This document shows positions 1 through 64,000 of a DNA stretch of 64,000 nt, one piece after another. The notes below the pieces were generated by a model. It searched no databases, had not been told where the DNA came from, and was given only the letters and a program-made list of their open reading frames with translations. The number at the start of each line of letters is the position of its first letter. Positions within the stretch are counted from its first letter, which is position 1. Position numbers and translations under genes: made by a program. The stretch covers positions 6,138,001 through 6,202,000 of the forward strand of contig OZ020254.1 of the NCBI GenBank assembly GCA_963971285.1. Direction: 5' to 3'. Origin of the DNA: Astropecten irregularis. Taxonomy: Eukaryota > Echinodermata > Asteroidea > Paxillosida > Astropectinidae.

Positions 1-81
1 TCTTCATACCCTGTAAGTTATACGTAAATCTGTGAACATTTTCTGTTTTGGTTTCTTACCAAAGTATGATACTACCTTTAA
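1..81 (+). mobile_element. TTAA-type MITE, 3' end only (cut by window edge)
   Basis: Matches the right half of the family seen in full at 11848 and 26214: a paccctgtaagttatacg-like stretch, then the terminal inverted repeat accaaagtatgatactacct ending in TTTAA. The left part lies outside the window. Confidence 0.75.
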
Positions 82-380
82 TGCCAGTGCTAAGAATAGA
101 GCAGGGTTGCATATGCTTCGTGAAAATGGACTGAACTTACCGACTTGAGCGACGTACGTCACAAGTGAGAAGTGTCGTGCGACTCTTGCATTCACGCTAA
201 CGTACTTCCGGGACCATGCAGACGAAATCCTGCGAACAGTGGAGGAAGCAAGACATACATACATCATTCATTGTGAACTCATGTCTGAAAATCAGCCAGC
301 CCGGCCCAAACCCAACCCAACTCAGCACGACACACCCAACCAAACCTAACCAAACCCAACACGACCAAACCCATGCACCA

Positions 381-530
381 GGGATCGATTTCACCAAACT
401 CTTCGTAACTTACTATCAATCGTAGGACTTTTGATGCATTGAAGCCCTACGTAGGATAGGCCCCCTACGATATGGGTTATCCTTTGTAACTCGAGTTACG
501 ATCGATCGCAGGGCTTCGTGAAATCGACCT
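381..530. mobile_element. Small MITE with gatttcacgaaactc-type ends
   Basis: Left gggatcgatttcaccaaact and right agggcttcgtgaaatcgacc are imperfect inverted repeats. The interior shares tgcattgaagccctacgta and gtaactcgagttacgatcga with copies at 19272 and 57838. The preceding 300-375 stretch is a C/A-rich simple sequence (cccaacc-type). Confidence 0.65.
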
Positions 531-531
531 T

Positions 532-1110
532 TGGCTACCTAACCCAACCCAAATTACCAACAAAAACAAAAAAACATTCCAACCCAATACAACAATCCAT
601 CACATCACAGCACAAACCAAAATAAGCCAAACCAAAATATCGAGAAAAAAAGAAAAAGAAAAAAAAGCACCACCAAATTATTTCATCATTATCAATGAGC
701 TATCAAAATGTATCATTTCCTGTAGATGGCAGAAAAAACTCCTTGCTCCAAGAAAAAAAGAAAAGAAAGAGAGTAAAAAGATATTCAATTTTTCTTCTTC
801 AGAGCACCAATATCAATCATTGAAACTTAAGTCGACAAGAACCGGCGATATCTTGAGATTTCCTAAGTGTCCATACTTGCTATAATAGGTGTCTCTGAGT
901 GCCACATCGCCCCCAGGCCTGTACGGTTCTACCTGACAGGTATCTTGGTGCACGGCCTGGCATTCTCAACACAAACCTATCCTATTCCCAAATATCTTGC
1001 TTGTCAGTCTTGCTTGGACATACAGGAACATAATACTATATCCAAGGTCGGAATGGAGGACGACATTGGAGGTCTTTGAACAGAAACCACACGAGTGCTA
1101 TACTATACTT
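532..1110. other. No gene seen; A-rich spacer
   Basis: Low-complexity A-rich sequence at 540-770. The 70-codon frame at 867-1079 has no recognisable feature. Confidence 0.5.
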
Positions 1111-1351
1111 CGATCCGACGGCACGAAATACCATCTGCCATAACTGCGGTGTCACACCCCGCCTTTTGTGTGTAATACACGACTCCGACTTGCGATTCAT
1201 GTAATTGGCCGTGCGGTGTACCAGGGGACATACACCCTGCATAATAGAGTGCGTCGGAGCGGGAATTCTTCTTTTGTTGCCACACAGTGGGCACAAAAGG
1301 CGGACGGGGACACCACAGTGATGGTGGACGGTATGTCGTGCCGTCGGATCG
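1111..1351. mobile_element. MITE with cgatccgacggcac terminal inverted repeats
   Basis: The ends cgatccgacggcac and gtgccgtcggatcg are exact inverted copies, and the similarity extends inward (ccgccttttgtg against cacaaaaggcgg). 241 bp, non-coding. Related pieces occur at 54086-54212 and around the nested element at 47812. Confidence 0.8.
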
Positions 1352-1477
1352 GTCTATAGCTGCTGACAGAGACTTAAAGCCTATGAGATGGCGAATATTG
1401 TGGTGATGGTTCTTGACAATATTCGGTGTTATTCTTCAATCTTGTCACTGGTCAGACTGTCCAAATTGGTCCGGTCT

Positions 1478-1609
1478 GGGGCCAATTTCACAGAGCAGCT
1501 TAAGTACCAAAAACCTTGGTGAATAAAATCGGCATGCCAGCCAAAACTCCTTGTAAATGTTATACTCGGCAAACCATGGCCGAATATAAGTTAAAAGCAG
1601 TTAACATCA
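1478..1609 (+). mobile_element. MITE with ggggccaatttcatagagct ends, 5' part, broken by a simple repeat
   Basis: Left end ggggccaatttcacagagca, then ctccttgtaaatgttat and ttaacatcacc shared with the copy at 5517. At about 1610 the element gives way to the (AACCAA)n array, and its right end is not found after the array. Confidence 0.65.
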
Positions 1610-2085
1610 CCAAACCAATTCCTAAACCAAAACCAAAGCCCAAACCAAAAGCTATTAAACCAAAACAGAACCGAAACCAAAGCCAAAACCAAAGCCAAAA
1701 CCAAAACCAAATCCTAAACCAAAACCAAAAGCTAAACCAAAACAGAATCGAAACCAAAGCCAAAACCAAAAATCTAATTCAGAACCAAAATCTAATTCAG
1801 AACCAAAACCAAAACCAAAACCAAAACCAAAGCCAAAACCAAATCCAAAGCCAAAACCAAAGCCAAAGCCAAAACCAAAACCAAAACCAAAACCAAAACC
1901 AAAACCAAAACCAAAGCCAAAACCAAAACCAAAGCCAAAACCAAAGCCAAAGCCAAAACCAAAGCCAAAGCCAAAACCAAAACCAAAACCAAAAACCAAA
2001 CCAAAAACCAAAAACCAAATACCAAAAACCAAAAACCAAAAACCAAAAACCAAAAACCAAAAACCAAAAACCAAAACCCAAAAGC
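1610..2085 (+). repeat. (AACCAA)n / (AACCAAAGCC)n simple repeat array, about 475 bp
   Basis: Runs of aaccaa and agccaa units, passing into aaaccaa units after 1985. All six frames stay open, which produces long artificial frames (Asn/Gln/Lys-rich on +, Phe/Gly/Leu-rich on -). They have no codon structure and are not genes. The array begins inside a MITE (1478-1609). Confidence 0.9.
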
Positions 2086-2574
2086 ATTTAAGATCAATTA
2101 GATCAATAAGATAAAAAAAAAACCTAGACAATTCCATGCTCGGGTAGTATTCGACCTTGCCCCTAAAAGACCGCATAAACACGGTATGAACAAATTTGGA
2201 AAAATTACGAGTCCCACGCCTTAATATTACTGATATAGTGTAAATAATACTTCTCTTATAGGATCAGCAGTGAAGATGAAAAGAAACAATCTTCGACAAC
2301 AGACAATTTGTTTTCTGAGCCCACTTCAATTAAAATTCATCAAAGCACAGTGTAATTGATTTATGCCACGCTGTCGGTAGGTTCAACACATACGTTAAAT
2401 TTTAATTCGTTTCAATATGAGCTTCATGATATTGCAGTAAACAGGCTCGTGCAAAAAAAAAGGGGGAAGGGGGAAACAATATTAAAGGGGTGCGTAGAAC
2501 AATGACCCCTGATAGTACGGTCATTGACGGCCACGGCGCATCTGCAATCACCCAGAGTGGGAGTTGGATAATTC

Positions 2575-2875
2575 CGTCCAGTCTCGGTCAAATTTAAACC
2601 AATTTTACTCATATTTAGCCAATTACTCGAATTTGACAAATTGTACCCATATTTAGACAATCTCACTCGCTTTTCACCAATTGCACTCATATTTACCCAA
2701 TCTTCGAATTTTTGACCAATTTTACTTATATTTAACAAGTCTAACTTGAAATTAACCAATTGTACTCATATTTAGCCAATCTCACTCGCATTTTACCAAT
2801 TGTACTCATATTTAGCCAATTACTCGAATTTGACAAATTGTACTCATTTTTTAGCCAATCTTACTTGAAAATAAC
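2575..2875 (+). repeat. Minisatellite, about 35-37 bp units
   Basis: Eight or so diverged units with core ccaattgtactcatatttag + ccaatctcactcgc. Several three-unit stretches recur nearly exactly (2755-2800 and 2800-2850). Confidence 0.75.
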
Positions 2876-4015
2876 ATTTTTTACCCAACCGCGTCAAATT
2901 GCATAAAATGCTCATTTTATATTGTGCGACATGTCGCTTTTATATTGCAGTGGAACGACAACTGTGCAGTTGTTTGGTTTCCTTATTAGGAAAAGGGAAC
3001 CATAAAAAGTGAGAGTGAACACATATTCAGTGTTTTGTTGTTTTTTCCATGAGGAATAACAACATGCATTGCATATTCCATTTTGGTGTGAAAGACACAT
3101 GGTTATATAGGGTTATCTAACCTACACGCCAAAGCTGTTACAAATGGTAGCTGGTGTACTACATCACGGTGCAAAACCTGAAAGCTCTTCAACAACGTCG
3201 TTTGCGGATTGCATTTTCCAATCCCTTGTTATGCAGATTTACGCACTGGCTGATGGGATACTCCAGTTTCAGCTCAATGGCCGCTCAAAATGTTTGCCCC
3301 AATTAAACTGACTCGTAAATTTCTCTCTTTCCTCCATGTATTAACACGGTGCGGCGTTGAGTGATGCAGCTACAAAAACATAAAAACAAATATCAAAAAG
3401 GAAGAAGAAAATTACCAACCCATGTTTAAATTCCGAGTTCTTTTTCAAGTTTGCCTTTGGCGGAAAATATGATACTCTGAGATGTTTAGGTACAAATAGA
3501 AAAAGACAAATTCCCGTCATTTACAACACAGCTCCTCGACTATATCGTTATTGATTATATTGAAATGATAACTGCAATTGTGAAGAGGAAGCTTGTACAC
3601 GGATTGGTTTCAGATACATTTCATATGATATTCACATTCTCATTTATTGATCTCCTCGTGCAATATAGTGTGGTTTCGTATCCAGTGCGAGATGTGGTGG
3701 TCACCATGACACATGACACTTGGGCGCTCATTACATTATTCACAACGTGAAATGAACTATGAATATCATGTGCAAGACGGCAAAGAATGGTGGCGCAGGA
3801 GGAACATCGAACATCAGAAATATCTTCCTACATATTTGTGATGTTTGGTAGATCGTACATCACAAATTCAAAAATATCTGCGCAGTTTTGTTATGCGATG
3901 TTTGTACATGCATTATAATGACGTATAAAGACACATAAAAAGTTATTCAACAGCGGTCAAGTGCCGCGAAAAGCCCTATAACAGTATGTAGTTAATGGTT
4001 GCGATTCGGCCATAA

Positions 4016-4218
4016 TACACGGGTTTACACCTTGGCGGCCATCTTAGATTTTGATCGCAACTTCAAAACTAGGCACTTCCACGCATTTGCACTTTTCGAA
4101 GTGTAAACCCGTCCATTGTCGAAGACAATACACGGTTTTACACTTCGGCGGTTTTGATCGCGACTTCAAAACGAGGCACTATCACGCATGCGCACTTTGT
4201 GAAGTGTAAACCCGTGTA
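4016..4218. mobile_element. Paired inverted-repeat element with tacacgggtttacac ends
   Basis: tacacgggtttacac at 4016 and gtgtaaacccgtgta at 4204-4218 are inverted copies. A second inverted pair meets in the middle (gtgtaaacccgtcc / acacggttttacac, 4100-4145). Both halves share gcaacttcaaaac/gcgacttcaaaac and aggcact..cacgca, so this is two tandem copies of a ~100 bp hairpin element. Confidence 0.65.
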
Positions 4219-5516
4219 TGTCATATGTCATGGCGGCCACAAAAATGCATAAGGACACTATATCTGATAAATGATCGATACATGATCGATCGATGATCAT
4301 GTATGAAATTGCAGAGAGTTTATGTGCAACTGCTAAATATACATACATTGGTTCATGCGTCAAAATGATGCTGGTTTTTTTTTTTAGAAACGCATTCCGA
4401 AAGAAGAAGAACAAGTTTTGGAATAAACGAAACCCGAGAACAAAATGAAATTGAATCAAAAGATTCAGTTTCGTATAGAAAACACCACATCAACCGCTTA
4501 ACAGGGAAAAAAGTTTATGTTTTTCTCAGAGAGAAAACAAACCTTGAAACAGATATCAGATCGAGTGAAATAAAATACTCCATTTGAAAGAAGTACTATA
4601 TAAACAATATCAACTGGTTATTGACATGAAAACACGCTTTCAAAAAATAAATATTTCCATATATGCAGAATAAAATGAAATGCTCAGATTATTTTTTTCC
4701 AGTTGGCAATGGCAATGAGAGTGAAGATGCTTTTAGTAACCTTTTGCCAACATGACAGGTTCAACATTTATCCGGCTATGGCTTCGGCTTCGGTTCCGTT
4801 TCGTATAATGCGTCCATTTTTAAGTAACAGGTATCGATATGACTGAAGAGGCTTCCCGCTACGGCTTAGAAGTAGATACATATGTATATTGTTTTGAACA
4901 AGAAAATGGTGCTTTTAATTGGGCTTCAACAAACAAAAGACAATTTTCTTCAGTGAGTGGGTGACGAAAACCATGAGCAGGCCGGAGCCGGAGCCGGACC
5001 CAGATCGATCACCTTGACCGGTGGAACTGAACGGTGTCAACAGACAATAGAATTGACCTTGCATGAAAATGGTAATCAATACCTGGGTATGATGGTTGCA
5101 TACGATTCGATGCCTTCGGTGTGAGCAATTTCCTAGGAGCGATCGATGCTATCGATATGCATTTTACTATACAGGTTTGTCGGTTTTAAGGGTACAGCCA
5201 TGCATTCGATCGAAATGAATACCGACGACATATTGGCTGTGAGATACTGTGTCAGCGCCAAACGTTAAAATACCGATTGGCGACTGCATGGCGAACAAAA
5301 TAAAAATGGTCGCAACAAGTGACCGTGACGTGAACGAACAGGCCGGAAATGCATGACGTATTTCTTTGTCACGGGTGATGGTTATTTTCCCTTTTTTTTG
5401 CCCCAATATGAAATGATGGAATGGTAATGGTGCCTGGTGACGTGTGTATTATATTCAGTCAAATGTAACACGTATTTCCTTTCGTTACATCAAGTCTCAC
5501 CTGCATGGGGCTAATT

Positions 5517-5752
5517 CCATAGAGCTGCTTAAGCACGAAAATTCGCTTGAGCACCAAAAGCCTTGGTAGGCCTAAATGAAATCTGTATGCCAGCCAAAAC
5601 TCCTTATGAATGTTATTGTCAGCAAACCATGGCCAAATACAGGTCAAACATCAGTAAACATCACGTGAAAATTTGGTTGGCAATCCTGTTTGATCAAGGA
5701 AGACTTTTCATGTTTTAGAAAATTTTGCTAAGCAGCTCTATGAAATTGGTCC
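5517..5752 (+). mobile_element. MITE with ggggccaatttcatagagct ends, complete copy
   Basis: Left end ggggctaattccatagagct and right end agcagctctatgaaattggt form terminal inverted repeats of about 25 bp. The length of 236 bp is typical of this family. It shares the internal ccagccaaaactcctta variant with the copy at 1478. Confidence 0.75.
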
Positions 5753-6768
5753 ATGGTTTTATAAGTCTCGTTTATCTCATTCATTTTTACTGCAATAAGG
5801 GAGATCCCTTTCGATATCTTATGTAATAATCGACTACACAACACCCAAATATTGAAATATCATTGATAATATTTTTTTAACACGAACTGTATTCGTGTAC
5901 ACCTAAATATGATCTGGACGTCATTAAATTGTAAGTGGCTTGTATTGAAATCTTGATTTGGGTGGACACGCCGACCGTTGCTGCAAAGTGACGTCTGGTA
6001 AACGGTCCTGATTTTAGCTTTTTTTTTCTGAGATCCGTTTTCTTGATCAAACTGATATTACAATAATAATAACAATAACAGCAATCGAGTATTTTAAAGT
6101 GGAGGCTGTAGCCCCAAACCGTCAGTGTATGAATATATGTGGAACCAAAGCCCAGGCAATATTTTGGTAAACATTTGAGTGTACCTTCGTTGGTCTCATA
6201 TTTCTTTCCAAGTGAGCTAGTCTACGGCTGCAAAAAAATAAATATCATTGAATCCATACAGATTTCCACATTGACATTTTTAATCCCTCTTCCACGTAAT
6301 TAGGGTGTGCGTGTGGGATTGAATGTGGCGAATTTCCCCCCAAAAGAGAAGGTCTAGAAAAGCCTGAGAATGTGTCACGCGAATATTGTATGAGTAAGTA
6401 TTTTATTTTTACTGGCCAGAAAAAGATTGGACTCTTAGTTTTATTGCCAATAATGGCGCCAGAATGGATTTGAGAACACGTTCTGTAGAGGAACAATTAA
6501 ACGACATGAAAGTTCATTGACGCCGGCCGGGTCATTAATGAGAAAAAGAAGAAGAATATTCCGTGGATGGCTTTATACACACCGCTGGGAAAACGCTGAT
6601 TTCATATCTAGTTATATACTGTTTATAACTCCCCGTCTGAACAATTCTACTTGATATAACATAATTTTATGGCTGCACGGGTCTAGTTCGGGGATGTCTT
6701 TATTGTTATTTTATGATTTTATTTTGTATTATGTGTTTTTTTCTGTATATTCTCTCCTAACATTTCAG

Positions 6769-7194
6769 TATAATACAATTGGTGTTATTGATGCTGCTTG
6801 TAATTCTGGTGATGGTGTTGCTGGTGCTGCTGATACTGCAGCAGCTGATGCTGCTGATGCTTGTGCTGATATTGATGCTAATGCTGCAAGTGCTGCTGCT
6901 GCTAATGCTGCTGCTGCTAGTGCTGCTGCTGCTGCTAGCGCTACTGCTGATGCTGCTGATGCTGATGATGCTGCTGATACTGCTGCTGCTGCTGGTGCTG
7001 ATGCTAATGCTGCTGATGCTGATGATATTGCAGTTGATGCTGATGCTAATGCTGCTGATGCTGATGCTAATGCTGCTGATGCTGATGCTAATGCTGCTGA
7101 TGCTGATGATATTGCAGTTGATGCTGATGCTAATGCTGCTGATGCTGATGCTAATGCTGCTGATGCTAATGCTGCTGATGCAGCTGCAATCAAG
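6769..7194 (+). repeat. GCT/GAT/AAT-repeat block with exon-like borders (Ala/Asp/Asn frame)
   Basis: Imperfect trinucleotide array with a higher-order 84-bp duplication (gatgatattgcagttgatgc at 7021 and 7105). Left edge: pyrimidine-rich tctctcctaacatttcag|, with a ctaac branch-point-like motif. Right edge: atcaag|gtgaag. The 426 bases between are exactly 142 codons, open as Y-N-T-I-G-V-I-D-A-A.. then Ala/Asp/Asn repeats. Other frames are open too because of the repeat, so coding use is unproven. An unspliced reading from ATG at 6694 would start with a hydrophobic stretch. Confidence 0.4.
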
Positions 7195-8189
7195 GTGAAG
7201 TTGGTGTCAATGTTTCTAAAGGGAGTTTGTTACATTGAATCCACAGATCTTCACCTTTCCGCGTGTTAGCGATGGTAGCATTTCAAGACTGATAATAATC
7301 AATGGAAGACCCAACTGGCTTCCGACCTGTGTTTCAAACATTTTATACACTGTCCTCCACACATTTACAGTCACAATGACCACGAGGGAAACAGAATATC
7401 AGTTCAGTCTTCGTCAATGCACGATTCGTAACTGACAATAAATACTATGAAGAAAAATGGGGTGTGTAAATATCAAATGAACATACGCGTATATAAGTGC
7501 ATCATCGACCAAAACTGGCTGGGAATGTGCTGCATGCCCCCGAAATAAATATCACTAAAAAAATTTAGTTATAGGTATCTATTTTTTCAACAAATACCGC
7601 ATTTCATTATACAAACATCTCGATTGTTTATGCAGATGTACAAATGTATAAGACCTACTGATTTCTTATTATTATCATTATGTGTACTGCTATATAGAGC
7701 AATGGAGAGCATATAGATATGCACACTGCAGATTAATGCGTTAATACAAAATTCAATATTGAATGGGTACGGTCGTGCATGCACAGGACCAATGACACAA
7801 TGTGATTTTTCTACTTCATGTCAGGAAAAAAATGTGTATAATTCTGAAATACGTGGCCATGGAGCTTTGTTCAAGATAGGAAATGACCTTGATAATGAAT
7901 ACGTGGATGTGCGTGAAGGCGCACGCGCAGTCAGTTTGCCCTGGCAAAACCCAGAAGCTTCCACGTTATACAGGTAGGAGAGACATGTCAGGCATGTACA
8001 TGCTATCTTCACACGCAAGCTAGACGGACAAGACATGTAAGTCACTACCATACAACAGGAAACGACCCTTCCGCTGCCAAGTCCCTTTACGCGACACTAT
8101 AGTATACGGCAGCGATCAAGACACCACGACGCAACAGACTCGCACGCCACACAACCTGATGACGCAACCCTGACCGCCAACGGTACCAG
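7195..8189. other. No recognised gene; sequence upstream of the candidate promoter
   Basis: Short frames only (60-76 codons). GC content rises from about 7900 towards the candidate promoter. Confidence 0.5.
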
Positions 8190-8253
8190 CCAATAGGATC
8201 CCGTCTAATACCCCTCTTCATATCACGTGACACGCCAGGCCAGGCCGTATAAG
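8190..8253 (+). promoter_or_regulatory. Candidate promoter: CCAAT box, CACGTG E-box, TATA-like box
   Basis: CCAAT at 8190-8194, CACGTG at 8224-8229 and TATAAG at 8248-8253 are spaced as in a textbook TATA promoter if transcription starts near 8278 (about -88, -54 and -30). It lies upstream of an ATG-free, exon-like stretch. Assigning it to the neuropeptide gene 13.4 kb downstream is an inference; it could serve another + strand transcript or be chance. Confidence 0.4.
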
Positions 8254-8277
8254 AGGTGAAGTTTTTGGCATGGAGCA

Positions 8278-8481
8278 ACACGATTGGTCGTATTGAACGC
8301 GATTTTCTCTGACTTTGTGGACTCGTGATTGTGATTCGCGGTGGCGCGTGCTCGTGTCTGTGTGTGCCTGTTGTCTTTTAAAGCACTCGAGGAGGACAGC
8401 CAGAAAATTGACTTGGTACTAGATTTGGTGATTGTTGACTAACCTGTTGTGGGAGCGAGTTGTCGAAGGAATATTCAACAG
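8278..8481 (+). other. Candidate non-coding first exon (5' leader), ATG-free, ending in a consensus donor
   Basis: From the presumed start near 8278 to CAACAG|GTAGGT at 8481/8482 there is no ATG on the + strand in about 204 bases, where roughly three would be expected by chance. The stretch is more GC- and CpG-rich than its surroundings. Joined to 21844-21862 it would give a leader of about 223 nt without upstream start codons. This is the best candidate I see for the missing 5' exon of the VP/OT-type gene. The exact start and the link to that gene are unproven. Confidence 0.35.
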
Positions 8482-9208
8482 GTAGGTACACCAATCCTGT
8501 GTGTTATTATTACAATGCCGCATATGCACACCCATCCGGCATCTGGGCGGACAGTGGGGTCCATTCCTACATTGCAATGCAACTCTGGTGTAACAATACT
8601 CGACACATATAACAGCTTCCACCATCATCTTTATGAAAAGGCAAAAGGCAATTTCAACCCCACCTTCATGCGTGGTCGATATTTATAAAGACAAATATTA
8701 TAAAATTACCGTGCTTCTATTGCGAATGTTACTGTTAATTTGTTGCATTTTTTACCCCTGGCGCAAATGTAATAACTATTACGCCTGACAATAAAAAAAG
8801 ACAAAAAGTAGGCCTATTGCTTCTCTAGTGCACGTAAAAGGCACACAACCCGGTTGTTCTTTAGATAAAAATAATATAATATTATAACCATACACTAGGT
8901 CACTGCGACGCCATTGCTCGCCAGAAACTAATTAAGTTATACGCGGGTTCCATGTTCATTGCTATGGTAACCACAATATATATAACAATGAGCGAAAAAT
9001 AATACCAAAAAATGGCTGGAAAATTTATTAACTACTTGTAAAACCAACGAGTGTACTTTGTTTTCTTGTCTTTTTTTAACTAGATACACAATCACATTAA
9101 TTCTTCATTTGAATTTCTGTATAGCAGAACCTCTTTACCCACAAAAGAAGTAGGCCTAATGGTGATAATAATAAAGAAATAAATATAATTATATATATTT
9201 ACAAATGT

Positions 9209-9231
9209 ATATATATATATATATATATATA
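9209..9231. repeat. (TA)n microsatellite
   Basis: A run of alternating T and A of about 22 bases in an AT-rich surrounding. Confidence 0.85.
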
Positions 9232-9432
9232 CACGACCAGCAAACCAAAATATTTCGTCTGATTTATAAATCTTTTGGTCAGGGGATTATATTTTTTGCA
9301 GCTTTTAACAGCGGGATTATCTGACTTGTGAGCGATTAGCGCACGGCTGGATTAGCCGAAGTATAAGGCCGGATTACAGAATCTTTAAGTGGCGTTATTT
9401 TGTGGGCAACGTGCCAGTTTATTACAGGATAC

Positions 9433-9688
9433 AATGAGGGCTGGGGGAAATTTCATGGAACTATTAAGCGCAAAACATTTCTCATGACAAAATGTCTTGC
9501 TCAATAAAACAAGCCACCATTGGAAATTATGATATCCATGCAGGTCAGTGAACAACAGCCAAAGAACAATCACAAGTGAAACACAACACGTGGAAATTTG
9601 GCCTTTAATCCTGTTTATATGAAGACAAAAATGTTAGGGTGTTAGCAAATTTTTTTGTTGCTATGATGGGCTCTAAAATATTGGCCCC
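9433..9688 (+). mobile_element. MITE with ggggccaatttcatagagct ends, diverged copy
   Basis: The ends are worn (gggggaaatttcatggaact and aaaatattggcccc), but the middle is well kept: caataaaacaagccaccatt, ggtcagtgaacaacagccaa, tttaatcctgtttat. Confidence 0.65.
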
Positions 9689-11119
9689 AGGATATCAGGC
9701 CAACACACAAGGAATTCATCAGTAGCATAAGAGATAAGAAAAAAGTGCTCACCAATTCATCAGGATCGATAGAGTTGGTGGCCATGTTTGTCAGTTTGAG
9801 AATCTGGGTTTCCATCTGACTAAACGTCCTATATCATTCTTCATGAAAGTTATCAGTCTTTAATTTTTCATTGTTTTCTGTAATACATTTTTGCATTGGG
9901 GTCAAGGTGGTCTCTGGTATAGGGCAATGTCTGCTGAAATGGAAAATTGTGGTTGTAATGTTCCAGTACTTTTGTTTTCTTTTATTATTATCTTCATTTT
10001 TATTATCATTTCATGCGTGTAGAAACTAGACGATATATTTGATTGATTTGGTAGGAATTGTCATGCAGAACGTACACGAGATCACAAAACAACAATTGAA
10101 AATTTTTCTTCAAAAAGGGGGATCAGGACTGAGGCTGAAATAAGGTTGAAATTCACAATACCCAGACTGCATGTTCCGAACACGAAATACATTTCTGATC
10201 GCATACAGAGTTCAAACATTTGCTTTTATTCCATACGTTTATTTTTTTAAACGGGAACACGTTGTCCTTATTTCCTAGTGGGCCTTTTTGGTATGGAACA
10301 TATTATTTTGTACAGAGGGGTATATAATGGCATAGAAATAACCACCAATGTTGAAATATTTTCATTCAATTAAAAAAAGGTCGACAAGGGTAGCAAGATT
10401 GACTGAGATAAAGCGAGGAGATTTATTCAAACAGACGGGGGAATTATAGTTATGGGTGATATAAGTATTATAAGTGTAATAATTCCTAAATGATTACAAG
10501 GCTATTTCTAGATGCTAACGGACAAAGAGTGTTGCTTCATTGTTCCCATCTTTCCATTTTGGTTTTTATTACAAGGCATCCTTGCAGAACATGGTTTCAT
10601 TATTGCACGCGAAGTCTGGTTGTTTCCTGTAGTTCCGTTATATTTTATTGGCACATTGTTCAGCACAAATATTGAACTTGCAGCGGTCTTAATTTGAAAA
10701 TGCCTATGAAGGCATTCTGTGTGGACGGTACGCATTCTCTGTACGTGCCCCGGCGTAATAATTATGCCAATTGGCTCAAATGGAACGTCGATACATTGAG
10801 TGCATTCACAAAACCTTTTACTTCGCGGTCAAAGCTAAACAAAATGTTGATATTCGTAGTTCCACTTTCCACAGTATTGAATTTGATTTATCTACTGATT
10901 CATTTATAGTTAGTTGTAGTAAAATCGTAAGTGCGCGTGCATTTTGATTTCGTGTCTAGTATTCTGAAATCATTATTATACTCTGAATGCTTCCCACAAA
11001 GCTTTGTGCAATCGGAGATCGTCTTTTTTCAGTATGTCCAAGAATTGAAAACCAAATACAATTTTTTTTCTCACATTTTGTTTTCTTTTCCGGTGTGTCT
11101 TTAAATGTTGCACGTGCCA

Positions 11120-11470
11120 TTAAAGGTAATATCATACTTTGGTTTTTATCAAAGAAATACAGATTCATGGGCAAAAATTTCAAGATACCCAGTCACAGTC
11201 ATCTGTGAACATTTCAGTCCCATACGGTGCCCACTTTTTGAGAAAACAGTGAAAAACGGCAACAGTATTTCTTTAGTCTTTTTTTATCTTTTAAAAGAGG
11301 CAACAAGATTTGCGGTCGTTGTTTTACTAATTTCTGGATAAATACACCATTTCAGGCGGGACAAATTAAACGGTATGTTTCTACCACCACCATCATCATA
11401 CCCTGTTAGTTATACGTAAATCTGTAAACATTTCTGTTTTGGTTTCTTACCAAAGTATGATACTACCTAC
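11120..11470 (+). mobile_element. TTAA-type MITE, near-complete copy
   Basis: Starts TTAAAGGTAATATCATACTT and ends with its inverted copy (accaaagtatgatactacct). Shared inner blocks include catgggcaaaaatttcaag and cccactttttgagaaaacag. The ends lie on TTAA, the target preferred by piggyBac-type transposases. No transposase is encoded, so this is a non-autonomous element. Confidence 0.75.
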
Positions 11471-11847
11471 AAGAAGCAGGCCATTTTGTTGTGTATGCTT
11501 GACAGAAACAAAAAGTAACTTTGGTGAAAACCAATTTCGCATAAAATTGAAATTAACAGCTGTTATTCAAAATTGCCTGATGAGCACATGGCGCAATACG
11601 CAGTAGATTTGTGCCTATAGAAAAGCTGCACCGAGACAAATATAGAGAGGAGTGACGTCATTATTGCAGTCAATAAAATCGCGGCGCCTTTCAAACCTAA
11701 TCAATCCTAAGCATTGATTAGATCACTGATTTTTATATAAAAATGTACTATTTGTGTGAGCATCTTTAAAAACAAATATCTCATTCATTATCATTATTTT
11801 ATAATTTCGGGAAAAAACGGTGCGCTTGTTTGCACACAATTTAAAGG

Positions 11848-12175
11848 TTAAAGGTAATATCGTATTTGAGTTTTTGTCGAAGAAATGCAGATTCATGGGC
11901 AAACATATCAAGTAAGATACAGTAACAGTCATCTGTGAAAATTCCAGTCCCAAACGATGCCCACTTTTTGAGAAAACAGTGAAAATCGCCCACAGTATTT
12001 CTTAAGTCTTTCCACCGTTATCTTTAATATAAGATCAAAATAGTTTTTGGTCATTGGTTTTACTATCTTTTCTCGAGAAATGTATCATTTTATGCAGAAC
12101 CATTTTAACGGTATGTTTCTACCATCACCATCTTCATCTTCGGTATGCTACCAAAGCATGATACTATACCTTTAA
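11848..12175 (+). mobile_element. TTAA-type MITE, complete copy
   Basis: Left end TTAAAGGTAATATCGTATTT, right end ccaaagcatgatactatacc then TTTAA. Same inner blocks as the copy 0.7 kb upstream, in the same orientation. About 330 bp, non-coding. Confidence 0.75.
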
Positions 12176-13225
12176 TGTTAAGTTCTCTTTCAAAACCCAG
12201 ACGACGTGCTATTCTGCATTTTAAAATACTATTCTAACAGCTGCATGATCACTCAAGAACAATTTCACATATCGATACATTCTTTAGGAACTGCTTTTCA
12301 TCTTAGATAATGATTGCTTCATCGCAGGACGTAGCCTACCTACTATTTTTTCCCAGAAATATCTATATTTAAATGGAATGGTGTAACTTGTGCTTCATGT
12401 CCGATATGGTGATTTCTCCAACGTTTTGGACACAAAGTAAAAACATAATAATTATGTATTTTACATGAAACTTGGCCTAAAGGGTTATGTTCTTCAACAG
12501 TCGTGTGAAGCAATGTTAGTTGTTCTTGTTGACTCAACCCGTTTTAGTTCAGGGGTGTTTCAGAGTTGCAATATTATTCCAGATTGGCTTCGGATTCAAT
12601 TGTCCAGCAGCGTGAATCCTTGGTATTTGCTTTAAAAATGCGCCCGGGGGACAGTCACCTGGGTATACTATGGGTGAATGTTAGTATGCAGGACGGGTCG
12701 ATGGAGGGTAAGCTATACCTGTGAAAACTACATCAATCCCCGATGTTCTGGAGCACTTTTTGTGACGGCTATAAATTGTAACGGATTCTACATGACTCTT
12801 AAAAGTGCATTTTTGGTGCAAGGTTTCTTCTCCTTATTTTTTCCCTCCCCCTCTCTCTTTTCTTTTCGTTACAGCATTTCAAATGCATTTTTCTCGAGTG
12901 TAACATCATTTCAGTGACGAGCGAATGATTCTCATGAATACTGGTTTTTATTTGAGCTTCGTACTTTGTAAGCTTTAAACACTGACGCGACACAATGATC
13001 CTGCACAGCGCATAGGTTGGACATGTCATCCATCATTCCCCAGAATTAATTAAGATCGTCCAGATATTATTCAGTTACAGTATTTATTAATTTATTTCAT
13101 GACTGTTATGCCACATCGCTTATCTCCATTTGCCCTGGTATAGATTCCCCTCGGAAACAGTAAGGTCCTTAGTGTTCGTGCGCCGTTTATAGTTCGACGT
13201 TATAATCCATTTGTTTATTATAAAA

Positions 13226-13331
13226 TTGGAGTTAGGATGGCCTGACGTTTCGATCCTATCAGGATCTTTCTCATTTAACCTTTGAGAAAGATCCTGCTAT
13301 AGGATCGAGACGTCAGGCCTCCTAACTCCAA
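13226..13331. repeat. Long hairpin with two inverted copies of a tgacgtttcgatcctat motif
   Basis: ggagttaggatggcctgacg + tttcgatcctatcaggatct pairs with agatcctgctataggatcga + gacgtcaggcctcctaactcc. A single arm recurs at 54214-54268. The minus-strand reading cctgataggatcgaaacgtc resembles the hammerhead-like motifs at 26797 and 35362. Confidence 0.65.
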
Positions 13332-13408
13332 GCATTTTTATATAATGTGTGGTCATTATTTCGCTTGATTAGCAGTTTGCTTCAGTTCATATTTTTATCT
13401 TATTCATG

Positions 13409-13665
13409 CGCGTATCGTTGAAATGATCCTTGGGATTTAGTGGTGTGCGCGTGGTTTCATGGCTTCTGACTGCCAAACGAACAAAAATAATTGACAATTA
13501 GGGACACCACCAACGTAGGGCTGGATGGATCAGTTGGTAGAGCGTCTGTGCGGTATTTAGGACGGATCGCCGGTTCAAACCCTGCTCCAGTCTTTTGTTC
13601 ACTTTTCAGTGACTTTAAATTCAGTCAGTTTTCCTTGTAGTTATATTTTGAGTGATGATATTTTT
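13409..13665 (+). mobile_element. tRNA-derived SINE, copy 1
   Basis: The head (gcgtatcgttgaaatgatcc, gtggtttcatggcttct) is followed by a tRNA-like part at 13516-13592 with A box (tcagttggtagagcg) and B box (ggttcaaaccc). The tail is ttgttcacttttcagtgact + ttaaattcagtcagtttt. It is not a working tRNA gene: the anticodon arm does not fold and it is embedded in repeat sequence. Confidence 0.7.
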
Positions 13666-15224
13666 TTTAAAGAAAGTACGCCAATTTTGACGATTCCTTA
13701 AAATCACCCAGCATAATGTTAAACATGATTTCCATTGAAAGTTAAACATGTTGGGTTGCAAATTTTGAGCTGTATACCTTTCAGCCCACAGATATAAAAT
13801 ACTGAAAGTTGTATTTACATGTATAATTTCCCCAAAGAAACATGGAAACCATTCTCAGGATTTTTAAATAGCACCCAGGAAAGTGAAACGTTTAGGCGCG
13901 GCTGTAAGCATGCAACATACACAGAACATGACAACAACCAAAAAAGGCCTAACCGCACTTAAGAGGTTAGAACTTGTACAATTTAAACCCAGCTGTCGCG
14001 GACTATACTTGTCCAAACAGTTTCTTTTGGATTAAATAATACATGATCTAAAGAAACAAAGATAGCACTGCAATGTCATTTGCCGTCTCCACTCGCACGA
14101 TCGTTTTACAAGGTGTAAAGTCTTTGGTCAGGTGCCGTGTTGCTTTGCGGCACCGTCTCCGGCCCCGTGTACACGGCGGTGGTACAATTACGGTCAGGCC
14201 CAGGGCGGTGAGAGGCAGGCAGCGCGCACACGGAGCAGGTAAATCAATTCCACTCACTGCCCTGTCACCATGGATTATCACTCCGCTCAGTTTACCTGTG
14301 GGTAAACCACACTGGCTGCCATACACGGTGCCGTCAACGAAGAGTGGAAATTCGATCGTAAAGGGTCATTTTTGTGCCCTTCTTTCTCTCTCTCTATCTC
14401 TCCCCCTATCCCTTAGAGAAAGTTGGGCTCTTCTAAACGATAGAAAAGTCGGACCTCATAATAGTTGCACCGTCTCGACATGTCCACGATAGTAATGGTG
14501 TTATTCGTGTAACGCTATACGCTCGCAACCCACGAGAATTATTGCAAAGTCTATGATATCATACATGGGTGCGTTAATACGGTTGACCTACTTTTCCAAA
14601 CTATACCAATATACCTCCCAATACTCAAACTGGATTTCTAGCATCGGTTGTAACACATCTGGCATCTGTTATATAACCCGATTTGTCCAGATAAAGGATA
14701 CTCTTTACATAGCGAGTCATATCACAATGAAGTAAGATTATAAGAATTATTTTGAGCAGATGGGTGCATGTTCCTTACAATATCGCGAATTAAGTAACAT
14801 AACATGGAAAAAACAGAGCCTCTTTTAATCACATAAACCTTGTTTGTTTCCTTGTTTGTTTAAAACACTTCCATTTAAACCTTTCCACTGTAGACTTTTT
14901 TTTTTATCTAACTATTAGCAATGATTTAAAAATTAGAATAACTGGTCAGCCATCTTAATGACTCTGTTTTGCTTAAGATATCAAGTTGACTTCATTTATG
15001 TCTTTTTCTGGAGAAATACGGCATGTGTTCAAGAAATTTGAACGTGTTTCAGAAATTTGAACGTGTTTAAGAAATTTGAACACATAACTCCACTCCTGTG
15101 CATTCTCCACTGGCTGCCGATAAGATCCCGAATAAAGAATTAAATTATTATTATTATTTCATCACTGGAACTTGTTGCTGTTATTGTGCGGTTTGTGTAA
15201 GGCTGCCTTTGGTGAAATACCAAC

Positions 15225-15574
15225 TTAAAGGTGTTGTCATACTTTGTTTTTTTGTGAAAGAAATGCAGTTTCATGGGCACAAATATCAAGGATGATACAG
15301 TAACAGTCACCTGTGAAAATTCCAGTCCCATACGGTGGCCAGTTTTTGAGAAAAACAGTGAAAAACCCCACAGTATTTTTTTAAAGTATTTTCACTGTAA
15401 TTTTTTTATCTTTAAAAGATCAGAATTGTTTTTGGTCATTGGTTTTACTCCATTTTGGATAAATACAACGATATGTATCTACCAGCACCATCTTTGTACC
15501 CTGTAACTTATAGGTAAATCTGTGAACATGTCTGTTTCGGTATACTGTACTACCAAAGTATGGTATACCTTTAA
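15225..15574 (+). mobile_element. TTAA-type MITE, complete copy
   Basis: Left end TTAAAGGTGTTGTCATACTT, right end taccaaagtatggtatacct then TTAA. The inner block cccatacggtggccagtttt is shared with the other copies. Confidence 0.75.
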
Positions 15575-16902
15575 CCCGTACGCAAGAGTCCAACTCACTG
15601 CTAATGCAATTGATATACAAGAAATGAAGAATTCGCCAACCCCAGAAAATGACGTGTTGCCCGCAGCTGAAATGCAAACATTTCCACCTGAACAATGTTG
15701 ACTTAATAATTCCGTCTTGCCATATTATTCCACATCATATAGATATTTCAGAGACAAAATGAATTGGTTTTGCTGACTGGTTGTGCAAACAACACGATTA
15801 CTTTAAAAACAAAAAATACTGTACTGTTTTTGTGGGTAAGAAAGTTATCGTTGGTATTACGACATGAATTTTAATGGAAAATCGAGGTGCATTTGCAATG
15901 TGTTTAAAGTTCATAGGTAATAAAGCCCTATAGAACAGGTATAAGTCATAAAACCGCGTTAAATTCTAGATTTATGTTGCAAGGAGTTCTCGGTTAAGTT
16001 AATTAAAAACAAGCAGAGTTCAATACATGTTTGTTTGTATCTTTCAACGATGAAAATCTGGATCAAAAAGAGACACTGTGTCTGTTTTTTTTTTATAGGG
16101 GAGGGATGAAATGCTAATCTGTTTGGATGTGGTTTTTTTTATGAATGGAATGTTTTCTTCAAAAACGGGATTAATTTAAGGACGTAAAAGCGATTTTGGG
16201 AGTGTTATATACAGGATTTCCCTTGATAGAAACGACTATTCTCCCTCATGGATTGATACTTCTGACTTGAATTAGTTTTTTTCTATAAGTTTTTTTCTAT
16301 AACAGTCATGAGACTGTTGCACAGATGCAAGGCTTGGTATTGCTCTGTTTGTGAAACTCCGATGGCAATATATATTTTTTTTAACGTGTATACGTGAGAT
16401 GAAGATGATTCCCAAGCAAGTGCTTCGTGCAAAGATGACACGCGATTGGCAACAGTAGGGGGATATCTGTGCAATGCCAGGAATATTTCTTCACGAGTCT
16501 AGTCCAATTTGTATGTGTTTTTTTAGTGTTTCGCTTGAAGGGAAACTAGTTCAAGAAATGATTTAAAAGAACATGTTTGTATTTCTCCGGGATTTTGACA
16601 CCAAAAAACTTACCGTCATGTTCGACACTTGGCCTTGGGGCTGTGTATGTGATTTATAGAGAGAAACTAATATAAATCAAACATGTTCTGGCTAGTTGTC
16701 GTGATATTCTAAGCTTGTGATATGTTGTGAAATTGAGATTCCTTGTTATTGTTATTTTTGGGGGGTTATGATTTATTTGTATTGCTCTGAGGCTTGAGGT
16801 GTAGATATACATCGCAGGATTCATTTCAGAACGGGGCAGGGGTGGGATCTCATATACAGAGATACGATTTAAAGGGCTGAGGTGTAGAAAGTAAAGTCAT
16901 GT

Positions 16903-17145
16903 GGGGCCAATTTCATAGAGCTGCTTAGCACAAATAAATTGCTTAGCACAAAAATAGCTTGCCCATTAAAACAAACCACCATTGAAAATTCAATTTGATA
17001 TTCATGGTCAGCGATATCAACAGCCAAAGACCAATTGCAAGTATTACACAATATACGGAAATTTGGTTGTTAATCCTGTTTTTACTAAGACAGAAATGTC
17101 ATGCTTAGCAAATTGTTGTGCTCAGCAGCTCTATGAAATTGGCCC
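16903..17145 (+). mobile_element. MITE with ggggccaatttcatagagct ends, well-kept copy
   Basis: Left ggggccaatttcatagagct, right agctctatgaaattggccc. The interior includes cccattaaaacaaaccacca and tggttgttaatcctgttttt. 243 bp with no coding capacity. Confidence 0.8.
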
Positions 17146-17720
17146 ATTGTATGTTGCATGGGTACATTGCCGGATTTGATACAAAACGTATTCAAACTCT
17201 GCTGTAGAATGTATTGCAGATAAATTCAAAGGCAACATCATCAATACAAGAAGTCCCTTTGCGGATAAACGAGCATACAAATGAACCCTAAATTGGAAGA
17301 CAGTTTAGTGTATCACTAGTATATATATTTATTTCTCATAAACGAAATATGCAATCGTCACAAATGAGGTCGGCTTGTTCCTCGGGGTCCAAAACCTTTG
17401 TCTAGAAAAGGTCAGCCTCAAAATTTAGGAAGAATGATTACAATGTGGGTTTAAATATTTGCTATACACCGTCTACATGTATAGGACAGGCTATTAACCT
17501 ACATTGATTGTTTGCGTTTACAGATTTTGTGAAGAAGCGTTGGAATGCAAATGCAATCTTAGAATGGAGAACTCTTTCTTCTGATGTGGAAGGTTTAGTG
17601 ACGATATTGTGATATTTATAGCTGACTGATTTTACATCGTGTGCCCCTATATCGTCATTTACATTGGCAATAAGGGTTTCACAACCGTTCTTGTTACGAG
17701 TGATGGTTGATGCAAGTATA

Positions 17721-18748
17721 CAGGGTGTCCCAGAAAAAACGGAACCGAGATTTGTCAGTGTTGAGTCCTATATTAATTTCACTTTTGATTAAAAAATGAC
17801 ACATATCTGGAAAGCTTATTTCCTCAGCTTTCATTTGGTACCATTCATATGATCCATACTTCACGCATTAGTAAGTAAAGACAATATGAAGCAAGGCTAT
17901 CAAAAAGTAATTTGCACAACGATATTTTTATTTTAAGGAATCAATCACATTTCTAGAAACTACATTTCCTGGCCTTTCAAATGATGCCTCCGTCAAGAAA
18001 AATGAGCAAGGGATGACAGAGATATCTGCCTTTAAAATGGATTGAAAATTCTTGTTTTTCAAATCCTTCGTTTATATCTGACCGATTTTTTGCATGAATG
18101 GATGCGGATATGGCCATTATGTCCATTAAGAACGTGCGTGTTGAAACCCCTGCCATCCTCCCATTCCTTCTTTCTATAGCCCGGATTTATTCACTAAGTC
18201 TTTCTTTTCTATTATTTTTATTCACACATGCGTGAAGTATGAATCTCATGAGAGGTATGTAATTGAAGAGGGGGAACTAAGCTTTCTTGATGTTTCATTT
18301 ACTAATCATGATTGAGTGATACATCATAACAAGTTTATTTAATCTCCGCATCCTTTCATGGGAAAAATCGGTTAGGTGTGAAAAAAGGATTTGAAAAAAA
18401 ACAAAACAATGAAAATTAAATCCATATTTAAAGGCAGATATCTATGTCATCCCTTCCTCATTTTTCTTGACTGAGGCATCATTTGAAAGGCCAGGAAATG
18501 TAGTTTCTAGAAATGTGATTGATTCTTTAAAATAAAAATATCGTTGTGCAAATTACTTTTTTATAACCTTGCTTCATATTGTCTTTACTCACTCATGCGT
18601 GACGTATGGATCATAATTATGAATGTATCAAATGAAAGCTGAGGAAATAAGCTTTCCAGATATGTGTCATTTATTATTCAAAAGTGAAATTAAAATAGGA
18701 TTAAACACTGCAAAATCTCGGTTTCGTTTTTTTTTTCTGATACACCCT
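17721..18748. mobile_element. 1-kb foldback DNA transposon with mariner-like ends and TA target duplication
   Basis: Left end cagggtgtcccagaaaaaac and right end ttctgatacaccctg are flanked by TA on both sides. The inverted arms are about 390-400 bp each (17721 to ~18115 and ~18340 to 18748) with high identity, for example catttctagaaactacattt against aaatgtagtttctagaaatg. The loop of about 220 bp carries a further decayed copy of arm sequence (cacacatgcgtgaagtatg). CAGGGTGTCCCA-type termini with TA duplication are typical of Tc1/mariner-group elements. No transposase frame is present. Confidence 0.8.
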
Positions 18749-18899
18749 GTATACCGTATAAAGCAAACAAACAGTTAATAGACATCATATATTTAATAAA
18801 ATATACATCAATTATTAATGAATAGAAAATAAAGGAATAGAAAACGACATATTGGAAGAGAAGACGGCCAAAATCTGCTGCTTTTCAGATTTGCATTTG

Positions 18900-19262
18900 T
18901 TATTTTTCTTTGTTCACTTTTCAATGACTTTAAATTCAGTCAGTTTCCCTTGTGGTTATTTGATGATTTCATTAAATTTGACATAAAAGTCGTATCCTCT
19001 TTGAGTGATCCCCCATGTACCGTTCTCAGGTTGCAACATTGCTGCGCGTATCGATGAAATTATCCTTGGGATATGACGGTGTGTGCGTGGTTTCATGGCT
19101 TCTTACAGCCAAACGAACAAAGATAATTGACTATTGGGAACACCACCAATAAATGTAGAGCTTGATAGCGCAGTTGGTAGAGCGCCTGTACGGTTTTCAG
19201 GAGGTCACCGGTTCGAATCCCACTCCAGTCAATTATTCAGTGTTCACTTTTCAATTTATCAA
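18900..19262 (+). mobile_element. tRNA-derived SINE, tail of one copy joined to a second copy
   Basis: 18905-18960 is the tail block (ttgttcacttttcaatgact). From 19041 the head block (gcgtatcgatgaaattatcc) leads into a tRNA-like part at 19155-19230 (gcgcagttggtagagcg; ggttcgaatccc) and a shortened tail. Order and spacing suggest a dimer. Confidence 0.7.
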
Positions 19263-19271
19263 TTTAAAACG

Positions 19272-19418
19272 ATAGTTTTCACGAAACCCTATACGATCGA
19301 TCGTAGCTCGAGATACGAAGGATAAATCATCGTATCCTACGATTTCTACGTGGGGCTGCAGTGTATCATAAGCCCTACGATTGACATTAAGTTGCGATGA
19401 GTTTGGTGAAATCAATCG
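19272..19418 (-). mobile_element. Small MITE with gatttcacgaaactc-type ends, reverse copy
   Basis: ttttcacgaaaccctatacg at the left and gatgagtttggtgaaatcaa at the right. The inner atcgatcgtagctcgagata and gtggggctgcagtgtatcat match the family. Confidence 0.6.
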
Positions 19419-21228
19419 CTGATAAGATAACGCGGTGGTGAATGGTTAGAAAGAAATGGTCTCTCTATAGTCCATGTTGTGCCGTGATGGATACCAGCTG
19501 GCACCCGCAGTTATAATTCCCAATCAGTCTGGGTCGCTGGTGCCCGGTAGGTACGTCTCCAAATATCGGTCAACTGTGATTTAATTTCAACAAGGCATGT
19601 TTGCAACAACATAAAATGTGAGGTTATAAACAGTAAGTGGTTCTCCTTGAAGTATACATCAACACGTAGCTGCCTTTGCTGTTTTTGAACAACCAGAGGA
19701 TTGTCAAAGGATTGGGTTGTTATTCTGATACTTGCCTTCTATAACACGGCGGTTTGAATCTCATGTATCACGGTTACATGAAAGTCATTATTTTACGCTT
19801 CGGCTCTCATGCACACAGCGCAAGGTTTTTTCATACAAAACATTTAACAAGTAGGCAAAATAAATAGCGCTAGCTCAAGCTAACCGCTTCATACCCACAA
19901 CTCAGGCAATTTTTGCAATCAAGTTTTAATTTCCGCGCGAGCGTTTTGGATTTCATTGTTTCGTTTGCACAAAGGCAAGGAGATGCGTTTAAGCATGCGC
20001 TCATCGGAAAAGAGAGGGAGACAAAAACAAAATAGAAACGCTTGTTGATTTCGGCCAAGCGAAGAACCGAATGTCAGGTGTTGACAGCGTTTTATACCCA
20101 TCCTTTATTGTGGTCGTCTTCTTCACGCGTGAGGTACGGGCGATATTATTTCACCAACGGGGATTTGAACAGCGAAGGTTACGTGAGTGGATAAAAGCAC
20201 TGGCGGTAAACTATACACGGCTATTTGCCGCAAAGGCGGGCGCGATGCGGCGAGCCGGCCGTAACCGCTCGGCGAATTACGTGGCTTCCGCTTCGGTAAT
20301 TTCGCAAGACGAAATGGATAAAAAGAGACAGATGAAGGAAAAAGAGAGAAAGAAAAAGAAGGATATAAAAAATCCATTAAAAGAAAATGAGGCGAAATTT
20401 GCCAAGAGATGAAAAGGACTACAAGAAAGTAAAAACTGGGTTTAATCAAAAAAAAATATATGGAATAAGATTTTGACAGGTCGAGAGAAGTCTGTGCCCT
20501 AGGTGATTTCATTTCAATCGCAAAGACAAAACGTGGCATTTATTCATCATGAAATGCCTCTACAATTTTCCCAGCCAGAATTCTCATAATCGCATTAGGT
20601 ATTAACACACCCAGGGGAGCTATCAGGTCATGAGAATTTCGAAGTCTAAAATATTAATAGGCCTACTCAAAGAAATATATATGAATCAATAAATCTTCAT
20701 GCCACAAGTGACAGCTGCATCGTATATTCTCCCGTTTTGTCTCACGATGTCACACATTGAACCGTTGATCGCATTCACATAACGCCCAAACCTAGATGTA
20801 TCTATAAGTAGTATAGAAATGTGTCATATAGCCAAAGGGCAACGACAGAGCGTTATCGAATTTACGCAGTCATCAGATCTTTAGAAAGAGCACAGATTTG
20901 GAAATGACCGATATTGCTCGGATTCTTTGTAAAATGCTATACCCGTGTATCTTCCTGCGAAAATGTTCTTCGTCGGAATAATGTCATCATGGAAAGAATA
21001 TGATCTGAATATCTAAGTTAAATGCATCTGATTCATATTTTCATAACTCGAAATTAAATATATGATGAAAGCGCACGAAATTAAGTGAAAAAGCACCTTT
21101 GACTCAAAAATGTGATTCCTTATCAGTTGATGAAATTTAAAAGCACATTAGATACATATTTTGAAAACTAGGTGACGAAAACGGATGTCTATTATGTCTT
21201 AACATTTAAAATAGAACGAAGAAAACAG

Positions 21229-21299
21229 GCTTAAGCGGGATTCGAGCCAGTAACCTCTGGAGTGCAGTACCGTCGCTCTACAAACTGAACTATGCCTTA
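21229..21299 (-). mobile_element. tRNA-like sequence (SINE head), reverse strand
   Basis: The reverse complement has tagttcagtttgtagagcg (A box) and ggctcgaatcccgc (B box) about 40 bases apart, ending like a tRNA acceptor stem. The mismatched arms argue against a functional tRNA. It lies 0.55 kb upstream of coding exon 1 of the neuropeptide gene. Confidence 0.5.
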
Positions 21300-21843
21300 T
21301 GTTTGTGACGACCCAAAAATGTCATTTTATCCTTGTTCAGTTATAGATACAGATGCCACAAAACCACAAATAGGCCTCTAAATCTCATGGATGGATTGAG
21401 ATACATGCAAAACTGATAGGCCGATAAATCCGCAGAATCTCACACCTATAATAATGACATAATTATCACAGTTGAAAATATAACAAAGTCCATATTGAAG
21501 TTTTCAGCATTCGCAGACATAGCATGTTGCCACTAATACATGTTATAATGGGCTACCTAAATTTATTCAGAAACTAACATCTTCGGCAATACAATGGGAA
21601 TGATGAATTCATCATAGTTCCTATGATTATTAATGCCCTACAGAAACTGGGTACTGAACGGGCGTCAAACTTCAAAACTGAATCCCTCTCGTAAAGATCT
21701 TTGAACATTTGTCCACAAAGTAAAAATTCACTACCATTTTCACAAAATTGTACTAATTATTTGTCCTATTTATAGTTATGAATTCCTTATTTATAAATAT
21801 TTTATATGATTTAACTTATTTTCTTTGTACTTTTTTCGTACAG

Positions 21844-21862
21844 GAATTCCGTCCGGCGGACG
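21844..21862 (+). other. 5' UTR segment joined to coding exon 1, with upstream splice acceptor
   Basis: Bases 21815-21843 read as a pyrimidine-rich tract ending in GTACAG, a clear 3' splice site. The 19 bases from there to the ATG are therefore the end of a leader that begins in an upstream exon. No ATG occurs in these 19 bases. An alternative is transcription starting just upstream with no splicing, but I see no TATA box at the right distance. Confidence 0.7.
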
Positions 21863-21991
21863 ATGGGCGTGGCTGCATGGGTGGCGCTTTGGGTCGGTAT
21901 GGTGGTAGCCCTGGGCTTACATACCGAGGCCTGCCTGGTACAAGATTGCCCTAATGGCGGTAAAAGATCAGGGTTGAACGCAATTAGACAG
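21863..21991 (+). CDS. VP/OT-type precursor, coding exon 1: signal peptide, nonapeptide, first residues of neurophysin
   Basis: Forty-three codons. The start ATG has A at -3 and G at +4, a strong Kozak context. The signal peptide has a Val/Ala/Leu/Trp-rich core and ends at Ala23, directly before Cys24 of CLVQDCPNG. GKR follows, then eight residues (SGLNAIRQ) that precede the first neurophysin cysteine. The Arg-X-Cys spacing matches the Arg8-X-Cys10 of mammalian neurophysins. The exon ends CAG|GTAAGT, a consensus donor, in phase 0. Reading on into the intron meets a stop after seven codons, so the frame is only 50 codons long without splicing and is easily missed. Confidence 0.95.
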
Positions 21992-24900
21992 GTAAGTGTT
22001 GCTCAGCATTGCTAAAATCACCAAATTACCCACCCACCAAATCATTTATGTTACTATACATTAAGATGCAATGCATGCTCAGTATTTGTCCTTTCTGCCA
22101 ATGCCATGCAGTAAAAGAAAATAGGTTTATATTTTGAAACATGATCTGTTTGAAAAATTAGAAATGTTATACTGTACTTTGGTGTGTTTCTTAAAAAGAT
22201 TACCGGTGGTAATAACTTTGGAAACAAAAAAGTTGATTGAAAGACTAACAAAAACGTTTCATCATATATGCTAATAAGCGTATAGTCTATGCGATGGGCG
22301 CACACGCCGTACAGCGAGCGAGCGTCTATTACATGCGTGCAGATTTCCTGATTAATTATGTAAGCCATCACCCAGCACTGACCTCAAAGTTTTGACCAAT
22401 GAAAGGGGCATCGACTATCGTACCGTTTGGCTAGCACGTCTATCACGAAGATAGCTGCTACTGCACGGACGCGAAATTGACAACAATCAACATCGTGACG
22501 GAAATGTTCTAAAAAGAGATCTGATTGGCTGATGTGCGGCATTGCATAAAATTTGCATGCACGCATGTATCAGACGTTCGTACGTAGTGCCACGGAGTAG
22601 AACGGGTGATACTCAGACTAATAATCGTAAACGGAAACAAGAAAAAGGAGAACAAACTAGAACAAACGTTAAGGTCCTGGATGATTTCATTTTGTCCGTT
22701 TTCTCGGTCACTGATTAGTTTTGATGTGCTCCCATCAGTTGTGTGTTGTGTCTGCTGGAGTGTTTTTGTAACATTGATCTTTTAGATTGTGGTACACACC
22801 CACGCCTATGCACACCTGCGAGTATTGGTTCAATGTGTAGGCCTATATCCCTGTCCCCAGCCCTTAAGATATTTGACCCATGTCATCAGGTGGGAGATGT
22901 AAATTTCAAATATTGCAATGAGTGCCACTACTGGACATGCCCGCCCATCTAGATGGGAAATATCGTCATTTTGAGATGCAATCACATGAAACAACTTCAT
23001 GTTCCGTATGACGACTGCCTTTAATATCAATCGATGTTCAGCTGTAACCTTCGACCTCAACGCATCCTTATAAGTTATAGGCAAGGTGTTTAGAAGGCGT
23101 ACGGTTGTTAATTTGATTGGTGGGGAGTTTGGCTCGATCCCAACTACTGCCCAAAGCCTTACTTTGTTCAAGATCTATTTTCACAATAAGGGGTCTTTCT
23201 CTGCCCCTCCTCTCCCAGGGGGTAACGGTCTCGTGACAAAATAGGGGACCCGTGCAGTCTCAAGGCCGAGTAGCTCAGCTGATACACACCGCAAAATAAG
23301 CAACGGGGAAGAACCGGTAGAATACACACAAACACCGGTGATTTTTCACCAGTTTTCGAATGAAAACCCCTCAGACGCAAAAGCTCACATGTTGTGTGCA
23401 CTGTACTCGACCTTAATTTTGCGAATCCATGATCCACTCTTACATTGACGAGCTGGTATAAGACCAGATCTGCAAGAGCGTGATTCTTTGAATAGAGCTC
23501 AGACATCCCTCTCGATGCGTTGTCCTAATTGATTGCTATATATGGCTATGACATTGGAGGTCTGGAGCCTTCTAATTGGGATGAATGCTGCAAGCTGGCA
23601 CGAGCTCAGCAACCGGGGTTTTATAATCAAGGAAGGTTCAGACCTTATGGGCTTATAGACTAATGACACGATCGGGCATAGGATTTCACTCTGTTTACAC
23701 ATTCAAATTCCAAGCAAATATTGGTGGATGTGCTGATATGGGGAGTTCGGCTGAAGGTTTTAACACGATGAGGCGTTATAGTTAGATCACACCGTGCATT
23801 GCTAACAATCAGTCCCACGGAATCATAGGTTGGAAGCGGGGTGCGTTCGAACGTTTGTTTGCTCGTTAAATCAAGGCGGGCGGTTATACTGGGCTCTAAC
23901 TATCAGCGCACGCACACGGCGACTCAATGTCATATGTAAAAGTCGAGAGCGGTCCCTGAACAGGTCTCGAACTTGATTGCATTATCACGCTGCTGTTGGT
24001 TTCAACTATGAAAGGCGAGATAATTAAAGACCCACCAATTTGGACCCAGGGGCCCCACGGAATCAGACAATGGCCACCGTGCTCGGTTGAGGAAAGGTAT
24101 AGGTAGGAGCTTCTTCAGAAGAAGGCTGTGCGTGAGGTTTAGGGGTCGTGGGTCGGCAAAATTTCGCCACTTTATCGATTCAATCGGTTCATTTCCACAC
24201 GGCAGCTCAGGGCGAGGGTCCCTCAAAGGGGATAACCTTTGTTGAAGAGTCTACGTGTCCCCAATAACCCCTTCCCACCACACCTACATGGGTGACAACA
24301 TCCCATCCCGGAGTTTCATGTGACATTCTTCTGAGATTATCATTCTTTTGCTGAAATCTCACCAGGACAACTGTCGTGATCGTGTCTGTAAATTTTATAT
24401 ACATATCCCGTGATGTTGGGTCTCATTCTACGGATCACGAGTATAGCTTAGCTATTTATTCCCCCTTGGTTCTCCAATATACATATTCATATACAAAATG
24501 TTCAAGCAAAAACTTCGCTGCGCCATAAATAGCCTTTTAACAGATCAAAAATAATTTGGGTCACTGGTTTTACTCTTTTCTGGAAAAATAAACAACATTT
24601 CAGGTGAGAAAAAAATTAATGGTATGTTTCTACAATCACCATCTTTATATCCTATAAGTTATAGAGAAAATCTGAGAACATTTGTGTTTTGGTAGGCTAC
24701 AAAAGTTTGATACTACCTTTAGGCAATATTCTATTTACATGGTGTTTTTTAAGATGCATCGCAAGAAAAAACAACAATTAAAAAAGTCAAAAAAGGGAAA
24801 TCAAGCCAATTTATTATTTATATGAATATGATGTCTCCACATAAAGTTCTCTAACCAATTGTTTCAGGAATGTCATTTATGTAGAAGGCTGTCATATTCG

Positions 24901-27900
24901 GGACAAAACGGATTTGAAATGGAAAGATAATAAAGAAAAATCGCAATGGCTGCTTAACAGAAATGATTAAAACGCAATGGCAAGTGCGCAAATTCACCTG
25001 TACAAACACAGACCTTTTTTGCCGTTTTTCTCGACAACTTGAGGACCGATTATGATAAAGTTTTCTCAGGTTACTATTATGACTATGGACGGTTGGAAAA
25101 ATAGATGAATGGTATATGAGAGCTCTCTTGGTCCCCTATGAAAAAAAATCATCCCCACCCCCAAATTGAATAATTCAAATTCTAAATCCTGTCATTTCGC
25201 ACGGGCTTCGCAAATCACTGGCGGGTGGGTTGACAACATGAAACAATACAGTGTAAAATTGGGCTTGCATACTCCGACGTGTACCAAAACTGCATTTGGT
25301 GGGCCTTATGTAAATGAATAAACCTTAAAATGTGCCAACGATTTTTTTTTCTACTTTTACCGACGTCGTCAACTGCGAGTGGAATATCACAAGCCATACA
25401 AATTGGCAGGAAGGAACAAGTTGTGCGCCAATTAATTGCTGGTGATCGATTGGGAGAGAGTGTAAAAGACGCAGTATGACATGGCGGCGTCTGACAGTCA
25501 TTCACATGCACCGTAGTCTCTCGGGGTATGATAGAGACCGGACCTGGTGGAGGTTATATACCGCCGTACCGTGACTCCCTCCAAGAACTTAACACAATAG
25601 CCAGGGAGTTCCATCCGCCCACGTTCATGGCCACCGTGTAGCTGCATGGTTATCGACCAACTGAAAATGCCAAACGACAAAAAGCCATTCATCGTTTTTT
25701 AGGCCCTCAAATGGAATACTGCGACATAATGGCTACTTTAATTAATGGCGAGCCTTGCAACATCTATTATACTCGAAGTCAAGGTGAACATTTTCCTCCC
25801 GGAAAAAAATGCATCACAATGGAAAGGTTTTATGGAGTATAGATTTGATTTTGGTCATTGGTTGAAGGCTATGAACAAGTTTTTTGAATGTAGGCGTTGG
25901 CACGCACGCTCGACAGTTATCAAAGTTGCTCGTCCATCGAAACAAAAATCAATTTTCCAAAAAACTCTACATGTCTTCCGAAGTATATATCACAGGTACT
26001 GCTAAACTATCGGCTCAAGTATCCATGTGGACCGAAACATGATACATTGAAATTTAATACGGTTTTGCAAAATTGCAAGTACATATATGAACTGATAAAT
26101 CAATATACGTGGCGATACAAAAAGTGTCCCACTTGAATGAAGGTGGATGGAAAGATATGAAATATATATATATCTTATATTATTGCAAACCAAATGATGT
26201 ACTGAGACCCCATTTAAGGTAATATCCTATACTTTGGTTTTTGTCAAAGAAATGAAGACTAATGGGCAAAATATCAAGGAAGATACAGTAACAGTCATCT
26301 GTGAAATTTTCAGTCCCATACGGTGCCCACTTTTTGAGAAAACAGTAAAAAAAAAAAAAAAAAAACACGCCACAGTTATTGTTATCTTTAGAAGATAAAG
26401 AAAAAAGGTTGGTCATTGCTTTTACTCTTTTCTGGATGAATACAGCATTTCAGGGAGAAATGTAACGGTATATGTCTACCATCACCATATTTATATACCC
26501 TGTAAGTTAAAGGTAAATCTGTGAAGATTTCTGTTTCGTTATGCTCCCAAAGTATGATAGTATCTTTAAAGCACTCCCAGTTCTGTCTACCCAGGACCCA
26601 GACAGGATATCCAGCTTCCTATGCATTCCTCTTCAACGCCCTAGTGCGTTAAGCTTTAAGCATCCCCTCAAGGTGTCACGCACCACTACGAACTTTCTAT
26701 CCTCCTCAACCCGGATGCTTTATATCCATCTAATACCCCTACTCCATGTTAGCCTTCCAGTCAGTCGCCTATTTCGAGACTGACGTTTAGTTGGAATCTC
26801 CTGAAGACGGCCAGAGCATATACTGGCCGGAACGTCCAGTTAACTAGCTCTTTCCAGAGCCATCCCATACTCAGCAAAAAATACATATCACATGGTGTTA
26901 TTGGAAGCCAATTACTTTACTTTACTTTAAGTCCATATAATACTTGTGTAGTGTCTTCCTATTATACTTCTTCTTTCTTTGACTCGAATTGGGTTGAGTC
27001 AATGTAAGTTACAAATTCGGTTTGTTTGAGTCGACTCGAGTCATTGCTCACATCATGTCGATTCAATACTAAGTGAGTCGATTTGATACTCAGTGACTCG
27101 ATTCGATACTCAGTGACTCGATTCGATACTCAGTGACTCAATTCGAAACTCAATGACTCATTCGATACTCAATGACTCATTCGATACTCGGTGACTCGAT
27201 TCGATACTAAGTGACTATACATTCGATACTCAATGACTCGATTTGATATTCAGTGCCTCGATTCGATTCTCAGTGCCTCGATTCGATACTCAGTGACTCA
27301 AATCGATACTCATTGAAGACGAGTCATTCGATCAATTGAGCTTCGTGGACAAGCAAGCACCTCGGCTTAATGTAGCCGATTAATCCGCAATATTATTATT
27401 GCAAAGTACAGATGATTTTATGTAGCCAAAAAAAGGCCATTTTGACCTCACACAACAATACAGGCACCCCATGCTATACAGGTCACAGACCAAATGTTTC
27501 CATGCAAAGGTGATGATAAATTATGATAATAAGTAAATTGCGTTGAATTGCAGGTTAAGAATACACACTGATAAAATTAGGAACAACATTGAAGCCTCGA
27601 ATCTTTCTTATCAAGTTAACATGCAACATATAATCCTAAGATGACAATACCATTTAGCACAACAAAACGAAGAAAGAAAACTATGACATTTAGATTCATC
27701 AAGTATGGCTTAGATGTGGGCAAAAGTTTGGGCAAAATGTTAAACTCTTTTGGCAGACTGTCTATACTTATTTCATTATGGTATCGGCTTCATAAGTTTG
27801 TTCACATCTTGCTTTTCGCAAATGCCTTTTGAAGGGGTCATCGGTAATAAGCATCCGGACTGTATTTATATACTGAGGAAGTGACCCACTCATTTTGCCA

Positions 27901-30900
27901 TTGACATTTTGGTTAGAATAAAGACACGAAGTGAACATTTTCAGGCAAACATCCTGCCAGAATGTCACATCATCCTTAAAGCAAAGCACGTACGTCTTTA
28001 ATGTTTGGCGTCCCTTAATTGCATCATAGGGAATAAGCGCATTTTGCTGTTGAAGTCCGTGACAAAGCTGATTTTGAATGTGTGAAAATGCGTGGGCCCA
28101 TAAATATAAGCACACACCTATACGGCAAACATCTCGATTTAATTTGGTTAGGACCGGATAGAGGAACGCCTACGTAGCGGTTTGCTCTGCGTCTTTTCTT
28201 CGCAATCGCATTTTCAAATTTATAAGAACCGCACGGTGCGACAGATTGCAATGTTTTTCTTTCTTTCTCCTTTTTCTTCTTCTTTTCCTTTTTTTTTTTT
28301 TTTTTTTTTTGGGGGGGGGGGCTTTCTTCTCGCGTCGAGTTCAGTATAAACAGACATCATGCGTTGCATAGGAATACAACCTGTTAACTGCTTGTACGTC
28401 TGTCCTGGTTATAGGCCTGGCGAGCGGGCATGACAAGTCTTTCAAGGGCGTAGTTCTAAAAAGCCTGCTTTACATTTTTGGAATTTTTGATTGCTATAAT
28501 TTTAGGAGGGGAATCAACTACATCTAATATCATAGCTCTATTACAACTTATTCAAGTTATGTTTTTATTTTAAGTTTCCCGGTTAATGTGTCATTTGAAG
28601 GTGTGCAAGGACTCAATAAATAGTTGTTAGTGTCTATTTATCGTTGATGGCATGAATTGCACGATCGTACATTTTGATGAGTTGGTGCCTTAAAGGGCTC
28701 TGAAGATCTTCACACGATTCTAAAAAAAAATACTCGAAAAGCTTGCAAGTTTTTCTCATGCTTGAGAAATTTCTCAAGGATTCAACAAGGACATCAGTCA
28801 CTCTCAATTTGGATGGCATCCTTCTCAAGCATGAGATAAACTCGCAAGCCTTGCGATTTTCATGGTGTGAAAAGGCCTATAATTATTGTTTGACTGACTT
28901 CGCTTGCAGTGTGATCCGCACAAACAAAACACGATTAAATAACAAACCTTGTTTTAGGGCCTGTTTGTTTAATGCAAAGGATCGCGGATTCTCAGCATTG
29001 CGGATCCGGATCCTATTTTAGCGTACCCTGCATAGGACTAAATAATTATGGGATCTTCTGCATTAAAAACATGCAGGCCCATAGATAGAGCCTATAATAG
29101 GCACGTTCACACACATCAAACAAGTCGCGATTTGAGTCGCGACCCAAATAGTCGCGCTTTTTGGTGTGTGTGAACGTGCCTATAGTGTGTATATGGTTGG
29201 CTGTAGAAATACTTCTCCTGATTAAATACTGAGGGAAATTATTATGTGAAATGTTTCCACAATTCACAAATTCTTTTAATTCTCTGCTCTAAAGGCGATC
29301 CATGCAGTACAGTGAGACGTCGTGAAAAACCGCTTGTTTGTGAATAGACCCTCCTTGCTTGTTTTCCCGTTTATTCTTTTTTTTTTACATAGGCCCTTAT
29401 TAACATTACATCTACATGCATGTCCCATGTGACCTTGCGTTCACAATAAAGAGTCGATAGTATTGGACGCGATGTGCATGACCCCAAACGTCAATAACTT
29501 TGAATCTCAAAGTCATGAAGAATTCCTCTGACTCAGTATGCTTTAGCAAGACTGCGCCCGCGAGACCGGCTGGGCGACTTGAGCCAACCGTTCGGTCCGG
29601 TCAAGATACACCGGTGCCTCATAGAATTAACCATTTTTAGTACATTGCCGCGCGCAAGGCCTTCAGACCCTGCGATATAAGCATCAACCGAATTACTGGC
29701 GCATTGACGACAGACCAGAGACAGAAAATTGGAGGAAAGAGTCTGATTTTGTCGATTTTGTCGAAAACGCAACCAAGGTTACTGACTTAACAGCCAGTGC
29801 AAAAGGAAAAGGCATTATTGTGCGACTTTCTTCATCTTCTTTAATTTCCTGATTTTTCTCTCTCTTTCTTCAATGTCTAAAACAGGCATCAAACGGGCAA
29901 TAAACATGTCCAGCGTTAAAGGGCGAATCTTTAGTAATGTTGTTTAATGGATATTTTCTTCTCTTTTTTTTTTCATTATTGAAAACCTGCGGTTACCGAA
30001 ATCAATGGCCTTGCCAAATCAACAAAATAATAATGAACGGCACAATCAATCTTGATTGGATTAAGCCTCAGAATGGCAAAATGGCATCTCGCATAATCTC
30101 ATCTATTTTGCGAGAATATCTTCGTTTTTTCCTTTCTTATTTTGTCTGGCCAAGAAACTGGAGATGAGCTTTAGATTCACGTCATCACAAAGGGAATTGC
30201 TCCAACCAAATTAACAATATACAAAAAACCCAAACAGGTACTTTTTTGCTTTCAATTTGTTCATGGGACTTGACGCTGGTCATTGTTGTGGTCAGTGGTA
30301 TTTTCACTTATTCCCAATTCCATTATTAGATTTTAAGTATTGATTTGCACAACCAGTGCACGTCATTCCGTATTAAAAAAAAAGTCTCACCATGGGCGGA
30401 ACTATTCGCGGCCGGATTTGCGTAAGCTCGAGACAATTATATCTCTTTGCTTAGCTGGATATTTACATTTACAAATTTCTATTTAGATTTTGAAAGATAC
30501 GAATGGCTTGCACGGGATGGAGTGAATGAGTTGGAGGAGATTCTGTTGATTCGACTATAAATCAAATCACTTTCAATGGCCTGACGTAGGTTTTTATCAT
30601 CGTGATTCGCAGTCTGAGTGGTGTTTCCTTATCTGTATTCTCGGAAAAGGTGAATTTTCCATCTTTCGAAGATGGTTGTTTTTGTTTCAGTATACCAACG
30701 TTGTTTTCTTTCAATTATATAAATGCCTACTGCTTTATGGATGTGCTGTAGGCCCTATCCATGCGTGAATAGACCCTATCTACGGTGCATATCCATCCTG
30801 CATTCGAAGCAGTGCAGTCAAACCGAGGCTTGGATTCAAAGTAGTCTGGTACCCGTTTTCTTTTCCGAATTGGTGTTATCTTTTCCAACGGGTATACAAT

Positions 30901-33900
30901 GAAGGTGACAAGATGGATGCAAAGTGAATGTTAAGACGTATAGCGCATACACGTGAACAAGTGACGGGACTTGGTCAGTGGATAGCGGGATTGCGTGTAT
31001 TTATAGCTTCAGTCCAATATGTTGGGTTTTATATAACTCAACCGACATGCAATCAAATGTAATGCAGCAAACCATATTAATATAGGAAGTGTCAAACGCT
31101 GACACAATATCGCGGTGAAACATTCTCCGATGTCAATGATGACCGGGTTTATATACTTTACACCGACCGAAAGAGTCGGGCTGATACACGATCTGTTTTG
31201 CCACCTAGAATCAGCCGAAATATACTCTCCGTTTAGCCTACTTTCCAGACATTTCGTTCGTCTGAAAAAAAATAATAAAGACGCAAGGAGAGAGCTATCA
31301 CGGTAGCAGGTGTTGTGACTGTCATGACTCCCCGTTGGGGCGTGGCCTAGGTGGTATAAAGTGCTTAGAGCTATATACCGCCTGTCTAATCAAACCTGAC
31401 GATAAGATTACCTGAACCTGAACATCTTTTTTCTTTCAACTGCATGAAACTTCACTCGTCAAACTAGAGCGAGCTTTTCCGGAGTATGTGTTTGGTGTTT
31501 GACTTCATACTTCATTTTTTGCGTTTGTGTCCACTTGTTTGCTGGTCATCTTTCCTTTATCCCCTTTGGGATTTGCTGTCTATAGGTCTTACGCCTGACG
31601 TGACGATTGAGCGTCGCTTGGGGCTGTCCGGGGCGGTATATTACATTGAGATCGATCGCCTAGAGTCCTCAAGGTTTGGTTCCCTTACGCCGTGTGCCTG
31701 CAAATTGGGGTCGAACACCATCGATTAGGAGGTTGTCAGATGTTGTCACTTCTAGCACGGCATATACGCTTTGCATGCGACGCGAGGGCAATGTCCGACA
31801 GCGCGTCAGATCTGGGGCCAATTTCATAGAGCTGCTTAGCAAAAAAAATGCTTAGCACAAAACTAGCTTGCCCAATAAAACACACCACCATTGAAATTTC
31901 CATTTGATATTTATGGTCAGCGAACAACAGGCAAAGACCTATTTCAAGTGACACAAAACACACGGATATATGGTTGCTAATTCTGTTTTTATTAAGACAG
32001 AAATGTCATGCTTAGCGAATTTTTGTGCTAAGCAGCTCTATGAAATTGGCCTCTGATGGGGCAACGCTGAGTCCAAACGCACAAGCATTATAGGTAGCAA
32101 TACCGGCTGCATTCAGAATTGAGAATCACTCGTGTTTCTTTATGGACGCTCATTGGGTCTTCGCAATTGGGAACCGACACGGCGACTAGTAATGCACGAA
32201 TTCAAGTGTCTGGTTTATAGCAGGGTAGATAGTAAATATTATTTCCTACGTCGCTGCTAAGCACATAAACCTGATGTATAAGCACACAACTTTTCATATA
32301 CTTAAAAAAGCCTCCTGTTACCAACTAGAAACCCATAAAAATGAAGGAAACCAGTCGCTTAGCTACATGATACTGTATAAACTTTAAAGGCGTGACGTCA
32401 TGATGATGCTCAAAGGATCATGTCACTTTCACTGGCAGAACAGCATGACAGTCTCTTTCTGCTTATGCTTCGAGTTCATATAAACATAATCAATGGTGTG
32501 CAATTCAATTTGCTCTAACTCAATTTATTTGTCGCCAAATGATTTCATTCAAAATTTGCAAGGCCGTGGAAGACGGGAATTCGTGGCTGCTGTTCAAGGA
32601 ACAGTACGGATCATTTATCGATTCTACTCCAACAGAAATATGTCATAATCGGATAATGGCAAAGCTTGACATGAACTGAAAATGGGGGAAGTTTGTCCAA
32701 AGCCATTTGAAACAAGTATAAGCATTAGTGGGACATGATGTGTGATATCGTGAATATCGAAGTGAATTTTTGTTTATACAGCTACAGATGACAATAAATA
32801 CTTGAAAGACCATTTCATGATCTGTTCGAAACGTCGGATGTGCTCTCGGCCTTCCATGAACAGAATAGCCCAAGCTTGACTAAAAACGAAAGTGGGTATC
32901 AAAAACTCACACGATAAGGGGAGAAAAGACTACAACATGCATGCACCCCTGCCATCTTGGTCATCCTGAGTTAATTCAGAAGGTCTTCAATCAAAAATGA
33001 ACAGTCCAAATCATATCAACATCCTGCCATACTTGGGGAATTGCGGAGGGAAGAGAGGGGTCTGACTGAGGGTTTTATTATTGCACGATGAGACGCCTTC
33101 CTATAGCTTAAGGCCGCACATTGCCAGTTTCCTTACGGTGACATTCTCCTAATTGTTCGATTATTCACGGACTCCCGTCGGCCTATTGTAATCGCATGCA
33201 GGCAGGCGGCGCCGTCAGGTATGGAGATTTTAATATAGAATCATCCATCAAACATTTCATATAATATAAGACAACAACTCGGGATTCATTACTGGTTATG
33301 TGCTCCCTACAGAGTGCAGTTTGAAATCTAAAAATATGGAGGTATGAGGAGAGAAATGAAGAGCAAAATGTCATCTGCACAATGCTTGGTCGTTCAGGCT
33401 TCGATTTGCAGCCGGCCAGGTGCTCATTGCAAATATCCACAGGCTCTCTTGACTTTTTCTTCTTCTCCTTTTCCTCCCTAAATCTCATAGACACGTTCAG
33501 CACCTGCTCAAAGTGCTGCGTGGTAGGACCCCAAAGTTCTAGGCCGATAAACAGAGGGGCAGGACGGAAGAGAGGAAAAGGGGGAGTTTCAGGCATTGGG
33601 GCGAATGTTACCCTTCGTTACAGCGGCAGATTGGATTCCTGTAATTTGTAATGGAGGAATTTTGTTCACTCATTTCACTTTATATGCTCGAATTAAAGAT
33701 GGACGAGCGCTGTTGTGTGAATTTGATCAAGTTCAAGCTTTCCCACTTTTTTTCTAAGCCCAGCAGGCACCCACTGAATCGTAGCGAACGATAGGAATAA
33801 GACTGGTACCTGTGACGTTCATACAGATTACGTGGTCATTTGCAATGTGACCCTCGGGGCATCAGACAAAATGGCCGCCGTGTAATAGACTTCTTTGTAC

Positions 33901-36900
33901 GGCTCTCTGCCTTTGAGTCACGTTTACCAGCTGTCCGCCTCATACAGCACGAACACTTATAGAACTAATCAGGCTCCTCGCTTTTTGTGTGAAATATCTC
34001 TGAACGTACTTTCTGAAATGTAGTAATTACGCGCTGTGGGAGCAATTCTTAAATGTCGGCAACAAATGTCAAGTGCATTCGCTTTTTTTGGGGGGGGGGG
34101 CGGGGGTTCGTATTTATGCCTTTACATATTTGATGGGTGTGTCGACGTTTGAGGAGAAACCACACAAAGAAATATCACTTAGTCTGAAGGATTACCCAAG
34201 CTGACGAGTGAACAAAGAACATTTTGAATGAAGGGTGATTCGAACCAGCGGCCCCCGGAATATTGTACCGGTCAGTTTTCCTTGTTTGAGGATTATACCC
34301 AAGCTGTATGTGTTCATGTGGTATGTAACTTCAGTATACAATCTTGTTTTATACCTAGGTTAATACCCAATACATGTAGCTCTGACTTTAATACCAAGCA
34401 ACTGCATTCATTATAGTGCTACCATTGAACCATATTTTCTTTAAAGAGATTTCGCGGTGTAACGTTGCTGTTTTCTTTTTAGTAAAGAATCGTGCAGTTA
34501 TATTGCAGGAAACTATAACCTAACCTCCCTCACCAGATTGGTGAACCCAAACCCAAACCTAAAGAACATGACATAAAAATGTGCAAATGGCAAATGTGAT
34601 ACGTACGGAGGAAAATCGGTCGTTCTTCCGGTGAACAATTTCAAAGCTTCACATAATTATAACAGACCTATAGTCTTCTCTTTAAAACAAAGCAATAAGA
34701 CAATCTCAGGCGGATTAATTTTCATGGATAGTTGATATCACATACACGGCCCTTTCCGAATAGGTTCGTTCCGGGCGACATTAGTATAAAAACGAAGAAA
34801 CTGCTTGTAGCACTCGAAATGAATCGTATATGTGCTCATCCGACACTTCTGCGTAACTTGCACCATTGCCTGATGAATATGATGAGTTTAACATGACAAC
34901 CAAATGGCCACGGGTATATACTAGCAATATTGAGACGGGGATGATCGAGTGACAGTAATCAGCATGAGCGTATACAATGTACATCATTCGAAAATGTACA
35001 AGTAATCAAAGCGCAAACGGAGAACAACATTTGAGCGGTGGAAACAGTTCAAACTAACTGCGAATCGCAGTGGGAACAGGTTTCTGGCGTCATGATCCAC
35101 CGCGTGGCCCGTACTTTTAACAGCTCGGTGCCATGCCAGATCTACAGGGCAAGCTGTAATGTCCTGGGGACTATGTTTAATTTCCGTATTACACGATACC
35201 TACACCGTGTCATCATTTTGATTCCTGTTATACAGATACATTGGCAACACTTATAGACACCCCTTCTAGTTTTAAAGTGCATTGCACCAACTCAAGCCTA
35301 TTTGATCGAAACGAAGTCAGGAATAAGGTGATCAAAATCACGCGATGTCGTGTTGCTGGTAGCGACGTTTCGGCTGCCGGTACTGCTAGCCTTCATCAGG
35401 CAACTGAGACAGAAATTAGACATAGGCATAGATCGTACGGCGTCTTTAAAATGAACATTTGTAATCAAATTGGTTCTAGTCAGTTATGCAAAAGTGAGGC
35501 ACACTTAAAACGGCTAAGCAATCTTGATTATGGTTTCAAGGGAAGATGGACGGTCGTTTTTTTTTATGACGATGCGTTGTTATATAATTATATATGTCAG
35601 TTTAAAGAAAGTTTAACACAGGGAAAACCGCTGCAAAATCAACTGCCAATTTGGAGACCAGAATGCCATGTTTGGTGCTGGAAGGTTTTAGGTAAGATTT
35701 GGAAACTTGAAATGAAGTTTGCAAGATGAAACAGGCTTTTACTTGGAAAAGGGGGAGAAGTTGTTGGCAACTTCGCTGCAAAGAAACCAACTGGGGCCAC
35801 TTTCATAGAGCTGCTTAGCACAAAATATCACTAAGCATGATATTTCTGCCTTAATAAAAACAGGATTAACAACCAAATGTCCATGTGTTGTGTATCACTT
35901 GTTATTTGGCTGTTGTTCGCTGGCCATGAATATCAAATCGAATTTTCAATGGTGGTATATATGTTTTACAGGGCAAGCCATTTTTGTGCTAAGCAATTTT
36001 TTGTGCTAAGCATCTCTATGAAATTGGCCCCACGGTAACAGTCGTAACGCGAATGCCTTTTCGTTTCTGCCTATTAATGCGGACGAGTGGGAGTTTGAGC
36101 AATAGAAAACAAATAGACTTCACACAGAAACATGTGTGATATTGTAGTGTTATAATGGCATGGGACGAAATTCTTAAGAAATAGTATTCTTAATTATAGA
36201 ATGTTTAAAGTGTAGATAACGATTATCATGGTTATTGTGATTTTCGGAGAATGATAAATTACCACTGACCACAAGTGACTTCATCATCGGAGTGGAAAAA
36301 CAGCCCGAGCAAGAAGCGCAATTTACGGCGGGTCTCTGATAAGGAACAGCTCACCGGAGGGACCGTAAAAAACTCCCGCACTGCGTGATGTCAATTGAAT
36401 GGGTCTGAAATAGACACCGGTCTTTTTTCCTTGATGTTTTAATTGAGGAACCCTCTTTATTAACGCCCGGGAAACTACTCCGCACGCACTGTGTGATGCG
36501 ACGTACGTGTCTGTCCCTGTGTATACATTCAACTTCATTTTGAGCAATCTTGTTTGTTTGGGTGTTGTGGGACTTTATTCTTGTCTTCTTTTTTCCTGGA
36601 AAACCGAAAACCTTACGGGTAACTCGAGACAAGGCTAAACGCCTATGCATTTTCTTTTCTTTTTTAAGCATCAGCGAATTCGTTTTGATTAAGGTTTAAT
36701 AACTTCGCGTCTCTTTTTTGTCACCTAGACGCAATTTGTTTGAAGGTTTTCTTTTCTGTTCTGGTAAGATGCAGATAAAACAAATTCAAGCTCATTTATT
36801 TTCTTTCCTGTTGACATAAATTACATTTCTGTTGGATTATGACTTTATGCGCATATTTTGGCGCAAAGGTAAATGACGAGTCATATTTCCATTCGCGCCG

Positions 36901-39517
36901 AGTTTTCGCTATATAATTCTCCGTGGTCGTGCATTCAGCAGATTTAGAAAGTTATTCTCGTGTATAAAAAAAGGGAATTTAAACTGTATTAGGAATTCAA
37001 ATGTTTATAACTGGCGTTCATCTCGATTGTCTTCTGATTACATAATGATTTCATATTTCAATTGGATAGTTCTTAGCGGCGCCTATATGCCATACGGTTT
37101 GATACTTATGTGGTCGGCTTAAATTCCTGCGATGTATCTATATTCCTATAGGTCCCTGGTTCGAAACCCGTTCAGCCACCATGATTCCCCGTCCCCATCA
37201 CACACCTACATTAACTGACATTGATCTTACGGCGCCAAGCCATCGTGCGGGTCTGATATAGTGCTAGCAGGCATGTCGGCCTGGGATGCAGTGCATCCTA
37301 TAGGTCCCTGGTTCGAATCCCATTCGGACAAAATTATTCTCTTCCGCATCACACATAATTAAGTGGTTACAACTCTCACTGATCTTGCAGCTCCTATCCT
37401 GTGGGTCTGATAATTCTGACTATAGTCATGTCGATCTGGGTTCCTGCAGTGCATTTATGATACATATAGGTTCATGGTTCGAATCCCGTTTGGGCATTAT
37501 TCCCTGACTCCCTCCCGCATTACACTCCATTACATGGCTACAGGTTAAACTCTCGCTGGTCTTTTACAGCGCCTTTCCTGATGGTCTGATAATTCTGACC
37601 GTCTTGTCGGTTTCCTGCAGTGTATCTTTGATTCCTATAGGTTTCCGGTTCGAATCCCGATTGGTCGAATTTCTTAACCCCATCCCAATCATGATTTCAT
37701 ATTTTCTCCGTTTTTGCTCTCTTTACAGTGCCTATCCTGCGGGCCTGATAGTTCCGGCCAGTGCGTGGGCTCGGCTATATGTTGCGGAGATTCCTTCGGG
37801 TGTTTCTTGGGCACGTCGGAGACCTACGTCTGCCGAGAGGAGAGCGAACTCTCCACGCCCTGCCAGATTGTCGGCGAGACCTGCTCGTCAGTTCCCGACG
37901 GGAGGTGCGTGGCCAACGGTTTTTGCTGCAGTCAGAGTGAGTATAACTGTCTTGAGTTTGAAATGCCGTCATCCCTATCCCCACTACCCCTTTCCTCAAT
38001 GTCCCTAAGCTCCCTCCCATCGCCCCTAGGATCATTGCCCCTAGCCCCATCACACCTATCTCAACTGCCCCTATAACACTACATCACATTCTCCGGTATA
38101 AGATTAACCAATGGAGGAAGGAAGTAACGGCCAAAGTCCAGTACCATAACCTGCAAGCTCGGTAATAATCTGGCCCGTCACACTAGCCCTCTTCGGGGAA
38201 TACTCCACTGGCCAAGCTGAAGTGATCTTAGTCCCTCTAGACGCCCTTGAGCAAGACGCTTTTATCACTTGATAACTGCTTCTCCTTCGCGCAAGTTTGA
38301 CTTACCAGGGTAGTTATTGGTTGTGGAGAAGTCTCTCCATGCGCTTAAAGAGCAACTACGGTCGCGCACTCACAAAGGGAATTCAGAGTGTTTCGGAGAG
38401 ACTCTCGGGTATTGGGTCTGAGAAGCATGCTGAGAAGTAGACAATAATGACACGATCAAATCTTCAAAATGTGAACTTTTGAAATTCACTGGATTCCTGT
38501 TTTTGCTTCGTTCCTGGCTAAAGTTACAGGTGTACTGTGCATACCTGAAGATGATTTATAATAGGCTACATGGCCTATTATTTCAACCTATTTATTATAT
38601 AGGTAAATGGCCTGTGAACTGACTCTCATTATGCAAACCACAGTAACAGTTTGCATTGCACTGCCAAAGAATCAAATCCATTAAAGGTATTATACATGTA
38701 TGTACATGTATCATTCTTTGGTATAGGAAACCAAAACAGATATGTTCACAGATTTATGTATAAATTACAGGGTATAAAGACAGACGTTTTACAAACATAC
38801 CGTTAAAATCTCCGAAATCAAAACCTCGCAATCAAACATTTTCGTACAATTTCGCATTACAATCATGCTCTGTTTTCTACTGTTTCCAATGATCAACTGA
38901 GCTGAACATTTCACAGGTTTGTTTTTATTCCATGACAAATCAAATGATGAACATACCAAATTATGACAGAACCTTTTCAGCAAAACCAATCTAGACTGCA
39001 AGATGGCACGGCGGATGAGCCCGTGCAGCTATTGCATTTTGTTACTATTTAAATATACGGTGTTTTTGTTGATGCTGTTGTTGTTGGGTTATTTTTTCGG
39101 AGGGAAAACATTGATCAATAATGATTGGCTTGCACTTCTGCCTCACAGTCATGAGTCCGGAAGAATGATCATTTAATAAAATACTCAATTATTCAAATGC
39201 CAAAAAAGAGAAGATTGCACTATGTACCACTGCAAACGCTATGGGGGATACATTCTCTGGATCGGAAGCGTCATACCCTGATAGTTATCCTATTTGGGGA
39301 TCATGGATGACGTTCATGATCTCGAGAGCGGATCCACAGATCCACCTATATGCCTGGCATTCACGAGCAAGCTCATGCATGCAAGCTGCCGTCTGATCTG
39401 CTCTTCAAACTTTAAATCCTCCAAACAAACAGTATTCAATTATGTGGCTGATTGGACTCTCACGGTCTGACAAGTGCCAATAGACCTTATCCGTTTACGG
39501 CAATAGCTAAGGGGGCA

Positions 39518-39552
<35 letters not shown>

Positions 39553-42120
39553 ATTTTCTTCTCCAACTCAAAATGACATCAGCAACACAAAGAATGGACA
39601 AACAAGGGCATTGCCCTCTCTGATATGACGTCACGATATCTACTTGACTACCCACAAGTCCAGGCTAGGTATATATAGACAGGAAATCGTGAAAAAAACA
39701 CCGTAAGGCAAAACTTAAAAAAAAAAAAAAAACCTTAAAAATATGGAAATAAAAGTAAAATAAAGTAGATGAGAAATAATATGATTTGAGCCAATTTGCT
39801 AACCATTCCGGTATGGGATACAACCAACAGAAATGACTTCGGCGAGATGAAAGTGGAAAAGCCTTGATACTTCGGTCACTGTCACGCCGTAGGACAATCA
39901 CATTTCACGTCCGCCAATTCAGTAGCATGCGACTGCATTATTACAAGACTATAATTTTTTTGTGCAGGCCATTCAGGTCACCTGTTCTGTATACAGCATT
40001 TTAAGCAACTTAGTGCACTGATATTGAGATAATAATAAGTCCGGGCTATGGAATAAATTGTCTACGGGGCGCTAGAGGTGCCATCCGACTTGTTAAGATC
40101 CTTAGTTAATTCATCACGGGATGACGACATCCTAAAAATCAAGATGACGACATTATGAATTAATTCATCACGGGATGACGACATCCTTAATCAAGATGAC
40201 GACATCCTGAGATAATTTATCACGAGATGACGACATCCTAAAATCAAGATAATGACATCCTGAGATAATTTATCACGGGATGACGACATCCTAAAATCAA
40301 GATAATGACATCCTGAGATAATTTATCACGGGATGACGACATCCTGAAATCAAGATGGCGACATCCTGAGTTAAATTATCACGGGATGACGACATTCTAA
40401 AATCAAGGTGACTACATCAAAACGCGATCCAAACATAACAGAAATATCTTCGTCATCTTGATTTTAGGATGTCATCATCCTGTGATAAATTATGTCGTCA
40501 TCCAAATATCATTTTCATCTTAAGATCTCAACAAATCGGATGGCACCTGTAGAGCTCCGTAGAGGTCTGTTGGTAATAAACACGTTCTGTTTTACAATTC
40601 GAGCCCCTGATCTGGTATAAGGATGACCCACCTATAAAGCCCCCTTGAGATTGCACCTGCCGAAGCTTACTGGAGAAATCCACTTCACACTACTCCTTGA
40701 TAGGGTCAAACTGCCAATTTCTTTTTACATTTACAATTTGCTTTTCTTGATTTTACTTTCGATCGGTTCAAGATGGACTGTCCGATTCATGACCAATGTG
40801 ACAGCTCATTATTGACTTATTTATTTATTTGATATCTTGAATCACTCGTGTTACGAGATAGGACAAATACAACGTCCCTCCCTTCATAATCTTACCCCAA
40901 AACATGAATTAGGGATAAATGGCAGTTTGTCTACAAACAAAATGGTACAATACGTTGATCCAGAGTCTATTGTATGCAGTGATTGGAGAATTGTACCAAG
41001 ACAACAAAACATGCGAGATTCATTGACATTTGTATGTCATCCTGTGTAGTATGATCATAATGGAAGCCGTTCACGGACGGACAGATATGCCTTGATGTTG
41101 AAATGATAAATAAATGCCCGACATTTTCGTGATATATGCATGCAACTGCTTATCAATCCTCTGCCCCTACCCTACGCACCCCAAGACTCAAACGCCTCTC
41201 CGTGAACCTGGAAAATACAATGGGTCCGACCGCTTGTATATCGACCGTCGATATGATACATCGAGTCACCCAAGCGCATCATCTGCCGTGAACGACAAAG
41301 ACACCTGAGCCTTCATAAAATGTTGAGGCAATGGCCAAAATTAATATCAAGGGCCTTTATACGAAACATTGGCTTGGGCTCCGGCTCAAACCATTTTAAA
41401 GTAACAGGTATCAAAATAGAGGTGTTGGGGTATGGTTCCGAAAGAGATACTCTGTTCCGAACAAGAAAACGGAGTTTCAACCTCAGGGGAAAACCCACAG
41501 CCTGTATTTGAGCTTTTAGATAATGGAGCCTAAGCCCAAGCCGTGATTTCGTAAAGGCTCAAAGATCCGTATAATATTAGGGGTTCTTGGTTTATCGGAG
41601 ACAGCGAAGATATAATGGGCAGTCAGAGAAGTCACATGCACCCACAGTTGGTAATACACGAAAGGGTTGCTCTAATTCAGTCTTTGAGATATTGAGCTTC
41701 AGTATGTCAGAGACAGGAAGCACATTTCTATAGGGGCCACATATAGTCTTCAAAAGAAGGGAGGATAGTTTTTGTTGCCATTGGTTTTGTACACTATAAA
41801 ACTGTCCACCTTCCTTTACACGAATTTACACACTACCACAATATACACGTTCCCAAAGGTGGGATCGGCTATACAAACTCTGCAAACTTCTCACACCCAA
41901 AAGAAACAAAATCATTATTTTCTTATAAAGGTTAACATCTTGATTTACACCCGGCTCCCACAGAATTCATTTCACTCAGATTCTCCCCTTTTCTCGTTCT
42001 TTCTCGTGCCCAGGGAGCTGCTCGTTAGACATGGAATGCAGAACAACCAAACCAGGACAGATGAACCTCAAGGACAGACTGAAAGAGAGGCTGCTAGACG
42101 CCCTCTTGCGTCAGCCTTGA
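21863..42120 (+). CDS. Vasopressin/oxytocin-type neuropeptide precursor (nonapeptide + neurophysin), three coding exons
   Basis: Join of 21863-21991, 37729-37936 and 42014-42120 gives a 147-residue secreted prohormone. Residues 1-23 are a signal peptide (hydrophobic core, cleavage expected after TEA). Residues 24-32 are the nonapeptide CLVQDCPNG, with Cys1-Cys6 ring and Pro7. The following Gly-Lys-Arg (33-35) is the amidation and dibasic cleavage signal. Residues 36-121 are neurophysin with all 14 expected cysteines. Residues 122-147 are a Leu/Lys/Glu-rich tail. The family acts through G-protein-coupled receptors after processing in neurosecretory granules, where neurophysin chaperones the peptide. 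All junctions use GT/AG and keep frame (phases 0 and 1), with exon borders at the same neurophysin positions as in vertebrates. Asn at peptide position 8 differs from the Glu of asterotocin. Species and receptor are unknown; the family assignment is close to certain. Confidence 0.96.
24543..24721 (+). mobile_element. TTAA-type MITE, 5'-truncated copy in intron 1
   Basis: Only the right half is present, from ggtcactggttttactcttt through the terminal repeat ending gatactaccttta. The left inverted repeat is missing. Confidence 0.65.
26214..26579 (+). mobile_element. TTAA-type MITE, complete copy in intron 1
   Basis: Left end TTAAGGTAATATCCTATACT, right end cccaaagtatgatagtatct then TTTAA. It contains an inner poly-A run at 26347-26365 that is absent from the sister copies. 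Confidence 0.75.
26797..26838 (+). ncRNA. Hammerhead-like motif, degenerate
   Basis: ctgaaga, then a stem made by cggccag and ctggccg, then gaacgtcc. This follows the order of a hammerhead core (CUGANGA - stem II - GAAA - ..GUC) but lacks one A of GAAA. Such minimal motifs are known at the ends of Penelope-like retroelements. Activity cannot be judged from sequence alone. Confidence 0.3.
27030..27330 (+). repeat. Minisatellite, about 20-bp units (gatactcagtgactcgattc)
   Basis: About 14 units of gatactcagtgactcgattc with small changes, in intron 1. The preceding gagtcgactcgagtc stretch is partly palindromic. Confidence 0.85.
28283..28320. repeat. Poly-T then poly-G homopolymer tract
   Basis: More than 20 T followed by 11 G, in intron 1. 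This is a likely place for assembly length errors. Confidence 0.85.
28738..28848. repeat. Inverted repeat (hairpin), about 110 bp
   Basis: gcttgcaagtttttctcatg + cttgagaa at the left pairs with ttctcaagcatgagataaac + tcgcaagc at the right. The loop holds no other feature. It is probably a short MITE remnant in intron 1. Confidence 0.6.
28957..29081. mobile_element. MITE with gggcctgtttgttta ends
   Basis: gggcctgtttgtttaatgca and gcattaaaaacatgcaggccc form inverted ends around gcggatccggatcc. A second copy is at 55445-55565. About 125 bp. Confidence 0.65.
29097..29184. mobile_element. Short hairpin MITE with ataggcacgttcacacac ends
   Basis: ataggcacgttcacacacat and gtgtgtgtgaacgtgcctat are near-perfect inverted ends of an 88-bp palindrome with gtcgcgatttgagtcgcgac in the centre. 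It lies directly next to the 28957-29081 element. Confidence 0.7.
31814..32051 (+). mobile_element. MITE with ggggccaatttcatagagct ends, well-kept copy in intron 1
   Basis: Left ggggccaatttcatagagct, right agcagctctatgaaattggc. Same interior and length as the copies at 16903 and 35793. Confidence 0.8.
35362..35400 (-). ncRNA. Hammerhead-like motif, intact core sequence
   Basis: On the minus strand: cctgatgaaggctagcagta then ccggcagccgaaacgtcgc. It contains CTGATGA, a GGCT/AGCC stem and GAAAC-GTC in hammerhead order. The flanks are not recognised as a retroelement; helix III is minimal, as described for Penelope-associated ribozymes. Confidence 0.35.
35793..36031 (-). mobile_element. MITE with ggggccaatttcatagagct ends, reverse copy in intron 1
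   Basis: The ends ggggccactttcatagagct and catctctatgaaattggccc are near-symmetric. The interior is in reverse orientation (aaaacaggattaacaaccaa comes first), so this copy is inverted relative to those at 16903 and 31814. Confidence 0.8.
37078..37770 (+). repeat. Tandem array of 153-179 bp units running into exon 2 and including its splice acceptor
   Basis: Five related units start near 37078, 37231, 37389, 37568 and 37727. Each begins with a version of agYgcctatcctgcgggtct followed by gataattctgac, and the full upstream units carry a tRNA-like B box (ggttcgaatccc) near 37160, 37310, 37480 and 37650. The last unit is the start of exon 2 itself (TTTACAG|TGCCTATCCTGCGGGCCTGA). Units at 37389 and 37568 keep AG acceptors (CTTGCAG, TTTACAG) and then about 30 bases resembling the coding start, now with changes. 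The intron/exon junction has therefore been copied several times, or the exon start was built within such an array. Confidence 0.8.
37729..37936 (+). CDS. VP/OT-type precursor, coding exon 2: core of neurophysin
   Basis: The exon is preceded by a pyrimidine tract and TTTACAG and ends CAG-A|GTGAGT. It has 69 full codons plus one base (phase 1). It starts CLSCGPDSSGQC and carries 12 cysteines at the neurophysin spacing: C-2-C-7-C-5-CC-5-C-9-C-9-C-6-C-7-C-5-CC. The only spacing change from bovine neurophysin is 7 rather than 5 residues between the Cys61 and Cys67 equivalents. The segment CREESELSTPC keeps the Glu equivalent to Glu47, which binds the hormone's free amino end in vertebrates, plus the matching Leu and Pro. 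An unspliced frame runs on to 38076 but is intronic after 37936. The acceptor and first ~40 bases belong to a local tandem-repeat family. Confidence 0.96.
38681..38815 (-). mobile_element. TTAA-type MITE, truncated reverse copy in intron 2
   Basis: Begins TTAAAGGTATTATACATG and runs through caaaacagatatgttcacag to acaaacataccgttaaaa, the reverse complement of the family's right half. The tacatgtatgtacatgtatc expansion lies within the terminal repeat. Confidence 0.65.
39524..39553. repeat. (CTT)n microsatellite
   Basis: Nine to ten CTT units in intron 2. Confidence 0.85.
40062..40562. mobile_element. Inverted-repeat element filled with a minisatellite
   Basis: Left end ctacggggcgctagaggtgc then catccgacttgttaagatc. 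Right end gatctcaacaaatcggatgg then cacctgtagagctccgtag is its inverted copy (~39 bp). Between them is a tandem array of roughly 55-60 bp units with core cacgggatgacgacatcc and tgacatcctgagataattta. Near 40450-40505 the same core appears inverted. Confidence 0.75.
42014..42120 (+). CDS. VP/OT-type precursor, coding exon 3: neurophysin C-terminus and tail
   Basis: Found by requiring an acceptor followed by two bases, one codon, a Cys codon, five codons and another Cys codon, as neurophysin demands. A long pyrimidine tract (41979-42010) ends in CCCAG at 42013. The codon split over the intron becomes Arg, giving CCSQ-RSCSLDMEC, which supplies the last two cysteines at vertebrate spacing (four and five residues). 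The frame continues for 26 residues to TGA at 42118-42120. The tail is rich in Leu, Lys, Arg and Glu (LKDRLKERLLDALLRQP) and looks like an amphipathic helix. A longer frame on the same strand (41772-42284) covers the site but reads it in the wrong phase and is not coding. Confidence 0.93.
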
Positions 42121-43666
42121 TCCAGTTTCCCCCCGCCGTACCACCATTATTAGTGGTTTGGAATTTTTTTGTAGTTTCTATACAAAAAAAAAAACAACGC
42201 ACAATGCAACGTGATACAGAAGCGCACGTTCGATTACGGATTTCAAATACGGACAGTTTCGAATATGAACAATTTCGTCTTTAATTAGGGGGGATTATTA
42301 ACGTGTAGGCCCTTCATTTTAAATGGGTAAAGTGCCAAAGAAACGTCACAAAGATCGTGTATCGCTTTGCATTGTGCATGGAAACGTTGATGTAAATTCG
42401 AATATAATTTAAGAAAAAAACAAATTACTTTGAGTCCATGTTTTTAACCAAGTCGAAGTTAACAATGAAATTATTTTAAAATAACTGTTATAATTCTTGT
42501 ATTTTCTTTTATTTTTCCGCCTGTATTATAATATCTATAGCCAGATTAAGCACTAATGATATACTAAAATCACACATTAAGATGGTTTACAGAGTGATGG
42601 TTTCATCTTCAGGGTGGTTTCGAAATATGATTCTTATAGCTATGGAATTTGTGGTTCTATACACGATGAAACGACCTCAACAATATTTGTAATGTTTCAA
42701 ACTTAAATTATGTGAATGAAATGCACATCATTGGTCAAATGCCAGTTCATCGGTCCCAGTCCCATACGCGGAACACTCATTAACTATCCAATCCAAACGG
42801 ATATTACGTTACATGAGAATCGATTCAATAATTATCTATCGTAAGGGTCCTGACATGTATTACTCGAAATGACTCGAAATTCGTTGGAACCGAACACAAT
42901 TTGAGCAAACAATCAATTTTTCTTTAACATGAAGCCGTTGCGGCTGCAAGCTAATTCAATTGCGTCTTACACTGCGTAAAGAAAAAAATGTTTTCTTTAA
43001 TACCCGTGTTTTTTTTTCTCTTTTTGTTTGCCTTGTGATTTCCCTTCATACATTATTACTAATTAAAACGCCAAGTGTTCAGATTGCACGCTTAGACAGT
43101 CGTATGCCCTATATCACAATATAAAACAAGTAGATGATAATAGTAATAATAATAAATAATGATAAAAAAATACAAATAACATGACCGAAGTTTACCCCTA
43201 CATGAACCAACGACCAAATAACATGAACACAGATTGACTCAATCGGACATGATTATATCGTACAGATTAATTCAATAATTGAGTAGACGTTCGCTATTCA
43301 CAAAATGCCTATAACCTTGTTTCTAGCTGTTAGCGATTTAAATACCCACATTAAAGTTACATATAATTATAAAACAAAGACAAGCATTAATGTAGTGGCA
43401 ATGGTACTAATTGTTTTTGTTTTCATCTTGATAGGTTTACTAGTATTATTATCCCTTTTAAACCCGAGTTTTGAAGCAGAGAAAAACATAATGTTGTCCG
43501 AACATCAACACTGGAACTTTAACTCATCCTCATGTATATTAAATGATTTTGGACGGAAAATACATAATAATTTGTTATGCAAATTAGGCTTGCCCTTCAC
43601 CGACCTGGATGGGCACTGTATACTCATCAGTGCTTGTGAGTGCACGTGAGAAAAATCACGTGCTGG

Positions 43667-43711
43667 CTCAGGTGGGATTCAAACCCACGGCCTCCTGCTT
43701 ACTAGTGCAGA
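43667..43711 (-). mobile_element. tRNA-like fragment, reverse strand
   Basis: gtgggattcaaacccacggc + ctcctgcttactagtgcag is the 3' half of a tRNA-type sequence with B box and T stem. There is no A-box half, so it is a SINE remnant. Confidence 0.5.
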
Positions 43712-43850
43712 TGCATCATCGTTATGTTTCAATCATTATAGAATTTTTCGTTAATGTGAATCTGTGCTTATTTCTGCAGTTAAAAAAAACAATCACCATT
43801 CCCGCGCGACAACATTTGTGACGAACAAGAAAATACCGATACTGATAAAA

Positions 43851-43856
43851 AATAAA
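43851..43856 (+). terminator. Possible polyadenylation signal AATAAA
   Basis: This AATAAA is followed within 10-30 bases by GT-rich sequence, and lies 1.7 kb past the stop codon of the neuropeptide gene. Another AATAAA sits at 43151-43156. In AT-rich DNA such hexamers are frequent, so neither can be chosen without transcript data. Confidence 0.15.
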
Positions 43857-46403
43857 AGCGTGCATTAATGTGCATGAACTTATAATGTCTTCGTCAGCCC
43901 CTTATGAATCAGATATCATTCTACCTGCATTTTAAAGAAGAGATCGAATAGAATAGTGCAAGAATGCAATAGTATCGTTATATACATATCTTCTTAGATC
44001 TCCCAAATAAATCATATCTTGAAAAAAGTGAAACAAAAAAAATAGAGACACGCCCGCAGACAAAAGTCCACTAAAATGGTTTTCTCAAACTGTTTAAATG
44101 TTCGACAAAGAAACCAAAATGACATGCTGATTACTATTCAATGATCCTGATTATATCTGGTGTGTATACGTCTTTTGGACAGTTTGCCAGTGTTTTAATC
44201 GTTCTAATTAGGCTATGATTGGAGTGATGACGTCAGGGCGTTAATGCGTTACTTTGACGTCCGCAACAAAACAATTCTTATTAAATTTCAGTGTAAATTA
44301 TATGTAACTCATCAGATGTGTAATTAGAATTTCTAAAACATACCTCTGTCCCGACTGAGAGAGGTTTCACTGAAAAGAAGTTTGTGTTCCTTGGTCTCAG
44401 TTATACATGAATATAAACTGAAGGTAGCCTTTTAAACGGGTAAAACAAAACATTTGTAGTTTGGTTTGCGTGTCACCGTCATCTCGTCTGAAATTGCACC
44501 TTATAATGATATGCTCTTATTAAATTAACTGCGTTTTTGGTAAAAGCTTTCAGCACTTTCAACCGCTACAGAAAACTGTCCACAGTCGCAGTACTACTCA
44601 GTTTACCACAATAGTATCCGGTTTAATCGTATCAAAGTGTAGGATTCTTAGTTTATTGAAAATGAAGACGTTCAAAACAATTCGAAGTATCGGGTTTGTT
44701 TTGTTAACCGGTTTAGTTCAATTTGGAAAAACAACAAAGAGATAAAGAAAAAACCCACACAACAGATGACGCTGTTTACTTTTTTGCGTCATATCATGAA
44801 TTAGCCCACATAAATATGAATCCACGATTTCCTGTGAGTAACAATGAATCTTATTTCTGAAAGTAGACCGTTTCTTTCCTTCTGTATATCTTGATCGAAT
44901 AATGATAATAAAAACATATATCTTGTGTAAGCTGATTTGTGATTCATCCGTAACTCCGTAATGAAGTGTCTTCGTTTGTTTGTTTCTTGGGTGTTTGTTG
45001 TTGTTGTTAATGTTGTTGTTTTGTTTTTGTCCATCTGTCTAGCTATTTGTCTACTACTCTACCATAAAGACTGCAATAGTTTATCAATTTCTTAAGTATC
45101 CCTTTCAAGTCAACTTTGTGGTGTTACTTATGCCACATAACAGGTTATCGAGGCAAAACTCTCCACCATTAAGTGACCTACATCGGAACCGATTACGGAA
45201 TTATTTGCTACTTGAGGCCTCAAACACCGATCATAGAATTCCTAATTTTATTTTGTGTATCTATTTCAAGATCGTTATACAGATACACAATATCACCTCA
45301 AAGGCTGTTTTACAACATGGCTCTGTGTAAATACAAATCCGACAGTTTTTCCACAGTAATTAAGCAGTCCTTGAAATGGGTCAAGTTATTCTTATGATTT
45401 TTAAAAGGCAATAATCTTCTTCATGACCGAAGGGAAAAAAACAACACCGTTTCATGACCCTAATAGTCAACGTGGTCCAATAAAGCTATACACTTGGGAA
45501 TTTTGACCGGGCAGTTTGTAGTGTGTTGACACTACATATTATAACTACTGCTTTCTGGCTATTCAGAGTCGAGCTATTTCGGCCCGCTCGGACCATGATA
45601 AGACTGTCTACTGCCATCACCCGCCGTCAATTAATGAGCGCCTCACTCGTAGAGTGCTGGGTCCACAGTTCTACTGCGAGTAACTGAGAGTGCAACTTTG
45701 CGCAGGCAGGTGCCAAATTAATCTCCCCCGTGTGTCACTGCTGACACTTGACAATCATTATCATCAGCAAGCCTTGCTCGGAGAGCAATGGCAATATTTA
45801 TCAGGTCCTAAATCAGTCACTTAAATCTCCAACCACTTTTTCTTCTTTTAATTTCGATTTGAATGTCCAACCTTTTTTTTTCTCTCTCCAGTTCCCCAGA
45901 CCATGCGATTTCGAGAATATTAAGACAGGATTCCGGCAAGATGGCAGTTCCGCTATATACACGGTGTTGACGATACCGCGGTGTTTTTTATTCCTTTCTT
46001 TCGAAGACCGGGGCTGAAATTGCCAGAACTCCCCTGGGCCGTACGGGGCTGTCTTGCTAAATCCCAACGGATCTCAATCAACTGACAAGGCTTATAATAT
46101 AGAGCATTTCTGGGTGTGTTTTTTTTAACCAAGAGTATTCAAGGCATTTTGACAAAGTGCATACTTTATTTAAAAATACTGCGTCCATCTTGTCAAAATC
46201 AGCAGGAACATGATAGGCTGAGATTATTCCGTACAAACACCGTGACATCATGGAACATTCTCATAAAAGGAGCTCTCTTCAAGAACTCTGAATGGTTTGG
46301 GTATTGGAGCAGATATCAAGTTTCTGAGGCGCAAAATATTAAAAACGTGTGCTGGTTGTTTTCCAGGCTCCTGTTGAATGAATATCTAATGTTAAAAAGG
46401 GGG

Positions 46404-46455
46404 ACCTGTACGATATTCAGGAGGTCGCTGGTTCGAATCCCGCTCCAAACAATTT
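46404..46455 (+). mobile_element. SINE fragment with tRNA-like B box
   Basis: cctgtacgatattcaggagg + tcgctggttcgaatcccgct matches the B-box half of the SINE at 19155. The A box is not present. Confidence 0.5.
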
Positions 46456-46782
46456 TCCCAGTAAAACGCCAAAAAACGGTCGCGAAAAATAATATGAAAC
46501 CTTTATATCCCCACAGTTGATTTCAAATCTTACCATTCAATTATTAAGCACAAAAGTATAGGTACGTGCGCAGATACATTTAGGGAGACAAACAACAGGA
46601 GAGAATAGGCCAGTATTATTCGTCGTAATGTCGAAGACGCGATCACCGATTGATAAAAAAATGCGCAAGTTAATAATTATTGTGTTATGATAATGCACTA
46701 AATTAAGATTGCGACAGCCCTCTTTCAAAACGAATGGCCAATTGTACACCATTATACCTTTAAAATGAGTACAGAGACGAAT

Positions 46783-46828
46783 GGGGGGGGGGGGGGGGGT
46801 GATTACATGGATAGGGGGGGGGGGGGGA
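46783..46828. repeat. Two poly-G tracts
   Basis: Runs of 17 and 14 G (46783-46799, 46815-46828) separated by tgattacatggata. They can form G-quadruplexes in principle and are prone to sequencing error. Confidence 0.8.
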
Positions 46829-47811
46829 ATTTACACATACTGTTCGTCACGGACATTCAAGCTGCGGTCAGTTTTCACATCATTGCAACCCGGGCTTGCC
46901 ATCTGAAGTGTATCCTCGGGATTTTTTGTGGAGTTTGCCGCGGCGCGGATAAAATTTGACAAGAACTAAACACTTGACCGCTCCCATGAGAAAATATCAT
47001 ATTAATAAAATCTTGTCTTTCACGACGATTACATTAAATCCAGGTGTGAAGTACTGGGGGGGTTCTGTTTTTTTTCTTCTTCATGTTTTCATCCCCTTTG
47101 CGAGACGATAGTCAGAAACTCTAATGATGCTGAGCATAGAAATTATTTGATCTTTTTGTCACGTGTTTTTCTTCATTGTTTTTTCTCTGTCTATAATTAT
47201 ACATTTGTGGTAAAAATCACAATTTACAATAGAAACAAAAAACAGCTTTGGAATGTTTGGTTTTAATTTCCCTGATACTTTGTTCTGTGTGTGGTTTTTT
47301 TTTTAACTTGTTAATAGAAACAAACTTGTTATAATATATTAATTTCCCCATAGCCCCACAACCGTACGGCTTGTCACTGTGACTGCTCTATCTTGTAATT
47401 GCCTGGCCCATAATTAGGTTCAGTATGGTAACGGTTGGAGTTCGGGATTACGGTTTGGGTGTGTAAACAGGTAGCCCTACACACGTCTTTGGATAGTTAC
47501 TTGTTTAATCATGGCCCTGTGTGTGGTCATACGGTAATAGGGATACGGTATATTTGTGGCGAGATACACATATATAAAACCTTAGAGGGCGTTTTGAAAG
47601 AATCAGTACTCAGGTCTAAGGAGACATTCCTATAGACTTGTGTTCTAGAATAAACCCTTCATTTCCCCCTTGTAAGGAAACCCACGCAGCTGAACTAAAC
47701 TTTACACACACATATCCGACGCCACAACATACAATCCGCCATTACTGCAGTGTCCCGCCCTCCTTTCTTTGAAAACAAACGAATTTACGTGTGTGGGATA
47801 CACACCGCACG

Positions 47812-48037
47812 CAGTGGCGTCACCAAGGGGGGGCCGGGGGGGGGGGGGGCACGTGCCCCCTGGAAAACCTCGTGCCCCCCCCTCGTGCCCCCCCACCCCC
47901 CCCCCCCCATTTGAAATTTGGGTAGGTGAAAAAAATATAATATATAAAAAGTTTGCCCCCCCCAACAATTGCTAGTGCCCCCCTTGTGCCCCCCCCCCCC
48001 CCCCCTCCCCAGACTCAAAAGTCTGGTGACGCCACTG
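47812..48037. mobile_element. hAT-type MITE with perfect 8-bp target duplication, C/G homopolymer-rich
   Basis: The ends cagtggcgtcacca and tggtgacgccactg are inverted copies. Both sides carry ACCGCACG (47804-47811 and 48038-48045), an 8-bp duplication as made by hAT transposases. The interior is almost only poly-G and poly-C runs with a gtgcccccc pattern. It sits inside an older MITE (about 47700-48090) related to the 1111-1351 family. Confidence 0.85.
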
Positions 48038-49472
48038 ACCGCACGGCCAACTAAATGAATCGCTCGTCGGATTCGTGTAGAGACCAAGGTTTAGGACTAC
48101 GAGGATTAAAAAAATGTTCCGACTGTAAACTCATTCTAGTTTCCAAGAAAACAATTAAGGAGATGTCTCCTAATTAGTATACACTTTCAGACACTAACCT
48201 GTCTCCCTTTTATGATAATTAAAAGAATTAGATAATAATAATAATAATAATATGTTAATAAACTGTCACTCACCATGCCGTAGGGAGTTCAAACTCTTGC
48301 CCGCACCGTCGACAAATTTCCTCTCCCGGACCGCGAGCACAAAAGTCCAGGGCACTGTTCCTGCTAGCACCCGGTCCTAGTTCAAAGAATTCCTCTTAAA
48401 ACAATGGGGTTTTCGGCTTCAACACAGTCGAATGCGCAGCTCGTCAAATATGAAACTCATTGGCCAATTTGGCGGCCATTAGAAGTTACAGTAGCGGAGA
48501 TTCACAGTTGTACACTTGTGCAGGAAAATACAAAACAATCCCACATCGTTCGTGCAGCACGCTGGCACTATAGCAGTCAATGCACTGGAATTCCCATAGA
48601 CTTGTTGAATGGTAGAATGTTGAAGACTATTGTGAGAGTTACCGCACTGGCCACTCCCAGCCTACAGTTCTTGTCAACTCGTGTTTATGCGTTTCATTCC
48701 TATCTTCCGAGCTTTAAAATGGCAGCTTTCTATCACACTGTTCCCATAGATTTAAAAAATGCATACGTTACTGGCATATTTGGAAATACCGTGTGTCTAA
48801 TCCTCAACTTTGTCGTCCATGAAAGTTTTCCGTCCTCCGCACGTGGGCGCGGCCATCTTAGAATGAAAGCGAGGCCCGAGACACTGAGGGAGTGACGTCA
48901 TTCTCCAGGGTTGAACTACATTGTGAACTGTGCAGTGCACTAAATCATATACCAACTAGCACATCCACCCATCACTCATAATTATTATACACGAGTATAG
49001 AACACAAAGATACGATGGACCTTTTGTCAATGGGCACACTGTCTTTCTCAGTGCTGGGGACGTGATTTTTCTTTTCAAAATAAAATTGCCATTTTGGGGG
49101 TTTAAAAGTACCAGGCTTACATGTAAGTGAAGTACATGTATAACTTCATTGTATTCAGACACGGCGAGCCGATGATCAATTTTTGATTTGTGGAGCTTTT
49201 GGAGGCGAGAAGAAAACGCGTTCATATCATAAAACAGTTTCCCGGGTCGCTTTCGGTCAAAAAGCCTTTGAAATATAAGAATAAAAGAGATTCATTTGAA
49301 TTTTATCTATTTCGATGCACTAGCGCTCCACAATAATCCTACGTGATTAGTTGTGTGAATAAAGACAACAGCAAAATGTGGATGATAAAATTATGTGCAA
49401 TTTCGAAACCAACCGCGTTGAAGTATAATTTGGGAATCTATAAATCACTTACTATTCTTTGTAAGTGATTGA

Positions 49473-49525
49473 CTGGGGCGGGATTCGAATCAGCGAACCA
49501 GCGACCCCCTGCCGGTCTGTTAAAA
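49473..49525 (-). mobile_element. tRNA-like fragment, reverse strand
   Basis: gactggggcgggattcgaat + cagcgaaccagcgaccccct resembles the reversed SINE B-box half (ctccagtc end). A short C/T-rich stretch follows. Confidence 0.45.
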
Positions 49526-49654
49526 TTTGTCACAACCCCCCCTGCCCCGTTTTTTTTTTGTAATGTGGGGGTAGGGTTTTTATTTATTTCATTTGTTTTA
49601 GAAGGAACACAAACTGAACATAGACTGTTCGCCCAAAGATACAAGTTAAGTCTT

Positions 49655-49813
49655 CTTTTTTTTTACTAATTTTTATAAAAACACAATTTCAGGCGGGAAA
49701 TATTTTCACGGTATAATGTTCCTACCAGCACCATCTTCATTATCCTGAAAGTTATACATAATCTGTGAACATTATTGGTTGGGTATGTTACTTATCCTGT
49801 ACTGTACCTTTAA
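49655..49813 (+). mobile_element. TTAA-type MITE, variant subfamily, 5'-truncated
   Basis: The right half matches the main family (caccatcttcattatcctga), but the end reads atcctgtactgtaccttTAA rather than the catactttgg-type repeat. It shares this end with the reverse copy at 50416, which marks a second subfamily. Confidence 0.6.
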
Positions 49814-50415
49814 CTCGTATTGCATTGACTGGGAATTGCGTTTTGGAGGATATACCATTAAAAAAAAGGTCCGGGGAATCGCAATCCAACAAGAAAATTC
49901 AGAATGGGCCGTGAAGAAAGGTCCCTCACACTGAAAAATAGAATCCATTAAAAATCTCTCTGTGGACATTATTATATACTAATGCAAGTAATGCAATAAT
50001 GTGCCAAGATTCAACTGCTCATGCGATTTGCATGGTGTGTATATAGACATGCAGACATCCCACGTGTGGAAGTTTTACCACTCATCTCTCAATCCCTAAG
50101 CATCCGGTACGCCCCAGAGGTACACGACGGCGTGCAAAATATTATCAACTTCACAGAAAATCGTTAACAAGACAAGCTCTTCCGAATCTCTGAACAAGTC
50201 GCCAGTCGTGTGTATAAGAGTGGCTTGGGGCAGAGGAAGATACGGTATATGCAGCTATAGCACACAGGATGATAAGAACAAGATGTAATAATCGATACGA
50301 GTGATGAAAGAGTGTGGTTATACACTGTGATAAAAAACACCCAACAACCCAGCCGAGAGTTATCGAGTTATTAAGACACCCCGCCCATGCACTCAATCCA
50401 ACTCCGATCACAACT

Positions 50416-50600
50416 TTAAAGGTACAGTACAGGATTGGTAACATACCCAAATAGAAATGTTCACATAATTACGTGTAACTTTCAGGATATGAAGGTGGTG
50501 CTGGTAAAAAGTAACATACCGTTAAAATATTCCGCCTGAAATGGTGTAATTATCCAGAAATTAGTAAAACAAGACCGAAAACAGTTTTGATCTCGGGGTG
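50416..50600 (-). mobile_element. TTAA-type MITE, variant subfamily, reverse truncated copy
   Basis: Starts TTAAAGGTACAGTACAGGAT and continues as the reverse complement of the 49655-49813 copy through aacataccgttaaaatattc. It is followed by a 24-base A run near 50607-50630. Confidence 0.6.
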
Positions 50601-52698
50601 AGGTCAAAAAAAAAAAAAAAAAAAAAAAGTGAGTCCGGTTTTCGCTATTTTCTCGTGACTCAGATTCCGATTGAGCTAAAGGTTGCACAGGTGTATTATT
50701 CTATGTACATGCTGGATTAGCGTGAGTGTGAGTGCTGTCCTGTGACCTTTACCAACCATATCATTAATACCTTTAAGCTGTACCCAAATACTTGATATAC
50801 AATCTCCACGATACATACCCTAGGCTGAGTGGACATGCCTATATTTAAGTGACGATTTTAAGGAGGGTTATCTAACTAGATCATTTTATTGGGCGATTCC
50901 CTTAAAAAAAAACTTGTGTGGAAGGACACACGACGATACTCGAGGGAATTAGTCCTTGAGCCAGGGGCTGAAATTTCAAAAAGTAGTCTTAAGCTACCGT
51001 TTTGGACCGTCCATCATATTTTTGGCCCTTTTTATATTTTATCTACATCATAAAACTCAATTTAGAATTTGCAGATGGTACCGGCAAATCGGCTGGCCCA
51101 TGGACTAAATGTACAGTGGTGAATGATATGATAATTATTATAGGGTGACAGGAACGTGCAGTGAGATAATATGACCCATAAATCGCAATGATGCGTAATT
51201 ACAGATAGACGAAAGGGAAATTAGATTGGATGTATACAGAGTGCATGCACACTTTACAACCGCTGCGATCCGTCATTTTAGACTATGCTCCCAATAGATA
51301 ATACTGTAATAAAAATGAGGATGTCTCGATCAGTGTATAAAGTGAACATGAATGATAATTTGCAACAATGTATCGCAGTGTTCACTCCAAATGCATCATA
51401 TCATATTTTGTCGTGGAGTTTCCGACCCCCCCCCCCCCCTCCACTTTATAATGGTTGCGTTCAATTTCAAAGCTGTGCCATCTCGCATGGACCAGTGAAA
51501 TATTGAGGGGGCGGGTCGATTATGGGGGTGGGGGAGGAGGGCCGCTCCACGCACAGAAAATACATCAATAGCAAACTGCTTCAGCTTGATGATACAGGTG
51601 ACCAACCAAACTCTCGTGTAATGTGTATACTGTTCGCGACTGGTTCCCTGCATTCTTTTCTGATATATTGAGCATCAATTAATTTGCTTGGCAATATTTT
51701 TCCTGATAAGCTGCTATATATACGTGGACTATGATTTCATGGAGTCCGTCAAGCGTGACGGTGACCTGATTTCGTTTGCCTTGGACTTGGCGTCCGAGTT
51801 GTTTCCACCTGACTGGGTTGCCTCCTACTTCTAGATGTACATTCCGAGCTACCTGGCAATCTTCTGTAAGCGGCTTACCGAGATGTAAACACTGTCTGGC
51901 AAATATTGAAAGATAACCATAGAAATGACGCAAATACTGGCTATAGGCATACGGTGTATACGGTACACTGATAAAAATGTACATGTCACGCCGTATACTA
52001 TTCCAGCAATTTTACGTCGATCACTAAACGCCAGCCAAATGTAAATACAATGTATGACAATTCTAAGAAAATGTGTTATATTTGTTTTCTTCTAACACTG
52101 TTCATTATTTTTCAACCTTCTATAGACATGGGGGTGGCCTTAATTACATGGGGAAATTGGGAGCATGTATATGGTGGATTGCAACGGTATATTACAGCAG
52201 GGGGAACCAGGGACAATGTATAGGGAACTTCATGCAACCGATGTCTCCATACAAAGATGGGTCCGTGTACAGAAATGAAAACCTGTTGCTACACGTACAC
52301 ACAGCGGCTGTACACTGCATGCCCAGGGAGTGCGAAATCTGTTTCCCCGTCTACCTAGAACCCAAGCAACGCCATCAGCCACCTGCATGCATGAAGGATA
52401 TGATATGATATTTTTTGGTCTCTTCGAATTCCTTCATTGATTTTTAAGTCGGTAGATTGATGCCTGTATGCCCTTATAGAGCAAGCAGTGTAATACGGAC
52501 AGCTAAATTGTGCACTTAGAACTCGCTGCCGGGTAGCTAGGTATAATTCTGGAACAATTTGGGAAGTGACCGAAACTCGTCAATGCGGTGACCGTAACTC
52601 ATCGATTGTCATTTGCTCGAACGAGGAGAATGGTAGTTAGACCTATACAATTGAATCCATGCCCTTTCGTTTGGGTAACGATCACTGAGTATAGCCAT

Positions 52699-53944
52699 CA
52701 GGGATGCCAGTTGGTTATCAGTCCAGGGCCGGAATTTTTTTGGGAATGGATAAAGTAGGCGAATAATGCACGCACGCACGCGCACCGGACGTAAAAAAGC
52801 GCCTATACACATAATGAACACTGATACATGTCATGCTAAAAACCAACAAAACCATGAGACCGTATAGGCCCTAAATTTTTCTAAATAAAAAAAAATAGCG
52901 GCCGAACGGCAACAGAAATTCACAAACGCAGGATAAGGAACGTTACAACTTTACTCCAAAGATTACATACCTGCCATTCAAATTACAAAACGATCAAACG
53001 AAAAAAATGACCAAACAAACGAAATAATAAATAGGCCCTACACCTAATAGTATTAACCCTAATTACCGGTATAATTTCCACGAAAACGCTGGCTACATTT
53101 GACGTACGCCGCGCGATCGTTTCGAACGCAGGATAAGGAACGTTACAACTTTACTCCAAAGATTACATACCTGCCATTCAAATTACAAAACGATCAAACG
53201 AAAAAAATGACCAAACAAACGAAATAATAAATAGGCCCTACACCTAATAGTATTAACCCTAATTACCGGTATAATTTCCACGAAAACGCTGGCTACATTT
53301 GACGTACGCCGCGCGATCGTTTCGACTTCGAGTTCACCAGACCGCATGGTCAGCCATTTTGTACATACATAGTCTTGATCCAAGACGTTCGATCGCTGTT
53401 TGTAGTGCGCCCTCTTATGACTAATACACCATCACAATCCATTCAGCGTACGTAAAAAAGTAATGCAAGGACCAAGACAAGTCTATTAATTCCGACCGCA
53501 ACAAACCATGCATCGTGCACACAGCACACCGCGTGGTCGCTGTGTAGGCACTGTCCGATCGAGATATGTCTGCCGTTGTGTGGGCTCTGTCGCCCGTATG
53601 CGCCGCGCCGCTGTGTAAGTTATACGCTCCAGTGCGGTGTTTCGGCGCTTTACGGCAGAAAAGGTGGCATTTTCTTTCACTTTTATCGGTATGTTTCTGG
53701 GCGATTTCACTGATTTATGCAGTATTTAGAAAGTGTTTGATTTTCAGCATGGTTTTTAACAAAATACGTTGCAGGTTTTCGGAAAATGTAAACTGAAAAA
53801 AGAAAGCGCTGTGTGAATGGTAGTTTCGGTAATTTCGCAAGTGTTTATTGTCGCTCCGAACTACAAATGCCGACGGCCGGAGGCTTTTTCCGAAAATATG
53901 AAAAAGCCGGAATTCCGGCAATTGCCGGAAGTCTGGCATCCCTG
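52699..53944. mobile_element. 1.25-kb non-autonomous DNA transposon with cagggatgccag ends, hAT-like
   Basis: cagggatgccag at 52699-52710 and ctggcatccctg at 53933-53944 are exact inverted copies. The flanks (..atagccat / cagccatg..) share AGCCAT, suggesting a worn target duplication. The interior carries an exact 200-bp tandem duplication, listed separately, and ggccggaattt / aattccggc as an extension of the terminal repeat. No transposase frame was found; the 76-codon frame at 53566-53796 has no recognisable domain. Confidence 0.65.
52925..53324. repeat. Perfect tandem duplication, 2 x 200 bp
   Basis: 52925-53124 and 53125-53324 are identical base for base by eye (aacgcaggataaggaacgtt at both starts, gcgcgatcgtttcga at both ends). 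It lies within the element at 52699-53944. It is either a very recent duplication or an assembly artefact. Confidence 0.9.
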
Positions 53945-54085
53945 CAGCCATGCATGAGCTTTGTTTTTCGAGCTTGTTCCACAATCAGTGAAGTTCTACT
54001 TGTAAAGGTCCAATGACGTGGGCGGGTCCTCATACCTGAAAGGGGGTGGGAGTGTGATCCTCTAGCTGGGTCGTAGTAATATCAT

Positions 54086-54212
54086 AATCCGACTTGCGAT
54101 TCATGTAATTGGCCCTGCGGTGTATCAGGAGACCTTGTAGTGTAGAGTGCGACGGAGCGTGATATTTTCACACAAAATGCGGACGGGGACACCGCAGCAA
54201 TGGCGGACGGAT
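54086..54212 (+). mobile_element. Partial copy of the cgatccgacggcac MITE
   Basis: ccgacttgcgattcatgtaa, gtgcgacggagcg and gcggacggggacacc match the right half of the 1111-1351 element. The left half is missing. Confidence 0.65.
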
Positions 54213-55444
54213 AGAGGAGGGCCTGACGTTTAGATCCTATTGTAAGATCTTTCTCAAAGTCTAAAGGTTAATGTAGGCGTATAACATTATTTGGATGGCA
54301 TTCCAAGATTCTTGGTAAACCAAACTCAGTGACAATACTTCGTCCCTTTTGACTAGTTTGTCCCTTTGACTGCGCACGTATCAAAGTATCTTGACCGGGC
54401 TTTGAACAAAAATGACAACATTACGCATGTAGCTGACATGTAGACGAATTTTACTTACTAGCCGCATACAGCAGAGGTAACGTGTAGTAAGTATGTGGCT
54501 TATGAACAGGAAATCAAATGGTTTCATGACGCAAACAACACTCTAAGTTCGTCACAGTGGAAGAAAGTGGCTCCCACGTACCAAATCAGTAATCGAGATT
54601 GGTATATTATTATGCGAAATGCGACTTATAATCCCTATATGAAAGTGCATGTCGAAAATGTTGTATTAGCCGTTAAGTAGGCCTAACTTGTCCGATTTAG
54701 GCGTCTATGAATCAGTGTAAGCAGTATTAGGTACGGTGTCGGCCTGGTTCAATCCACAGAAGTACTGCATTAGAGGATGAGAATATCGGGCCTATATAGG
54801 CCTAGACGAACTTAAAGGTTCAAAGCAATGATCACCTGGCCCACGCAGGGCAATTTTAAACTAGACCAAACCGGACCCTGGGCGGATGGTGCACGGCGGG
54901 GTTTACGGAACCAGAAAACGACGGTAACCGCAGGCGAAGACACGGAGCCGGCAGCACCGTCTAGATCTGGGTATCCTCGTCCCGGACCGATGTTGCAGGA
55001 AATGGATTGAGATCTGATTATACAAGGCCAGCCACGTGGATAGCCTGTTGACTCAAGATTTCACACTTCCAAAGAGAAGAACATTAATGGCCTCAGGATG
55101 ATATTGCTTTAATAAGGATAAATATATAGATCTATAGGGTAGCTTATATAAATCCCGAGCATGGAGGCAGTGGCTTTTATCAAATTGGCGCTTACTACTA
55201 GATTTGCACTGCAGTTCGACTCTTTAGTACAGTTAACAGAATCAATTTATTTGAAACAAAACAAACAAAATACGGTATAAAATCAATGAAAATATCGTAA
55301 ATTACACCTCCCATCCATATTGGTAAATCAATTCGATGGCTGCCGACATCGAAAACGTGTTTAAAACAACCAGCCAATCTAACCAGAACGGAGCCCACTG
55401 AGCTTTAAAAAAGGTCACGACTTCTAGCTATAAGCCCTTTACAT

Positions 55445-55565
55445 GGGGCATGTTTGTTTAAAGCACGGGATCCCAGATTTGCGGATCCACGTTATATGCA
55501 GGGTATGCTAAAATGGGATCCAGATCAGAAGATCCGTGATCTTGCGCGTTAAACAAACAGGCCCA
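55445..55565. mobile_element. MITE with gggcctgtttgttta ends, second copy
   Basis: ggggcatgtttgtttaaagc and gcgttaaacaaacaggccc are the inverted ends. The inner gatttgcggatccacg and gggtatgctaaaatgggatc correspond to the 28957 copy. Confidence 0.7.
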
Positions 55566-56609
55566 TAGAATATATAGGCCTACGCAAAATTCCAGAAACT
55601 CGTCCACTTAATTATAATCAGCATGACGTCATCGCATTACGTCATCATTATGATAATAATAATAATCCATGACAACAACATCTCCCGAAACATAATTGAT
55701 CACGGCCAATTATAATATCAACGTCATTAAAAACACTCTCATCTCAGTTTTCAAGTCAACCCCGTTTATATTTTCTTCTCCTATATCCCTTGCCTCTCTA
55801 GTCCAAAATTGACGGGTGAATATTATCATTTTCCCCCTCGACAATTAACAGTGGAAGCCGAGGGTGCATTTCATGCACTGATGGAGTGCATCATACACAA
55901 ATTGACCTGTCTAATATCTGAAGCCACTCTTATTTTACTGCATCGTCATCTTTAAAAAACAAAATCAAACTCTCACAACAAAATTTTGCCTAATGGATAA
56001 ATCTATAGATTAACCTATTTCTCATCTGTCAGGAGTCAAAGACGCTCGGATTTACAGAGGGTGTATAATACTTGACTTTTGTTTTAAAAATAGCTTACGA
56101 TGTGTTCATTTCTTCACGGTTAGTGTAGGGACGGGCCATGTCCGATTACACGCATTCCTTACAGCTCGTATGCAGTGGCGTGTACATAATTACATGTACA
56201 CACAATTCCAATGCATGGTTGATTTCCGGGTAAAGGTATAGCAGTCTGACAAGTGATTTTGTTTAAATTGTCGTTGAGTGGGTTTGTGCGTCCCAATCGA
56301 GATGGATGGAGACCGATGGGGGCGGAAACTACGAAAACCCACTACACAATGACGATTGCTTTGACATCATTCCATATCCTGTGTGCTAAAAGCGTTCCTG
56401 TATACTTCCAAATGATATATCACATGCGTATTATTGAAATGCCCTCGACTGATCGGGTTTAAAACTGAAATAACAAATTCTGTTGTCAGTGTCCCCTACT
56501 CTATTGTAGCCTTTGAGAAATATCCCGTTATTGTATACAAATGTAAAAGGCCCTCGTAAATTCAAGCATATTTCAGGTCATTCTTTTGGCTGATGAGCAG
56601 TTCCCAGCA

Positions 56610-56850
56610 GGGGCCAATTTCATGGAGCTGCTAAGCATAAAACAATTGCCGAGCACAAAAATGTCTTGCCCAATAAAACAAACCACCATTAAAAATGCCA
56701 TATGGTCAGCAAACAATAGCCAATAAACAATTACAAGTGATACAATTACAGAGCACATGGACATTTGGTTGTTAATCCTGTTTTTATCAAGACAGACATT
56801 TCATGGTTAGCAAATTTGTGTGCTATAAGCAGGGCCGTAAAATTGGCCCC
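56610..56850 (+). mobile_element. MITE with ggggccaatttcatagagct ends, complete copy
   Basis: Left ggggccaatttcatggagct, right end eroded to gccgtaaaattggcccc. The interior caataaaacaaaccaccatt is intact. Confidence 0.75.
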
Positions 56851-57837
56851 AGTTTATTCTAGGTTTTCCCAGTCAGTTTCGGCAAATGAGCGGACAATTT
56901 CATTTTCACGCATTCGTGTTGACGTGATTTTGCCTCCTCGGTTGAAACCGTCACTTGATTTCACTTTGATGCATCCGTATTTATATAGCATTGCATTAAA
57001 TTAAATTCAACAGTCGTTCAGTTAAGCCATGCAAAATCGACATTCAATTCAGCAAACTGCCAAGTCGTTGCGAATTTGAATGCTGTTCGAATGGAAATTT
57101 ATATTGAAAGGCGATTCTTTTTATTCGCCTTGTTTACATTTTGCTTGCACATGAAGTGAAATCCAATGACTATTTTGAGGTGCCTTGCAGTTTCACGCGA
57201 AATGGAATGACGCAGCGTTTAAATTGTCCACTCGTTCGCCGAAAATGACCGGGAAAACCTGTACTTGTTTCACAAGAAGGTCTAGCCTTCACGACGGTCC
57301 CACTTGAAAACGCCTCCTATTTTTTGCCAGCAAAACGAAGTGCAGTGCCCTTTGTAATTAGTATCATTAAATTAATTAGCCGTACAGACCGTTAACCGAC
57401 TTTCCATTCTGTAACAGGATTCTGGAACAATTGATGGAAGCGGTGAAAGTGCATGCATGCTTCCTAATTTTCCGCCATCCTTCAAAACTCCGAGAAAACC
57501 TTTAGCTGGGAAACAACATTAATGCATATCCGTGCAGCATCCGACATTCATTTAAACCGCTTCCGTGTGTGCGGTTACTTGAAAGTGAAACGATAATGGC
57601 CTTTGGGATTTTAACGACATTAAAGTTGTTAGTATGTTCATGTCTAAAACATTAGCTTTAATGTCAGAGTCATGTATTTTCCTAATTGAGTCATTTTGTT
57701 CATTTCTTGTTTATTATCAATATTCAATTGGGAATGAGTAATAATAATTAAAACAGATTATAATAAAAAATAATTTGTCCATTCGTTCCTTTGTTTTTAT
57801 ACGTTTACTTTGAAGAGAACGAAACAATAACACAACT

Positions 57838-58098
57838 AGGGGTCGATTTCACGAAACTCATCGTAACTATCATCAAGTCGTAGATTTCACTTATTATGCA
57901 TTGCAGCCCGTAGAAGTTATCCAGTTTCCGTAACTCGAGTTACAGACCAAAAACCGCCACGGCCAAACGGAACGTACAAAACACTTAGGCTATGGAAAGT
58001 TTCCATTCCTATCAAGTCGTATATAACTTATTACGCATTGCAGCCCCACGTATTATCCTTCGTAACTCGCCGGTTACGATCGATCGTAACTGGGCCTA
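57838..58098 (+). mobile_element. Composite of two small gatttcacgaaactc-type MITE copies
   Basis: The first unit starts ggggtcgatttcacgaaact and reaches taactcgagttacagacc (57953). A second, partial unit repeats tatcaagtcgta to cggttacgatcgatcgtaac (58010-58092). Confidence 0.6.
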
Positions 58099-59815
58099 CG
58101 CATAGTGTGTATGTATGTACGACTTGTACTAATGAACACGTGAAAATAATTGAAAACGCTCCCATTTGAACCACTCACTTTCCTGGGTTGAGATATCTAG
58201 CGAACGTCCCTTATATAAAAATACAAAAAAAAAAACGGTTAAGTAATACCATGGAAATTCCTCTTTCATGCGTTTCGTGAAAACCTTCTGAAGGCCTACA
58301 CATTTACAATGTCCCTGCCTACTACATATTCAACCTATTGTGTTCGGTCTCCACAATGCTTCAGAACGCGCTCATACAAAACAATGAAATCCTTGTCTTC
58401 ACAATGATACAAAATTCTGGAATACAATCATGTATATTCTGTGTGCATGTGAATACGGAGACGGACTTGGTATCTGCATGCTGCTTGTTGTAGGTACATG
58501 TAAGTACGGATACGGTATACGACTCTATCTGAGATACCATTGCAACCACTTCATTCAGGTTGTACGCACGCCATACGCAGTGCGTGAGCACAGGCGGATG
58601 GCGCAATCACGTGCTGTACTATTATCCGTATGCTATTATCAGTTGGATGGACACTGCAACGTCCATGCATCATGGTCAGCAGGCATTTTGTCTTATTTCG
58701 TAAGCCCCCAATTAGAGCAAACGATTCACTCACTCAATCGTCAGCTTAATTTTAAATGACGTGGTTAAAACGTGTCCATCACACCGTGAATGAACGGTCT
58801 ACACCAATCCGCCCACTCCCGCAAAAATGAAGGACGATTTGACGCTTGAACTCCCAAACGGGAAGACATTATTAGACACAACTTAAGTGTCTCAAATCGA
58901 AAGAATACATGTGTAATTTGAAACACGTTTGCAGAAATCCCAACCACCTCCGTACAATGATAAAAAAAAAAAGGAAACTGAGCCAAACAAACAAACAAGC
59001 AACTAAACAAACGGTTTGGTATATACCGTGCACCACAATCCAATTAAACATAGTAACACTGCGCCAAGGACGCTTTTCCGGGGAAGCTGCCCTGCCCACG
59101 CGTCAAGATGACATCGGGAACGTGCCAGCTCGACCCGTTTTCTGGCGCCGGAATTGCACGAGGGACACTGTTTCACCAGATTTTGGGGGATGGAGGTGCC
59201 GTTAAATCGCACGTTCGGCCAGGCAGGTATCAGTTTCCACCGGACGCCATAGGCCCGGGTAACGGACGGCCCAGACGCGTTCGGTATACTAACCTCGTCA
59301 CTACTACTATCACTGACAAATAAAATAACCTTCATTTTGATGGGTGAGCGGAGTGACGACTTGAAGTTAATATAGGACAAGGCATATAGGATGTCCTATC
59401 GGTATCAAGACACGTCTAATAATTTCCTGGCCTAGTTCAATTCGTGGGGCTCAATATCCTGTACTTTTTTGTCTTTTCCACGAATGGCAATTAATCATTT
59501 TTAACATGGTGTGGGCCCTACTTAATGGTCTGACACGTACCGGTATTATAATGGACTATAACGGGTCAAAACAAAGGTCTTGATAATGAGATGTAGTGAA
59601 TATGGGAAATAGATCTAGGCTTACGGTACCTTGCTGGGACAAGACTATTACAAAACAAAGGCTCAGGCTCGGGCTCTGTCATCCACTGGTTGTGGTTTTT
59701 CATTGAGGCGCGCCCAAGCTCTGTTTTATTTTTTAAACCAGAGAATCAACTTCCGAAGCGCAGCCAAAAGCCCCTATTATAGATACCCGTATATTTAAGA
59801 ATGGATTCACGAAAT

Positions 59816-59861
59816 TGAGCTTGAGCCTGAGTCTGAGCCTGAGCCTGAGCCTGTACTGAGT
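59816..59861. repeat. (GAGCCT)n short array
   Basis: gagcctgagtctgagcctga and following units, about six copies, followed by gttttcgtttcgtaaagctcc. Similar gaacaagaaaa/ttccgtttcgta context occurs at 4780-4910 and 41380-41480, suggesting a dispersed, poorly kept element. Confidence 0.6.
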
Positions 59862-60783
59862 TTTCGTTTCGTAAAGCTCCTTTAAAACCGCCATGCAAAG
59901 AAAGCGCGTGCCTTGGTCCTCTAAGGGCATGGTATGATGAACGCACGATTTGTCTCTGAAATTCAAATTTGGAAGACCACCAAATCGGCAGCTTGGAAAC
60001 TGCAGGCCTATGTGAAAGGCGGGAAAAACAACTTGGCAAAATGTGAATTTGTTTTTCTCTTTTTTTTATTATTCACAATCAAAGAAATTTCACATGGAAC
60101 CGACACTGTCTCCCGCCGAGAACACTGACTTCTTTTTTTATTAGCGAATTATTAACGTTACGTTTCCAAATATTGCTGACGTCACCGTAAGGAGAGACAT
60201 GACGCAGATTGATTTGGCTGCACGGAAGGTGTTCATCGTGTCATCACTGACGCATATCACCATCGAGTCTAATGCTTGAACGGCCCAGCGAGCTATCGGC
60301 GTGCAGCCCCCCCGGGGCGACGCGCTAATATTTCCCCACCAAAATCTCGACAATTCCCCGCTTCCCGCGAGCTTGTCCTCGACGATCACCGCGAAAAATG
60401 ATATTATATTCAGCGCGTGTGCTTTGTTCTTCATGGGATGATGATTAATATGAAGTCATCCAAATCTATTGGAAGCTAACACAAACAATGGGATCATGAG
60501 AGTAAGGGGGGAGAGCTAAGGGGCGGGGCTGGAATGGGGAGGTGGTGGGTGGAGGGAGGAGGGCGAGTACCGTTCACGGTCGATTTCAAGTGATTTCACT
60601 TGTAAGTTTCGTTTGATATGCATCGATCTGCCTTAAGCTTTTGTCTCCTCTCCCACACACACCCACATACCAAAAATCCCCCCTAAAAAACCCCAATAAC
60701 AACAAAAACAACATGACAATGCCTACCCCTCTTATATAATTTACATAAACTAAGACTAACTGAGGGTTAATGATATGTTTACC

Positions 60784-61148
60784 TTAAAGGGATGGTACAG
60801 AACTGGTTTTTGCGACAAAACAGTGAAAGCACATTATGTAATCCATCATATACCTTACTGACAAACCTGTAGAAGTTTGAGGTCAATCAGCCATCTGGGT
60901 CACGAGAAAATAGTGAAAACCCGTGTACAGAGAACTGTACACATTTCAACGAATAAATAAAACGCTTCGAAGCGATTTATTCCAATCGGAAAATAGTTTC
61001 ATTTATTTCTCAACGAATATGGCATTTCAAACAAAAACATTTCATGGGATGTTTTCTCCTATCATCACCATTATACTGTGTAAGTTTTATGTGAATCCGT
61101 GATAATGAAGTGTTTTGTTGTCTTACCAATTCTGTACCATCCCTTTAA
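60784..61148. mobile_element. TTAA-flanked MITE, related family with 19-bp perfect inverted ends
   Basis: Ends TTAAAGGGATGGTACAGAA and TTCTGTACCATCCCTTTAA are exact inverted copies, with TTAA at both edges. The inner layout (acagtgaaa blocks, catcaccattatactgtgta, tttatgtgaatccgtga) resembles the other TTAA family, which suggests common origin. An inner palindromic block lies near cgcttcgaagcg (60963-60974). About 365 bp, non-coding. Confidence 0.8.
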
Positions 61149-61213
61149 TTGGAGTTAGGTGAACACAATTTTTAGGTGAACAATTACTGAACATATTATT
61201 TTTCGAAATGGTT

Positions 61214-61455
61214 GGAGCCCAGCTTTAAACACCAAACATTGCTTAGCATAAAACATGCCTTGCTCAACAAAACAAACCACCATTACAAAAATTCCATTTG
61301 ATATTCATGGTCAGCAAACAACAGCCAAAGAACAATCCCAAGTGATACACAACACATGGACATCTGGTTGTTAATGCTGGTTTTTTTTTATTAAGATAAA
61401 CAAAAAAAATTGGTTAGCAAATTTGTGTGCTAACCAGGGTCGTGAAATTGGCCCC
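61214..61455 (+). mobile_element. MITE with ggggccaatttcatagagct ends, diverged copy
   Basis: The left end is degraded, but aaacattgcttagcataaaa and ttgatattcatggtcagcaa identify it. The right end reads gtcgtgaaattggcccc. Confidence 0.7.
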
Positions 61456-62121
61456 TGAACACGACCGGGCAAAGAGAAATTGCATGGCTGCAACAGTCTA
61501 CAGGAACTTCTCTCAGACAGGAACCGTTAGGAATAGACCATTGAGACAATTCTTCTTCTTTTTCATCTCTATCATTTTTTATTGTAATGTATAAGTTACC
61601 CTATATGTTTATATACATCACCTTTTGTTTTATACATTATTTCTTCTATTTATAAGTTATTTACATGAGATAATATGAATTTATGGTATGTACACATACA
61701 CTTTAGGATAATATCCTCCTTTTGAGATAAAAAAAAAATACAAAATTTGAAGAAAAATCAAATAATCGCAAGGGAAACTGACTTAAAAAATGAACCACCC
61801 CAATCAAATACAGTATGCACTTCCACAAGGTCTACCAAATAGCATGATAGTCCACAAACTTAGCTAATGTTAAACAGGAGGAAAAACAAATCACCAAAAA
61901 AAACCAATCCTTTACAAAAATAGGGACAATTTCAGTTAAATTACCCGACAGTATGTTTCATCTTCCAATACCGAGTAATGCTGCAGAGAAGGCATTTTAT
62001 ACTTGGGATTAAACATGGGAGAAAATAGAGGAGCTAATCTGCTTGCTCTACCTACCATTGACCCAATCCTCTGCACGTATCTGACATTTAGTGACAAGAA
62101 CAAGAACACATGTAGGTTACC

Positions 62122-62453
62122 ACCATAGAGATGCATACTAATAAACTAGAGGGCGGACGCACAATACTCCCCTGTACTGTGGCGCTGTGATCGCATGGGC
62201 CCGTGCCGCCATTACTATTATTATGTATTATTATGTACGAATTATGTATACGCATGCGTACCAGGGAATGATATGCTGACGGAGCACTTGCGTAAACTAC
62301 AGTACAAAGGTATACGCCTTACGTACACAGCAAAGATAGTAAAGCGCCGGCGCAGTGCCCATTTCAGTAATGGCGGATCGATCCCCATGTTGTCACAGAA
62401 ATTTCGCCGAGGCCGCCCTCTAGTTTTTTAGTATATATCTCTATGGTTTCCAC
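62122..62453. mobile_element. MITE with 35-bp inverted ends ending in ctagagggcgg
   Basis: accatagagatgcatactaa + taaactagagggcgg at the left is the inverted copy of ccgccctctagttttttagt + atatatctctatggt at the right, with few mismatches. The interior includes catttcagtaatggcgg. No coding capacity. Confidence 0.7.
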
Positions 62454-62637
62454 ACATTATCGTACCACAGTCTCTAAAGCCAGGAGGACTGGACCAGTAG
62501 CCACGCATTACCACATAAACCACACTGTGGTGTATCGTGGTAAGCAGGATGCCACACTTACCACAATAAAAACCATTTGTGGTATGGAACTTGTGGGCTA
62601 GGGTTAAAAGGCAATACTCAATGCGGGCCATTCACAA

Positions 62638-62777
62638 TAGTGCACTACCATGAGTTTGCAACGCGTTGACCAATCACTATGCACGGAATTAATTTTGTCG
62701 ACAAACTGCGCATGTGGAAAGATGCAAAGTGTCGACAAATTGGTCGATGTGTTGCAAACTCATGGTGGTGCACTTTT
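62638..62777. mobile_element. MITE with agtgcactaccatgagtttg ends
   Basis: agtgcactaccatgagtttg + caacgcgttgaccaat pairs with attggtcgatgtgttgcaaa + ctcatggtggtgcact. About 140 bp; the interior tcgacaaactgcgcatg is partly palindromic. Confidence 0.7.
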
Positions 62778-64000
62778 GCGAAACTTTTGTCAAACCACCC
62801 ACCCTCCATAGACCCACAATGTATACGAGGCCTACATGTATTGAACTTCCTTGCATTAACTACCCGCCAGAATAAAGATCAAATCAATACAAAATGATTC
62901 TATCCCAGTTTCCACGGCAATCCTCCCCTTTTTGAGATTGAGCCCCCGACACGAAGTGCACGCTCATCCGTAAAAATTCCGGACATGAACTGTACGGTAC
63001 AAAATGATATTGCACATGGCTTCAAAATGCATGATTGACACAAAATAATGAACTGTACTTCAAATCTGTGCAGAATTTTATGGTGATTCAGAAAAAAAAG
63101 ATATTCGACCATTTGTGCCCGCTGAAAACACAACCAAATTTGATGTTGAAATAAAATGTGAGGAAAAAACAAAATCAAAAGAAGAAGAGAAAAATAAATA
63201 AATAGAAATGGAAACCTGTCAAGGAACTGTCCTATCTTCAGCATCACCTGCCCTAATACCTGACTGTGGGAGGGCAACATATCTTCTGACACTTGTAACC
63301 GTATATGCCAGCCCTCCAGCTGAAGATCTTTTTTCAGTATTTTTCTTTTTACTTGTTTCAACCGGGTATTATTATTTTTTTCCATTTTGAAAGGCAATGT
63401 TTGTTCCATGTGTCGAATCAGGCTCCTGTACTTTGAATGTGTAATTCCATTTCAAATATTTTGGTCCGTTTTTCAAATAGCATTAAATAATTCATATCAT
63501 AATAAATATCAGGTCTGTGAGTTTCACTCCGAGAAATATTTATTTTGCGGCATTAACATGGAAAATTATACATGTTGTGCCCCCGAAAACAACAACAAAC
63601 AGACAAAAACGTCATAACTGCAATTGTATTTTAGATTGTTCTTCAGTCTTTACTTTTGACTGGCAAATGAGTTGAAAGTAACGATGCTTTCAGGACGCTT
63701 TCATGCAAACTGTTCCATTAAAGTAAAGTCAGATGGCACAGATTACATTCCTGTAACATGCCACCGTAGCTTGGCTCTTGCTTGACAAATATTTGCAGAG
63801 TGCTGTCATCTCCCCATGTCCTCCTGTAATTGCCCTGATTCTTGTTTAACCTGCCCCTGACCGAGGCTAAAAGCCACTTCACATGAAGAGCAGACTAAAT
63901 AAAGCCAAGGCTTTGAGGACTGGAGCTAGGAATCCCGCCCCTCCAGGGAAATTAAAATCACGGGATGGCAGGGGAACATTTGCCACACAAGGAAAAATCC

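Follow-up and report, generated by a model that had tools for sequence, protein, structure and literature searches.

A vasopressin/oxytocin-type neuropeptide gene in Astropecten irregularis, orthologous to starfish asterotocin and linked to an NGFFYamide gene

The family of vasopressin/oxytocin (VP/OT)-type neuropeptide genes, its three-exon layout, and its starfish member, asterotocin, are already published. The A. rubens asterotocin precursor (accessions KT601711 / ALJ99953.1; PMC4772807, PMC6668147, PMC9974683) is described as a 147-residue protein with a predicted 23-residue signal peptide and CLVQDCPEGG plus a dibasic site (PMC4772807), and the introns, in A. rubens as in four further deuterostomes, are of phase 0 and then phase 1 (PMC10532012). 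The VP/OT peptide of Acanthaster planci has been reported to be the same as that of A. rubens (PMC10532012), and the brittle star Ophionotus victoriae has CLVSDCPEG (PMC7181382). In A. rubens, asterotocin has a relaxing effect on the cardiac stomach. The NGFFYamide precursor of A. rubens has a published length of 239 residues (PMC4772807). Linkage between the VP/OT and NG-peptide genes has been published for amphioxus (PMC4422128); the portions of the literature consulted contain no statement of such linkage in an echinoderm.

In the window, the whole 64,000-nucleotide stretch of Astropecten irregularis DNA analysed here, three coding exons on the + strand (21863-21991, 37729-37936, and 42014-42120) with GT/AG borders are joined by spliced translation into an in-frame 147-residue prohormone; the coordinates and borders given for these exons in the initial annotation proved right to the base. 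Coding exon 1 starts with the ATG at 21863 and encodes a signal peptide of 23 residues (MGVAAWVALWVGMVVALGLHTEA, judged by eye to end in HTEA directly before the hormone), the predicted mature nonapeptide CLVQDCPNG (21932-21958, +; residue 8 is Asn, codon AAT at 21953-21955), the amidation Gly, the dibasic KR, and SGLNAIRQ, and is followed by the donor GTAAGT and a phase-0 intron. Coding exon 2, with the acceptor CTTTACAG in phase 0 and the donor GTGAGT in phase 1, encodes the neurophysin body with the first 12 of its 14 cysteines, and coding exon 3, with the acceptor GCCCAG, encodes the last two (RSCSLDMEC) and a tail ending in KERLLDALLRQP, the TGA stop being at 42118-42120. Twelve pairings were translated in considering other exon 2/exon 3 junctions, and canonical borders on both sides were found only for 37936/42014. 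One exon border lies immediately ahead of the first neurophysin cysteine and the other within codon 113; those of vertebrate VP/OT-neurophysin genes lie near these two places. The vertebrate genes also have in common with the present one the hormone, GKR, and the 14-cysteine neurophysin, but differ in the nonapeptide, the tail, and the genomic neighbours.

Position 21843, 19 bases ahead of the ATG, is the last base of a pyrimidine-rich splice acceptor (TTTTTTCGTACAG), which delimits a putative 5' UTR segment (21844-21862, +) at the start of the first coding exon and suggests that an additional non-coding exon is likely upstream of 21844. Past the stop, the first AATAAA lies at 43151-43156 (+) and is, as a motif, a possible poly(A) signal; ATTAAA also occurs at 43062. 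Both introns are large and contain tandem repeats. When read without splicing, exon 1 gives 50 codons (43 plus seven by read-on) and exon 3 is masked by a longer, overlapping wrong-frame ORF of 170 aa, just as had been claimed; exon 2 is overlapped by a 134-aa wrong-frame ORF in addition to its own 120-aa ORF. Animal gene annotation does not rely on ORFs. As to the further claim that the gene is hidden from ORF-based annotation, the masking ORFs are real, but such hiddenness is ordinary, and exon 2 is immediately picked up when the raw DNA is searched for the family.

The 147-residue product contains 16 cysteines, two in the nonapeptide and 14 in a C-terminal neurophysin that follows the hormone, and the nonapeptide has the Cys1, Cys6, Pro7, and Gly9 of the VP/OT pattern, followed by Gly-Lys-Arg (CLVQDCPNG-GKR). 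The whole Pfam Hormone_5 profile (positions 1-79 of 79) was matched by the spliced protein with 83.7 bits (cut-off, 27.2 bits; E, 1.7e-23), exon 2 alone giving 74.7 bits, and neurophysin II was matched in the PDB (E, 7.3e-21) with the cysteines aligned; given these two E-values, the family match is far beyond chance. The signal peptide, CLVQDCPNG-GKR, neurophysin, and tail of the initial annotation are therefore all present in the translation, and its assignment to an echinoderm VP/OT-type prohormone gene is supported by the Hormone_5 match together with the comparison with the A. rubens precursor. We are highly confident that the locus is a VP/OT-type neuropeptide gene, the orthologue of starfish asterotocin and the sole one detected in the assembly.

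The comparison with the A. rubens precursor covers length, layout, nonapeptide, and the 12 C-terminal residues, and agreement was found in each, the nonapeptide at 8/9 residues. As far as the published descriptions extend, the two precursors share the 147 residues, the predicted 23-residue signal, CLVQDCP-G with a following G and dibasic site, the 14-cysteine neurophysin, the C-terminus KERLLDALLRQP, and intron phases 0 and 1. The published peptide CLVQDCPEG-amide is not matched exactly, residue 8 being Asn here and Glu in A. rubens; therefore, the predicted peptide is an orthologue and variant of asterotocin, not the same peptide. Glu also stands at position 8 in Acanthaster planci, by the report mentioned above, and in CLVSDCPEG of Ophionotus victoriae, which shares the CLV.DCP.G core with Asp at position 5 but has Ser at position 4. 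With Asn in place of Glu, a lineage change, the predicted peptide carries one negative charge less, and no published report of an Asn8 asterotocin-type peptide was found. Read from its sequence, the gene is normal and apparently intact, and ordinary apart from Asn8 and its linkage to the NGFFYamide gene described below.

Exon 3 is the weakest part of the gene model. It is short, exon 2 by itself yields 74.7 of the 83.7 bits, and exon 3 might be argued, as the initial annotation allowed, to match by chance, with the true last exon at another place. In a separate survey of AG sites, those giving C-x5-C near the start in the correct phase were retained and both [ST]C and EC were then required. 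Between exon 2 and the end of the window, 10 of 1255 AG sites gave C-x5-C in the right phase, and 42014 was unique among the 1255 when phase, S/T-C, and E-C were all required; on the whole + strand of the window, where 16 of 3133 sites passed the C-x5-C step, again 42014 alone had both motifs, and the - strand yielded 16 passing sites among 3251, none with both. Furthermore, intron 2 is of phase 1, as published (PMC10532012), and exon 3 is independently confirmed by its last 12 residues, which are identical to the published C-terminus of the A. rubens asterotocin precursor (PMC9974683). A chance third exon is thus extremely improbable. The large, repeat-containing introns might instead point to a silent or decayed VP/OT copy with the active copy elsewhere, a reading that we regard as very unlikely: every frame is open, the splice borders are canonical throughout, the family's expected 2 + 14 cysteines are present, and the last 12 residues are unchanged from A. 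rubens. When the 147-aa protein was searched against the assembly, which may be incomplete, with E up to 10, four matches were obtained, with all four candidates scored, namely the three exons and the neurophysin of an NG-peptide gene.

The latter gene raises the question of whether the present locus itself is the NG-peptide (neuropeptide-S) type of neurophysin paralogue, as the two gene types share the neurophysin and also a phase-0 intron placed ahead of its first cysteine. This has hardly any probability. The VP/OT gene encodes a single CxxxxCPxG peptide adjoining GKR and no NG-peptides before the neurophysin, whereas two NGFFYGKR copies are found in the NG-type gene, a distinct locus whose neurophysin is not interrupted by a second intron. 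In the 475.7 Mb assembly, a family search detected two neurophysin loci, the VP/OT gene and this NGFFYamide gene, the same search having matched 0 of 14 well-known genomes as a control. The NGFFYamide gene (C18:5923538-5926613) is located on the same scaffold, 233 kb upstream of the VP/OT gene and in divergent orientation, with a 200-base assembly gap (C18:6028857-6029056) between the two, and its rebuilt precursor has 239 aa. The two loci, with the NGFFYGKR copies and this length, would by themselves make a starfish origin very likely. An exact-pattern search for the corazonin core of A. rubens gave no match, in agreement with a species other than A. rubens or with an intron interrupting the pattern. 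As the orthologue of the A. rubens NGFFYamide precursor (PMC4772807), it shares the neurophysin and the phase-0 intron with the VP/OT gene but has NGFFYamide in place of the cyclic nonapeptide and the neurophysin in one exon.

The surroundings were surveyed over 292 kb (C18:5910001-6202000), which contain 766 composition-filtered stop-to-stop stretches of at least 70 aa. Of these, 187 were listed (at least 85 aa in the window and at least 106 aa elsewhere, with three omitted at piece borders), and 130 of the 187 were covered by the Pfam scan, the neurophysin stretch of the NG gene falling below the length limit; Hormone_5 was the sole strong match, in one of the 130 stretches scanned. FANCL_C, Bromo_TP, Benyvirus_P25, UBA_9, and TrAA12 matched one stretch each among the 130 (E, 0.00045 to 0.0035). 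In the window, no Rfam match reached the gathering scores, and ARAGORN gave no tRNAs. According to PMC10532012, echinoderm VP/OT genes have as neighbours NCAP, KCNK, DOCK1, LPHN2, iPGAM, and a nucleolar protein, the last being what 'NP' stands for there, not the NG-peptide gene. A search for the latrophilin family gave no match in the assembly and none in the control genomes either, so that this negative carries no information.

By analogy with the family, the precursor would be made by neurosecretory cells and the hormone conveyed to their secretory granules by the neurophysin. After cleavage at KR by a prohormone convertase, a carboxypeptidase and an amidating enzyme would turn ..PNGG-KR into PNG-amide, with a bridge between Cys1 and Cys6, and the peptide, once released, would act on a G-protein-coupled receptor of the VP/OT type. 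A clear candidate for the receptor gene, as judged from sequence similarity, is C16:10539075, whose 154.9 bits against the human oxytocin receptor are the highest in the genome, followed by 113.1 bits, and whose frame has the V1a, oxytocin, and V2 receptors as its best matches in the PDB. The candidate and the next best match (on C21) lie on separate contigs, unlike in S. purpuratus, where a receptor pair is reported to be adjacent.

Semmens et al. noted that it would perhaps be worth investigating what residue 8 does in asterotocin (PMC4772807), and the Asn8 peptide is a natural variant for probing it. The actions of echinoderm VP/OT peptides vary, with contraction in sea urchins and relaxation in starfish, and therefore the action of the position-8 variant is a guess. 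The linkage to the NGFFYamide gene parallels that described for amphioxus (PMC4422128) and, if found in other echinoderms too, would support an origin of the two signalling systems by local duplication before the chordate/echinoderm split. As a tentative proposal, which as a whole is rather doubtful, the VP/OT and NG-peptide genes of starfish may have been chromosomal neighbours since an early-bilaterian duplication and may still act as opposed feeding signals, asterotocin in stomach relaxation and NGFFYamide in contraction, while the acidic residue at position 8, regarded as a mark of starfish and brittle stars, would have been lost in this lineage and would thus be dispensable for the starfish-type relaxing action.

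The VP/OT (vasopressin/oxytocin-type) gene consists of three exons on the + strand of the window: exon 1 (21863–21991, 129 bases), starting with the ATG at 21863 and followed by the donor GTAAGT; exon 2 (37729–37936, 208 bases), flanked by the acceptor CTTTACAG and the donor GTGAGT; and exon 3 (42014–42120, 107 bases including the stop codon), preceded by the acceptor GCCCAG. With intron 1 in phase 0 and intron 2 in phase 1, they join in frame to encode 147 residues, arranged as MGVAAWVALWVGMVVALGLHTEA-CLVQDCPNG-GKR-SGLNAIRQ, a neurophysin with 14 cysteines, and a tail ending in KERLLDALLRQP. The initial annotation had joined the three exons into a complete prohormone, and this join passed every sequence test made. 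A pyrimidine-rich acceptor ends at 21843, 19 bases 5′ of the ATG, and suggests one further, non-coding exon upstream. Intron 2 holds an array of a 53-base unit (40098–40418; 6.1 copies, 89% match).

The Pfam profile Hormone_5 matched residues 42–121 of the product over all 79 profile positions (83.7 bits, against a cut-off of 27.2 bits; E = 1.7e-23), and exon 2 by itself scored 74.7 bits. A PDB search gave eight matches up to E 0.1, every one a neurophysin (best E, 7.3e-21); in both alignments displayed, the cysteines line up. For exon 3, use of a different exon supplying the last two cysteines had been named as the alternative. A C-x5-C motif near the start and in the right phase follows 10 of the 1255 AG sites located 3′ of exon 2 within the window, and the whole + strand gave 16 C-x5-C matches from 3133 AG sites; the only one with Ser/Thr before the first cysteine and Glu before the second is 42014. 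The − strand of the window (3251 AG sites, 16 C-x5-C matches) has none with these residues, and the 12 residues KERLLDALLRQP are encoded nowhere else in the window.

The published precursor of asterotocin, the VP/OT peptide of the starfish Asterias rubens, is described as 147 residues long, with a signal peptide predicted at 23 residues, then CLVQDCPEGG and a dibasic site (PMC4772807; PMC6668147). Its C-terminal region, KERLLDALLRQP, which served as the antigen for antibodies (PMC9974683), is exactly the end of exon 3 here, followed by the stop. The three exons and intron phases 0 and 1 also reproduce the VP/OT gene layout given for A. rubens, sea urchin, sea cucumber, amphioxus, and Ciona (PMC10532012). 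Because of the shared precursor layout, C-terminus, and exon/phase arrangement, the gene is best read as the starfish asterotocin orthologue, rather than as merely VP/OT-like, and the original identification as a VP/OT-type neuropeptide gene was right. The hormones differ at residue 8, which is Asn (codon AAT) here and Glu in A. rubens. The Acanthaster peptide is reportedly the same as that of A. rubens (PMC10532012); brittle stars also have Glu at residue 8, and a review takes acidic residues 5 and 8 to have characterised the ancestor shared by starfish and brittle stars (PMC7181382). Semmens et al. (PMC4772807) suggested that what residue 8 does in asterotocin may merit study. A full-text search found CLVQDCPNG in no paper; CLVQDCP is followed by EG in the available text of PMC6668147, PMC7181382, and PMC4772807, and the string CLVQDCP also occurs in that of PMC7536072.

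In the assembly (475.7 Mb in 168 contigs), Hormone_5 gave two matches (all 3 candidates scored; a match in 0 of 14 control genomes) and the 147-residue protein gave four (all 4 candidates scored), together representing only two neurophysin genes: the VP/OT gene and a minus-strand exon at 5923541–5923795 of C18, the contig carrying the window (C18:6138001–6202000). About 2.1 kb upstream of the latter lies an exon with two NGFFYGKR copies, and the likely complete gene (C18:5923538–5926613, minus strand) is that of the NGFFYamide (NG-peptide, neuropeptide-S type) precursor. Its three exons encode 239 residues (a likely signal exon, chosen from two candidates, 39; NGFFYGKR exon, 115; neurophysin exon, 85), as many as reported for the NGFFYamide precursor in A. 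rubens (PMC4772807). The NG neurophysin also has 14 cysteines, and the two genes share a phase 0 intron exactly at the first neurophysin cysteine; the NG gene lacks the second, phase 1 intron that the VP/OT gene has.

A candidate VP/OT receptor was found on another contig, C16, at 10539075, the best among 97 matches listed for the human oxytocin receptor (43% identity over residues 2–195 of the 309-residue query). Its open frame has 376 codons (1336–2463 of locus L030, with matches at C16:10539075–10539686 and 10539807–10539986), and a PDB search with this frame ranked V1a, oxytocin, and V2 receptors ahead of any other family. Judging from the family, the neurophysin would sort the hormone, the precursor would be cleaved at KR, the hormone would be amidated and closed by a disulphide, and the released peptide would activate the receptor. 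In A. rubens, asterotocin is described to relax the cardiac stomach and trigger its eversion (PMC6668147), and NGFFYamide to contract and retract it (PMC4772807); our best guess, by analogy, is that the two peptides have these roles here.

Elsewhere, the window contains tandem arrays at 1612–2082 (period 6, consensus AAACCA, 76.5 copies) and 6789–7173 (period 21, 18.6 copies), in which several frames are open, giving spurious ORFs rich in Gln/Asn/Lys and Ala/Asp. A 200-base unit at 52925–53325 is duplicated perfectly head to tail (2.0 copies) and, because the match is 100%, is either recent or an assembly artefact. Among 130 open stretches scanned in C18:5910001–6202000, five weak single Pfam matches (FANCL_C, Bromo_TP, Benyvirus_P25, UBA_9, and TrAA12; E, 0.00045 to 0.0035) are possibly single exons or chance.

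The starts of the NG gene (5926613) and the VP/OT gene (6159863) are 233 kb apart on C18 in divergent orientation, and the chance of two random genes lying this close is ~1 in a thousand (2 × 0.233 / 475.7). Since one 200-base gap (C18:6028857–6029056) lies between them, the linkage rests on scaffolding there. In amphioxus, the two gene types are placed in tandem (PMC4422128). The same paper reports that in S. purpuratus the VP/OT-type receptor gene adjoins the NGFFFamide receptor gene, its discussion having 'precursor' once where the result has 'receptor'. No statement on linkage of the two precursor genes in any echinoderm was found in the available text of PMC10532012, PMC5818035, PMC4422128, and PMC5860471, and none of the other paper titles listed pointed to one, which is weak evidence for its novelty. 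The linkage may be the retained trace of an ancient duplication, or else a later rearrangement.

That ORF-based annotation would miss the VP/OT gene is true but carries little weight, because homology search finds it immediately. The gene is conserved and ordinary, its novelty being that of a further member whose hormone has one residue changed, and its linkage to the NG-peptide gene is a point of context that deserves checking in other echinoderm genomes.
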